The translations under genes and the position numbers were made by a program. A DNA stretch of 64,000 nt, from positions 1 to 64,000 of the forward strand of contig JABCRI010001048.1 in the NCBI GenBank assembly GCA_015143295.1, given 5' to 3'. Below the pieces are notes generated by a model that had not been told where the DNA came from, did no database searches, and saw nothing but the letters and a program-made list of their open reading frames with translations. Positions within the stretch are counted from its first letter, which is position 1. Each line of letters opens with the position of its first letter. Source of the DNA: Tetracentron sinense. Lineage: Eukaryota; Streptophyta; Magnoliopsida; Trochodendrales; Trochodendraceae. Shown here piece by piece: positions 1-64,000 of this stretch.

Positions 1-1510
1 CCGAATGGTTTCCCTTCCTGCTTTTTTCAAGAAGAAAAATAGTCACCTCCTCGGGCCGAGGAGGTGACTTACCGTCTCGTCCCCTCTTTTTGAGGCCACA
101 TGTCCCTTTTTATCTCTTATTAACTATGGTTAAGATTCAGTCACCCCTAGGATTCACACACCTACCCTTGGTTTTTAGAAAAAATTATTAAAAAAAAAAA
201 CTAATCACAAGAGGTGGTTAATTTTTTAACTATGGCTCCAAGTGTTTGTGAGAGCAATTAAGGAGGAATAGTCCGCTCCTCGACCCGAGGAGGTGACTAT
301 TGATCTTTCAAGAAATGTTGGGATATCGAGGGAGAAGATGTTTTGGCTGCGGTGCTTTCCTTTTTCAAATCTGGTAAACTTCTCAAGAATATCAACTCCA
401 CTTTGATCACAATCATTCCCAAGGTTCCTAAGCCAATTTCCTTTATCTCCCTTTGTAATGTGATCTATAAAGGTAATTGCAAACAGAATTCGGAGTGTCC
501 TACTTGACCTGGTTCAGTACAATCAATCAGACTTTATTCCGGGGCGCAATATCACTGAAAATATCCCTCTCACCCATGAAATTGTCCGCAACTATCACCG
601 GAATAAGGGGAAACCAAGATTGACATTCACAAAGCTTTCAATTCGCTCAACTGGGATTATGTCTTATATCTGTTCTAGCTTGCATGAACTTTCCCTCCAA
701 GTTGATTGCTTGGATTCAAGCTTCTATTTCTTCTCCCAAATTCTCCATCAACTTAAATGGTTTGCCTGAAGGGTATTTTGTGAGCACTTCAACAAGGATC
801 AGAAGACGCATCTACGATATTATTCAATTCAAGGAGAGTTCCCTACGGGTCATATACCTCGGTCTGCCCTTATCAGTTGTAGACTGTCAAACTCTTGTGG
901 ATCGAATGCTTCGGAAAGTGTAATCTTTGAAAGGCTGTTTGCTCTCTTATGCCGGCCGCGTGGATCTATTCTTATCTCCTTAAACTAAAGAATTTTTGGT
1001 CGGTGAAACCCCCTATTGACTATTCGTGGTTTTGGCGTAAGATACTGAATAGCAGATAGACCCAAGGCAAAGGACATGATTTTTCACGCTATCGGTAATG
1101 GTCTAAAGACTTCTCTTTGGTTTGTTCCTTGGCATAGCAGAGGCATCCTCTGATCAAATTGGTCCTCGTCTTCAGTTCGTCTACAATCTCCCTTGGTCTA
1201 CCTCAATGTCGTCTTTAATTGTAAATCAAAGTTGATCCCCTCCTGCAACTAGATTCAGTGGACGTATCTCAACTCGAGGGAACCGTGTAAATATGATGTT
1301 TCTGTGTGTGTTTGTTCTTGTTTTACCGACACAATCTTATCCGCAAAGTGGTGTTACTACCCTATTACACTGTTATGGGCCAACACTTGTCGACACCACC
1401 TTGCTTCTGGGAATGGCTGCGACTGGTGCTAGCATATCTTGTCTCCATTATATCAGCCTTTTAGTCCTGATACGAAAAATATATTTTGTATCCAAATAGC
1501 CCCATATTCA
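1..1510 (+). mobile_element. L1-type LINE ORF2 remnant (reverse transcriptase), interrupted by a MITE
   Basis: Remnant of a non-LTR retrotransposon reading left to right. Conceptual translation across 315-480 gives an RT-like stretch (AVLSFFKSGKLLKNINST, then PKVPKPISFISLCNVIYK), followed near 620-660 by DIHKAFNSLNWDYV, which matches the 'DxxKAFDSvxWxf' block of plant L1 RTs. A YLGLPL motif lies near 860-870 and a GWIYS...KNFWSVKPP block near 955-1015, as in the C-terminal part of ORF2. Frames change several times and stops are frequent, so it is dead. Removing the MITE at 34-305 joins the RT frame smoothly. The part from about 950 is repeated at 3600-4020. Both element ends are uncertain. 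Confidence 0.8.
34..305. mobile_element. Mutator-like MITE, hairpin-ended family, member A
   Basis: A 272-bp element flanked by the 9-bp direct repeat TTTCAAGAA (25-33 and 306-314), a target duplication size typical of Mutator-like elements. The termini are inverted repeats of about 22 bases (GAAAAATAGTCACC at left; GATCAATAGTCACC on the opposite strand at right). Each tip holds a hairpin, CACCTCCTCG/CGAGGAGGTG. The interior has the family core, including TTAACTATGGTTAAG and TCACCCCTAGG. It sits in the LINE RT, and removing it with one repeat copy restores the RT reading frame. No coding capacity. Confidence 0.85.
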
Positions 1511-1554
1511 TGACTTGCTTTTTGATCTCATATAAAGGTTTGGATTAAGATTTA

Positions 1555-1845
1555 GGCTTTGGCTTGTCTCTGCCGAAACCAGAAACCCATCTCGGGTTCC
1601 ATATATTGTGCGACAGTTGGCCAAAAAATGGGGAGAAGTCATTTCATTTTCTCCCCATTTTTTTGACTTCTCCCCATATGATATCTCTCTCCTTTATTTC
1701 TCACACACTTATCGCCACATGTCTTATTAAGGGTGAAGAAGTCAAAATCATGGGCCGATGATTTTGACTTCTCCACCACTTGTCACCTATTCTATGGAAC
1801 CCCGAGATAAGCCCTTTCCGGCTTCGTTAGAGACAAGCCAAGGCC
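1555..1845. mobile_element. Mutator-like MITE (GGCYTTGGCTTGTCTC family)
   Basis: A 291-bp element with terminal inverted repeats GGCTTTGGCTTGTCTC / GAGACAAGCCAAGGCC and a 9-bp target duplication TAAGATTTA (1546-1554, 1846-1854). The duplicated unit near 4030-4050 shows the same flanks without the element. An internal stretch (GGGAGAAGTCATTTCATTTT) is shared with the MITE at 11749-11958. Non-coding; the open frame at 1564-1761 inside it is incidental. Confidence 0.88.
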
Positions 1846-2599
1846 TAAGATTTAGGAACTTCTCCGAGTAGTGTTGGCGACTACATTCCCTTCATGCCAA
1901 CCAATGCATTGATTTGTATGTATTTACTTGGTAAGCGTGCAAAAGGATTGTTTGGCATTTTCTGATTGGTATTGGTGGTCTCCTCATCACCAACGGGAGA
2001 AGATCCCAATCATTGATTAAAGACCACATTTTGTGTATCATATTATCCTAACTGTTGATCAATAGACTTGCAATTGGAGCATCCGGTTAGGAACATCTAA
2101 TTGATCAGTGATCATGGTGACATATCCAATAGGTAGCCCCATCAGTGTGGATAGCACTCCTCGAACAAAGAAAGTGCGTCCCCTCACGGATCAGTGAATG
2201 TGCGATGTCCACCGGTCTCAAGGGCTAATCTTTTGTGACTTGCATTTATTAGGGGAAAATGTAGATGTTTCATGCTAGTCTCCAGCTCCAGGGCGAGCTC
2301 TTCTCACACTACAAATGTTTTGACAAATTATTGTGAATTCCCCCAACGATTGTTTTTGGTTAACACACTATACGCGCCGCACACGTGACATGCCCAAGCC
2401 ACAACGCCATTGCACCCACACACCCTCTCGGGAATGCCCCAACGATGACGAATTGACGATAGATGGAAAAAATAGTGTGTGAAGGTGGGTAACATGTGCA
2501 TGAGTGATGCATATGCATTGCTGTCTATGCCTCAAGCATTTCAATGCTATATAAGATATTTTTCGGTAAAAAAAAATTGTTTAAAGGAGGGAGAAATGT

Positions 2600-3585
2600 A
2601 CCACGTGGCAAGCTTTTCGGCTGATCGAAAACATATAGGTCATCCGATCAAGATAGATGTTTGCTGCCTAGTAGTACTTTTATAACATAAGGTGAGAATT
2701 TTGATTTGTGATCAGACTTGCGACTTGCTTCGTAACCATGGCGGCATTCTCCTTTAATCTAGACCATTATATGATATTTGGGATTGGCGTAAATAATGTA
2801 TATCTTAGGACCATACAATGGTGTGCACGTAATAAGGATGTATTCCTAGAGGGGATGCAATTAAAGATCAAATTAGAATTACCTCAATCCTCAAAACTTG
2901 GACTTCTTACCTGATCTTGAGAAATCAGTTGTTTGACCCTTTGATTATATATGAACTTTAGCTATGCCCAAACCTCTTACTTGGTGAACCATGTTATGAA
3001 GGCTAGGGCCTAAAGAATGCATATAATGAATCTGACGAGTTTCTACATGTGACAGGTTGGACCTCACTTGGGGAGTAATGTTGATGCATGCTTGCAATCT
3101 ATAGTCGGAAAGAAAATGAAATTGCAATCCATATTTGGAAACAAAATTAAAATGCAATCTTTATCTTATACGCAAAATCAAATGGGCATCTATATTTCAA
3201 TATGTGGAATATAGATTAAATTTCATGGCATTTGATATTCAACTCATTGTGGAATTATAAATGGGCCTTCCAGGGATTTCATCACTATGGGATATGGATG
3301 TCATCACGTCCCCAGTATTGCTCTAATACTTTTGTCTTTTGCCTCTTTTTCTCTCGTATATGTTGATTCAATCCACAAACCAATGGGTGGTGGCTGTTAA
3401 AAAGTGACATTGAAAACGGTGCATGGAGAAGGATATCGGATTAGCGATGTACTAGGCGTTACTCAAAAGTTGTGTTCATCATCTTAGATGGCGTGTCAAT
3501 CTCATAGCGAGATGAGATCGTCCTCAAAAATGGGTCGCCAATCTCGCAGCAGTGGGTACATAGCAACAAGAGTAGCTAGATCTTG
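2600..3585 (+). repeat. Promoter/exon module, copy 1 (broken)
   Basis: Contains the module landmarks in order: GCAATCTATAG near 3100, the TATA-like TTATAAATGGGCC at about 3255, TTGATTCAATCCACAAACCAATGG near 3363, then GGATATCGGATTAGCGATG near 3430. The short frame after the ATG stops after five codons because the GTAATGTTGCTTCCAC segment is missing. I do not recognise the parent gene. Confidence 0.7.
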
Positions 3586-3593
3586 TTGAATGT

Positions 3594-5870
3594 CGGATTA
3601 GCTATGAGATCGGCCACATGGATCTATTCTAATCTCCTTAAACAAAAGAATTTCTGGTCGGTGAAACCACCTGTTGACTCGTCTGCAGTTCGTCTACAAT
3701 CTCCCTTGGTCTACCTCAATGTCGTCTTTAATTGTAAATCAAAGTTGATCCCCTCATGCAACTTAGATTCTGTGGACAATCACGTAAATCTAGTGTTTTT
3801 ATGTACTTGTTCTTGTTTCACAAATGCAATCTTATCCACACAGGTGGTGTTGCTACCCTATTACAATGTTATGGGCTAACAGTTGTCGCCACTACCTTGC
3901 TTCTGGGATGACTGCGACTGGTGCTAGAATTTCTCCTTCCATTATATCATATCAGCCTATTATCCCTAACACGAAAAATATATGTTGTATCCAAATAACC
4001 CCATATTCATGACTTCCTTCTTGATAAAGGTTTAGATTAAGACTTACGATCTCATCCAAGTGATGCTGGAGAGGAGACGACCATCATCTAATAGGAAGAT
4101 GCCACACATTCCCTTCAGGCCAACCAAGTCATTGATTTTTGTGCATTTACTTGGTAAGCGTGCAAAAGGATTGTTGGCATTTTCTGATTGATGCGGGTCT
4201 CCTCATCAACACCAACCGGTGAAGATCCCCGGTGGTCTTCGATTAAAGACCACATCTTGTATATCATATCATCCTAAGATCGATAGACTTGCAATTGGAG
4301 CATCTGGTGAGGAACATCTAATTGATCAGTGATTATGGTGACATATCCAATAGGCAGCCCCATCAGTCTAAATAGCACTCCTTGGACAGAGAAAGTGGGT
4401 CCCCTCGCGGATCAGTGAATGTGCGGGGCTAATCTCTTGTGACTTGCATTTCCAGGGCGAGCTCTTCTTACACTAGAAATGTTTTGACAAATTATTTTGA
4501 ATTTCCCCCAAGGATTGTTTTTGGTTAACACAATAACGCACACGTGACATGCCCAAGCCACAACGCCATTGCTCCCACACACCCTCTCGGTAATGCCCCC
4601 ATCGATGATGAATAGACGGAAAAAATAGTGTGTGAAGATGGGTAACATGTGCATGAGTGTGCATATGCATTGTTGTCTATGCCTCAAGCATTTCAATGCT
4701 ATATAAGATATTTTTGGGTAAAAAAAAATTGCTTAAGGGAGGGAGAAATGTACCACGTGGCAAGCTTTTCAGCTGATCGAAAACATATAGGCTATCCGAT
4801 CAAGAATTCATGATAGATGTTTGCTGCCTAGTAGTATTTTTATAACAGATATAAGGTGAGAAATTTGATTTGTGATCAAACCTACGACTTGCTTCGTAGC
4901 CATGGCGGCATGCAGCCTTAATCTAGACCATTAGATGATATTCGGGATTGGTGTAAATAATGTATATCTCAAGGACCATCCAATGGTGTGCACGTAAGAA
5001 GGATGTATTCCTAGAGGGGATGCAATTAAAGCTCAAATTAGAATTACCTCAATCCTCAAAATTTGGACTTCTTACTTGATGTTGAGAAATTAGTTGTTTG
5101 ACCCTTTGATTATATATGAACAACTTTTTTTTGGTCACTGATTATATATGAACTTTAACTATGCCCCAACATGAAAAAAGAAAAAGAAAAAGTGGACCTA
5201 CCAATTGAACTATCCAAGCCACATAGTTGGCGAGACAAGATATGGTGGCTAGGGCCCAAATGAAAATGGAAAGCCCATTATAACGAATCTGAGGGGTTTC
5301 TATATGTGACAGGTTCGACCTCACTGGGGGGAGTAATGTTGATGCACGCATTGCAACCATAGTTGGAAAGAAAATGAAATTGCAATCCATATTTGGAAAC
5401 AAAATTAAAATGCAATCTGTATCTTATAAGCAAAATCAAATGGGTATCTATATTTCAATATTTGGAATATAAATTAAATTTCATGGCATTTGGCATTCAA
5501 CTCATTGTGGAATTATAAATAGGCCTTCGAGGGATTTCATCACTATGGGATATGGATGTCATCACGTCCCAGTATTTCTCTAATACTTTTGCCTCTCTTT
5601 CTCTTTCTCTTTCTCGTATATGTTGATTCAATCCACAAATCAATGGGTGGTGGAAATTTTGCTTCCACTGTTAAAAAGTGACATTGAAAATGGTACATGA
5701 AGAAGGATATCGGATTAGCGATACACCAGACGTTTCTCAAAAGATGTGCTCATCATCTTAGATGGCCTGTCAATCTCATAGCAAGATGAGATCGTCCTTA
5801 AAAATGGGTCGTCAATCTCACAGCGGTGGGTACATAGCAACAAGGGTAGTTGAATTCTTGATGAGTCGCT
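3594..5870 (+). repeat. Segmental repeat, unit 2
   Basis: Second tandem copy of 949-3593 in direct orientation, starting with the LINE tail (GGCCACATGGATCTATTCTA near 3612) and ending with promoter/exon module copy 2 (TATA-like box near 5512, module ATG near 5642). It lacks the MITE present in unit 1 but has a private 17-base LINE-tail insertion at 5122-5138. After the module ATG the frame stops at AAG TGA. Confidence 0.75.
5122..5138 (-). mobile_element. Micro-insertion of a LINE 3' tip with 15-bp target duplication
   Basis: Seventeen bases (on the minus strand GTGACC followed by eight A) sit between exact direct repeats TGATTATATATGAAC at 5107-5121 and 5139-5153. The paralogous sites near 2938-2954 and 10420-10442 show a single copy without the insert. 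A poly-A-ended insert with a 15-bp duplication is what an extremely 5'-truncated L1-type insertion would leave. Confidence 0.75.
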
Positions 5871-7420
5871 TTCAACCCGATGTGACACGATTAATGGGTA
5901 ATGTGCACACCATTGAGTATTTTGACCCGACCCATATTGAATATTTTGACCCGTTTTGTTTATTATGCTGCTACTCTAGGTATATAAGGGATTTCTTACG
6001 ACTTCGACTTCAAGACTTAAGAGAACTTGTTCCTCCCTTGTTCTAGTAGATTTTCTTACCGGTTTTGCCTGTGGATGTAGACATCTCGTCGAACCACGTA
6101 TATCGTTGTATCATTTAATTGTTTGATTGCTTGCACTCTCTTTCTTATTTATTTGATATTTGTCGAGTTATAACAGACTTTCGTGTAATTTGTAAAGCCC
6201 TGAGATGAGTTTGATATGGGGATTTCACTTTTTCACGGGTTTCTAGTTTGTTATACTGGGTCTAGATGGGAGTTGCTGCGTCCATATTCAGTATTGCTGA
6301 ATATGGAAATTGATGGTAAATCTTTTTGTTTCATAATTGGTCACTCCTCTTCCCAATTTAATATAAGTATTGTTGTCTTTGGTGGATTTTTTTCTCACTT
6401 TAACTTCTATTCTTTTTCAAAAGAAATAATAGACTTTCCCACCAATCCTACAAATCGAAACATACTCTACTAAAATTTATCATAGTTGCAGGGAAGTTAT
6501 GTGCAAAATTGACTGCTCACTTTTTAGGAAGCTCGTTTCCTATACTCACTTCTTAAAAAACTCGCTTGTATCACGTCTCATTGAATGGTAAAAAAGGATA
6601 TGTATATAAAAAGTAATAAGGAATGAGAAGCATATATCTCATTTCTCGCTTCCTAAAGATTTTATGAGCCTCACTTTCTCTTTGTTTCTTGTTTTTGCCT
6701 CTTGCTTTGGTAATTATGAAATTTACTATTACCTTAAGTAATAGTAGGTCTCACTTTTAGATTATTAGCGAAAATAAACAAATTAATTGCTAAAATAGGC
6801 AATACAAAATACAAATATTTGATAAAATCAAAATATTAGTGTCTAATAAAAATTTATGAAATATTAGTTATTTTGTGAACAAAAATCTTTAAAATGTCTG
6901 ATACTTCTAATAGAAAAAAAAACACATTATATATATTATAGATGTGTGGGAGGGAGTGTAAGTTGCGTAGCCAATTTCCAGGCTGATCAGAAACATAAGG
7001 CCATCTGATCAGGACAGACGTTTATCATGGATCACGTAATATTTTTTATAACATAAGGTGAGAATTTTGATTTGTGATCCAACCTAAAACATACTCCTTT
7101 AATCTAGACCATTAGATGGATTGACATAGTTATGTATATCTCTAGTAGATCAGGATAGACGTTTGCCATAGATCACCTAATATTTTTATAACATAAGGTG
7201 AGAATTTTGATTTGTGATCCAACCTGCAACATACTCCTTTAATCACAACATACTCCTTTAATCTAAACCATTAGATGGATTGGCGTAGTTATGCATATCT
7301 CCAAGGACATTCCAATGGCATGTACCTAAGAATGATGTATTTCTCAATGGGATGCAGTCAAAGCTCAAATTAGAAATGCCTCAATCCTCAACACTTACTT
7401 GGAGTTTTAATTATTTAGAA
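5870..7420 (+). repeat. Large duplicated block (pairs with 32340-33835)
   Basis: About 1.5 kb repeated in direct orientation at 32340-33835. Common landmarks are TGTGAC.CGATTAAT.GG, GGTATATAAGGGATTTCTTA, GGATGTAG.CATCT, a TTTAGATTATTAG stretch, an AT-rich stretch, and GGCTGATCAGAAACATAAGG. The first 300 bases look like a copia-type LTR (separate entry). Inside, 7020-7260 repeats a short block (GATCACNTAATATTTTTATAACATAAGGTG) twice. No credible gene. Confidence 0.7.
5879..6174 (+). mobile_element. LTR-like sequence (copia-type), remnant
   Basis: Begins TGTGAC and ends ATAACA, has a TATATAAG box near 5981 and the phrase GTGGATGTAGACATCT...GAACCACGTATATCGTTG, which resembles the R/U5 part of plant copia LTRs. 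A diverged second copy is at about 32352-32668. No matching target duplication was seen, so this could be an LTR carried inside a larger duplication rather than a solo LTR. Confidence 0.5.
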
Positions 7421-7559
7421 AATAATTTATGTATATAGATGTATCAATAAAACGAATAAGAAAACTGAAACAATAAATATAGAACTCATCATATTTGTAC
7501 TCTGAATAAACAGTAAACTGAAACAACAAATAAATAACAAATAAACAACAAATTCGAGC

Positions 7560-7784
7560 CATGTGAATCACAGTTTCCTTAAGATAAATTTACTCCATCT
7601 TAGTTCTCAAGGTTGATGTGTAATCGTCTCCCAAAATAGAACAAATTTCGGTTTTAGAGATGTAGCACTTCAATCTGCAAAACCCAGCAAACTGACAAAT
7701 GCTTGTACTTGAACCAATAACAATAACTCCTTTTGCTCTCATTAATATAGTTTGGCTTGTTTACTGATCCAAAAAAAAAAAAAA
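7560..7784 (+). mobile_element. Probable LINE 3' tail
   Basis: The stretch CTCATTAATATAGTTTGGCTTG...TACTGATCC followed by 14 A resembles the 3' end of plant L1 elements. No coding part remains and the left end is uncertain. Flanking 7420-7560 and 7785-7980 show nothing beyond AT-rich sequence. Confidence 0.45.
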
Positions 7785-7984
7785 CAATATAGAAGAGAGA
7801 GAGAGTTTTTAAAAGCAAAAAACGATTGTTTAAATGCAGGAATAGAGGTCTAAATTTTTAAACTTTCTTGTATATGTTCGAACAAAGGTGACTATTCGGA
7901 AGAGACACAAAAACTTAAAGTAAACCAGTTACATCAAATTTGAAACACCAACTAAACTCAATCCAAGATTTAAATGGAATTTGT

Positions 7985-8130
7985 CCAAAAATGAATATAC
8001 ATCATGTAGCCCACGCCCAGACCCGGACCCGAGTCTAATTTGGGTCAAAAACCCAGACTCGGGCTCGGTTCAGTTTGGTTCAAAAACCCGGACCCCGGTT
8101 CGGTTCGAATCGGATCAAAAAAAATTCGAC
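7985..8130. repeat. Low-complexity CCCGGACCCG / GGTTCGGTTCGAA repeat
   Basis: Short runs of CCCAGACCCGGACCCG and repeated GGTTCGGTTCGAAT motifs. Such composition occurs in short non-autonomous hAT-like elements of plants, but neither ends nor target duplication could be fixed here. Confidence 0.35.
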
Positions 8131-8234
8131 AAGGGGCTTCGCCCTTATTCATCGGGTTAATCAGGTCGACATCGGGCATTTTTGTCGGATCAATTTCTCA
8201 TTCACCACTACATGGTGTGAGCGTGGATTTCGTC

Positions 8235-9480
8235 CACTCAGATTTTAACCGAGAGTCGCCACCTATTCATTTTTGGGGATAAGTCCCGAGATATTTGAGA
8301 TTAGATTAAGGGTAATGGTCTCGATTAGAGTTAGGGTAAGAGATTCGATTAAGTCCCAAGGAATGTGTTAGGCACCCCAGGGCCCTGTCTAAGACGGTTA
8401 CCTACTCCCTTGGTATAACTCAAGTTAAGTCAAAGATTGATTAAAATGCTTAAATATTTAGAGTATACTAATCTAAGAAAGTGGAAAATCCTAAGTAGGG
8501 TCAAACCCGGATTGGGTGGCCTACGTACTCACCGGGGTAAATTAATCATGGTTAGAGCTACTAAACATGATTAAGAACGACCTAGATTAGATTTTTCGTT
8601 CTTTTTGTATTTTTTAGATTTTTAAGTGTTTTCCATATTTTTCCCAAGTTAGATGGGTCTAACTATGGTTAAAAATTAACTGGAATTAAGAATTACTTCA
8701 ATTAAGGGTCTTATCAGGTCTAGGATGAGCCCAGAGAACTTGGAAGAGCCTAAAATGACCTCCTACCTGGTCTGAGCCTTGTTCAAAGCCCAAATCTTAA
8801 AATATTGGGATTGACAGTAAAAAGAATACCGCCAATTCCAATTCTGAACAGAAATGGAATAACGGTAAAGATTTTACCTCCTTTTCCCAAGCTTTTCTGG
8901 GAATAGCTTTACTGCCAAGAGGGAAGGTCAGGGGAGATGTTTAGAGGGTCCCTGGACCTTTGGGGATGTTCAGTGGACTTAGCTTAGGTCCTGGGCCTGA
9001 TCTGGATTGGGCCCACAAAGGGGTGTTTTTTTTATCAAGAACCAGAAAATCCAAAATATTGGTAAACTGTTTACCGACATTTTGGATCCTCCTCAATTTT
9101 TTAGATTTTAACCATGGTTAAGATGCCTAGAAGACCTGGAGGGATCAGGGAAGATAAGAGGGGACCTCAGGGATTAAATTCAGACCCAAGAGTGGACCAG
9201 GGCTCAACCAAAGTTCGCTTGAGGTCACTGCCAAATGAGATGACCCAGAATGCTGGTATTGTGTTTATCGCCATTTTGGGAATCCTCCAGAAACTGTGAT
9301 TTTCCCCCTGGACTCAGGCTGTGACACTTCCAAGAGATTCACTATCAGCCTAAGGTCTTCCCTTTCCCCAAGGATTTTGGGGATAGAGGGATGCACAAGG
9401 AAAGTGTTCTCAGTGTGTGAGCTTTCAAGGGGACCCCTCTTGCCTACAGCCTGAAGCAAAGGCTGGGCCTCGGGCGTGCA
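8235..9480 (+). repeat. Degenerate repeat block related to 22560-25000
   Basis: Contains GAGAGTCGCCACCTA, GGGATAAGTCCC, GTGTTAGGCACC, CTACTCCCT and GGCCTACGTACTCAC in that order, the same order as at 22610-22880. This string of motifs is widespread in plant genomes, probably as part of long LTRs or non-coding LTR elements. No open frame resembles a known protein. Class is inferred, not proven. Confidence 0.5.
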
Positions 9481-9489
9481 CCAAAGGTA

Positions 9490-11130
9490 ATCCCTAGTCT
9501 TTGATTAAAGACCACATCTTGTGTATCATATCATCCTAACCGTTGATAAATAGACTTGCAATTGGAGCATCCGGTTAGGAACATCTAATTGATTAGTGAT
9601 TATGGTGACATATCCAATAGGCAGCCCTATCAGTGTGGATAGCACTCCTCGGACAGAGAAAGTGCATCCCCTCGCGGATCAGTGAATGTGCGATGTCCAC
9701 GGGCCTTAAGGACTAATCTTTTGTGACTTGCATTTCTTAGGGGAAAATGTAGATGCTACATGCTAGTCTCCAGGTCCAGGGCGAGCTCTTCTCACACTAC
9801 AAATGTTTTGACAAATTATTTTGAATTCACCCAACGATTGTTTTTGGTTAACACACTATACTCGCCACACACATGACACGCCCAAGCCACAACACCATTG
9901 CACCCACACACCCTCTCGGGAATGCCCCAACGATGACGAATTGACAATAGATGGAAAAAATAGTGTGTGAAGATGGGTAACATGTGCATGAGTGATGCAT
10001 AAGCATTGTTCTCTATGCCTCAAGAAATTGCAATGCTATATTTGGGTAAAAAAAAATTATTTAAGGGGGGGAGAAATGTACCACGTGGCAAGCTTTTCGG
10101 CTGATCGAAAACATTTAGGCCATCCGTTCAAGATAGATGTTTGCTGCCTAAGTAGTATTTTTATAACATAGGGTGAGAATTTTGATTTGTGATCAAACTT
10201 GCGACTTGCTTGGTAACCATGGCGGCATTCTCTTTTAATCTAGACCATTATATGATATTTAGGATTGGTGTAAATAATGTATATCTTATGGACCATCCAA
10301 TGGTGTGCACGTAAGAAGGATGTATTCCTAGAGGGGATGCAATTAAAGCTCAAATTAGAATTACCTCAATCCTCAAAACTTGGACTTTTTACCTGATCTT
10401 GAGAAATATGTTGTTTGACCCTTTGATTATATATGAACTTTAGCTATGCCCCAACATGAAAAAAAAATTTTGAACTATCCAAACCACTTAGTTGGTGAAC
10501 CATGTTATGAAGGCTAGGGCCAAATGAAAATGGATATAATGAATCCGACGAGTTTCTACATGTGACAGGTTGGACCTCACTTGGGCGAGTAATGTTGATG
10601 CATGCTTGCAATCTATAGTTGGAAAGAAAATGAAATTGCAATTCATATTTGGAAACAAAATTAAAATGCAATCTTTATCTTGTAAGCAAAATCAAATGGG
10701 CATCTATATTTCAATATTTGGGAATATAGATTAAATTTCATGGCATTTGACGTTCAACTCATTGTGGAATTATAAATGGGCCTTCTAGGGATTTCATCAC
10801 TACGGGATATGGATGTCATCAGGTCCCCAGTATTTCTCTAATACTTGTCTTTTGCCTTTCTCTTTTTCTTTCTTTTTTAATTCTCGTGTATGTTGATTCA
10901 ATCCACAAATCAATGGGTGGTAGTAATATTACTTCCACTGTTAAAAAGTGACATTGAAAACGGTGCATGGAGAAGGATATCGGATTAGCGATGTACCAGA
11001 CGTTACTCAAAAGTTGTGCTCATCATCTTAGATGGCCTGTCAATCTCATAGCAAGATGAGATCGTCCTCAAAAATGGGTCGCCAATCTCGCAGCAGTGGG
11101 TACATAGCAACAAGAGTAGCTGAGCCTGAG
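9490..11130 (+). repeat. Promoter/exon module, copy 3 with its upstream block
   Basis: Third copy of the segmental unit, lacking the LINE tail at its left. It has the GCAATTGGAGCATCCGGTTAG block (9560), the CCACGTGGCAAGC block (10082), a TATA-like TTATAAATGGGCC (10768), and ATATCGGATTAGCGATG (10977). Near 11030-11120 the exon shows an internal duplication of the GGTC(G/C)CAATCTC..AGCA motif, also present in copy 2. The module ORF is interrupted. Confidence 0.7.
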
Positions 11131-11340
11131 CCAACCACACTCCCTAAATGAAATATACAAATCACTTATCTTTTAATTTATTTCTTTTACTAATTTTCTC
11201 ATAATGTAAAATTATTTTTTGTCCCATGGTGTGCATGGTCATTGTTTTGTAATTGATCTGTTGTACGAACAACCTTTGCTAGTCACAAAAGAGCATAAGT
11301 AAGGAAAGAAGAGATGAGAGAAAAGTATCTACCCCCCACC

Positions 11341-11342
<2 letters not shown>

Positions 11343-11377
<35 letters not shown>
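11343..11377. repeat. (TA)n microsatellite
   Basis: About 17 TA units. Flanks 11131-11342 and 11378-11510 are AT-rich and show no gene. Confidence 0.9.
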
Positions 11378-11379
<2 letters not shown>

Positions 11380-11523
11380 GTGGTTCATTAATTATTTTCC
11401 TTCTTACAAAACCATCATCCATTATTTCTAGCCTAATAATAATCTAAAATTTTATTAGAATAAACCAACATGACAACGTGTAGCTAGAAAAGAAAAGGAA
11501 TATGGATGCGAAATGATGCCTTT

Positions 11524-11994
11524 GAGTCCAAAGTTACTCTTGGCTAGAGGAACCAAAGTAAAATACTTTGACCTAGCCTCTAACACCCTTTAACTTTCGT
11601 TAAGAAATTTTAACCCCTATAGTCAATAATTTTTTTAATTTTCTAAGAACTAAGGTCAGATTAAAGTTAATGAATCTTAATCACAATTAAAGTAAGTTTA
11701 AAGGAACACATGGCGAGTTGGAAAAGCTAAGCCAGATTATTTTACTCTGGCTCAGGATTGTCTCATGCCAAAAAAAAATATCTGGCATCCACAAAACATT
11801 GGACATGTGGTGATAAGAATGGGAGAAGTCATTTCATTTTCTCCCCATGGTTTTGACTTTTCCCCACATGATATCTCTCCCCCTTTTTATCACCACATGT
11901 TCACTGATTTGTGGAGTCAGAATTTTTTTTTCTAGCATCGCCAAAGACATTCTGAGCCTTTTACTCTGGCCCAGCCAGAGTAAATCTTAAGTCC
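11524..11994. mobile_element. Hairpin-ended MITE family, member C (with nested MITE)
   Basis: The left end GAGTCCAAAGTTACTCT matches the reverse complement of the right end (GGACTTAAGATTTACTCT). The right tip is a hairpin TTTACTCTGGC/GCCAGAGTAAA once the nested MITE at 11749-11958 is removed. The family core appears on the minus strand (TGATTAAGATTCAT near 11675, TTAGAAAA near 11640). Target duplication is unclear (AAATGAT on both sides). Confidence 0.65.
11749..11958. mobile_element. Nested Mutator-like MITE, same family as 1555-1845
   Basis: A 210-bp element with termini GGCTCAGGATTGTCTC / GACATTCTGAGCC and an exact 9-bp duplication TTTTACTCT at 11740-11748 and 11959-11967. It interrupts the right hairpin of the older MITE at 11524-11994 and shares the internal GGGAGAAGTCATTTCATTTT segment with the element at 1555. 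Confidence 0.85.
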
Positions 11995-12171
11995 AAATGA
12001 TAAAATGATAAGATGTTGCATACGAAATTTGCCATCAGCAAATGTTTTAGAATTTTTCTTTCCCCTAATGAGTCTGAAAGCCTTTTAGTTTCTACATGAG
12101 GTAGGTTGGACTTTGACCTCACTTGGTGGAGTGATGTTCATGGATAGATTCTATCTATCTATAGTTTGGTA

Positions 12172-12324
12172 AACGTGGGTATCCTAGCCAGACTAGTCCC
12201 ACGAGATGTATAAGTAAATCCCCAACTCATACATCTGATATTGAGGGGAGCCTAGATTTGATCTCGAAACCTCCGGGTTTACGATTCATTCCTCGACTAC
12301 TAGGCTACAGCCCCAAGGGTTACC
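12172..12324 (-). mobile_element. tRNA-derived SINE (Au-like)
   Basis: On the minus strand the head reads GGGGCTGTAGCCTAGTAGTCGAGG, a Pol III A-box-like stretch, followed about 30 bases later by GAGGTTTCGAGATCAAATCT, which fits a B box. The tail (GGGACTAGTCTGGCTAGGATACCC) resembles the Au family of plant SINEs. It lies within module copy 4 between the two motifs that normally follow each other there. Target duplications were not resolved. Confidence 0.55.
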
Positions 12325-12493
12325 GGCAATCTATATTTGGTAACAAAATAAAATTGAAATCTATATCTTATAAGCAAAATCAAATGGGCCAACATTATAT
12401 GGAATATAAATTAAACTCTGACATTCATTATTCAAACACATTGTGATTTTATAAATGGGCCTCCATCGCATTTCGTCACAATGGGATATCTTC

Positions 12494-12952
12494 TGAGGCT
12501 ATACAGTGGGCCAGGCCAGCCCAAGGGCGGTCCAATCAAACCCATGTAAAGACTGGTTGGATTTAGGTTTTATGGGCTGGGTGGGGTTTGGGCCAACCTT
12601 GGTCCAGTCCGTCGAGATCAGCCCGGCCTGAACTCAACTACATATAAATTAATAAATTATAATAAATATTATATGTGCTTTAATAAATGATTATATAATG
12701 AGTAATGCTGATGTTATAACTAAAAAAATTGTTAACGGGAGAAAGCACATCACTTGTTGTTTATGCGGGCCAGGCCCAAACTGAGTATAAGCTGGCCCGT
12801 GTGGGCTAGCTCGGGCTCAGCCAAAATTGGGTTTTTAACATGGGCTGGGTTCAAGCCTTTTATCACAGTCTGAGTTCGGGCCAACGAGAAATAAGATGGC
12901 AGGCCCAAACTAGTTTTGGTCCGATCCAATGCGCCAAATGTGCAGAGCCCTA
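12494..12952. mobile_element. hAT-like non-autonomous element (TRGGGCTRYACAG family)
   Basis: Ends TGAGGCTATACAG and CTGCAC(A/G)AGCCCTA-type inverted repeats, flanked by 8-bp direct repeats ATATCTTC (12486-12493) and ATATCCTC (12953-12960). Other module copies (for example near 34200 and 38970) show the uninterrupted site ATATCCTCAC. Rich in GGGCC / GGCCC motifs; no transposase. A remnant of the same insertion is at 21255. Confidence 0.8.
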
Positions 12953-13130
12953 ATATCCTCACGTCCCCAAAGCTTTTGTCTTTTGCCTTCCTCTCGCTCT
13001 TTCTCGTATATGTCAAATCAATCCCCATAGCAATGGTTGATGGTAATTGCATTGCTTTCATCACTAAAGCAATATTGCAATATTGAATACAGTCTTGTTG
13101 GCTAAAATCTGGTTTACCAGGCATGTCAAC

Positions 13131-13748
13131 GCCACGTGGCGCAATCGCAGACTAAAACCTTTAAACCTCAGGCGTCGAGTCGAGCTGAGTGACCGAAAGT
13201 AAGTTCATTTCGACCGTCTGATCAGCCACCGCTAGATATATCGGTTAGGCGATTTAAAGAGGGGAGGGTTCATCCTTTTAAAATGGGTTCTATAATGCCT
13301 TCAGTGGCCAAAGGGCTTTCTAAATATAAAGGCAAAGTTGAGTATGATGATATGATGTGTGTGTTGGATGTGAGATAGACAGAAGTGACATAAATGATAA
13401 ATAAAAAATGATAAAATTATCATGCGATCGAAGTGAGTCGCAAAGGCAAATACAAAGTCTCACCGATGTGGATGCTGAAGATAAAGTGACTAAGATCTCT
13501 CTCATAGGAGATGGATACAAAAGTGACTAAGGGAATGAGGCTCTCCCAAAGGAGGAAACTATGCTAAGTTATTCACCCGGATGAAGAAACTATGCTAAGA
13601 GTCCCTCCCAGAGGAGGACCTAAGGATGACGAGAGGCAGGTTGCTGAGGAGCAAGGCGTTGCTGATTTGGATTTGGTTGGGGGCTTGGTCTTCTTCGTGC
13701 TTGACCCTTTTATAGACTTCATTGGTAGTTTCAATAAATAATTGTTCC
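13131..13748. other. Intergenic, no gene recognised
   Basis: Unique-looking AT-rich sequence with GAGGAGGA.ACTATGCTAAG repeated twice (13546-13600). Short open frames on both strands resemble nothing known. It may be part of an older element into which the copia inserted. Confidence 0.5.
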
Positions 13749-13938
13749 TGATAACTATAGTAGCAGAATATTTTATTCTGCTACTTTCCTCTTGTAGAGC
13801 AATATTATTCTCTCTTGTAATCTTTCCTTTTGTATTAATTTTCTATTTATGTATTCTCTTGTATAACTCTATATAAACCCTATTGGGATAAAAGAATAAA
13901 TCAACTACAGAATTTCTCCAAATTTCTCATTGTTATCA
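13749..13938 (+). repeat. copia-1 5' LTR
   Basis: Starts TGATAACTATAG and ends TTGTTATCA. It carries a CTATATAAACCC TATA-type promoter near 13869-13880. The 3' partner is 18583-18773. Confidence 0.95.
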
Positions 13939-13950
13939 TGGTATCAGAGT
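13939..13950 (+). promoter_or_regulatory. copia-1 primer-binding site
   Basis: TGGTATCAGAGT directly follows the 5' LTR. It matches the initiator-methionine tRNA complement (TGGTATCAGAGC) used by plant copia elements except for the last base. Confidence 0.9.
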
Positions 13951-14275
13951 AATAAAATTCTGACTTGTTTCTTGAGGGAGAAACATCTATATTGTTAGAT
14001 CTGTGGTTATTGTCGTGGGACTGTCGAAATTTGCAATCACACCTTGTCGTGCATCCTTGAACCTCATCTCAGACGGAAGGGCATCGCTCGTGCTCCAGTT
14101 GCAGATCGGAGGTTTCGTGTTCGTCCTTTTGCAATCGCACCGCTGCATCATCGCTGTTGGTTTCTCTATCTCTACCAAAGAGTAAAGTTACTTTTGTCTT
14201 TTTTGGTTTCTCTGCACCATCTGTTATTTGGATCAACTACCACTACTTTACTCAGACAACTCTTCACAAGTTAAA

Positions 14276-14279
<4 letters not shown>

Positions 14280-14331
<52 letters not shown>
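14280..14331. repeat. (AT)n microsatellite inside copia-1 leader
   Basis: About 25 AT units in the untranslated leader between primer-binding site and gag. Length variation here would not affect coding. Confidence 0.9.
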
Positions 14332-14335
<4 letters not shown>

Positions 14336-14586
14336 GGGAAAGATAAAAGAGCAACCTTTTTTTATTCTTTGATCAGAGACATCATAATCATCTTTTGGCA
14401 CTAAAAGACAAACCTTTGTCTTAGTTTCGGCTTGGCTAGTGGTTCGGCTTGGCTAGTGCATGTGTTTCCATCTTTTGCTATTGTGTGAAGTGATTAAGCC
14501 TTGTTACTACATATCTAATCATTGTGTTCAAGCATACACTTTTTTTATTTATGGATAGAGATTTTTCTTCTCGGTACTTGTTCGAT

Positions 14587-15378
14587 GGCAGCAATTATGG
14601 ACTGTGGTCTATTCATTTTACGAGTTTTCTTGAATGACGTGGATTATGGGGTATTGTTGATGGAACAGACCCCATCCCTAAAGCGGATAAGCCCAAAGAG
14701 TTAGCTGAATGGAAAATTAAAAATGGTAAAATTATAACATGGATACTAGACTCAGTTGATAAATCCATTGCAGTGGGATTGACTCCACATAGGACAGCGA
14801 AGGCTATGTGGGACCATTTGAAGGTAATTGATCAGCAGAGCAATGAAGCCCAACTTTATCGTCTAGAACAAGAATTGACACAAATTTCACAGTGCGATCG
14901 AACGATTCAAGAATTTTATAATGTTGTTGTTGCTATTTGGACCGAGATATCAATGATGGATCCGGAGATCCCCTCTGATGCTATCCCCATCTTTCAGAAG
15001 ATGAGAGAACGGACCCGAGTTCGGTAGTTTCTTATGAAATTGCATCCTGATTTTGAGCATTGTAGGGCTGCTTTACTTAATCGCAATCATCTTCCTTCCA
15101 TGAATGTTGTGATTTGTGACTTATTAGCCGAGGAACAAAGACTCAAGACCTTAACAATTGCACCCCAACCTCCTGCCTCATCAGATACAGTTTTTTTGGC
15201 CTCGTCACCAGCCTTTGGAAAACGCGACCTATCTCTCATTCAATGTTATGGGTGTAAAAAGTTTGGACACCTTACTACAGCATGCAAAGATAGCCCTATT
15301 TGCGCATTTTGCAAAATTCGTGGTCATAGCATCCAAGAGTGCCGGAGAAGAAGCGAGCCCAAAGAAAAGTTTACATGA
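14587..15378 (+). pseudogene. copia-1 gag (capsid/nucleocapsid), broken
   Basis: Begins in the DGSNYGLWSIHF region (near 14585), the usual gag N-terminal 'NYxxW' block, and runs through AKAMWDHLKV (near 14800) and LMKLHPDFEHCRAALLNR (near 15030-15085). Two zinc knuckles follow: CYGCKKFGHLTTAC (about 15244-15285) and CAFCKIRGHSIQEC (about 15301-15342), both CX2CX4HX4C. A frameshift lies near 14630 and a TAG stop at 15025. The product would coat element RNA in a cytoplasmic particle; this copy cannot. Confidence 0.88.
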
Positions 15379-15800
15379 CTACAACCGATGACTCCTCTAC
15401 TAGTGTCATGGCTCCTCTACCTAGTGAGCCACTTACTCCTGAGATGGTTCAGTAGATTGTCCAGACCTTATCTACAGCTGGACTGTCAGGTACACCCCCT
15501 CGGTCTCCTTGGTATTTTGATTCTGGTGCATCCAATCATATGACAGGTAATACCTCGTATCTCCATAATGTTAAGTCATACACAGGAAACCAAATAATCT
15601 CTACTGCCAATGGGGCTCAGTTACCTATTTCTTCTATTGGGTCATTATCTTTTTCCCCTTCTCAACATCGTACATTTACTTTAACTGATGTCTTTCATGT
15701 GCCTAAACTGTCTGCGAATCTTATCTCTACTGGTCAATTAGTCTAAAATCGATGTTTAGTAATTTTCTTTCCTGATTATTGTTTCATACAGAATCTGGCA
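15379..15800 (+). pseudogene. copia-1 aspartic protease region, broken
   Basis: The catalytic block WYFDSGASNHMTG lies at about 15510-15545, matching the D-S/T-G triad of copia proteases. The downstream VFHVPKLSANLISTGQL (about 15690-15740) is the conserved end of the domain. Stops occur at 15453 (TAG) and 15744 (TAA). Confidence 0.85.
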
Positions 15801-15925
15801 ACGGGGAAAGTGGTTGGGAAAGGTAGGAGGAAAGGATGGCTCTTTTTGTTGGATTTGGATGACCTTGTTACTCAGCTTCTTGTTTTTTTTCTCCTTATTC
15901 TGATGATATTTGTCATGCTAATAAA

Positions 15926-16868
15926 ATGTGGAAACTTTGGCATTGTCGACTTGGTCACCCACATTCGGATAGATTATTTCATTTATTTTCCTCTAGTATT
16001 TTGGATAAACTGAAAGTTAATAAATTTTCTCTTGATATTGCTTGTCCTTCATGTTGCTTATCTAAGAGTAAATCTCTGTCCTTTTCTCTTAGTACATCTC
16101 GATCCACTGCCCCTTTTGAGATTGTCCATACTGATGTTTGGGGACCATCTCCGGTGTTATCCATGTCTAGCATGCAATATTATGTGATATTTATAGACGA
16201 TTTCTCCAGATATACTTAGATTTATTTCTTGCACTCTAAATCGCAGGTTTTCACAATTTTTGAACAATTCTACACTATGGTGACTACACAGTTTGAGAAG
16301 AAGATTAAGGTTCTTCGCCCGGGGGGAGTACACCTCCTTAGAATTTGCGACATACTTGCGTGATCGTGGGATTCTTTATTAGAAGACATGTCCAGACACA
16401 CCTTAGCAAAATAGTGTTGTTGAGAGGAAGAATCGACACATTGTCGAGACAGCTAACACTTTGATGGCAGAGACCTTTGTTCCACGCACATTCTGGGCCG
16501 AGGCGATGTTGCACTCTATTTATCTCATAAAACGCATGCCCACCAAACTTCTTGGTAATATTTGTCTTTACTTTGTGCTATTCGGTTCTCTTCCTACTTA
16601 CTCATTATTTCGTATATTTGGATGTATTTGTTATGTTCATCTCTCACCCCATGAACATAATAAACTATCTCATAAGTCTGTTCGTTGCATGTATCTTGGG
16701 TTCGGAGATTCCCAAAAGGGTTATCGTTGCTATGACCCTCATGCTCGTCGCATTCGTATTTCGAGAAATGTTATCTTCTTAGAAAATGTCTCATTTCATG
16801 CCCAACCTTTCTCACCTTTGATTGCTGATATACCTTCTGTTTCAAGTATGACTCCACCTCATTTGTAG
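15926..16868 (+). pseudogene. copia-1 integrase, broken
   Basis: The GAG-pre-integrase HHCC zinc region starts at LWHCRLGHPHSDRLFHL (about 15930), with CPSCCLSKSKS downstream. The core follows with FEIVHTDVWGPSP (about 16116) and IDDFSRYT (about 16193), then the VVERKNRHIVE glutamate block (about 16410). The C-terminal region includes RMPTKLLG and FGCICYVHLSP. TAG stops lie at 16217, 16380, 16404 and 16866, and there is an indel near the G-run at 16320. Confidence 0.88.
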
Positions 16869-16892
16869 ATTCCTCCAGGCCAAGAGAGAGCG

Positions 16893-17830
16893 GTGCCTTC
16901 TCCTCCTATTCCTCATGCTGCTGCACCCGAAGCTGATCCATCCATTCCAGAGGTACGTCGTTCTACCCGTACTTCGCATCCACCTGATAGACTCATTTGT
17001 TCTCTCTTTTCTGGTCTCGAGTCCATCCCTGTTCTTACCTCATATTCTCAGGCATCTACACAACAATGCTGGAGGGATGCTATGACAGAGGAGTTACAAG
17101 CCTTAGCAGATAATCACACATGGGATCTTGTTTCGTGCCCACATGGTCAGCAAGTGATTGGTAGTAAATAGGTGTATTCCATAAAGCTCAAGTCCGATGG
17201 ATCCCTTGATCGCTACAAGGCTCGCCTTATGGCTCAAGGTTATAAACAAGAATATGGTATTGACTATGAGGAGACTTTTGCTCCAGTTGCTAAGATGAAA
17301 ACCGTCAGAACATTAATTGTCGTGGCTGCCACTAAGGATTGGTCTATTCGTCAAATTGACGTAAAGATTGCATTTCTTCATGGTGATTTACAGGAAACTG
17401 TTTATATGGCTCAACCCCCAGGATCTGACTCTAGTAAGCAAGAACTAGTGTGCAGGCTCCATAAAGCGTTATATGGATTGAAATAGGTACCGCGTGCTTG
17501 GTTTCAACGATTTCACGAGGTAGTGGTTGAGAAGGGGTTCAGTCAGAGTGGTCATGATCCTTATTTATAAGGTCTTCATCCCACGGCATTGTGATTCTAC
17601 TCGTTTATGTTGATGACTTACTCCTCACAGGCAGTGACACATCTGGAATTGTAGACCTTTAGCAAGTACTTCAGTCATCCTTCCACATGAAGGACTTGGG
17701 CTCGCTTACATACTTTTTAGGATTAGAAGTCTCCCATACAGACCATGGTATACTTGTTAGCTAGCGAAAGTATACACAAGACCTCATTAACCAAGCTCAA
17801 CTCTCTGATCAGCGCCCAGTTGAGACACCA
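16893..17830 (+). pseudogene. copia-1 reverse transcriptase, broken
   Basis: The linker RRSTRTSHPPDRLI (about 16950) precedes the RT. Conserved blocks are [14 protein letters not shown] (17208), [11 protein letters not shown] (17265), [13 protein letters not shown] (17352), and the catalytic YVDDLLLTG (about 17606-17632). The second D of the fingers/palm is in 'IDVK' (usually DVKNAFL). TAG stops occur at 17169, 17484, 17660 and 17762, with a one-base loss near 17565. Confidence 0.9.
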
Positions 17831-18560
17831 ATGGAATTGAATGTTCAGTATGGTAAACAGGACGGTGATCTTCTAAAGCAGCCTACTCTTTTTTGTCTCT
17901 TGGTTAGCAGTCTTGTTTACTTGACGATGACCAGACCTAATATTGCCTATGCCGTACAGGTTGTCAGTCAATTTGTTTCTGCACCTCGTACCTTACATAT
18001 GACTGCTGTCTTTCGAATTATTCGCTACTTAAGAGGGACCTTAGATCGGTCCTTATTCTTCTCGTCCACATCTCCCCTTGAGCTTGTTGGCTATGCTGAT
18101 GCCGATTGGGCAGAGTGTTCTCTTACTCGTCGTTCCACTACCGATTATTGCATGTTTCTTGGCACCTCACTTATCTCCTGGAAATGCAAGAAACAACTCA
18201 CAGTTTCCAAGTCTAGCACAGAGGCTGAGTATAGAGCTATGTCTTCTGCGTGTAATGAGATTGTGTGGCTTCGAGGTTTATTTTCTGATTTTGGCATTCA
18301 CTTTACTAGCTCTACGCCACTTCACGTGGATAATACTAGTGCTGTCCAGATTGCCTTTAATCCCGTCTTTCATGAGAGGACGAAACACATAGAGGTTGAC
18401 TGTCACTTCATTCGTGAGAAATTTCAATCTGGGATCATATCTCTTCCACATGTGGCATCTCAGGATCAGATTGCAGACATCCTTACAAAGGCTATGACGA
18501 TTGCTAGACATTCTTTCCTTATTCGCAAACTGTTGCTGGTTGATCCACCGCATCAGTTTG
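17831..18560 (+). pseudogene. copia-1 RNase H domain (open frame retained)
   Basis: Open for 240 residues. It contains TRPNIAYAVQVVSQF, the RNase H block YADADWAECSLTRRSTT (about 18090), SKSSTEAEYRAMS (about 18210), VDNTSAVQIA (about 18328), and the tail HIEVDCHFIREK and DILTKAM. This is the C-terminal domain that removes template RNA during reverse transcription. It ends at the polypurine tract. Confidence 0.92.
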
Positions 18561-18582
18561 AGGGGGGGGGGGGGGGGGGGAG
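18561..18582 (+). other. copia-1 polypurine tract with a 19-G run
   Basis: A uniform run of 19 G (18562-18580) bounded by A, directly before the 3' LTR. Plant copia polypurine tracts are usually mixed A/G, so the pure run is long. It may be real slippage or a base-calling artefact. Confidence 0.9.
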
Positions 18583-18773
18583 TGATAACTATAGTAGCAG
18601 AATATTTTATTCTGCTACTTTCCTCTTGTAAAGCAATATTATTCTCTCTTGTAATCTTTCATTTTGTATGAATTTTCTATTTATGTATTCTCTTGTACAA
18701 CTCTATATAAACCCTATTGAGGGTAAAGGAATAAATCAACTACAAAATTTCTCTAAATTTCTCATTGTTATCA
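18583..18773 (+). repeat. copia-1 3' LTR
   Basis: 191 bp pairing with 13749-13938; about ten differences including GTAGAGC/GTAAAGC and TTGGGATAAAAG/TTGAGGGTAAAGG. Ends TTGTTATCA followed by target duplication GTTCC. Confidence 0.95.
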
Positions 18774-18778
18774 GTTCC

Positions 18779-19555
18779 CACCAATTTTATGTATTAATAC
18801 TATCTGATTTTGCCAAGTGTCTTTGAGAGTAACTGTTACTTGATGAAGCCTTCATCCGTCCTTATCTTCTTTTTTCACGTGTGAGCTCTATTGATAGTTC
18901 TCATCTACTAATTCTGTTATATGTCTTCTGCCATGTGTCTCATGTTTGACAGTTATAACTTCCACATAGCCATGATCTCAACCTTGATGACTGTCATCTG
19001 TCCTATGTATTTTTCCATCAATTACTACCACATGTCCCACGTACTTGACTTTTGATGACCGCCACGTGTCCCACGTATTTGACGTTCGATGACTGCCACA
19101 TGCTCCGAGGTTGACCAATCATGACCGAAGTTGACTTCGGCCACTGGCCGAAATTCATGGCTGAAATTTTTTGGATTACTTTTTGTCATTGGTCGAAATT
19201 CATGACTGAAGTTAGAGTATATTTTTTCAGTAATGATTTTGATCATATGTTGATTGATAAAAAGTTCACCATGTGTCATAATCTTACCCGTCCATTCGGG
19301 GCGTAAGATTTTGATGTAAACAAGTCTCATGGAGTTTTAAATTGGATTAACGACCTATCAGATGTTATATGGAAGATGTACCCATCATCTAATATGGGTC
19401 GTCAATCTCAGAGCAAAAAAGGGGATTTTGATGGACTCTGGCACAGGGTATGCTCATCATCTAAGATGGGTTGCTGCATTCTCTAAGATCTCTCTTCTTG
19501 ATACCGTGAACGTGGGTAACATATGTACGAGTGATGCATATGCACTGTTGTCTAC
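18779..19555. other. Intergenic with a 34-bp tandem repeat
   Basis: No gene seen. A 34-bp unit (CCACATGTCCCACGTACTTG and 14 more) is repeated about 2.3 times at 19028-19105. A nearby stretch shows TGGCCGAAATTCATGGCTGAA repeated as a diverged pair (19143-19215). 19340-19500 has weak similarity to the exon end of the promoter/exon module (AAGATGTACCCATCATCTAATATGGGTCGTCAATCTC). Confidence 0.5.
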
Positions 19556-19872
19556 AAGGTTTAAAATCCTGATATTATTGGTGATTTCAGCCCAACCTGA
19601 ACCAAAACTTTGAAAATTTCGATTATCTCGTCAGGATTTCAAATTCCTTTTTTTCTTAATATTTTTATTAAATATATATTTAAATAAAAATACATATGTT
19701 AAAAAATAATATTTACTAAAATTTAATATATTTATATAAATATTATTATTAATTTTTAAATAAATATATAAATTTCACGAAATTTCGGAATATTTTAAAA
19801 TTTTAATAAAAAATAAATTTTAAAAAACTATAAAAAATCAAATTTCCGAAATTCCTAAAATTTTGCACATGG
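19555..19872. mobile_element. AT-rich hAT-like remnant
   Basis: Starts CAAGGTTTAAAATCCTG, like the left end of the element at 26575 (CAAGGTTTTAAATTTGAAA), and contains GAAAATTTCGATT and GAAATTTCGGAAT motifs. The right end with its inverted repeat was not found. Confidence 0.5.
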
Positions 19873-19989
19873 TTTTTTAGATGGGATGATTCGGCCACCC
19901 AATTAGGCCCGATTAATAAGCGATCCGGCCCCGCCCAGCCTCAACTTTGCCCGTTGACACCCCTATCCATGACTTGATAGCTAAGGCCC

Positions 19990-20490
19990 AAATGCAAATA
20001 CAAAGTCCATTGTAGAATTAATTAGAAAGCCTGTTAGTTTCCAAATATGGATTGCAATCTATAGTTGGAAAGAAAATGAAATTAATCCATATTTGGAAAC
20101 CAAATTAAACAACAATCTGTATATCGCAAGCAAAATCAAATGGCAATCAATATTTGGAATGTAAATTAATTTCTCAGGCATTTGGCATTTAACACATTGT
20201 GGTATTATAAATAAGCCTTCATCCTCAAGTCACCATTATTCTCTAGTGTTTTTGTCTTCTACCTTTATCTCCCATTTTCTGGAATATTTGATTCAGTCCA
20301 ACAAACAAAACCAGTGAATGATGTGATGGTAATGTTGCTTCCATCATTAAAGCGACATTGGAAACGGTCCATGGAGAAGCATATCGGATTAGCGATCTAC
20401 CAGACATTGCTTAGAAGATGTGCTCATCTTCTAAGATGGGTCGTCAATCTCATAGCAGTATGAGAATGGAAGTGGCTGCCCATACCCTCT
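19990..20490 (+). repeat. Promoter/exon module, copy 5
   Basis: Has GCAATCTATAGTTGG (20052), a TATA-like TATTATAAATAAGCC (20202), and CATATCGGATTAGCGATCTACCAGAC (20380). A small insertion around the usual start (GTGAATGATGTGATGG) changes the frame, so no 54-codon ORF remains. A run of T follows at 20498. Confidence 0.65.
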
Positions 20491-20769
20491 TGAGAATTTT
20501 TTTTTTTTTTTCTGCTGCATTTCAAATATTGGGAGATGAGGGTGTACTTAATTAGACCAACCCAACCTCAAGCTAAATTTTCTTCTTATTTTCCTGATTA
20601 AATGATTATATTCTAGTTTTTCTCTCTTACTACTTATGTCTTCATGTAAGATATTGTTCAGGAAATTATAGACTGTAATCAATAAAAAGTAACTATCACT
20701 TTTTATGTTATTATTCAAAAAAAATTCATTTATCATCATCGGCACATGGTAGGGGCTTCTTACTCGTTA

Positions 20770-21254
20770 CATAATGAATCTGAAAGTCTTTTAAGTTCTA
20801 CATGAGGTAGGTTGGAGACCTCACCTGGTGGAGTGATGTTCATGCATGCATTCAATCTATAGTTAGGAAAAGTTAGGAAAGAAAATTAACCTGCAATCTG
20901 TATTTGATAACAATATAAAACTGAATTCTGTATGTTGTAAGTAAAATTAAATGGCCATCTATATTTGGAATTTTATTTCCTGGCATTCATGACCGCAGTG
21001 TCCACGTGTCCCTTTTAACACATTTTAACCATGGTTAAACTTAATAGAATTAAAATTTTGTTTCTTTTTTTTTCAAACCATGGTTAGATTGCTTAACCCT
21101 AGGGGTGAGTAAATCCTTACCACGGTTGATAGATGGTAAAAAGGAGGCGTGTACCAATTGAATCCCAGGGTCAGCTTCTAAGCTGATCCTGGGGTCTGTT
21201 TTCCATTTCCCTTTTATTGGCCTCCATGGGATTTCGTCACCATGGGATATCCTC
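20770..21254 (+). repeat. Promoter/exon module, copy 6 (upstream part only)
   Basis: Matches the module from AATGAATCTGAAAG.CTTTTA (20772) to the CACCATGGGATATCCTC site (21238-21254), interrupted by a MITE (about 20993-21211). The module ends where a hAT-like element begins. It shares this hAT insertion site with copy 4. Confidence 0.6.
20993..21211. mobile_element. Hairpin-ended MITE family, member G (left end damaged)
   Basis: The core is recognisable from both sides (CACGTGTCCCTTTTAACAC; minus strand TTTACTCACCCCTAGGGTTA). The right tip holds a hairpin CCCAGGGTCAGCTT/AAGCTGATCCTGGG (one mismatch) and ends GTTTTCCATTTCCC, matching the family outer tip GGGAAATG. The left tip seems deleted, so no target duplication is visible. 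Confidence 0.65.
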
Positions 21255-21375
21255 TAGGGCTGCACAGTGGGCCAGGCTGGCCCTTGGGCCGTCCGACCAA
21301 ATCCATGTTAAAGATAGGTTGGATTGAAGTTTTGTGGGCTTAGGCCAGTCCACCGAAATCGGCCCAGCCTGAATT
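21255..21375. mobile_element. hAT-like element, left-end remnant
   Basis: Begins TAGGGCTGCACAGTGGGCC after ATATCCTC (21247-21254), the same target site as the element at 12494. Internal GGGCCAGGCTGGCCC and TTGTGGGCTTAGGCC match it. The right end is lost. Confidence 0.65.
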
Positions 21376-21648
21376 CACAGACAAATCCATTATCTGAGGG
21401 CGTGAAGTCTTTATAATGACAAATAAGGTATATGTGAGTTCAAATATGAGTCGTAGGAAATTGTTTTGACGGAGCTTCGCCCTTTAAGCATTAACCGCAG
21501 CACATTGTACTCTCTTTTAATAAAGACAAAAAGACTAAATGTGCAAGTCCTCATTTCATTTCGTAACACATGGCAAAAACCAGTTCAATCAGAGATGTCT
21601 ATACCCTTAGATTTTGTCATTTCCATAGCAGTATCACGTATGCATGGA

Positions 21649-22145
21649 TAGGGTTGCACAAAGCCCGATCAGCCCGTTTGTGCTCGGCTCGGCCCAAGAT
21701 CGACTCGAATTTTAGGCTTGATCGGGCCAAGCTAAACTTAAAAAAAAAGCTTGAAAATCCAATCAAACCAAGCTCGGGCCAACCCCTGTTTATTCGGCCT
21801 AGCTCGAAGCCCTGCTCGATTGAGGCTCGATTCAGTCCGAGCTCGGCTCGACTCGAATATTATTAAAAAAATAAAAATATTATTATATATATCATTATTA
21901 TATATATAAATAATATAAAATATTGTTTTTAAATTTTTGTTTTTTAAATAAGTATTCAAGCCAAGCACGAGCCAAACCAAGCCCAGCTCGAGCTTGAATC
22001 AATTCAGGCCGAACTGAGCTTCGAGCCAGGTTTTTTAATTCGGGCCGAGCTTCGGGCTGAGCTTTCAAGCTTGATTTCAGGCCAAGCCAGGCTTCAAACC
22101 TAAAACAAACCCTTTCAAGCCAAGCCCGACTCGAATACAGCCCTA
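21649..22145. mobile_element. hAT-like MITE (TAGGGTTGCA termini)
   Basis: A 497-bp element with ends TAGGGTTGCAC / CAGCCCTA and 8-bp target duplications TGCATGGA (21641-21648) and TACATGGA (22146-22153; one mismatch). The interior is rich in CTCGGCTCG and GAGCTCGG motifs around an AT-rich centre. The apparent open frames on both strands come from this composition, not from genes. Confidence 0.78.
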
Positions 22146-22436
22146 TACATGGATTCTCAGCTTGCAGCCCAACAATTAGAACTGTCAATGGGCTGGGATG
22201 GGGCGGGCCAAGTTCTATTTAAGCTCAATCCTTACTTGTAATGGTCTAGTTCAAGAAGGCTAGAATTCCCTAGGTCATAACATAACCTTCCAAAAATATT
22301 ATATAGGGGCAAAGCCATGAGATCGAGGGGCGGCTTCAATTTTAGGATTTTTTTTTTTTGATAATATCAATGGAGTCAACGTATTTTTGGGAGCAGGGGC
22401 ATTGCAAGTGGACGCTGAACTTTTGAATAAAATAAA

Positions 22437-22560
22437 GAAAAATGTTTGGCCAAATGTCGGTCTTAATGGTCCATGTCACCCTTTTAACAGTAGATATTAA
22501 TTGTTAAGATTCACTCACCCCTAAGGCTCATCCACTTAAACTTAGTTTTTAGAAAAAAAT
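22437..22560. mobile_element. Hairpin-ended MITE family, member H (truncated)
   Basis: Outer tip GAAAAATGTTTGGCC, then the core CACCCTTTTAAC and TTAAGATTCACTCACCCCTAAGG and TTAGTTTTTAGAAAA. The right half is cut by the repeat block that starts near 22560. Confidence 0.55.
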
Positions 22561-25080
22561 AATGTGAGCAGGGGTCTTGAAACCCTAAATAATCTCACAA
22601 GATTAGAGTTGTCACCTACTCATTCAGAAGGGATAAGTCCCCAGGATTTGGATAAGGGCTTGGCCTGAGATTGAGATTAGGGTAAGAGGTTTGGTTAAGT
22701 CCGGGGAAGGTGTTAGGCACCTCGAGACTTCCATTTTACAATAGTTCCCTACTCCCTAAGTTTAAGCCAATTAATATTAAAGTTTGCTAAAATGCCTAAG
22801 TGTTTAAAGTAATACTAATCTAAAAAAGAAAAGCTAAACTAGGATCGAATTCGGGTTGGGTTGCTTACGTACTCACATTAGGGTGAGATCAGACCGAGCG
22901 TAATTCTGTCACATGAGTCCATGCCAAGACTAGGGGGTGTGTATGTGTGCACCAAGGGTGGCTAACGGACTAGTCTGGCAGACTAGGGTTGAGTTGATCG
23001 GGGTTGGTCAAGTGGATGGTATGAGCTTAGTAGGCCAAGGGTTAGTCCGGTAGACTAGGACCCAGTAGACCAAGAGAGAAACTCGGCAGGCTAAGACAAA
23101 ATTTGACCAAGGTTAAGGTTGCTAATCGAGGTTAACTAACCATGGTTAGGATTTCTAATCACAGTTAAGAGAGGTATGGTCAAGCCTGATAGGCTGAGAT
23201 TGGACCTGATAGGTCAAGGGATTAGACCCAGTAGGCCAAAAGGGTTTTAACAAATGGTTAGAGTTGTTAACCGGGATTAAAATAATGGTTAACCATAGTT
23301 AGGGGTTCTAACCATGATAAAAAGATCCATAAATAGTATTTTTGGTCTTTTTATATTTTTTGAATTTTTTGGGATTTTTTCCAAATTTTTCATGGGTTAA
23401 GGGAATATTTAACAATGGTTAAATGAGTAAGTTATCATAGTTAGGGTTGCTAATCATGGTAAAATAGTCAAAGCGGGATATTTTTGGGCACCTCAGAATA
23501 TTTTGATTTTCTAAGTATTTTTCCAGAATTGTTCAAGGGTTAAAGATTGCTTAACCATGTTTAAATGTTAACCAAGGGTCGGGTTAACCATGGTTAAGGT
23601 AGGAGTCTGGTCAGGATTAGGCCCAACGGGTATAGCAGGGCCTGCAATGTCCTCCTACTAGGTCTGGGCCCTGTGCAAAGCCCAAAAATTAAAAATTCAG
23701 TAATGACAGTAATGGGATTACCGCCATTACAGTAACATTTTTAACCCTAGTTTCTAAGGTTATAACTCGAGTTAGGGATGACCCCACAGGGTTTTAAACC
23801 TACAGGGGTGAAGAGGAAAGTGCAGGAAAGACCTTGGACCTTTGGCGGGCCCAGGAGGAGGTCTATGGTGGGCCCCATAATGAGCTGAATACCCCTTGCT
23901 TGGATGACTGTAATGGTGGTAGATGGACTACTGCCATTATGTTAACTTAGGTTTGAAACCCTATTAACCATGGTTAAGGTCAAGTGTTAGGCCTGGAAAG
24001 ACCAAGCCAAATAGAGTAAGGTCAGGAGAGTCTAACCATGGCCCTGGATTGGAGAAGGGCCTAACCTAACTATAGTTTCAGAGGTTGCGAAGTGGAGGGC
24101 TAAGAATAGCGGTAGTTATTCTACCGCCATTCCCTGAAATTTTCATAAATCAATATTCCTCTGTTGGGGGCTACACTAGTGGACTTCTAGGAGATCCCTC
24201 ATGGATTGAGGGTCCCCTAAAGCCTGAGGGGAGATGTCATGCACGTATGGGGGGTTTGTACCCAAGTTAGGCCTCAAGGGGATCCCCTATGCCTATGAAG
24301 AAAGCAAGGGGTCCTATCTTTGGTTGTGCAACAATATGAAAGCAGCAAAAGGGAACAAAATGGCCCATGGAGTAGGACCGAGGGCCTTACAATGCTTATG
24401 AAAGTAAAAGAACGGGATAGGGGGTCCTACCCTATGCAAAACTCCATGTTTTGGAGTTGGTACACCGCTGAGGGGAGTGGTAGCAGGGTAGTGGTGCTGG
24501 AGCAACTCCTGGGGATCACTTCGAGGTGGAGACAGATGCTGGGAAGAGAGGAGATGAGCTGGCCGAAATCCTACAGGGCTTTGGTATGAGAGTTTTTAGA
24601 ATGGAGTCCTTGAACCCATGGAGGCGGTGGGTTTAAATGGAGAAGGGAAGGCCTTAAGGGTGATTAGGGGATACCCAAGGCGTGGGGGACAAGTTGGAAG
24701 TGAGCCAAGGTGGCCAGGAGGGGTGTTGTACGCTGCAGATCGAAACTCAGGTAATGGCGGTAATCATATTACCACAATTCCCAGCTTAATGCAATATAGG
24801 AATGACGGTGATATAATTACCGTCATTTAGGGTTTTTGCCAAAATTTGGCTAAACCCCCACACGTTTAAGCCGAAAGACACTGTAACATTGCCATTTTTT
24901 TATAATAGTGGTAAATTTTTTACCGATATTATTGAAATTTTGAATTGTGGGCCCCACACCAACGGTCCCTAAGGTATTATGGGCCCCTATTTGGGCACAC
25001 AGTGACACAGAGGTTCTGGGCTTTCGGTTTTGGGCATTGAGTGGGCTTTGGGTGGATCCTAGGGTTAGGGCAAGGGTTTA
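22560..25080 (+). repeat. Long degenerate repeat rich in TTAACCATGGTTAA
   Basis: Opens with the motif series GAGTTGTCACCTACTCATTC, GGGATAAGTCCC, GTGTTAGGCACC shared with 8235-9480, then about 2 kb dense in AACCATGGTTA and GGTCTGGGCC-type phrases. Several pairs of A/T-rich hairpins (GGCGGTAAT...ATTACCGCC) recur. Probably the LTR or body of an old non-coding LTR element. No protein similarity recognised. Confidence 0.45.
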
Positions 25081-25084
25081 ACCA

Positions 25085-25350
25085 TGGTTTACCTAGGGTT
25101 AGGCTTAGGGCTTGACTAGAGTTTGACCAAGGTTTGACTGGGGTTACCTAGGGTTAGGGTTTGTCCTAGGGTTAGGCTTAGGGCTTGACTAGGGTTTGAC
25201 CAGGGTCTACCTAGGGTTAGGGTTTGTCCTAGGGTTAGGCATAAGGCTTGACTGGGGTTTGACCAGGACCTAGGGTTAGGGTTTGTCCTAAGGTTAGGCT
25301 TTGGGCTTGACTAAGGTTTGACCAGGGTTTGACCAGGATTTACCTAAGGT
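25085..25350 (+). repeat. Minisatellite, ~63-bp unit with TTAGGG-like motifs
   Basis: About four diverged tandem copies of a unit containing CCTAGGGTTAGGGTTTGTCC and GGGCTTGACTAGGGTTTGACC. Although TTAGGG-like words recur, spacing is irregular and it is not a telomeric array. Confidence 0.75.
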
Positions 25351-25725
25351 TTGACTGGACTCAGCTGGGGGTAACCATGATTAATGGGCTTAACCATAGT
25401 AAGGATAGGGTATAAAAATTGATTGCTTACAAATAATATAACTATTAAATTGATTAAGCTTAACCACAGTTAAAGGAGGACAAAATGGAAAGGCATTCGA
25501 CTACCTATCTGAATGTAATGTCAATTAATCATTACAAAAAAAAAAAATCTAAATTTATACTTGTATTATTTAATTTAGAGGGCATAAGCATAGCCGAGGA
25601 AGGAGTTGCTCAATGTTTTTTTTTTAATAGAAAAAACAAAGTTTTAATTATATTATTTAATTTAGGATGACATAATCATAGGCAAGAAGAGCAGCTATCC
25701 CCACTTATTATATATATATGAGTCG
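25351..25725. other. Intergenic, AT-rich with a short imperfect tandem duplication
   Basis: The phrase ATTATTTAATTTAG(A/G)..GCATAA.CATAG occurs twice (about 25566-25600 and 25650-25684), each after an A/T run. No gene seen. Confidence 0.5.
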
Positions 25726-25735
25726 TCTGTTTGTA

Positions 25736-25804
<69 letters not shown>

Positions 25805-25813
25805 ACAAACAGA
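25726..25813. repeat. (TA)n microsatellite flanked by 13-bp inverted arms
   Basis: TCTGTTTGTAAAT (25726-25738), about 31 TA units, then the exact inverse ATTTACAAACAGA (25801-25813). The whole 88 bases can fold into one long hairpin or cruciform. Possibly the relic of a very short inverted-repeat element grown by TA expansion. Confidence 0.85.
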
Positions 25814-26574
25814 TGAGATGGCCCATGAGCTTGGCCCTCAAAAATATTTGGTGGGCTACACCCCACATCCCATTGTTAGCCCCTTGTATGAAAATCATGG
25901 CTCAACCCCTAATAACATATGTATATGTGTTTGTGAGTAGTGAGAGAAAGAGTGGAAATAGCCAAAGAGGGACCTAGCGAGGTAATTTATTTATTATGAT
26001 AATTCAATTAATGTTTTTAATTGGACCATTCTTTTTATAATAATAAAGAAGGAATAAGATAAACATAAGGTTAATTTTGACATTTAGGTAAAAATTTAAT
26101 GAGCCAAGCCCTAGGCCTATATAAATATAGGTCAAATAAATTGAACCTGGACCTAGACCTAGACCTACCCCTAGGGCCTAAAATATAGGTAGTGGGGGGG
26201 CTTTTTCGGTGCTACATACTATGCCTAATGTCTATCCACCTTGAATCCTTGATCCACGTTGTATGACTGACGGCTGCTGATCGGACATGTCACCATAAAC
26301 ACTTGAGGTGCGGAGCCAAGAGGTGATGGAACTCCCAAATGGTTTTGAAAAGTGTTAGTAATTAGTGTTATAAAAAAATTAAAAAAAATTTAAAGAAAAA
26401 CTAATTTCTAATGAATTTGTTTTGAAAAGTACAAAAGTACCCTTAGAATACTAATCCTAAGCCATCTTTGTTAAACTTAGATCTGTATGAAATTATAGGG
26501 GTCTAGCAAATGAGAAGAGCGATTATGGTTCACACTAGTTTCCATGGTTGTACGCAACTCATACAAGCCTTGAT
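25814..26574. other. Intergenic, no gene recognised
   Basis: Low-complexity and AT-rich sequence (CCTAGACCTAGACC repeats near 26150). No open frame or element end could be supported. Confidence 0.5.
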
Positions 26575-26834
26575 CAAGGTTTTAAATTTGAAAATTTGTG
26601 AAATTTCATGAAATTCCAGTTTCATCCTACCCCAACAAGATCGATACAGAGTGGATTTTGGAAAAACAAATTTAGGCCAAAATTTTGAAAATTTCGGATC
26701 AAATATCAGATTTCAGAATTTGCGTGATATTTCAAAAATTTATTTTTAAATATGTTCTTTTTTTTTATTAAGATTATGAAATATTTTGATATTTTTATTG
26801 AAATTTCGTGAAATTTATTTAATAATATATATAT

Positions 26835-27016
26835 TAATAGGGCTTGAGCAGAAGATGATTTTCTTGTATTGAGGTGGTCAGTTTTATAGAATATTACAGA
26901 CTGAGAATCCCTTATATCATGGGATTGATTGATACAAAAACAGAAAACATATATATGGCAGTAACTAAATATGGTTAGTATGACTCTGCAGATCTTCTCC
27001 CATGGGTGTCTTGGTC
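26835..27016 (-). repeat. copia-2 3' LTR
   Basis: Minus-strand LTR reading GACCAAGACACCC...CCTATTA. Ends are not the usual TG...CA under the boundaries that give a TATAT duplication; shifting by one base gives TGACC at this copy only. The partner is 31388-31569. Confidence 0.85.
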
Positions 27017-27535
27017 AATACTCCCCCGCAAACTTGGCAACGCAGTGACGAGTTTGGAACTGAGATTGGAGAACCGTGGACGAGGCAATGATTTAGTGAA
27101 GATGTCGGCCAACTGATGCTCAGAAGAAACAAAAACAACACGATGAGATCCAGAAGCAACACGTTCCCGAACGAAATGGTAGTCAAGTTCAATATGCTTG
27201 GTGCGGGCATGAAAAATCGGGTTGGCAGCCATATATGTTGCACTGAGATTGTCACAATACATGACTGTTTTATCAGCGATAGAGATGCCAAGGTCGCGGA
27301 GAAAATGAGAAATCCAAATGGTGTCGGCGCAAGCATATGCTAAGGCGCGGTATTCAGCCTCCGTGCTGGACTTGGAGACAGTGGGTTGCTTTTTAGCACA
27401 CCATGATATGAGATTTGGACCCAAGAAGACACAGTAGCCAGTAGTAGAGCGGCGACTGTCCGGGCAGCCAGCCCAATCCGCGTCGGAGTAAGCCACAAGT
27501 TGAAGGGGTTGAGAAGAGTGGGAGAGAGTTAACCC
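26975..27535 (-). pseudogene. copia-2 RNase H
   Basis: Contains YSDADWAGCPDSRRSTTGYC (about 27490), SKSSTEAEYRALAYACAD (about 27365), CDNLSATYMAANPIFHARTK (about 27260), and ends with LADIFTKSLP. Residues match the usual copia RNase H. It is separated from the RT part by a stop at 27536-27538 where a glutamine or histidine codon is expected. Confidence 0.9.
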
Positions 27536-28661
27536 TTATCTGATGGAGCCTTTCAAATACCGAAGTATACGCTTGACAGTAGTGAGATGAGCATCAGTTG
27601 GGCGGCTCATGAATTGTGCAAGATGATGGACAGCAAAAGCAATATTAGGCCTTGTCAATGTAAGGTACTGTAAGGTACCTAAAAGATGCCGAAAGGGAGT
27701 AGAATCAGTCATTGGGGTGCCATCTGTAGTAGAGAGGTAGGTGCGGGCAGCAAGTGGAGTCGAACATGGTTTGCAATGAAGCATATCAAAGCAGCGTAGG
27801 ACATCCAATGTATATTTGTTCTGAGATAAATGGAGTCCATTAGGTAGACGGGCTACCTCGAGGCCCAAGAAATAGTGCAGATCTCCTAAGTCCTTGACCT
27901 CAAATTCTCGTCCAAGAGTGTGAATGAAGGAACGAAGAAGGGAATGATGATTCCTGTGAGGACAATATCATCCACATAAAGTAGAAGAACCATAATATGA
28001 TTGTCCCGCCGGTAAATGAACATTGAAGAATCTGCAGCACTTTGTTGAAACCCGTATGATAGGAGAAATGAATTGAAGCGCTGAAACCACGCTCTTGGGG
28101 CCTGTTTAAGGCCATAGATAGCCTTATGGAGCTTACAAACATGGTGTGGACGAGTAGGATCAGTGAATCCCGGTGTTGTGCCATAAAGACCTCTTCTAAG
28201 AGCATTCCATGAAGGAATGCATTTTTGACGTCCAGTTGATGAGTAGGCCATGCAAATGTTGTGGCAAGGCTTAGAATAGTGCGGATAGTGGTGGGTTTCA
28301 CCACCGGGCTAAAAGTCTCCTCGTAGTCAATACCAACTTGTTGGTGAAAACCTTTGGCGACAAGACGGGCTTTATAACACTCAAGAGTTCCATCAGAGTG
28401 ACGTTTAATCTTAAAAACCCACTTGCAACCAACTGTGTTGTGAGAGGAATGGGGAGGTACAAGAGACCAAGTGGAATTCTTGAGCAAAGCATTAAACTCT
28501 TCATTCATGGCCTGTCTCCAATGAGCAGATTTTATTGCTTGAGTGTAGCAGCTGGGTTCGGTCTCACTAGTGAGATGTGTGGAAAGGGCAAGTGGAATGG
28601 GATGACGGATGACATGCAAAATCTGCACGTGGCTTAGGTTTGGAGATACCAGCTTTGGCAC
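27536..28661 (-). pseudogene. copia-2 reverse transcriptase, frameshifted
   Basis: Blocks in order on the minus strand: [18 protein letters not shown] (about 28515), [14 protein letters not shown] (about 28380), [16 protein letters not shown] (about 28330), [13 protein letters not shown] (about 28240), [16 protein letters not shown] (about 28115), [11 protein letters not shown] (about 27980) and LTRPNIAFAVHHLAQF (about 27650). Frameshifts occur near 28190 and 27900. Confidence 0.9.
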
Positions 28662-29913
28662 GGGTTGTCATTGGATGATGGTTGGTGGGGACAATGGGAG
28701 TAGTTGTGTTCAAACAGGGGGAAGGCTCAGTTATAGTTGGAGGTAGAGTAGGGGATGGTACTGATAAGGGAGAGGGAGGATGTGTTATTTGCTGCACTGG
28801 GGAAAAAGATGAAGGCTGGGGCAATAGTGGTATTGGAGGTGGAAGTGGTGGCAAGGCTACAAGGGTAGGTTCAACAGTTGGGGATGAAGCCGAACTAGGT
28901 GGAGATGGAACTGGTGTTGGTGAGGAAGTCACGATGGGAATAAACACCATGGCCGAAGGATTTGGTGAGGATATGGAGGGTGGGGAAGCCCGAATGGAAG
29001 CATATGGAAATGTTGTTTTATCAAATCTGACATGCCGTGAGATGTATAACCGACCAGTAGAGGGGTCGAGGTAGTGAAATCCTTTATGCTGGGAGCTGTA
29101 GCCAACAAAGACACAAGGAATAGAGCGAGGTATTAGTTTGTTAGCCACATAATCACCAAGATAGGGGTAACAGGCACACCCAAAGGCGAGTAAGGTCGTA
29201 TAGTCGGGTGGAGTGCCAAAAAGGGACTCAAAGGGGGAAACCCATTGTAAGAGTGAGGTGGGGAGGCGATTGATCAGGTAGACAGCAGTACAAAGAGCTT
29301 CAACCCAAAGATTAAGGGGTAGAGATGCCGAAATCATGAGGGTTCGACCCATTTCAGAGATGTGACGGTGCTTGCGTTCAGCAAGACCGTTCTATTGAGG
29401 GGTATAGGGGCAAGAGAACCTATGGTGAATGCCTTTGGTCGCACATAATTGGTGAAAAGAATTGTTGGCATATTCGCGACCCCCATCACTTTGCATGGTA
29501 GAGAATTGATTTTCAATCAAATTTAAGAGAGTTACAAAGTGAGAGAAAACTTCAGATTTGTTTTTCATTGGAAAGATCCAAGAGTAGCGAGTGGAATCAT
29601 CAGTAAAGAGCACATAATAGCGATATCCAGAGACAGAAGAAATAGGAGACATCCAAACATCTGAGTGAATTAAAGTAAATGGTTCGGTGGAACGATGTTC
29701 TTTATTAGAAAAAGGTAACCGGGTGGACTTGCCTAAAGCACAATCCTTACAAAAATGTGATTTACTAAAAGAAAATGAACCTAAACAATTTTTGCGAGAT
29801 AAAAGCTGAAGAACACGCGCTGATGGGTGGCCGAGACGATGATGCCACAAGGTAGAAGATTGAGTGGAGGCAGAGAAAGCATAAGGAGAGTGACTTGGTT
29901 TGATGGGATACAA
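28567..29913 (-). pseudogene. copia-2 integrase and linker, one internal stop
   Basis: Minus strand. LWHHRLGHPSARVLQLL and CKDCALGKSTRLPF form the zinc region (about 29855-29720). FTLIHSDVW (about 29675) and FTDDSTRYSWIF (about 29600) are core blocks, and NGLAERKHRH near 29385 is the glutamate block. A TAG stop at 29392-29394 splits the domain (PQ*NG where QQNG is usual). Then a proline/serine-rich linker (about 29000-28680) leads to a frameshift near 28600. Confidence 0.88.
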
Positions 29914-29925
29914 ACCATCTTCACA

Positions 29926-31299
29926 TCAGCCCTGAAAGAGAAGAGAACCTGACTGTAAGTCACAAATAGTAAATCCAAAAGGATAAAATGTAAAACTTGC
30001 AGAATTTTCTTGGGTAAATTGTGCCACAGAGAGAAGATTTTTGCGAAGATTTGGGACATGAAGAACATTAGATAGGGGATATGAACTTTGACCAGCGGAA
30101 AGGGAAAGTTTACCAGTTTGGGCGATAGGGAGAGAATCACCATTACCCAGTTGGACATGATCTGAACCAGCATAGTCAGATCTGTTGGTCATTGAACGAG
30201 CATCACCAGTCATGTGATTTGTTGCGCCTGAATCTGGGTACCAGTTTGGGTCAATTTGGGATGCTATTTGGAGTCCAGCAAAGGGGACAGAGATGTCCTC
30301 ATCATTGTTATGGTTGCGATAGCGACTATAACAGGTGGCTGCCGAGTGACCAAATTTGCTACAGATTTGGCATTGAGGTGTAGAATTTGGTGAAGGTCCG
30401 AGGCTGCCTTGTTGATAGGTATTGCGACTGCGACCACGATAACCCCTGCCTCCTCTATGAAAGTTATAGAAATGATTGTAGGGAGAGTTAGAGGAGTCTG
30501 ATGAAAACCCACGACCTCCACGGCCTTGACGACCACCGCAATTATTATAGAAGGAATGGCCTCCTCGATGATGATTGGAATTGCTGCGAGAGGTGAGAAG
30601 AGCAGTGGTAGAAGGGCTGTTGGGGACTTGTGGATGGGCATTCTGGGAATCAAATGAGAGGATACGAGCCCGCAGATCAGAGAAGGCAGGCAAGGGTGGG
30701 AAGTTGAGAATGGCTGTGACAAGCATTGTATAGTCAGGGCCTAGACCTCGAAGCACAGAGGTAACAAGATCTGCATTGGAAACAGGTTGGTTGATGGCTA
30801 CTAGTGCATCTGAGATGGATTTTGCATTTTGGAGATATTCAGAGATACTTTTGGATCCTTTAGTGATGGAAAGAAGTTGGAACCGAAGATGGGTGGCATT
30901 GGCCAGTGAGTGTTGAGAGAAGTTTTGTTGAAGGCACTGCCATATATCGTGAGATTTGGACAGACCAACAACTTGAGAGAGAACAGGTTCAGATAAGGTT
31001 GCATTGATGAGACTAATGAGGGTCTGATCCGTTTGGAACCAGGTAATATAGGCAGGGTTTGGTGTGTCTGAAGAATCAGGAGAAGTGAAAAATGGAGGAG
31101 GACATGGGTAAGTTCTATCTATAAATCGCCAATAATTTTGGACCAAGAGAAATGGTTTAATCGGACTTTGCCATAGAAGAAAATTTGTTTCAGTGAGTTT
31201 GATTGAGACAAGAGTTGCAATGTTAGGGAGGGTAAGAGAGGGTATTAGAGTAGGGGTCGATCCAGATGAAGGTATGGAGGAAGAAGAGTCGGTAGCCAT
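29926..31299 (-). CDS. copia-2 gag and protease (457 codons, open)
   Basis: The start at 31299 gives MATDSSSSIPSS. The UBN2-type gag region includes KLTETNFLLWQS (about residues 33-44) and CLQQNFSQHSLANA. A glycine/arginine-rich stretch (residues about 240-300) precedes one zinc knuckle CQICSKFGHSAATC (residues about 312-325). The protease motif WYPDSGATNHMTG is near residue 357 and NVLHVPNLRKNLLSVAQ near 425. It ends at TGA (29926-29928), followed by a frame that continues the polyprotein (CEDGLYPIKP), so this stop is probably a CGA-to-TGA change. Confidence 0.9.
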   Translation of the reverse strand: MATDSSSSIPSSGSTPTLIPSLTLPNIATLVSIKLTETNFLLWQSPIKPFLLVQNYWRFIDRTYPCPPPFFTSPDSSDTPNPAYITWFQTDQTLISLINATLSEPVLSQVVGLSKSHDIWQCLQQNFSQHSLANATHLRFQLLSITKGSKSISEYLQNAKSISDALVAINQPVSNADLVTSVLRGLGPDYTMLVTAILNFPPLPAFSDLRARILSFDSQNAHPQVPNSPSTTALLTSRSNSNHHRGGHSFYNNCGGRQGRGGRGFSSDSSNSPYNHFYNFHRGGRGYRGRSRNTYQQGSLGPSPNSTPQCQICSKFGHSAATCYSRYRNHNNDEDISVPFAGLQIASQIDPNWYPDSGATNHMTGDARSMTNRSDYAGSDHVQLGNGDSLPIAQTGKLSLSAGQSSYPLSNVLHVPNLRKNLLSVAQFTQENSASFTFYPFGFTICDLQSGSLLFQG

Positions 31300-31375
31300 G
31301 ATGAAGAGGAGTAAACCGGAAACAAGAAGAGTTGGAAAAAAAAAAAAACTTAACCCAAGGTCTGAACGGAACCTT

Positions 31376-31387
31376 GCTCTGATACCA
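31376..31387 (-). promoter_or_regulatory. copia-2 primer-binding site
   Basis: Minus-strand TGGTATCAGAGC directly after the 5' LTR, an exact match to the usual plant copia initiator-tRNA complement. Confidence 0.92.
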
Positions 31388-31569
31388 TAATAGGTCTTGA
31401 GCAGAAGATGATTTTCTTGTATTGAGGTGGTCAGTTTTATAGAATATTACAGACTGAGAATCCCTTATATCATTGGATTGATTGATACAAAAACAGAAAA
31501 CATATATATGGCAGTAACTAAATATGGTTAGTATGACTCTGCAGATCTTCTCCCATGGGTGTCTTGGTC
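31388..31569 (-). repeat. copia-2 5' LTR
   Basis: Pairs with 26835-27016; two visible differences inside (AGGGCT/AGGTCT and CATGGG/CATTGG on plus). Confidence 0.9.
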
Positions 31570-31703
31570 TATATATATAATTAATAAATATTAATATTTT
31601 GGATTTCGAAATTTCGCCAAGATCCCGTAAGTTTTCGGGATTTCGATTAGGCACACTGATCGAAAGCTCTGCAAATTTTGAATTTTCAAACCTTGACCTT
31701 GAT

Positions 31704-32339
31704 CACCCAGGCATAGGGGGTGGGAGGGGACATGACCTCCTAAAATTTTGAAAGTTTTCTTTTGTGTAGGTATAATTTCAAAAATCATCTAATTTTTGTA
31801 TATAATAACCCCCAAATTAGGATCTAATTGTTGATTATGTGAGAAAATTGGTCCCTTCAATTATATATATATAAAATATAAAAAATTAAAAATATATTAA
31901 ATTTATAACCATAGACCTATTACCCGAGAAAAAAAAATTCTAGCCCCCAACCCCAAAATCCATTACTCTTCTTGAGACATGCAATTCCTTGTTCTGCCCT
32001 GAAAATATCCAAAATTAGGGCTTATTAGCTTTTCTTATAGATGGTTTAATGTGAATTCCAGTTTAAGATTTTTTTACCTTTTTAAAAATAAAAATTCTTA
32101 AAGAAACATATATGAATTGTGGAATTCTGTCGTGCTTGCCCAAAAAAGGCAAATTAAGTTTGTGCTTTTATGGTAGTTAATGGTTTTGGTATTAATTTTC
32201 TATCATTTTTTTCTAATGGAGTACATTTTGCCGAGCTTGAACAAAGGAAAGTTGTTTTCTTAATTGATTTTGTTGTGTATGGCTTAAATTCAGTTAAAAT
32301 TGTTGGAAAGTTATCATGAATTTTACTCGAATTCTTGAC
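31704..32339. other. Intergenic, no gene recognised
   Basis: AT-rich. The phrase near 32260-32330 (TTGTTTTCTTAATTGATTTTG, GGCTTAAATTC) resembles that at 34508 next to module copy 7, suggesting shared ancestry. Confidence 0.45.
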
Positions 32340-33430
32340 AATTCGTTGTCGACCTGATGTGACCCGATTAATAGGCAATATGCGGGGTTTCCTCCCCATT
32401 GAGTATTTTGACCCGATTAGTTTTGGATATTTTGACCCGTTTTGTCTATTATGTTATAACTCTAGGTATATAAGGGATTTCTTAGGACTGCGATTTATAG
32501 ACTTAAGAGAGCTTGTTTTCAACTATAATCTCCCTTGTTCTAGTAGATTTCTTGCCAATTTCACTCGTGGATGTAGGCATCTTACCGAACCATGTATATT
32601 GTTGTCTCCTTTGTTTGATTGTTTGCATTCTCTTTCTTATTTCTTTGATATTTGTTGAGCTATAATAGACTTCATGTGATTTGTAAAGTCTAGAGATGAG
32701 TTTGCTATGGGGTTTACACTTTTTCATGGGTTTCTAGTTTGTTAGACCGGGTCTAAATGGGAGTGCTGCAGTATTGCTGAATATGATATTTGAAGGAAAA
32801 TATTTTTGTTTCATGATTGGTCACTCCTTATCTCAATTTAATATGACTGTTGTCTTCGGTGGATTTTCTTCAAACTTTAGCTTCAATGCTTTTTCAAAAG
32901 GAACAATAGACTTTTCTGGAAATCCTACAAATCGAAATGTACTCTAGTAAAATTTATCATAATTACAGGAAGCTACGTTCAAAGTGGGTTGATCATGTTT
33001 TAGGAAGCTCGTTTCTTAGACTCACTTCTTAAGAAACTCGCTTTTATCACATCCCATTGAGTGTCAAAAAAGGTTATGTATATGAAAAGTAATAGGAATG
33101 AGGAGCATATATCTCATTTTTCGTTTCCTAAAAATTTTATGTGACTTGCTTTCTCTTTTCTTCTTATTTTCGCTTCTTGCTTTGGTAACTATGAAATTTA
33201 CTAATACATTAAGTAATAGTAGGTCTCACTTTTAGATTATTAGTGAAAAAAAAATATATTGCTAAAATAGGCAAACACAAAATACAAATATTTGATAAAA
33301 TCAAAATATTAGCGTCTAATAAAAATATATGAAATATTAGTTATTTTGTGAACAAATCTTCAAATAGAAAAAAAAAAATTATATATATTATAGATGTGTG
33401 CGCGCGTAATGTTGTCTGCATCATGCATTT

Positions 33431-33471
<41 letters not shown>

Positions 33472-33835
33472 GCACACGCACACGTGTTGTTTTTTGGGTC
33501 AACAAAAAAACACCTATTAATTGTAATTAAGGGGAGGGAGTGTCAGGTGCATGGCCAATTTCCAGGCTGATCAGAAACATAAGGCCATCCAACCAGGATA
33601 GACATTTGCCATGGGTCACGTAGTATTTTTATAACATAAGGTGAGAATTTTGATTTGTGATCCAACCTGCAACATACTCCTTTAATCTAAACCATTAGAT
33701 GGTCTTTCGGATTGGCGGAGTTATGTATATCTCAAGGACCTTCCAATAGCATGTACCTAAGAAGGATGTATTTCTCAAGGGGATGCAGCTCAATCCTCAG
33801 TCCTCACACTTGATCTTGAGAATTCAGTTGATGGG
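32340..33835 (+). repeat. Large duplicated block (pairs with 5870-7420)
   Basis: Direct repeat of 5870-7420 with the same landmarks: TGTGACCCGATTAAT, an LTR-like stretch to about 32668 with GGTATATAAGGG, and GGCTGATCAGAAACATAAGG near 33564. It differs by a (TA)n expansion at 33437-33467 next to ACGCACACGCACACG. It leads directly into module copy 7. Confidence 0.7.
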
Positions 33836-33839
33836 CCCT

Positions 33840-34459
33840 TTGATTATATCTGAAATTTGGCTATGCCCCAACATAGAACTAGACCCACCTATTGAACTAT
33901 CCAAGCCACTTAGTTGGTGAGCCACGATATGATGATTAGGGCCCAATTGTAAATGCAAAGCCCATTATATTATGAATGACTTCACCTGGGGAGTAATGTT
34001 CATACATCCATTGCAATCTACATAGTTGGAAAGAAAATGAAATTGCAATCCATATTTGGAAACAAATATAAAACGCAATCTATATCTTGTAAGCAAAATC
34101 AAATGGTCATCTGTATTTGGAATGTAGATTAAATTATGTGACATTTGGTATTCAATACATTGTGTTATTATAAATGGGTTTCATGGGATTTCTTCACCAT
34201 AGGATACTCTCACGTCCCCTTTATTTCTTTAGTGCTTTGGTCTTTTGCCTTCCTCTCCATCTTTCTCGTATATGTTGATTCAATCCACAAGCCAATGGCT
34301 GATGGTAATGTTGCTTCCACCGTTAAAGCTTCGTCAGAAATATTGATCCATGGAGAAGCATATCGGATTAGCGATCTACCAGACGTTACTCGGATGATAT
34401 GCTCATCATCTAGGATGGGTCGTCAATCTCATAGTAATATAAGAATGGTAGCTCTTTGA
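33840..34459 (+). repeat. Promoter/exon module, copy 7 (best preserved)
   Basis: Full set of landmarks with a TATA-like TTATTATAAATGGG (34164), a pyrimidine-rich stretch, then the short open frame 34295-34459. This is the only copy where the frame after the ATG is uninterrupted through the conserved exon. Confidence 0.7.
34295..34459 (+). CDS. Short open frame in module copy 7, 54 residues, function unknown
   Basis: Starts MADGNVASTVKAS and includes AYRISDLPDVTR and SSSRMGRQSHSN; it stops at TGA 34457-34459. A TATA-like box lies about 125 bases upstream and a CT-rich leader precedes the ATG. Six other copies of the module have related but broken frames. It may be the first exon of a gene whose rest is elsewhere (a GT follows AGAATG at 34446). 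I do not recognise the family, and expression is unknown. Confidence 0.3.
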   Translation: MADGNVASTVKASSEILIHGEAYRISDLPDVTRMICSSSRMGRQSHSNIRMVAL

Positions 34460-34743
34460 GCATAGAACTACAGTTTGCAACGAAAAATACTGAGTTTCAA
34501 GTAACAGAAAATTGTTTTCTCAATTGATTTTGTACAATTTGCAGAGATGGGTTTGATTTGGGCTTTTCACTTTTTGTCGGGTTCCTAGTTTGTTTGACTG
34601 GATGGAAAGCTCCTGAAGTTAAAGGCTGAATTTTGTGTGTTGGTTTTGTTATTGATGTTCTATTAGTTTTGGTGGGGTTCATTTCTAATGTAAGAGTATG
34701 TTTTGAGTTTGACTTTTATGTGATTTATATATAGAGGTGAGTT

Positions 34744-34886
34744 TTCTTTTCTTCTTTTTTGCGTGATAATCATGAGAATATAATAATCAGAAGAGAGCTA
34801 CAAGGTAAAAAAAATAAAATAAAAGAGTTTACAAGACCTTAAACTCAATTAAAAAAGAAACGAACAAAAAACATAAAAAGATCTCC
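34744..34886 (-). mobile_element. 5'-truncated LINE 3' end with 14-bp target duplication
   Basis: Insert of 143 bp, pyrimidine-rich at its left (poly-A side on the minus strand), with GATAATCATGAGAATATAAT similar to the LINE tail at 58022 (GATAACCATGAGGATATATT). It is flanked by exact TATAGAGGTGAGTT (34730-34743, 34887-34900). Non-coding. Confidence 0.75.
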
Positions 34887-34995
34887 TATAGAGGTGAGTT
34901 CGATATGTCATTTTCACTTTTCATGGGTTTCTAGTATGTTTGACTTGGCCTAGATGCATGGCAGGTGCTGCAGTTTACCTGGATTTCATCTGTTT

Positions 34996-34998
<3 letters not shown>

Positions 34999-35029
<31 letters not shown>
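34999..35029. repeat. (TA)n microsatellite
   Basis: About 15 TA units followed by TTTTTTGGTTAG, possibly the tail of another minus-strand LINE tip. Confidence 0.85.
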
Positions 35030-35032
<3 letters not shown>

Positions 35033-35150
35033 TTGGTTAGAGTTTAGCTTTATATTTTTACTTTCCTATTAGTGTCCTTTGCTGAGACATACAAATCTTG
35101 GGACTTTGCAAGTCTTGAGACTAGTGCAACATCTTAATAAAATAAAATTT

Positions 35151-35430
35151 GGAAATACTTAACTTACTTTCATTGTTACCTTGAGTAGACTACCAATTCT
35201 AATGTTCAATCTTCATTGGTTTGCCCATTTTTTACCACACATCAATCTTTAGTTAAAGATTTACCCACTCCTATAGTTAAGCAATCTAAGCTTGATTTTT
35301 AAAAAGCAAAAAACCAAATTATTTACTTTAATTTTCTTTAGCTTAACCATAGTTAAAAGAGTGTTAAAAGGGACACGTGACCATGACATTAGACTACCTA
35401 TTCTAATGTGGGGTGTGTTAATCACTGTCC
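35151..35430. mobile_element. Hairpin-ended MITE family, member D
   Basis: A 280-bp element flanked by an exact 10-bp repeat AATAAAATTT (35141-35150, 35431-35440). Outer tips are GGAAATACTTAACTTAC (left) and GGACAGTGATTAACACACC (right, minus). The right hairpin is CATTAGA/TCTAATG. Core: TTAACCATAGTTAAAAGAG and AAAAGGGACACGTG. Non-coding. Confidence 0.85.
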
Positions 35431-35909
35431 AATAAAATTTCTACCAACACGAGACTTCAAGTCCCTCCATTTTTTAAATCCCTAATTTTATACTTCTAAA
35501 GTCTCACAGTAATTACAATCCCGGGAATATAAAAATGACAATTCCTAATTCAAATTCTCCCCTCCAATTCCCATAAAAGAACATGACCATAGGATCATTT
35601 TTTTTGCCCAGACTTAATTTTGGTACTTTACAAATGTCAGACTTTAAGTGCCCATCTTGATTTAGCAATATATTTGTTCTTTGAACTTGAATGCAAGATA
35701 TGGGTAAGACAATTTGTATCATAGCATGAAGAAAGTGGCATTCAATGCATCTATTTACCATATTTGGCATGGGAGAAACTTGGATATTTCGAAACCAATT
35801 CAAATACTCAAATGCAATCATTGAGCAAATCAAGAGTGACGCCCTTAGTCGTTTCGCTTATCTGACCCCCTCATTGGAGGACAACCCGAGGAACAAAATT
35901 TTATTTTCT

Positions 35910-36525
35910 TGCTGGGACTGAAGGGTGTGTTCTACAACATTAGTAATGTTGGTAAGCTTTGCTCGTGGACGCCGCCTCTACCTGGGCATGCTGTTTGTAA
36001 CTCTTGACGGATCTTTACGGGGCTCTATTGCTGGTTTAGGTGGCATTATCCGAAACCACCTGGATGACGTCATTTGTGCCTTTGCTTCTGGTTGTGATTC
36101 GGCTCCAATGGACTCTTGAATTGTCTACTCTAATGCATGGTCTCCAAATGGCCATTGAGAAAGGAATCTCTCGCATATTGATGTATACTGATTCAAAATG
36201 GCTAGCTGATTGCCTAAATGGCTTAGCTGCGCACCCATGGCGATGGCGCAAACAGTTTCGTGCAACAACTCATCTGATAGTGAGATTTGACTCTTATTCT
36301 ATTTTGCATGTTCGGTGAGAAACTAATATAACGGTAGATTGGCTAGCAAAATTTTGTAATGCTCAAGATGGTATTGTTTTCTATTCAAGAGACATTCCTG
36401 GAGATCTTCGATCTATAATTAAGATTAGTCTGGTAAGATGTATCTTAGATTATAATCCTATTTTTCTATCAATATATCTGGTCGGGGTCCGCCTAACCCA
36501 AGCTTACCTTCCAAAATAAAAAAAT
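35910..36525 (+). mobile_element. 5'-truncated LINE with RNase H domain
   Basis: Conceptual translation gives VTLDGSLRGSIAGLGGIIRN (about 35999-36055), then LMHGLQMAIEKGISRILMYTDSKWLADCL (about 36133-36215; shown here in part by its TDSKW motif) and ITVDWLAKFCN (about 36330). This is the RVT_3-type RNase H that ends ORF2 in some plant LINEs. One frameshift lies near 36110 and a stop near 36316. An A-rich tail occurs at 36512-36525. Confidence 0.8.
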
Positions 36526-36599
36526 TTGAACCATAGTGAGATTTCTAGCCCCTCCCATTTTTCACGTGAATGTAAGTCTCAGTTTTGGTTGGTGAGACT

Positions 36600-37165
36600 T
36601 GCATTTACCCACCTATTGAACTATCCAAGCCCCTCAGTTAGTGAGCCATTCTATGATGGCTAGGGCCCCAATGTAAATGCAAAACCCATTATAAAATGAA
36701 TGACCTCACCTGTTGGAGTAATGTTCATGCATGCATTGCAATCTATAGTTGGAAAGAAATGAAATTGTAATCCATATTTGGAAACAAAATTAAACTTCAT
36801 TCTGAATTTTATAAACAAAATCAAATGGGAATCTGTATTTTGAATGTAGATTACATTTCCTGGCATTTGGCATTCATCACAATGTCGTGTTATAATTTAT
36901 AAATGGGATTTCATCACCATGGGTTATCCTCAATTCCCAATATTTCTCTAGTGCTCGTCTTTTTGCCTTTCTCCCCCTCTTTCTCAAATGTGTTGATTCA
37001 ATCCACAAACCAATGGATGATGTTAATGTTGCTTCCATTGTTAAAGCAACAATGGAAACAGCCCGTGGAGAAGAAAATCGGATTAGCGTCCTCTTTTATG
37101 AGAACCGCCAGTGCAAGAGGTATTCGGAAGATGTGCTCATCATCTAAGATGGCCCGGCAAGATTG
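36600..37165 (+). repeat. Promoter/exon module, copy 8
   Basis: TATA-like ATTTATAAATGGG (36895), CAATGGATGATGTTAATG (37012) and AATCGGATTAGCG (37077). The exon carries extra bases (TCCTCTTTTATGAGAACCGCC) not seen in the other copies. The frame stays open from 37012 to a TAA at 37146 but diverges from copy 7 after the extra segment. Confidence 0.65.
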
Positions 37166-37547
37166 AATACAGATAGGGCTGTACAGGGCTGCTTAACCTG
37201 TTGATCTCTTCCGTGTTAGCTAATCTCTTCCACATCAACAGCTGCTAATTAAAGGAGATATTATCTTTGTGAGAAAGAGATCAAGTTAATATGACTCTTG
37301 TTACTGATGGATTTTCTTCTCAGTTAGCATCATGGCCAGCTTCAAAAAGCTCTTCATACCATATGGGAGCAAATGGTTGTTTTGCGAATGGGACGATCTA
37401 ATCTTTAGCGTCATTAGTTGTTGCCGAAGATCTGATGAAAAGAGACACGACATGTGTTTATCTTAATTACTTGAGGAGTTTTGTGTATCATAGTTATCCA
37501 AGAATCTGCTATCAATTTGGACAAGTGAATTTCATAATTATACATCA
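37166..37547 (+). other. Intergenic with a coding-like remnant at 37311-37460
   Basis: The phrase translating as DGFSSQLASWPASKSSSY then HMGANGCFANGTI lies at about 37311-37410 with one TAA, then continues in frame. A weaker relative (GFSSNFSFNAFSKGTIDFSG) is at 32860-32920 and another near 6381. Probably an exon remnant of the same unknown parent gene as the promoter/exon module. Not recognised. Confidence 0.35.
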
Positions 37548-37552
37548 CATTC

Positions 37553-37972
37553 TGTTGAGATTTAAACCACGCGTTTAATCCCTAAACCCTTCGGATCTTG
37601 AGAGACTATGAATCACAGAAATCACATAACAAATAGAAAAATTACAGAGAAGAAAATAGAGACAAAACACACGGATATACGAGGTTCGGCAACGTGCCTA
37701 CGTCCTCGGGAGCCACACCAATTCACTATATTGAAGATACAGAATACACAGTTTTTTCTCTCTTCGAAAAAATTACAGCCACTTCTCACACTCGTTAAAC
37801 CTAAAAAATAAGCATACAGCTATATGTTTAGGGTTAAACTGTAAAGCCAAAAATACCCCTGCAGAAACGTAAAATATCGATTTTCGTCGTAATCTGGGCC
37901 GTTAGCAGGGGAGCGTTGCCCCCCCTGCCACCCCCCCGGGCAATCTGCTAAAGGTTGTCTACATTCCCAACA
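37553..37972 (-). mobile_element. Solo copia LTR
   Basis: A 420-bp minus-strand LTR, TGTTGGGAATG...CTCAACA, with a 5-bp target duplication CATTC on both sides (37548-37552, 37973-37977). It contains the typical U5 phrase CGAGGACGTAGGCACGTTGCCGAACCTCGT on the minus strand (in pieces: GACGTAGGCACG, GCCGAACCTCG) and a G-rich stretch near its start. No internal element sequence is present, so it formed by LTR-LTR recombination. Confidence 0.92.
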
Positions 37973-38439
37973 CATTCCATTGATAGAGTTTAATCCTCAC
38001 TAAGTTCCCAAAATTATTTGGACTGTTTTGGAGTTGCAGCATTGGAGATTTCTCAAAATCCGCAGCAATAGCTCTTCTGGATGACCTTTATACTTGGATT
38101 CGTTTTTCTCACCTACCTAAAATACCCATTACGAGATTTAGTGAAGGTTCAACACTGTTGAGGCTTCAGGCATCCTGGAAGATATGTATAAGCTTTGCCT
38201 TTCCTCATTGTCTCCTTCCACTGTTGTGTTCATTAATGGGAAGGTAACAAGATTGTAGCATGGTTTGGTAAAAATGACCCATATCTGTGCCAAAGTGAAT
38301 ATCATACAAGAAGATGTTTCTTACTTTGGTTTGATTTGAAGAATAGAAGCTTATTTTGTGACTACTCGATAGTCACAAGTGGGCATACCAGGAATTATTT
38401 GCTTTCTTCTTGTTGTCTGCTCATATTACTACTAATTGG

Positions 38440-39215
38440 ACCACCTGGTGGAGTAATCTTGATGCATGCATTGCAATCTTTATAGTTGGAAAGAAAATGA
38501 AATTATAATCCATAATTGGAAACAAAATTAAATTGAAATCTGCATCTTGTAAGCAAAATCAAATGGCATCTCTATTTGGAATGTGAATTAAATTCTTTGG
38601 CATTTGCCATTTAGAGTCCGTTCTTTTTCTGAGACTTATAAAGCTTGGCACTTTACACTTCGTCGTGACAGTTTCATAAAAAATTTAAGTCATTCTGTCA
38701 AGGTTTTAACAAGATTAATTCTTACCATCATGAGATTTAAAGTAATCATTTTCTATGAGAATTGAAATTATTCATTTTGCCGCATTTAAAGTCTTATGGG
38801 AATTGCAACCCAATAGATAAAAATCATTGATGCATCTAGTTCTCAAAAGAAAATGCATATATTCTCCATTGACAAAACTTGCAAAGTGCCTGACTTTGCA
38901 AGTCTCCCCGCAAAATAACCCACAACACATTGTGGTATTATAAATAGCCCTTCATGAGATTTCATCACCATGGAATATCCTCACAGCCCCAATATTTCTT
39001 TAGTGCTTTTGCCTTTTGCCTCTCTCTCTCTTTCTCTATATGTTTGATTCAATCCACATACCAATTGGAGATAGCAATATTGCTTTCTTAGGTAAAGCAA
39101 CAGTCCATGGAGAAGGATATCGGATTAGCGATCTACCAGACGTTACTAACTAGGAAGATGTGCTCATCATCTTAGATGGGCGGTCAATCTCATAGCAATA
39201 TGAGAAAGGGAGTTC
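38440..39215 (+). repeat. Promoter/exon module, copy 9
   Basis: Landmarks from GGTGGAGTAATCTTGATGC (38452) to GATGGGCGGTCAATCTCATAG (39175), with a TATA-like TATTATAAATAGCCC (38936) and GATATCGGATTAGCGATC (39117). It is split by an insert at about 38612-38928. The exon frame is broken by an insertion (ACTAACTAGG). Confidence 0.65.
38612..38928. mobile_element. MITE-like insert in module copy 9
   Basis: Interrupts the module between CATTTGCCATTTA and ACAACACATTG, which are adjacent in other copies. The ends carry related inverted phrases (GAGACTTATAAAGCTTGGCACTTTACA and, on minus, GAGACTTGCAAAGTCAGGCACTTTGCA; cited here by their shared GAGACTT and GGCACTTT words). Target duplication was not resolved. 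Confidence 0.5.
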
Positions 39216-39219
39216 CTAC

Positions 39220-40321
39220 CGAACGGATTGTCCTGGGTTGAAACTGTCAAACTATGGGTTCCAACCCAATACTTTGTACGGGAGACAGTCCTGATATTTT
39301 GCTTATGGCCAATCATTTCTCTCCTCTTTACACTCAATTGATCATCCCTTTCAATATCAAAGCACTGTCAATCCATGTCTTTCGCTGCTGACCCAATTGT
39401 ATACTTCCAAACTCACCATCTTCTTGGGAAAGTAGCTACTTCATTCATTATCAATTCAATCCAAAACCCAGAGACAGGTATAAAGATCTTTCCGGTCACA
39501 AACATTTCAGTCTCTAGACATATAGATTGCATTATCCCCGATACAGAAAATGTTCAAAAGAGAAGATAGAGGCTGAATTAGACTTTTTTTTTATTTTTTT
39601 TTTATTTTTTCCAATTACTGCAGTGATGATGTACAAACAACTTAGGTAGAACAGTCTACAACAATACTTGGACCTGAACTGACCTTGAATCAATATGCAA
39701 GAAACTGAACAACCCAGGTCCGCAAATTCCCTATTGCCTCGTCAACAAAATCTGGACCCCAATCTGTTCCCCGCCTTCTGTACAGTAGTTTCGGACCCAC
39801 CAAAAAATGGGGAGGGGTGTCTAAATGCTAATAGCTCTTCCTACTTACTCTTTTTCTTTTCTCGCCTGTGATCTAAAAATTTACAGTTCTTTCCAGAGAT
39901 GTCTTCACTGTTATGGAACTGCTGAACTTTGGATCATTGGAAGCCATCTCCCCTGCTGCAAATCAAATTTTAAAAACTAGATCAGTCAAACTTGTTTTTT
40001 TTGAAAAAAAAAAATCGGTAATACACGAAGGAACCGGGAAATACAAAACAAGGTTCACCAATAGTAAACCAAGAGAGAAAGCAAAGACAAATAGCTAGAG
40101 AACCAAAAAAAACAGCAAATGCAACAACCCGAACCACTCAGCCATGAGAGATAGTATCCCCCCAAGGGTCGTCAACCCCACCCCTAAAGGAAGACCAAGA
40201 TGAGACTAGCGAGCATGCCTGTGCCTGTGCCTGGATCCAGGGGATGGTGACACAGCAAAATATAACAAGCCATTAATAGTAAGAAACCAATATGCTAAGA
40301 AGCGAGCTTCAGCCACAAGCA
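39220..40321. other. 3' flank of the kinase gene; possible untranslated exon and LINE tail
   Basis: No coding gene. On the minus strand TTGATTTGCAG at 39955-39965 could be a splice acceptor for a 3' untranslated exon of the kinase gene, which is inference only. 39990-40310 starts with a homopolymer-rich stretch and ATCGGTAATAC and may be a minus-strand LINE 3' region. Confidence 0.35.
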
Positions 40322-40624
40322 TAGTGACAAAGTCGGGGTTCAGGAACAATTTGGCAGGGATCAAGTTCGGAAAAATTCGGAAAAAAAAATAAAAAGTAAA
40401 TTAATAATTATAAAAATATACGGAAGAATTGGATTAAAATATATTTTTAAAAGTAAAATTTTTGAATAATTCGGGAATTATTCGTAAAAAAAACGCGAAT
40501 AATTCGGAAAAAACGGCGTTTTTTTTTTAAAATCTCGATTTAAACGCAAAACCATTCGGCAACTCCAAAATTCGTGAATAAAACGCGTTTTTTTCAAAAA
40601 AACAGCGTTTTTTGTTACAATGGC
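40322..40624. mobile_element. hAT-like MITE with CGCGTTTTTT interior
   Basis: A 303-bp AT-rich element with an exact 8-bp duplication CACAAGCA (40314-40321, 40625-40632). The ends are weakly inverted (TAGTGACAAAG; minus GCCATTGTAACAAA). The interior has AATTCGGAAAAA and AAACGCGTTTTTT words. Confidence 0.7.
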
Positions 40625-40938
40625 CACAAGCACATGTCAAATCAATTATTGGGTGCAGCTACACAATCAGGTATCATAAATTGCATTTGTTTAATAGCAA
40701 GGTTGCTTACCATATGAGGACCTGAACACCATAGACTTGTCTGTAATGAATAATGTTTCTCTGCTCAGCCACTTCAGCTTCCAAAGATCCATTCTTATTC
40801 CTCACATTTCCACTTTGGGTCCTTATTGTACAAATTCTTTTCCTTAGCGGATAATATAATGATAAACTGACTTTGTCATAATCCGAAAACAAACTGATAC
40901 GCTTGAGAGCCTGTTCTGAATGGTGGGTCCACATGAAG

Positions 40939-41461
40939 TCAGATACCATTTGTGCGGCCAAGCATTGGAGAGCCAGGACAAATGCCCAAAGATGGGTTCG
41001 ATTTCAAATGATCCCTCGAGAGCTGCTCAGATACGCGATCGGCCAACACTGACTGTCCATACAGTTCCCTGGGATCCCCATGGGCAGGTCTTCCAAACTG
41101 CTGTCCAAGAAGATCGTTTCCGGATGATGTCAGCTCCCGGAAAATATGAGATCCTGGCTGCATCCCTCTAAAGAGGTCTGGCTTGGGGTCATGATAGGTG
41201 CTACCATTGGCGTAGAGATTGTTTGGGGATCTTGGCATGCTTCCAAAGGCTTCGTGCAAGTAAGCTGAATTATTCGGGTGATGAAACGGGATGGCACCAC
41301 TGCCACCAGTGAGAGGCGTGGATGGGCCAGAAGTGGTACGAGGGCTGGATATGGGAGAAGGAGACGTCCCCCCAGTCATATGTTGTGGTGATCTTGATTG
41401 TAGAAGAGGGCTTCCTATGGGAGAGACTGGACATGATATGTTCCTTGAAATATGGCCATCA
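40939..41461 (-). CDS. YDA: YODA-like gene, exon 11 (C-terminal tail)
   Basis: Starts in [20 protein letters not shown], then [20 protein letters not shown] and [10 protein letters not shown]; ends [12 protein letters not shown] with TGA. Arabidopsis YODA also ends shortly after a SPxxSPxALSGSSTPLTG block. An alternative donor (AATG|GTATCT) just before the stop could join a downstream exon, but the stop fits the family length. Confidence 0.92.
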
Positions 41462-44400
41462 CTGGAAGTCAGAATAATGAAATTAGAAGAATATTCAGCA
41501 GAATACATGGCCTTAAAACCTGGCTCACAACCAGCCCAAATTCACGCAGCTCAGGTGCTCAAATGAATAAAAAAATTGTTGCTGAAGATTAGATCAAAAC
41601 CAGCAGCCTTGCTGATTCGCTAAGCCCAACTAAGCTCAGGACCCAAAAGGTTAGTACCTAAGACTAAAAGGCATAAGCTTTCATGTTTAATATTCATCAA
41701 GGACAATGATGTCATAGCAACCAATCAAAAAAAAAGGACAATGATGTCATAGCACCGGTGGTAACTGGTGAGTTAACAAATTAACACCTACAATGTCAAC
41801 CATTAGATATGAATAATGATGTAACACCTTTATGATAACATAATCACCATATCCAACAGCCGGCATTAAGGTGACATTGCATTGACTTGCATCAACAAAC
41901 TTGACTGAATAAACTGGAAAACATATTATCACAGCAACCATGCACAACTTGTACACCTGATATCCAATAATCAACAGCTCATGCTGTTAACATCTAGACA
42001 TTTAAATTGATGTTGATCTTGCCACAGCTCAGTCCATGGTCTTTAACCCATAACAGACTGACGGTGTGTGTGTGTTCATCATACGGCACACAATAGAGAG
42101 AGAGAGAGAGAGACCTGGATGCTGGACCAGTTTTTGCACCTCTAGACTGATGAATTGCCAATCCTTCTGAGTCAAAGGAGGAAAGGTTCCGTGCATGTCC
42201 AATGCCCTGAAAGATTGTTTATGCACCATACCAACAATTAAACATACAAGGGAGGCCGCAAAAGCCACTACAAATTACACAGGCATAAGAAGGCACTTTG
42301 TTGAAGATCCATACAAGTACATCATAGACGAATAAAATATAAACGAAATGAATGGCCCAGCTGGTTGTTTAGACTCTTCTGTTTAGGCGGATACAGCAGT
42401 CCAATTTGAAAACACATTACAGCAACCCTGAATTTCAGAGTTGGTTATCAAAGTCCACACAAGATCTATCACTGAATCAGTAGACATGAATTTATCACCA
42501 AAAAAATGAACGGTTATCAATATATAAATATATAATTTTATACCGTTCATGTAGTGCATGAAAATGGTTTCGTCCACCAAGTCACAATTGCCCCTATAAA
42601 GATGTTAAAGATAGGGCAATTTTAGTAATTTTTCATATTTAAAGGAAAAGGTCAAAAACAAAGTCCTTCCGACGAATTTCAAGGCACCACTTCTTTTTCT
42701 TCCTTATTTTTTCTCCTTCCCTGTTTTTTATTGTTGGATAAGAAGGCTTGGGTGTTCCACTACAAGTGCTCACCGTTCTTCCCCATGACTCATTAACAGG
42801 GGCGGAGCCAGGATTTTCTAGTAGTGGGGGCACCGATGGTTGATTGAAAATGGTAGTAATTGTTAATGGATTTTGTGGAGGAAGATTAGGTGGGTACAAA
42901 ATATTCTGGGTCTAGGGGGATGGGGTTCGGAGCGTAGCCCCCCCAAAAAAATTGACAACTAAGTTCTTGGGCCGTTTCGTCCATACATTTTATACATATA
43001 TTATGAGTATTGTTTATCCTTGTTTACGAGACAGTTGTCCCCTTGCCTCATGGCTATCAGGCTATGCTCAGTTAAATAATTATATGAAATGGTATAAAAG
43101 ATGAATTTTGTTTTCAAAAGTATTTTGTTTTCAAAAGTATTTTGTTTTCAAAAGTTCAAGATACAGTTGCCCCACTGCCCCGAAGCTAAGCCATATTAAA
43201 TAATGAGAAATGTTTAACTTACCGCCGCATTTGACTATGTAGTCAATTGTGCGGTCATTATTGGTTTGTGCCCTCCTTTTTAACACCCATCAACTGTGGT
43301 TAAGATTCACTCACTCCTAAGATTAAGCATACTAACTTTAGTTTTAAAACAAACAAAAAAAATGAATAAAAATATTAACCTTAATGGGACCTAGTGATCA
43401 CCAGATTTCATCACCGTCTCGGAGGGTGGTCGGATTCTTACCTCTAAATAGGGGGCCAGCTGACCCTCCTTAAAAGTGTCCTATCCAATTTTCCAACCTA
43501 CTTCCTCTCCCTCCTCACTATCCCAATGTCGGTTGCCAAAAAATTGGAAGGCATACAAAGGCACTTTCTTTGGAACAAGAAAGTCGTGAAGCGCAAATAC
43601 CACATTGTCGATTGGCAAACTGTTGGCCTACCAATTGAACTGGGAGGTTTGAATGTTCACCCTCTCTCACTTTTCAACAAATCCCTTCTGGGCAAATGGT
43701 CGTGGCAATATGGAGCCGAGCGAGAGAGCCTTTGGAGGTAGGTTCTCGCATCCAAATACGGATTCCTTTCCATCTGGGAACCCCTAACTGTCTGTGGTCC
43801 CCATGGTATGGGTCTATGGAAAGGCATCATGTCAGGCTGGGAGTTTGTCTCTGCCAACATTAGCTTTCGAGTGGGTAGAGACAATGAAGTAAATTTCTAG
43901 ATGGACAAATGGTGCGGTAAATCCCCTCTTGTTATATTGCCCTTATGCCCACAAGGTTTAGAGCTATTTCCTATCTAATCTGGCATCAGTTGGGTGTTTC
44001 CCCCCTCCTTCTGGGACTTCTTATCATGTAAGTTCTCAGCGCGCTTGGGATTAAAGGGTTTTCAAGGGGGCGCTTTGATCATCGCCTCGGTAGCTTGGTC
44101 CCTCTAGATCAAACGGAACTCGAGGGTCTTCGAGAACTCTCCTTCCCCGGTCATTAGTACCAGCCTACGGGCAAGCCGCTTATTGTTGCACTGGTGCTCC
44201 AAACTGGAGAACTTTATTTAGCATGGTTGCTCTTTCTTTTGTAATAGCATAGCTTATTTCACTTGTACTACTCTCTAGAGTCTCTTTTAGTTGGGCCTGT
44301 GTTCACTCTCTGGTGATCCCTTGCCCCTCTTGTATTCTTTTTCATCATTATATATATATATATATATATATATATCACTATTACCAATCAAAAAAGCTTA

Positions 44401-47400
44401 ATCATAGTTAAAGGCATGTTAAAAGGGACACGTAGACACGACATTCGACTACATAGTCAAATGCATGGTGGGCTAATCACTACCCTTAAATAATACAGTA
44501 TACCTTTTTTAGGGGTCGGCTGCCCTCTTGTCCCATGATTATGCCCATTTAAATACTTAAACAACTTAACATAAAAAAAATAGGAGTCCGGATATTGTCC
44601 AATTGCAATTGAACTCTGACAGTTCAATCACACTCACATAGCCCACTTTTAACTCTAATTAAGAACTTTTAACCCTTAAGGATAATTTTTTTTCTGAAAA
44701 CAAATGTTAGATTGTTGAACCTTAAGGGTTGCTGAATCTTAACTATAGTTAATGGAGGTTAAAAAGGACACGTGTTGACTTGCGAGTGCGAATGAACCCA
44801 GGGAGAGTTCAATCGCAATTGAATATGATCCGGATCCCAACTCAAAAAAATCCCAAATTTTATGAGGACACCTACCCCATTCCCATAGCTATACCCTTCA
44901 AAAGTTCAGTGGGCCCCCACAAGCCCCCACCTAGCTTCACCCCTGCTCATTGCCAATCCAACTAGGGTTTTAGAAAAGGCAAAAAAAAAAAATTATAAAA
45001 ATTGATCCATGTAACTAGGTGGTGCAATGTTATTGGCAAGGATTAAAAATACGGTTTCGAGGGATGTATCGGTCCCAACCGAAACCTATACGTATCGCTT
45101 CGGTATCGGTTTCGGGCGACACATATAATTTTTTATTTTTCTTAAAAAAATAAAAACAAATCAAATTAATTTTTTTTTAAAAATCAAATGATTTAGAGGA
45201 ACCAAATATACTAAACATAAAGTCATGGGAAGCGACTCAAAGACAAAGTAGCAAACAAAATTATAATTCTACAATGAATTAAAACGTACATAACTAATAA
45301 ACGATACGTATCGCCCTTTTCGTATCAATATAAATATTGTATAGGGGGCTACTGATACCTATATGTATCGCCCGTTTCGTGTCGGTTTCAGCGATTTTAT
45401 TTCCATGGTTATTGGTGATGGATCAAAACTTCTCTAATACTTGATGCAGAGGATCCTAGTTTTCTTCTTATCATAATAGAGGAAAAAAAAAAAGTGAAAT
45501 TAGGGAATAAAAAATGAGGTGACAGTTTTCCTCTTATCCTAACAACAAAGAGAGAAAAATAGGGAATCAGAGAGATAAAATAGGCTCATTATCTCGCAAA
45601 TTATCAAAGATATCCTCAAATTCTAAAGAAACGAGGGGCAAAAGAGTCTAGGGTGGTGAATACATTTTCATGTTATATATACATACATAAGCAAGAGAGA
45701 GATTCACAAAGAGTGAACTGAGCTACAGAAAGAGGGCTACAATGAGAATTACACAAAAGAAAAGAAAGGGCCATAAAGAAAAGTAAACTCCCAAAGAAAC
45801 ATACACTCCCCTTAGGTGGGGAGCAAATGCTCCCCCCACCCAGAAGCTGGGCCCAATCGACACCCATTCTCCCAAAAGACGGCATGCTCGCCTAGTCACT
45901 CTTCCGTCCGATAATGAAGAGTCCTCAAAAATCCGTTTGTTCCGCTCCTTCCATATGGACCATGTGACCGCCCCTAGAATAAATTCCCAATAGTGTTCCA
46001 ACCGAGGGCCCAATAAGCCCGGTTGCCAGCAAGATAAGAAACTTTGGAAGAAGTACGGGCAAACCCTTGCAACTCCAAAATGGGCTAAAAAGAAGCTCCA
46101 GATGGTATACGCAAAAGGTCAGTGCAAAAGTAGATGATCTATAAATTCTTCCACTGCCAGGCACATCGCACATCTATTTGTGAGATTTCAGCCTCTACTT
46201 TGAAGATGATCAACTGTCAAGATTTTGCCCAGAAAAGCAGTCCATAGAAAAAAGCTCCTTGGATGACATTCCTAAATGTCACACCACTCTGCTATGGAAA
46301 GTGAAATGAGAAAAATCACTCCAAGCCCTCAAGAAGGAGCTAACAGTAAACCTACCTTTTTTATCCCTAGACCACACTCGAGAATCCCTAGAATTGAGAA
46401 TAGGTTCTACGGTTTCAAAACGCCCCAACAAGTTGATAAACGAGTTGACTTCCCAATCTTGCAATGGTCTCCGAAAATGGGGGACCCAGACTATGGTCCC
46501 GCCTCTGCTCTCAAAAGAGGAAGCCACCATCCCTTGTCAGTCTAGGGAAAGCAGATAGAGTGAGTGGAAGGCCTGTTTACAGTGTTAGAACTGCACCATA
46601 AATCATACCAAAATTTGACTTCTCCCTATTTCCAATGACAAATCTGATGTGGCGATCAAAATCCATCTTAGCCTTAAGGATTGCTCTCCATAGGCCCACC
46701 CTATAGGGATTGGTTGCCTCTTTGGGGTTCCATCTACTACTCTCCCTATATCTCACCACTATGACCTGTCGCCAAAAACCGTGACTTTATTCCCCAAATC
46801 TCCACAACCACATTCCCAACAGAGCGTAGTTAACGATTTTGAGGGGCCACAGGTTTAGCCCACCAAATGCCTTAGGACGACACACCAAGTCCCAACGCAC
46901 TAGATGATATTTCCTAGTATAAATCTTCTCAATCCACAGGAAGTCTCGTTGGATCTTTTCAATCCGAACAGCTACCGACGATGGGATGGGAAACAAGGAT
47001 AGATAATAAGTTGGGAGGCTACTGAGGGTACTTTTCAAAAGGTTTAGGCGTCCTCCTTTTGAAAGGAAACCAGTCTTCCACCCCTCTAATCTCTTGATGC
47101 ACCACTCAATCACCGGCTCCCACACGGACGTGGCTTTGAAAGGAGCCCCCAATGGAAGACCAATGAACTTAGTCGGGAGAGCACCGGATTTACACCCTAG
47201 GCACATAGCCAACTCCTCAAGATGGGGGGAACCTCTCCCATGGGCTATGGCGAAAATATGACTCATGGAAAAGTTTATCCGTAACCCAAATGTTGCCTCG
47301 AAATATTTGAACATGCTTTGAATGAGAAGAAGTTGGTGGGTGGATGCTCCACAGAAACAAGAGTGTCATCAGCAATTGAAGATGGGACAGGAGGACAGGG

Positions 47401-50400
47401 GGCCCTCCAATGTTAAAATCTTCCCAGACCGAAGATGAAGCTCTAACAATCATCTTACTGACAACCTCGATGACTATGACAAACAGGAAGGGGGAGAGAA
47501 GATCCCCATGGAGGAAACCATGGGAGCTCCGAAAAAAAACCATTTGGGGGGCCATTAACCAATACCGAGAAGGTAAAGGAGAAGTAACAGCATCGCATCC
47601 GGGACTGCCATTTGTCTCTAAAACCCAGACGCCTAAGCATGTAATCCAAAAAGACTAGCTCACATGATCGTAAGCTTTCTCTTTATCAATCTTGCAGATA
47701 ATGCTAGGATCGCCCTTTTTTAGCCTGTCATCCACCCCTTCATTGGCTATGAGGATTCCATCGACGATTTTCCACCCTTCAACGAGGGCACCTTGCTGTT
47801 AACTGCCTACCTATGGTGCATATGCATTGTGTAATAAATAATATGGAAAGTAACAACGAACAACGTAAGGAAAAGAAATAATTGCTTTATGAAGTTCTCA
47901 CCCGCTCAAACCTAGACATCAATTACATGTGTTCCCTATAAAGAAGTTGCAAGGATGTCAAAAGGTTGTTAGTGTGGCACAAATGGAGATGTATCAAACG
48001 GCAATGAGATTTTTCTCCACATAGGGAATTTCCAGTTATGTCAAGTCTTTTAACTACCAATGCTAACTCCACTCTTGATCATGACATTTTCAAACCTTGA
48101 GGCTTTCATTTGTACAAGTTTTCTGAAGTGAAATCTCTATTGTACTTCTACTTCATGTTTGATTATGTTGAAGTCTTAGGAGGTGCTCAGTTGCAAGGAA
48201 ACGGGAGGTATTTTAAGTACGCTCCTTTTTAGAGACACAACCCCTTAGTAGCCATCAAGGCTCCACCTTCTGCCAGCTAATGTTCACCAGGCAAGACAAA
48301 TAAAGAAACGTTGTCTTTGGACGCATTATCCTTGGTCAAATAGTGCATCATTGCATCCAGATAGCCTCTTATTGTTCTGAAGGCTTCTATAAGATACTAA
48401 GTTCTTTTGCACGATAACACAAAAAACAGTAGTTGACCTTCAAAAAAATCGTAAAAAGGAATCGACCGATTAGACATCAAAACATAAGAATTTCCTTGAA
48501 ACGAAACTGCTTTTAGAGTTTGCTTATTCCTCAATTTGTCAAGTCTGCAATCTTGGCTCTCACGAAAATCAGAAATGGATATGGTTTTGCAGATCACAAA
48601 CTGACTGAGCTCAACAATTCAAATGTTGAAAATTAATATAATTTTCAAGGGTTTTGGCGGGAAGTCCACTTTTTAAAATGACCTCAACATTTCAGAAGTT
48701 GAAAATCAATTTAATTTTATAGCTTTATTGATCAAAAAAAATTTTAATTTTATAGCTTTTGGGCAGGAAGTGTGCTTTTAAAATGACTAAAACCCCACTT
48801 TTTTTTGTGTTTGAAAATTTTTTTCCTCCCTTTTTATCAAGTTCTGCATCACCTAAATAAGAAACTTGAATAGAGTTACTAAAGGCACTCTTTCCCATAA
48901 GAGGTGTCATCTTGAGCACCCACCCACAAGTGTAGCACTCGTGCAAGGTACCACGTACAGAGTGTGGACACACATGAGTTCGGGTTACAATTTTATAGTT
49001 CAGGTTCAGGTGCGGGAAAGGGCTTGGGCACAATGGCACTTTATCCACACTATACACTTTGTATATGCGCATAACCGCAGAGTCGCAATGGGGTCACCCA
49101 TTATTTACTTTCCCTAGAGACGTCCATCGAGTTAATGGTCCCAATCGTCTGCCCATTTGTGGCCACATGACCCAGTGGCAATCCAATGGGCTTGGTGGGT
49201 TGGTTGATCTCTCATAGGAGATCAGTTGTTGATTAGGGTTGATCAGGAGCTTCTCATCAAGGTGATTTGATGTAGATTAAGGACATTTAGGATTGATCTC
49301 AATCACCAAAGCCCAAGGAAGGCCACCCGACCAGACCAAGGAGGTTCTCAACTAAGGCCTATAAGCCTTTATGAGCCCCCTTATAAAAGGAGGGCCCAAA
49401 TTAGGCCCAATACGGGTAGCCGGCCAGCCTATTAGCTATATTAGTCTTTTATTTTTTGTATTACTAGTTGATGAGTTAGAATATTGGTAGGATTTGTTTC
49501 CAACTTTATTAGAGTCCTAGAATTGGTTCGGAGTATTTTTAATTAGGAAATTGAGTTAAATTAGGATTTTAAAAGATATTCTTTTGTTTATAAAATCTAG
49601 AGAACCATAGCTTTCGGGATTAGTGAAGTGTTTTTTAAGAAACTTTAATAAGAGGATCTTATTACATTTAAAAGTTGTCGATACTGAATTTAGAGATTTT
49701 ATTTTTTTTACCAGTAAGCAATCATATTTTATATATAAGAAACGAGAATACAGCAGTTAAATATTGGAACAGAGATTGATTGATTTGACACAAATAACCC
49801 TATAGATTATTCTCTAAGGCTGTCGCACCATCTGAACTAATCCTTCATATTGCTTTTGATCTTCAATTGATTCATATTTGGTTTAATCCTTGAAATCCAT
49901 TACTGAAATTAGGGTTTGTTCTCTAGAATTGAACCTTGCTATCATTCTTTTTAAGGATTGATCTAACCTGGTTCTAAATTTTGTTCTAGTCATGCATCAG
50001 AGACAAAAACATACCCTAAGAATCAATTTCGGATACCAACCTCCAGTTGGAAAACCCTAATTTGGTTACTTGGGTAAATTTGGGACTTTCTTAAATTTCT
50101 ACTAAGATCCGAAGATTGTTCATAACTGCTGTAGGAATTTTAATTAGTGGACTTGATCTGACCTGGGTATTCGTTCAACTTGAGTCTCTGATCTGAATAT
50201 ACAGTCTTTTTGAAAATTTTCAGATTCGTCCCTGAACTTTCGAAACCCTAATTGACTGACCTAGACACCTTGGATTGTCCTAAAACTTTATATAGAAGTA
50301 TTCTAGATTCTGATTGAGATGTTATCTGTGGATCGGAATTGTCAAATTACCAAAATACTCCTCTGTCTGAAATTCTTTATATGGGAATTTTGATAATTAG

Positions 50401-53400
50401 GTTTGATATCTTGAGTTATTCAAGACTGCACTTCCGCATTGCATCATGATTCCTCAATTAATCTCCAGAACTATTTCTAATCCAGCTTGTAGTTGCTTGG
50501 GTCTTTCCCTGTTCCTAACAGGGCTTATTATCTTGCTAGCATTCAGCCTCACCAAGTTTCCAGTTGGATATACTCTGGGCTCTCCTTCTAAGGACTATCT
50601 CTTGGTCCATCTAGAAAGAGAGTAACAAGCGCATTTTTTAGGATTCCTCAATGTCCATGAAAAAGTTAGACAACGGACTCAAGAACTATTGTTAGATTGG
50701 GCCTCAATCAAGGACGACTATGTGAAGTCGGAGGTTTCAAATCTCATTGTCTAACTATGGGTTGTGCTCATTGAGAAAGGGAGTACGGAATAGATTTAGT
50801 ATGATTATTGATATGTTCATTGGTTTCTTTTTTTGGTTCACTATTTATGAATCTATGCTCTGTTTGTTGTGCTCTTTTTCTTCTACTAATTCTGCTTACC
50901 GATAACAAAAAGGAATGTGGACACAGTTCAGTGAACCCAATAGGTTCAGAAGACCGGACCAATGAGCAAACCTCTCCCAAGTCCACCAGTTCAGTGAACA
51001 AGCCTATCAAGGTCATGGATCAAAATATCGATACGTATCGGGTTTAAAGCTACCCAATATATAGATACGCAGAAATTAAAAAAAAAAAAAAAAAACTCCC
51101 TTAATCGATTGCGTATCGGTTCATGCGTATTGGCCTGATACACATAGCATAAACCTAATACCCAATCGATACGGTCCCTTTCTCTTTCCATTTACACTAT
51201 AACCTTTTACAGCTTATTTACATATAACATCATTTAAGTAAATAGTTTTAAACTTTACTTTCAATTACTAAAGATAATTATATGTAAATAAGATTATACT
51301 TCCATTTGAATTCAACAAAAGTTATCCTAAATCTAAATTCCTAAAAATGAAAAGGTCAACTTTCCACTTCAAGAATCAAATCCTCATTTTAAGAATTAGC
51401 TCAAAATTTCAAATTTCAAAAGCTAAGGTATTTCTCAAATCTTAAAATTTTATAAATTCTACTATATCAAAACATTACTAAAACTCAAAAGTTCGGTAAA
51501 AAAGTCTCATATTTTAGTCTTTAAAAATATTTTCATCTACAACATCAAAAAATTAACTAATAGTTTCGTAAAAAATACTTACAGTCAAGCTTTACGAAAA
51601 CAAAATTCTAAGCATATGTTGGGTACCCCCCATTTAAATTCCAAAAGAATCAAAATCTAAATTTCTAGTTTAATGCTAATGTAGAGTCCCGGAAATTATT
51701 TCATGTTATTACTTTGATTATTAGGGGTATAATGGTCAAGGGTATGTTATTATGTGTATATATTTATAGCTAACAGCGGATTTAAAAAGTGAAAAAACAG
51801 AACCTATGATCGATCGCACTAAACCCAGAAATTTGGGAAAACTTATGTTTCATTTGCGATCCATTTCAACTAAGTACGATCGATTGCAAGGTAAGCTACG
51901 ATTGATCGCACTGTTCGAGCGATCGATCGTAGTCGGGTTCAGGATTTTCTTAAAGATTTACGGAAACTAGGGTTAGGGTTTTAAACTTCCGAGCAGGATG
52001 CACAGGCGTCCGATGACGTTGTGCAGGGAGTACGTTTACTTGTGAATTATTTTAAGTAGATATTTCCATGATTGTCTAATAATTGAAATGGCTGTCATTA
52101 TTGTCATGATGTGTATATGATGGTTGTTGTGCACATGATTGACACACTTAGTTATGTATCCAATTCAAGAACCCTATTAATAAATGACTGTCTAGTTTCG
52201 CACAAGCCTCCCCTTCAAACCAAGTTTGTTAGAGCGTAAATTATCCATCGCCACTCCAGTTGGCCATTCAGCCATCACCGACAAGGTCTATTGCACTTGT
52301 GATATTCGGGTGGGACAGAGAGAGATGCCAACCAATCTGATTGTCCTCGAATTCTAGGACTTCGATGTCATACTAGGCATGGATTGGCTCTCCGCTTACC
52401 ATGGCCACGCCGATTGCTTCGGGAAGATGGTTAACTTCAAGTCAATCAATGGACCTCCTTTCCATTTCCAGGGATTGAGAGAGAGAGATCTAGCTCGATT
52501 TGCAGCCTTGTGTATTTCCACACCGCAAGTGCCAAACTCTTTGAATATCTCAGTGGTAAATGAATTTCTAGATATCTTCCCTGAATAGTTACCGAGCTTA
52601 CCACCTGATAGAGAGATAGAGTTTGCTATTGACTTAGCTTCGGGCACGGCACCCCATCTCTAAAGCGCCGTATAGAATGGCTCTAGGAGAGTTGAAAGAG
52701 CTTAAAAAGCTGATCCAAGAATTGCTCGAAAATGGGTTTATCCGCCCAGGTGTCACCTTAAGGAGCCCTGGTGTTATTCATGAAGAAGAAAGATGGTTCA
52801 ATAAGGATATGCATCGACTATCAGCAATTGAACAAGGTCACTATCAAGAACAAGTATCATTTGCCTAAGATCGATGACCTATTCGATCAGTTGCAAGGAG
52901 CGAAGTATTTCTCCAAGATCGAAATAAGGTCGGACTACCATCAGTTGATGATAAAAGCTGAGGATGTGCCTAAGTTATGTCTTTTGGTCTAACTAATGCG
53001 TCGGTGGCCTTCATTGATCTCATGAATAGGATCTTCAAGCCGACCCTTAACCGATTTAAATTGCTCAAATGAGAAGAAGAAAGCTTGGAGATCACTCCTC
53101 AAGCCTTCTTGGAGCATTTTGGATCGATGGAAACGATCCCTAAGGTCGATATACCCTCTAACTCAGCCCTATTAAGATGTTTTGTATGTTATAGAAAGAT
53201 AGAAATGAAGATATAGATATGTTCTCATGTTTATACAAGAATTAGGGATATTGGAATATGAAATGTGAATTTTATATGCATTTGTCGGTTTTATTAATCA
53301 TGTTTTGACTATTATGGAAATGTTATTAAATACTATGAATGTGATGAATGAAGGATGGGAAATACTATGGAGGAAGGGTTGAATGTATGGCTATGGTTTA

Positions 53401-56400
53401 TGGATGATGTGTGTGGAGAATGGACTAAAAGTATGGAGGAGATGGTGAATTATGGGCAAATGGCGAAATGAATAGAGTAATTGAAGTGAATTGTGTTGTT
53501 ATTATCTATGTCTCGGAAAAATGAATAAATATGATATGGAATTAATATGATTATCGTGTTAAAATATGCCCTACCTACCTTGTACTGTGATCAGTATTTA
53601 GGTAGGCCAAAACCTAGATGAAGTCTTCCAGTTCGGGAATTCTCTAACCAAGTAGATGTACCTTGATAGAGTTTCTTGGCGGAGGATCAGAATCTAAGGG
53701 ATCACCCATTCGAATTCCAATCACGACACTTAAGCACATTTCCACATGTATGGTAAGAAGTAAGGTCCACAGATTCACACATCTCACGAGATCATGCATT
53801 GAACACAGACATGCCACGTATTATGCTATGAAATAATATGCCCCCTGGTTACGAACATACCACCCTATGCGTTGCCGCGATTTGTTGCAAAAATATGAAT
53901 TATACGTTGATGGGACAAAACACTATGAATTATGCGTTGACGGGACAAACACACTATAAATCATGCATTTATAGGATAAGTTGATTATCATAGGCACGTA
54001 TGAGTTATGCATATGTTTCGCACAGGGATATGTTTAAGAGGCACACAAGTACATGAGTCAAGATGATGATATGATATGCTCACATGTTTCCGCACTCTGA
54101 TTATGTCAATATTATATGAAACCGTTATTGCTATGTAAATATAAGATAAAGTATGATATTGATACTGTACAGGTTATGCTATGTTGTTAGTTGGGCTGTA
54201 TATACGCTGAGTGTTTTTAATACTCAGTCGACCTATTATTGTCGGCAGGTATAGAGCACGAGTACACTGCGGAGCCGTGGGTCGAGGAGACATACATCGA
54301 AGAGGGAGAAGAAGGTGAGCTTCCTGACGAGGGAGTCAAGGATCTTGATAGTTATCCCTATTATTAGATTATGATTTGTTTGAAGGAGAAAGATTGCAAT
54401 AGACGTTGATACTTCAGGTGATGTTACTTATGTTCATACTTGGTTTAGGTTTTGGGTTACCCAAATATATGGTGAGTTATGTTTATATTGGTCATAGACT
54501 TGTTCAAGATGGTTTAGTTTATATATACCAAACTTTATTACTGTCATTTTTAGAGACTTGTGTTAGGATGCCTTGTATGTATGTGATTTAAGCAGATTTA
54601 AGAAATGTGATGGCCTAAAGTCCCATTATGACTAAGGTGAGGTTTGGTGTCGTTACAGCTAAATTCGGTCTCTAGCCTTCCAAATTGCAAGGCTTTTTTT
54701 TCAAATCTTAAGGGCTCATAATTTTTAATATTTCAAAACATTATTAAAACAAAAAAACCGATAAAATTATTTCACACATTGGCTTCTATATGATGTTGGG
54801 TCACTACACGCTCAATCCCAAGCAACGAGTGACATTTATGAACAAATTTCACAACTCTCGGATTTACATCAGACGTACATCATATGTACCACATACCACG
54901 TGCACATGAATTGGCCACATTGTTTTCAGTATGTCTGGCTCACTTATAATATATCAATTTATTTAGTTCTTGAGCCCACGCCGTTCAAGTTGACACGAAG
55001 ATCAATGTGGTACTTAACTTGTATCATGTAAGTAATTTACTTTATGGTTGTAAGTCAATACTTTCTTATTTAATTCTTTGAATTTAAGGTTTTAATATCT
55101 AGATTGTATTGCATATATTTGGCCAAGTGACTATTATTTGTGTTTTCATACTTATTTATCAGCATGACCGTTTTTTTTTCAAGTTTTAACATATAAATTT
55201 TTTTATCTCTCACATGTGTAGTTATAAATGTAATTAAGGGTCTTCATTTAGTTTTTTTTTAGCTTATATTTGCATTAAAAAAGATTTTACGAAAGGTATC
55301 TAAGTTTTTCCTTACGTATCCAAGTGTTTTTTAACGTATCTTAAATTTTTCCGTGTATCCAATCAATACGCCGATATGTATCCTAAAATCGACTTATCGA
55401 TACTACCGAGTTTTTGAACCATGATCAAGGTCCACTTATCCCAGCCAAGACCGAGACGACAGTTGCAAACCTATTCAGGCTATTCTAGGTCGATACAAGT
55501 CTCTAACCAATCCGGTCCAAAGAAACCTCTTCTCTTTCTCAAACTAGAACTACCACTTCCAGTGGATTCTAAGACCATTCCAATCAGACCAATCCCTTAA
55601 TAATCCATCTAGACTGTTGATTTAGCTGTCGTTTTGTTCAGATTATTTCAAATATAATTGATTACACGATTAGCATTGTCATGAATAAGCGTTATTGTGA
55701 ATAAGTGCGATCGTGAATAATCCTGTTTGGATTAGCACTCTTATTGATAAGCGATTATCTGGTCATTTGAAACAAAAGATATGGATATTTTGGGAAATCT
55801 CTCTATTTTGGTCATTTTGAAAAAAGAGGAATATATTAGGAAATCTCTCTCTATCTCTCTCAAGCTTAAGGAATATTGTAGGCCTCATGGGGGTGCAAAA
55901 TTAGGTACTTGTAATAATCCTCACATAATCCTAAAAGTGCATAAGTTATTAGAACCATATTAATTAATTAATAATGTACGTTGAGATAATTATTAGAACC
56001 ATATTAATTAATTAAGAATTTCAACAGGATCCTGATTTTAAACTACTCAGCAATAGTTCTTAGTACACATTCCCGGTATAAATAAAGCATGCCATGCTAA
56101 TAATGGATTATGTTCATTCTGCAAATTAAAGGAGCAATATGGTAACCCTTTTCAGTGGGGTAAGCTGGACCCGAATAGGCGAATACATGCTTCTTGGCTG
56201 CTTGGCAGTATGTCAACAAATTGAGCTACGGGCTGAAGCCTATAGGCTTGTTGCGTTGGCAACTGTATCCAAGTACACATGCAAAGTGACTAGTATACCA
56301 GTTCCCAATATCCAATTAACATGGATTTCATTATTGATATAACCAAAAAACAACTAATGGACTTACAAGCAATTTGATGACATAACATGACATAAATTGG

Positions 56401-59400
56401 ATACAAGAGAGACACAAAAGAATAGGATAGACAGTGAAGAGAGGTACCAGAGAGCTAACTCCATTGGTAAATCCAGATAGTGGTTCTGAAGGATCAGAAC
56501 CCAGAAAGGGTCTTTCTAATGGTGCAGCAGTTTTGACAATGGGTGCTCCAACAGCTGAACAGCCGTAGGACGATGTAGTGGATTGCGTTGCAAACACTGC
56601 CTTACAAAATCTTTGCCATCATCTGAGAGATGATCAGGGACTGCTGGAAATTCCTTACTATTCCCAATCTTAACATGGCAGCAATCTTTTGACCAGAACA
56701 TGCAAAACACCAACAAATTTAGAAAAAAGAACAGGTCAAGCATAAGCACTCTTGATGAGATACATAAGAAACAACAAGGTCAACTTATGATCATACACAT
56801 GATTAAGAAAAATATTGCCAATCTTGCAGTCTCAGTGCCCAAATTACTGACCCCTTCATATTGGCTCCAAGGTGGTTTTGATGTAGCCATCTCCAAAACT
56901 GTGCAGCCAAGACTCCATATATCAACGGCAAGATTGCAACCATTTGAATTCTTAATAACCTGGAAGAAAAATGCAAGTGAGAGATACTACATTGCTACTG
57001 GAAAGCATGTCATGAACAAAGATATAAGGGTATGACAGGAGAAAAATTATGACCTCGGGTGCCATCCAGTAAGGACTTCCCTTAAATGACAATGGACCTG
57101 ATTGCCCAGTGATCTGCAAATATGAAGCATGTACATAGATTTGACATAAATCAGGTTACCAATAGGAAACTTCTAATCTTAAGAACACAGCATTAACAGA
57201 TACTTGTGTATGCACCATAATTTCAAGCGCCCCATTTAACACTTCCTTTGAGCATGCACTCAACCACTAGAATAGGCTAATTAGCATTTAAACTAGATGA
57301 GCAAACTTTTATATGGTACCTATATTGATTAAAAAGTACGAGATGTTGGAATATATTCGGAAACCAACCAGTATCGCACCCAAAGTTGTGAAGTCCTGTT
57401 GCTTGTTTTAATTCCTAGTTTCTCATGCGCTGGTTGGTATTCATTTGGTTTGACTACATTTCAGGAAAAACAAAATCCATATGCATTCGCTTACATGTTT
57501 TGCCATCCCAAAATCTGCCAACTTCACACGCCCATTAGGGTCTACAAGTATATTTGCTCCTTTAATATCCCTGTACAAATAACGCAGTTATAAATGGTAT
57601 ACCTTGGATTACAAATCAATAGTTAATGCTAATTTGGGTCACCTGTGCACAGTATTCTTAGCATGCAAATATGCAAGCCCTGACAGGATTTGTTGAGTAT
57701 AACTACGAATTACTAGTTCACCAAACTGCCCATAGTCTTGAAGAAGCTTATAGATGGAGCCACCAGATACATACTCCAAGTAAATATAAAGTTTATCATC
57801 TACCTGTTCAAGGAATATAAATTCAGAGAAAAACATTAATATCATTTGAAGCCTTAACTGTCATTTAGTATTACTTTAAATCCAAGGAAATTCTCAAAGT
57901 GCAACACTACCATATACCACTCATATCATTATGCATTTACAGAAGTTAAGTATTCAAACTTTTAGTTCCCAGAAGTTCTTACATCTTGTGATCCATGCTA
58001 CAAGTAAAAGTATAACTTTTTTTTATCGATAACCATGAGGATATATTAATCAAAAGAATAACAAAGGTACATAAAAACAAAGTTTACAAGAGTGAAAACC
58101 CAAGACAAAAAAAAAAAAACCAAAAACACATGACGAAACCCCCTATGATGGAAAAGAGGAGCCTAAGCTTAGCAAAATTCATCCCAAAATAGCTCCAAGA
58201 TCCACCTCATCCTTCCAAATGGAGACCCACTCTAATACTAGAAATCGAATACGTAAGCAAATCTAAGTCGGAGAAGATGGAGAGTCCTCGAATACTCTCT
58301 TGTTTCACTCCTTCAAAATTGACCACGAGATGGCTCCAGGGAAAACCAACCAAATAGTAGTTTGCTCCATACTTACCAGAGACCAACACGATAAAAGTTC
58401 TAAAAGGAAGAAGTGAAGACCCAATCGGCAATCCACACCTACTCAGGATAGAAAATACCCCTGGATCACACTCACTATAGGACAATGCAAAAGCAAGTGA
58501 TCCATCGTCTCTTCTGCTTGAAGGCACAAAAAAAGTGGTTTGTCATCCTCCACCCTCTACTTTTTAAGGGATCACAAGTAAGAATCTAGTTTAAAGATGC
58601 ATTCCAAAGGAAGAAAAATACGATGCCTGGATTCCCCACAAGTCTATGAGGAAATGATACGTAAGGTGTTAACCCAAATGATTGTAGCAGAGATCTCACT
58701 GATAATCGACTATCGTTGCCTTTAAACCAAATTCTATGATCCCTGACCATTGGGGAGAAGATCCTAAACGTAATAGGAGGCAACCCAAATCATTGATTTC
58801 CCAATCATGACTCAAAATCGGACACCACGCCACCCCCTCCTCACGAAACTCTAAATAGTACCACAACTTCTTAGTAGCCTTAGTAGAATGAGACAATAAT
58901 CATAACAAGTAAACTTTTTCAGAATGCCAAAACCATGAAATAGAATGACACCACGCTTTTTGAAATAAATTATCAACATTGAAAAACCAAGGTCTTAAGT
59001 AGAAAGTAAAATACACCAAACTGAACTAAGGAATAGGACACAAAGATTACCGTCTCAGATCCATAATACTGCACTATATTTTGATGCCGCAAGCGACTTA
59101 ATAGAGAAATTTCCTGTCAGAATAAACACTAAAAAGTAAGAAATCTCTATTAAAGAAACAAAATAGTTACAGTACAACAAATTGAAAAATCAATATTGCA
59201 AAACACAATATTCATCCTTTAGATAATTAACTTCCCCATAAATCAACTAGAGAAACAACTTACTTGCCCCAACTGTTTTGCACTTTCCTTTGACTTTGCA
59301 TCATCTGAAAATAGTGTAACCTCCTTCATTGCACACATTTCACCACTTTCACTAAAACCAAAGGAACAGATTAGAAACAGAAATGCACAAACTTAATGAG

Positions 59401-61163
59401 AGATAATTGACTAATAATAATGATTTCTTGAAGAATCACGGACATATGTAATCAATCACAATAGCCGCAACTGTTTTGACTTTTGGGATGTTTCTTTAGG
59501 CCGTGACTTCAGAAATACAGACAAATCAGACTAGCAGTAATGCTCATGTGCATTGTACTCATGAAAAAGTTATTAATTTCATTCTCAACTACTTAGCTCA
59601 GCAACAAGGCTAAAAATGCAAGAAAACGCAACACTATAATCTTACATGCAAGGCTGAGAAAAGATTATAATACTAAGATGAGAAACCGAAAGGGGAATTC
59701 AGCTCCATACAATACAGACCTGTTAAAACCAACATAAACGTGTCCAAATGTGCCTCTACCAAGCATCCTTCCCTTTTTCCAACGTGAACCAGGGCTTGTC
59801 GGAGTCTCTGCCCTTCCAGGGCTTCGTGGGACTGAGGAAGATGTTGCTGCTGAATTTGTGGAAGAAAAAGGAGAAGAATTAGAAATGGTTAAAGGGGGAA
59901 GAGGCAACCGGTGGCTTTGTTGTTTCCCATCATCAGGCCAGCTTGTCGGCAATTCTGTAGCTGCCCCTCCAGCTCGCGGATGCATGGGGGTGACAGCACC
60001 ACTATGGATTCTGGAGCTGGAGTCAGGGCTTGTCATTCTGGGGCTAGGTATTGGAGAACACTCCGGACTACCCCTGCTGGGCTGCCAAAATAACTGCCCT
60101 GACATATCTCCTCCCATTGAATTATGTCCTGAATTAGGACCTGAACCTGGACTGGAGCAGTGGCCAGATCCAAGTAAAGCAACATCTGGATAAGGCTTTC
60201 CTGCCCAAAAAGCAGAAGCTGTAACTTGCTCAGGACCAAATGCCCTCATCGGACTTCTAGAAGGACTTGATATCGAGCTGTCTGGAGCACTGCAGAAAGC
60301 ACTATGATGAGGAATCTGCAAATTTGGCACATAAGTGCTTAAGGGTCTCCGTTTGGGCGATGTAGAGAGAATTTGATTGCTGAACAAATGATTAGCAGGT
60401 GTTAGTGCCTCTCTCGAGTTTTTCCGGGTGACAATAGGGAACTGATCCTTGTGCATCATGCTTCAACAAAGTTAGAGATAAATTTGTTAGGGATGGATAA
60501 AACTCAAAAGTTAACCATGGAAAAAAAATAATTATAAATCAGCACAGGACCATATCATGTCCAACAAAAGATCCTAGAATGAAACATCACGGTTTTTTAT
60601 GAGTTCGCATGAAAACTCACCTGGTAGGGCTGTTTGCCGCAGTTCTGGATCCATTTTCAGAGTCAGTTGCATGGGAGCTAAGATGGCGCGAGTCTGCTGG
60701 ATCATCACTATCAATGGAACTATCACTAGAAATAGAAGCAGTGGCCAAATCTCCATCAACATCTGGCTTATTCGGGACATGTTCAGGTTTTGGGAGAGGC
60801 AGAAATAATGTCTTGGACCCTTTTCCAAGCCTGGTTTGTTGATATACAGATTCCAGAATTTGTACGACCTATGCTAGCAGGATGCACCCCAGGAAGTGGA
60901 AGTGGTTGAGCAAGAGAGCTTTCTGCAAAACTTTGGCACCGCGATACTCGTGTGGAGGGCGATGGTGATGGTGACACTGCTCGGGATCGAGATCCCTTTT
61001 CTGAAACTATATCACTACAATGTCTTCGAGATCCTCCTAATCTACTGTCGCACTTTTCTTCAGATGGACTCTTAAATTTTCGGTGTAACGTTTCAATAAA
61101 ACTTTCCCTGTTCACTTTCTTTTTTACTTCTTTGGATGAAGACTTTCCCCACCATGAAGGCAT
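40939..61163 (-). CDS. YDA: YODA-type MAP kinase kinase kinase, 11 exons; frame broken by four 1-base losses
   Basis: MEKK-type Ser/Thr kinase at the top of a MAPK cascade, acting at the plasma membrane/cytosol; in Arabidopsis it phosphorylates MKK4/5 upstream of MPK3/6 in stomatal and embryo patterning. Exons: 61163-60621, 60460-59720, 59351-59264, 59113-59051, 57803-57643, 57570-57495, 57113-57054, 56959-56852, 56685-56448, 42206-42115, 41461-40939. The N-terminus [12 protein letters not shown] and [16 protein letters not shown] match YODA. The kinase has a P-loop [17 protein letters not shown] lysine, HRDIKGAN, DFG in ADFGMAKH, and WMAPE. The C-terminal tail ([23 protein letters not shown]) ends GRTNGI. 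Single A losses at the runs 60821-60824, 60835-60837, 56672-56673 and 56538-56539 shift the frame; with them counted, the length is 898 residues (883 in Arabidopsis). Everything else is intact, so sequencing error is as likely as decay. Confidence 0.9.
41720..41735 (+). mobile_element. Micro-insertion of a LINE 3' tip with 19-bp target duplication
   Basis: ACCAATC plus nine A (16 bases) lies between exact copies of GGACAATGATGTCATAGCA (41701-41719, 41736-41754). The same tip, TTACCAATCAAAAAA, ends the LINE at 44397. It is inside intron 10 of the kinase gene. Confidence 0.82.
42115..42206 (-). CDS. YDA: YODA-like gene, exon 10
   Basis: 92 bases: [20 protein letters not shown] then [10 protein letters not shown]; matches the tail of YODA (GHARSL..LDSE). 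The donor lies directly against a CT microsatellite (CAG|GTCTCTCTCT). Acceptor CTTTCAG|GGC. Confidence 0.88.
43205..44485. mobile_element. Hairpin-ended MITE family, member E, carrying a LINE
   Basis: Exact 9-bp duplication TTAAATAAT (43196-43204, 44486-44494). Inverted ends of about 65 bases: left GAGAAATGTTTAACTTACC, right (minus) GGGTAGTGATTAGCCCACC, both followed by a near-palindromic hairpin GCATTTGACTA/TAGTCAAATGC. Core TTAAGATTCACTCACTCC and AAAAGGGACACGT. A LINE fragment of about 1 kb sits in the centre. Confidence 0.85.
43410..44397 (+). mobile_element. 5'-truncated LINE (RT C-terminus) in intron 9
   Basis: [19 protein letters not shown] then [20 protein letters not shown] (about 43450-43585), [13 protein letters not shown] and [19 protein letters not shown], the C-terminal part of plant L1 ORF2. 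Stops at 43740 and 43900. Ends with (TA)n 44348-44375 and CACTATTACCAATCAAAAAA. Sense orientation is opposite to the host gene. Confidence 0.85.
44583..44838. mobile_element. Hairpin-ended MITE family, member F
   Basis: Inverted ends GGAGTCCGGATATTGTCCA / (minus) GGGATCCGGATCATATTCA followed by CAATTGCAATTGAACTCT-type hairpins. The core is on the minus strand: CACGTGTCCTTTTTAACC and TTAACTATAGTTAAGATTCA. The target duplication is obscured by A-runs. Lies 98 bases from member E. Confidence 0.72.
45037..45407. mobile_element. hAT-like MITE with CGATACGTATCG-type words
   Basis: A 371-bp element, exact 8-bp duplication GTTATTGG (45029-45036, 45408-45415); ends CAAGGATTAAAAATACG and (minus) CATGGAAATAAAATCG. 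The interior has TACGTATCGC and GGTATCGGTTTCGG. Related to the ends of the larger element at 51014. Confidence 0.82.
45650..47800 (-). mobile_element. 5'-truncated LINE (RT to ORF2 end) in intron 9
   Basis: Same orientation as the gene. Blocks on the minus strand: [20 protein letters not shown] (about 47797), [11 protein letters not shown] (about 47685), [13 protein letters not shown] (about 47645), [16 protein letters not shown] (about 47500), [11 protein letters not shown] (about 47170), [20 protein letters not shown] (about 47070), a zinc-finger-like [16 protein letters not shown] region (about 46410), and [15 protein letters not shown] (about 45965). Frames break several times. The FADD-type catalytic block is missing. 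Ends near TATATATACATACATA (45674). Confidence 0.88.
47830..51000. other. Intron 9 sequence without recognised genes; possible LTR-like region
   Basis: 48600-48790 holds a diverged tandem repeat (GTTGAAAAT.AAT.TAATTTT...GGAAGT..). 49380-49400 has TTATAAAAGGAGGGCCC, a promoter-like box that could belong to an old LTR. 49705-49775 starts TTTTTTTACCAGTAAGCAATC, like a minus-strand LINE tip. None could be delimited. Confidence 0.4.
48727..48742 (+). mobile_element. Micro-insertion of a LINE 3' tip with 17-bp target duplication
   Basis: ATTGATC plus eight A and a T (16 bases) between exact copies of TTTAATTTTATAGCTTT (48710-48726, 48743-48759). An ordinary tandem duplication would not bring the A-run. 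Intron 9. Confidence 0.75.
51808..51937. repeat. Cluster of GATCGATCG palindromes in the gypsy LTR
   Basis: Four occurrences of GATCGATCGC, ACGATCGATTGC, ACGATTGATCGC and GCGATCGATCGT in 130 bases of the gypsy left LTR. Purpose unknown; possibly part of the promoter region of this family. Confidence 0.8.
52240..52590 (+). pseudogene. gypsy protease fragment
   Basis: Reads (with one stop) [16 protein letters not shown] (about 52255-52300), then [19 protein letters not shown] (about 52360-52415), the end of a gypsy retropepsin. It continues to [11 protein letters not shown] and a TAG at 52586. Confidence 0.8.
52600..53160 (+). pseudogene. gypsy reverse transcriptase fragment
   Basis: [19 protein letters not shown] (about 52690-52745), [20 protein letters not shown] (about 52780-52840) and [23 protein letters not shown] (about 52880-52950, key blocks LFDQLQGA and KIEIRS). 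[18 protein letters not shown] follows at about 52990. A deletion removes the YVDD region. Two frameshifts. Confidence 0.85.
54249..54367 (+). other. Short acidic open frame within the gypsy right LTR region
   Basis: Thirty-nine codons rich in E and D ([20 protein letters not shown], then [19 protein letters not shown]) before a TAG, with no ATG at its start. Probably a relic of exonised or captured sequence, or chance; not recognised. Confidence 0.3.
55432..56447. other. Remainder of intron 9, no gene recognised
   Basis: AT-rich, with ATTAGAACCATATTAATTAATTAA repeated twice (about 55949-55975 and 55992-56018). Ends at the exon 9 donor. Confidence 0.5.
56448..56685 (-). CDS. YDA: YODA-like gene, exon 9 (end of kinase domain, two frame losses)
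   Basis: Encodes IAAM, then [40 protein letters not shown] and TAAPLERP in three different frames. A base is missing from a T-run (A on plus) at 56672-56673 (expected F-K after IAAM) and another at 56538-56539 (expected F-V after HP). With both counted the exon is 240 bases and phase 0-0. It closes the kinase domain (arginine of the CLQRNPxxRPT block). Donor CTG|GTACCT opens a 14-kb intron. Confidence 0.9.
56852..56959 (-). CDS. YDA: YODA-like gene, exon 8
   Basis: 36 codons, [20 protein letters not shown] onward to PPWSQYEG; the kinase F-helix region. Donor GGG|GTCAGT. Confidence 0.95.
57054..57113 (-). CDS. YDA: YODA-like gene, exon 7
   Basis: Twenty codons [20 protein letters not shown]: activation segment and APE motif. 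Acceptor TTGCAG|ATC; the donor GAG|GTCATA is weak beyond GT. Confidence 0.92.
57495..57570 (-). CDS. YDA: YODA-like gene, exon 6
   Basis: Encodes [20 protein letters not shown] then GMAKH: the catalytic aspartate, KGAN and the DFG magnesium-binding motif. Donor CAT|GTAAGC. Confidence 0.95.
57643..57803 (-). CDS. YDA: YODA-like gene, exon 5
   Basis: Starts [20 protein letters not shown] and ends [10 protein letters not shown], up to the catalytic loop. 161 bases; donor CACAG|GTGACC. Confidence 0.95.
58018..58910 (-). mobile_element. 5'-truncated LINE in intron 4 of the YODA-like gene
   Basis: Minus strand. [20 protein letters not shown] then [15 protein letters not shown] (about 58720-58585) is the zinc-finger-like C-terminal region of L1 ORF2. 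The tail TTAATATATCCTCATGG...TTATCGATAAAAAAAA is a typical plant L1 end. Frames are broken. Target duplication unclear (ACAAGTAAA near both ends). Confidence 0.8.
59051..59113 (-). CDS. YDA: YODA-like gene, exon 4
   Basis: 21 codons: [20 protein letters not shown] plus T, including the alpha-C region. The downstream intron (59050-57804) hosts a LINE fragment. Confidence 0.95.
59264..59351 (-). CDS. YDA: YODA-like gene, exon 3
   Basis: Encodes [18 protein letters not shown] and onward to KQLGQ, with the ATP-anchoring lysine of CAMK. 88 bases, phase 2 to 0. Donor CAA|GTAAGT. Confidence 0.95.
59720..60460 (-). CDS. YDA: YODA-like gene, exon 2 (Ser/Pro-rich region to kinase P-loop)
   Basis: 741 bases, open throughout. 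Contains [49 protein letters not shown] and [22 protein letters not shown]. Acceptor TTGAAG|C and donor AACAG|GTCTGT. The open frame beyond the donor is intron. The many SP sites are plausible phosphorylation sites. Confidence 0.95.
60621..61163 (-). CDS. YDA: YODA-like gene, exon 1 (N-terminal regulatory region, two frame losses)
   Basis: Starts [19 protein letters not shown] basic, serine-rich regulatory N-terminus; the YODA N-terminus restrains kinase activity in Arabidopsis. The frame is good to [11 protein letters not shown], then shifts; the homologous text resumes in another frame as [19 protein letters not shown]. Two one-base losses, at A-runs 60835-60837 and 60821-60824 (T on plus), reconcile all three frames and give phase 2 at the donor (AG|GTGAGT). 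Confidence 0.9.
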
Positions 61164-61432
61164 GTTTTAATTATAACAAATTTACAGAAATGACAGGCAA
61201 GTCTTTATAACTTAATCCACTCCCTTCTTACAAGTACAAAATTATCCAAAAAAGCCCATAGACAAAGTCAGTAAATAGGCTTGCAACTCATAGGCATGCT
61301 TCAGATGAAGTGCAATTCCTTTGCCAAACAATGACTTTCTCAACAGAAAGGACATCTTTAAATGGCACCACCTATCAATTTTAGGATGTCAAGCAAAGTA
61401 TGAGAGTAGTTCAGAAAGGAACGCAATATAAC
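61164..61432 (-). other. Probable 5' untranslated exon of the YODA-like gene
   Basis: On the minus strand a good acceptor (TTTTGTACAG|GT at 61433) lies 269 bases before the ATG with no better one between. Sequence up to the ATG has no in-frame start that would replace it. Inference. Confidence 0.4.
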
Positions 61433-62885
61433 CTGTACAAAAGAGTTGCATTATTAGATTTTACCCAAAAGTCGAAATAAATATTGTGCATACAGGAGAA
61501 ACAGCACTTTTTTACTACAGGAAAAGCATCAGAATTCCAAATCTGCCCAGAAGATTTCAGCAAGATAACCTGTGACAGCCCCTAAATATATGAGTACATG
61601 GTAAGAAAGATTGCTGAGGAACTCTGTTGGGGGAGGGCGGGTATAAATCCTGTCAAAATGCAACAGAAAGTTCTTCTACTTAAAATTATATCTTACGACT
61701 ATTTTTGGATATGAAAATTATGTGCTTAACAAAATTTTGTATAGTTTGCGAGCATATTTTTCATTGCTGCACCATGTGATGCAGCTCCATTCTATACTGG
61801 TAATGTATACATCATAACCAACCTCATCCATGTATGTTAAGTGAATGCACTGCAGAGAAAAAATAATTGACATTGAGAAATCCATGTGTCTAATAACTAC
61901 AGCCTACAGAAATAGGTTTTTTGCATCCATGAACTCGTCTATACATCAGTACCATACTCTGTTTCAAAGTTCCAACTTATGTAGTTATTCTATACTAAAA
62001 CTCTGTGCTTCCAGATGCTGAAGATAAACTTGTCATGAACGGAAGATATTAAGAGGTCAATGTTGCAAATAGCCTTTCAAGAAGTAATGAATAAGTTGGT
62101 TTTTTCAATAAATAAGAAAACTTGTCTGGAAAAAACTAAATAAAGATTGGGGTTTTGGAAAAGGTAGATATAAAAAAAGTGAACTTGAACTAGAGTTACC
62201 AACATTTATAGTAGGACTAATGGAGGCATTAAATGAGGGCGTGTAAAACAAGTAATCTGATGGATTACAGATTGTCTTTTATCATTTCAGTTAGTTCATA
62301 CTTCATACATAAGAAGTCTCTACGAGGATTTCAACATCCCATATGCCACAACACAATCAACCTCAACAGTCATCCCTGGCCATAGTCTAAAATAATTCAG
62401 AAGAATGCCCCCCCTCCCCAACACACACACACAACCCCCAAAAAAATAAAAACACATGCACTCCAAATTGAGAATGCAGGGATAGCTCAGTCTCTCTCCA
62501 ACATGTAACCATCTCAGCATACATGAATCTCAAACCTCCTAAGTGTTTTGCTAACTACCTATGCCGCACAAAAACGACACGGATGTCGGATACTGCGAAA
62601 AAAGAAGATTACGGAAAACATGAGAATATTTTATTACTATAGAAATTATTATACTTTAAATGTTATATGAATAATTCTATATAAAAAAACTTAACTTATG
62701 AAAGCAAATTTATATTAAACACTAAGTAATGTATTACAAAATACACTACAGTTCATTAAACAATATAAATAAGACATGAATTAAACAACCGAACTAATGA
62801 AGTAGTGAACATATATTAATTTTAAATGTTAATGTCAATCCCAAAGTGAATTGAGTTTAAGAGGTTTTTAAGCCCGCTGATACCG

Positions 62886-62917
<32 letters not shown>

Positions 62918-64000
62918 AATTTTCTATTACATGGATTGGTAATTCCTCATATTCTTGCTTTGGATTTCTTTTTTGTTGAAAACAAATGGATCATGGTTCT
63001 TTTCCTCTTTCCCTACCAACTTCTCTTTTTTGAAGATGATAGTTGAAAAGAATTGGCTGAAATTTATGCTAATTATATAAGGTTGTAATCTAACAAACAC
63101 TAACATTTATGGGTATCGGGTGTGTCCATGTCCATCTAAGTCCAAAACCAAAATGCATAGATTTTTGCTGATATGAGTCACAACAAGCATGTCAGTCTCC
63201 ACATATTTTCACACAGGACACACCTGTTGTCTTAAAGAATCCGTGCAAGATAGTTGATTACATAAACTAATTATGCACTCAACATTGGATCAGATTCAAA
63301 ATTCAATAGTTTCCATATCACAATCCTATTTTTCTTTGGCCTGCCTCAATAAATCATGGTTTTCAATCCCATTCTAACATCTCTCAAGTTCCACATTCAA
63401 ATTAAGCAGTAACATAAATGACATAAAACATCACAAAAAAGCTTCAATTAATTTTTCAAAAACACAAAGGCTTCAATTGGATCTATTAAGTGCCCGTACA
63501 GATGCAGATACCAAACCAACTTGTTTTTTGGTTTGGTCGAACACCATTCACATCCAAGTTCTCTTAACTTCTGGGAACCGTGTGTGTTTGATTCGATTGT
63601 TTACAAAAGATCACTATTTTGCAATAAATTTGATCTCCACTTCTACAGGTATGCAATACCAAATTTCAGCAGAAACATCCTTCCCCACGCGATCTCTCAC
63701 ATAACTCCCATCTTTAACGAACTTTGTGTAGATCACTCAACCAAATTTACCACCATAACAGAGACACTTCGACTTGATCTCTACTCGCATTAGAGAGCTC
63801 GATTTGATCCTTTTCCCCTCCAAAATCATTAAGGAAACAAATCCAGTCTCTTGGTTTAGATTTTTCAGTCTTTTGATACGTAATCTACTCAAACTCAGCA
63901 ACGCAAAACACAATCTTTCAGCACAGATCTACTCATTGAAAAATATGAATTACAGAACAGATTAACAACTAAAACTTACGGGGAAAAAGTTTTCAAAATT
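61433..64000. other. Upstream region of the YODA-like gene
   Basis: No coding gene seen. Likely 5' intron and/or promoter. AT-rich, with a CT microsatellite at 62886-62918 and a C-rich/CA-rich tract (62409-62435). Short open frames at 63477-63965 match nothing known. The transcription start cannot be placed. Confidence 0.4.
62886..62918. repeat. (CT)n microsatellite upstream of the kinase gene
   Basis: About 16 CT units with one interruption, read as GA on the gene strand. Such tracts are frequent near plant 5' ends, but a regulatory role here is not shown. Confidence 0.85.

Follow-up and report, generated by a model that had tools for sequence, protein, structure and literature searches.

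The window, the whole 64,000-nucleotide stretch analysed here, carries on its minus strand a predicted YODA-type kinase gene that runs from 61163 to 40939 in 11 exons. It comprises bases 1–64000, the left end, of an unplaced contig of 307,625 bp (hereafter C278) in an assembly of Tetracentron sinense totalling 1,161,278,568 bases in 1479 contigs. Lengths of the large contigs fall from 64.6 Mb (C1) to 33.7 Mb (C23), and C24 has 27.6 Mb or more; the available text on the published genome gives 24 chromosomes measuring 65 to 33 Mb and a total of 1.17 Gb (PMC7709256).

Read on the minus strand, all ten introns of the kinase gene (10/10) begin with GT and end with AG. We read the borders of exons 1–9 directly and took exons 10 and 11 from alignment to two homoeologues on contigs C22 and C21, which share the same phases. 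Exon 1 (60621..61163, 543 nt) opens with an ATG at 61163 and ends at a gtgagt donor, but its frame is offset by two bases. Exon 2 (59720..60460, 741 nt), of equal length in C22 and C21, encodes a Ser/Pro-rich region and the start of the kinase domain. Exons 3 (59264..59351), 4 (59051..59113) and 6 (57495..57570) were placed by their GT-AG borders and by comparison with C22 and C21. The kinase domain continues through exon 5 (57643..57803), exon 7 (57054..57113), which encodes GSPYWMAPE, and exon 8 (56852..56959), and it ends in exon 9 (56448..56685), which has 238 nt here and 240 in both C22 and C21. Alignment to the homoeologues places exon 10 at 42115..42206 and exon 11, with the stop codon, at 40939..41461. 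An earlier note on this DNA had proposed an eleven-exon gene with working junctions and phases, which we can confirm, and had put it at 56448..61163, which holds for exons 1–9; the last two exons lie 14 kb beyond that interval. The exons sum to 2693 nt, and four further bases bring them to 2697 nt, or 899 codons including the stop, the total at which the note had also arrived. As it had likewise found, no substitution creates a stop: there is none outside the lesions in the 884 codons of the C278 gene that could be aligned (of 904, 19 were dropped for gaps and the final stop was excluded).

Intron 9 (42207–56447), 14.2 kb long here, measures 6.2 kb in C22 and 2.1 kb in C21. In C278 it contains a frame (46787–47365) that by eye resembles a LINE reverse transcriptase and has no Pfam match. 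Elsewhere in the window, 2005–11123 and 33594–39098 hold repeated units of some 65–300 bp, 60–97% alike and mostly spaced 2–5 kb apart within a cluster. Between 26835 and 31573 lies a copia-like element whose frames are broken by stops and frame changes and whose 186-bp terminal repeats are 98.4% identical (3 mismatches, no gap). We considered such repeat pairs as a gauge of sequencing error, but this pair and another of 191 bp (8 mismatches, 1 gap) are too short for the purpose.

Several lines of evidence bear on the family of the gene. When six gene pieces from the window were searched against Pfam, exon 5 gave a Pkinase match above the cut-off, while those of exon 8 and of one piece of exon 9 fell below it; exons 2 and 7 and the final piece of exon 9 gave none. 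A PDB search with the kinase domain of the C21 homoeologue returned MAP3K2 (9p6a) first (E 8.9e-66); this match and that of exon 5 identify the domain as MEKK-type. The motif G(T/S)Px(W/Y/F)MAPEV, which we take to be the signature of the MEKK subfamily, is present as ten residues spanning exons 7 and 8. The N- and C-terminal extensions align to Arabidopsis YODA (AtYDA, MAPKKK4) by tblastn (E 1e-32 and 6e-27), in a comparison made with a provisional AtYDA sequence and with YODA rather than MAPKKK3 or MAPKKK5. An MPxWW N-terminus, a Ser/Pro-rich region, the kinase domain and a Ser/Pro-rich C-terminus follow one another in the same order in both proteins. Identity amounts to 54%, 45% and 68% in three blocks at the N-terminus, reaches 95% in exon 7 and is 42% in a C-terminal block; the remaining kinase exons were aligned across introns and hence carry no clean identity figure. 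Unlike Arabidopsis YODA, the assembled Tetracentron frame is broken at four places, and its intron 9 spans 14.2 kb. Judged by its sequence, then, the gene is predicted to encode a YODA-type MAP3K of the MEKK subfamily. YODA acts in stomatal and embryo patterning, a role that is putative for the Tetracentron gene. The word YODA is absent from the available text of the Tetracentron genome paper (PMC7709256), and none of the papers listed for YODA concerns Tetracentron by its title, within a partial coverage of the literature that does not imply absence in print.

In the assembled sequence, the frame is disabled by four one-base losses, seen by comparison with the homoeologues. At the first (60835..60837), C278 has AAA and both C22 and C21 have AAAA, so that the base missing is at 60837. 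The third (56672..56673) and fourth (56538..56539) are runs of TT in C278 that read TTT in C22, C21 and two partial copies on contigs C23 and C1434, with the missing bases at 56673 and 56539. These three agree with the single-base losses from A or T runs that the earlier note had listed. Its remaining one, at 60821–60824, certainly shifts the frame, but the exact base is ambiguous: the loss falls in or just after the AAAA run (60816..60824), adjoins an in-frame 3-base difference, and may have taken either an A from the run or a C slightly further along. Because exons 1 and 9 each carry two losses, both miss the phases of their sisters by two bases. Adding back a pair of bases restores exon 9 to the 240 nt of C22 and C21, and exon 1 (543 nt in C278, 554 in C22 and 557 in C21) to the remainder of 2 common to both sisters, as had been proposed. 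A single one-base gain in exon 1, in place of its two losses, could be rejected, since the stretch between its two sites is in the sisters' frame.

Both full-length homoeologues (C22:27961963-27950543 and C21:6597002-6606975) share exon order, phases and intronic sequence with the C278 gene but, unlike it, read open. In C22 this holds only with a shifted exon 11 acceptor, because a 15-base deletion (C22:27951047 region) removed the usual one; an in-frame AG slightly further along could serve instead. Synonymous distances are 0.28 (C278–C22), 0.38 (C278–C21) and 0.37 (C22–C21). According to the available text of the genome paper, two whole-genome duplications took place 82 and 59 million years ago, at a substitution rate of 3.25e-9 (PMC7709256). 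The synonymous distances expected for these events are about 0.53 and 0.38. We infer that the YODA copies arose by whole-genome duplication, although the value of 0.28 lies below both expectations and the assignment of copies to events is therefore loose.

A P450 gene, which we take to be CYP86-like, and a BTB gene lie upstream of the kinase on C278, and the order is the same on C21; the counterpart block on C22 has the BTB gene and, of the P450 gene, a remnant of 50 bases. From this shared order, complete in C21 and partial in C22, C278 looks like a third homoeologous block rather than a chimaera. The earlier note had suggested looking for a second intact copy in the assembly. A genome search with two stretches of the kinase gene (59700–61200 and 56300–57900 of the window) returned no near-identical one, the best other matches being fragments at 90%. 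The C22-type gene also has two partial, decayed copies, at C23:33579020-33581982 and C1434:305067-308495, each sharing about 97% identity with C22; being decayed and only about 97–98% identical, they are not alleles of each other. Pieces of YODA exon 2 cluster at C5:14.23-14.38 Mb, with further fragments at C15:14.29 Mb and C18:19.93 Mb, and a 0.9-kb piece covering exons 5–7 occurs twice on C7 (30.68 and 27.60 Mb), 89–90% identical to the window. These scattered fragments have the look of copies made by transposition or tandem duplication.

The four disabling offsets of the assembly, the redundancy offered by two other full-length copies and the decayed fragments elsewhere in the genome would agree with a real and very recent pseudogene, in which one YODA homoeologue lost its frame while the other two carry the function. 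We examined the C278 branch for decay, estimating branch dN/dS over the 884 codons (255 in the kinase domain) by the Nei–Gojobori method with Jukes–Cantor correction. Relaxed selection was not seen on this branch: dN/dS was 0.24 (0.17–0.36) for C278, 0.30 for C22 and 0.25 for C21, and in the kinase domain 0.064, 0.109 and 0.122, respectively. Purifying selection continued over the C278 branch at a level like that of the open sisters. Decay of YODA is visible when present: private changes in the C23 and C1434 fragments together number 22 nonsynonymous, 2 nonsense and 4 synonymous, compared with 4 nonsynonymous and 2 synonymous in C22.

The kinds of lesion also speak against a pseudogene. Non-coding sequence around the three copies has 35 one-base deletions per 1147 private substitutions. 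At this neutral ratio, four losses would be accompanied by about 131 substitutions and 4.2 nonsense changes, and none of the latter was seen (P=0.016). The C278 kinase likewise has no splice-site lesion, all its junctions being intact, and no longer indel; if the share of one-base deletions among neutral disabling lesions is raised to the fourth power, the chance that four such lesions would all be one-base losses comes to 0.003–0.009. From selection, the share of the branch that could have evolved neutrally has an upper bound of about 12%, which corresponds to 1.4 expected one-base deletions. The probability of four or more is then 0.055, so this bound alone is not decisive against a real pseudogene.

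C278 itself provides a measure of how often bases are lost, because part of it is present a second time on C1. C278:115500-117000 matches C1:26432987-26434488 over 1502 bases with 2 mismatches and one base more in C1, and C278 126008-130015 and 130016-132012 match within C1:26443500-26449500 (4001 and 2000 bases). Identity in the overlap is 99.7% or more. Over the 7503 C1 bases compared, C278 lacks a single base six times and C1 once, each of the six C278 losses falling in a run of 2–5 A or T; there are also 4 mismatches in all and, at a C tract, a difference of 8 bases. The six C278 sites are 116319, 128825, 130521, 130795, 131320 and 131337. The 6:1 direction is not significant by itself (P=0.125). 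The ratio of one-base indels to mismatches is 7:4, whereas sequence that has evolved here gives 51:1147 (Fisher p about 1e-7; deletions and substitutions of the reference were counted in non-coding sequence, insertions over the whole aligned region). The C278/C1 differences are thus mostly errors rather than alleles. One of the six losses breaks a BTB/beta-propeller gene, which C1 preserves as an intact frame of 487 aa and whose lost base is also kept in C22 and C21. On C278 the gene is split into two frames that overlap, one of 229 and one of 265 aa. Each matches part of the Pfam At2g24240 beta-propeller model, the 229-aa frame below the cut-off and together with a BTB domain.

The resulting loss rate for C278 is 0.80 per kb (95% CI 0.29–1.74), which predicts 2.2 losses (0.8–4.7) in the 2693 nt of the kinase, where 4 are seen (P=0.17). 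Since the search returned no second copy of the two kinase stretches, this rate comes from 7.5 kb elsewhere on C278 rather than from the window. Speaking against an error reading, C278 has no excess of one-base non-coding deletions near the gene (7, where C22 has 8 and C21 has 20), and its conserved runs are shortened in 0/19 non-coding and 3/60 coding cases. The seven non-coding deletions are compatible with the C1-based rate (P 0.16–0.29) and fit less well with a uniform rate derived from the kinase (P 0.05–0.11). Also against that reading, the P450 frame on C278 (1665 bp) is open, with a probability of 0.26 of having no loss at all; frames of 441 and 290 aa, possibly partial, are open as well. 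An NCBIfam search returned only P450 matches, all below the cut-off.

Losses of the same class elsewhere on C278, together with the dN/dS values and the absence of any other disabling lesion, support the earlier note's suggestion of uncorrected long-read base calls and leave the recent pseudogene improbable. That C278 is instead an allele with real losses whose intact counterpart was left unassembled is the least probable reading of all: the heterozygosity of 0.22% given in the available text of the genome paper (PMC7709256) and the partial redundancy of C278 with C1 at 99.8%, as expected of an unpurged haplotig, would agree with it, but a 7:4 excess of one-base indels over mismatches in 7.5 kb does not resemble allelic variation, and the search with the two kinase stretches returned no near-identical second copy.

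We conclude, with a probability of roughly 0.87, that the four losses are errors remaining in the consensus of C278, a contig that is unplaced, poorly finished and partly redundant within a PacBio assembly. Bases would have been dropped from short homopolymers during consensus on C278 and left there after polishing, and raw reads would be expected to show full-length runs at the four sites. Sequencing used PacBio Sequel long reads, polished with Arrow and repeatedly with Pilon using short reads, as the available text describes (PMC7709256); the Illumina data of the sequenced individual amount to 82 G of 150-bp pairs. This polishing counts against the error reading, and the losses would be residual errors in one contig rather than the mark of an unpolished assembly. 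The pattern resembles the homopolymer errors of long-read assemblies described in the accessible part of PMC8812927, in which the lengths of short runs are wrong and the remaining sequence is fine, except that those genomes are bacterial and the present case is a plant contig with mainly losses. A second published Tetracentron assembly is smaller (908 versus 1170 Mb, from the available text of PMC8810787), and unpurged overlap such as that between C278 and C1 may bear on this difference.

An assembly artefact is therefore well supported, and the gene is otherwise ordinary and conserved. It is doubtful that the losses are real and very recent and that an endangered relict tree is in the course of losing one of three YODA homoeologues; if it were, the loss of a duplicated stomatal-patterning kinase would have been caught at its very start. 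For work on other genomes, the case cautions that a gene called as lost on an unplaced contig of a long-read plant assembly can reflect an artefact, and it offers a check that needs no reads, in which an error rate from redundant contig overlap is combined with branch dN/dS as an indicator of decay. Most likely, the tree carries an intact YODA-type MAP3K at this locus as one of at least three full-length copies, which would put the YODA count for Tetracentron at three or more rather than two.
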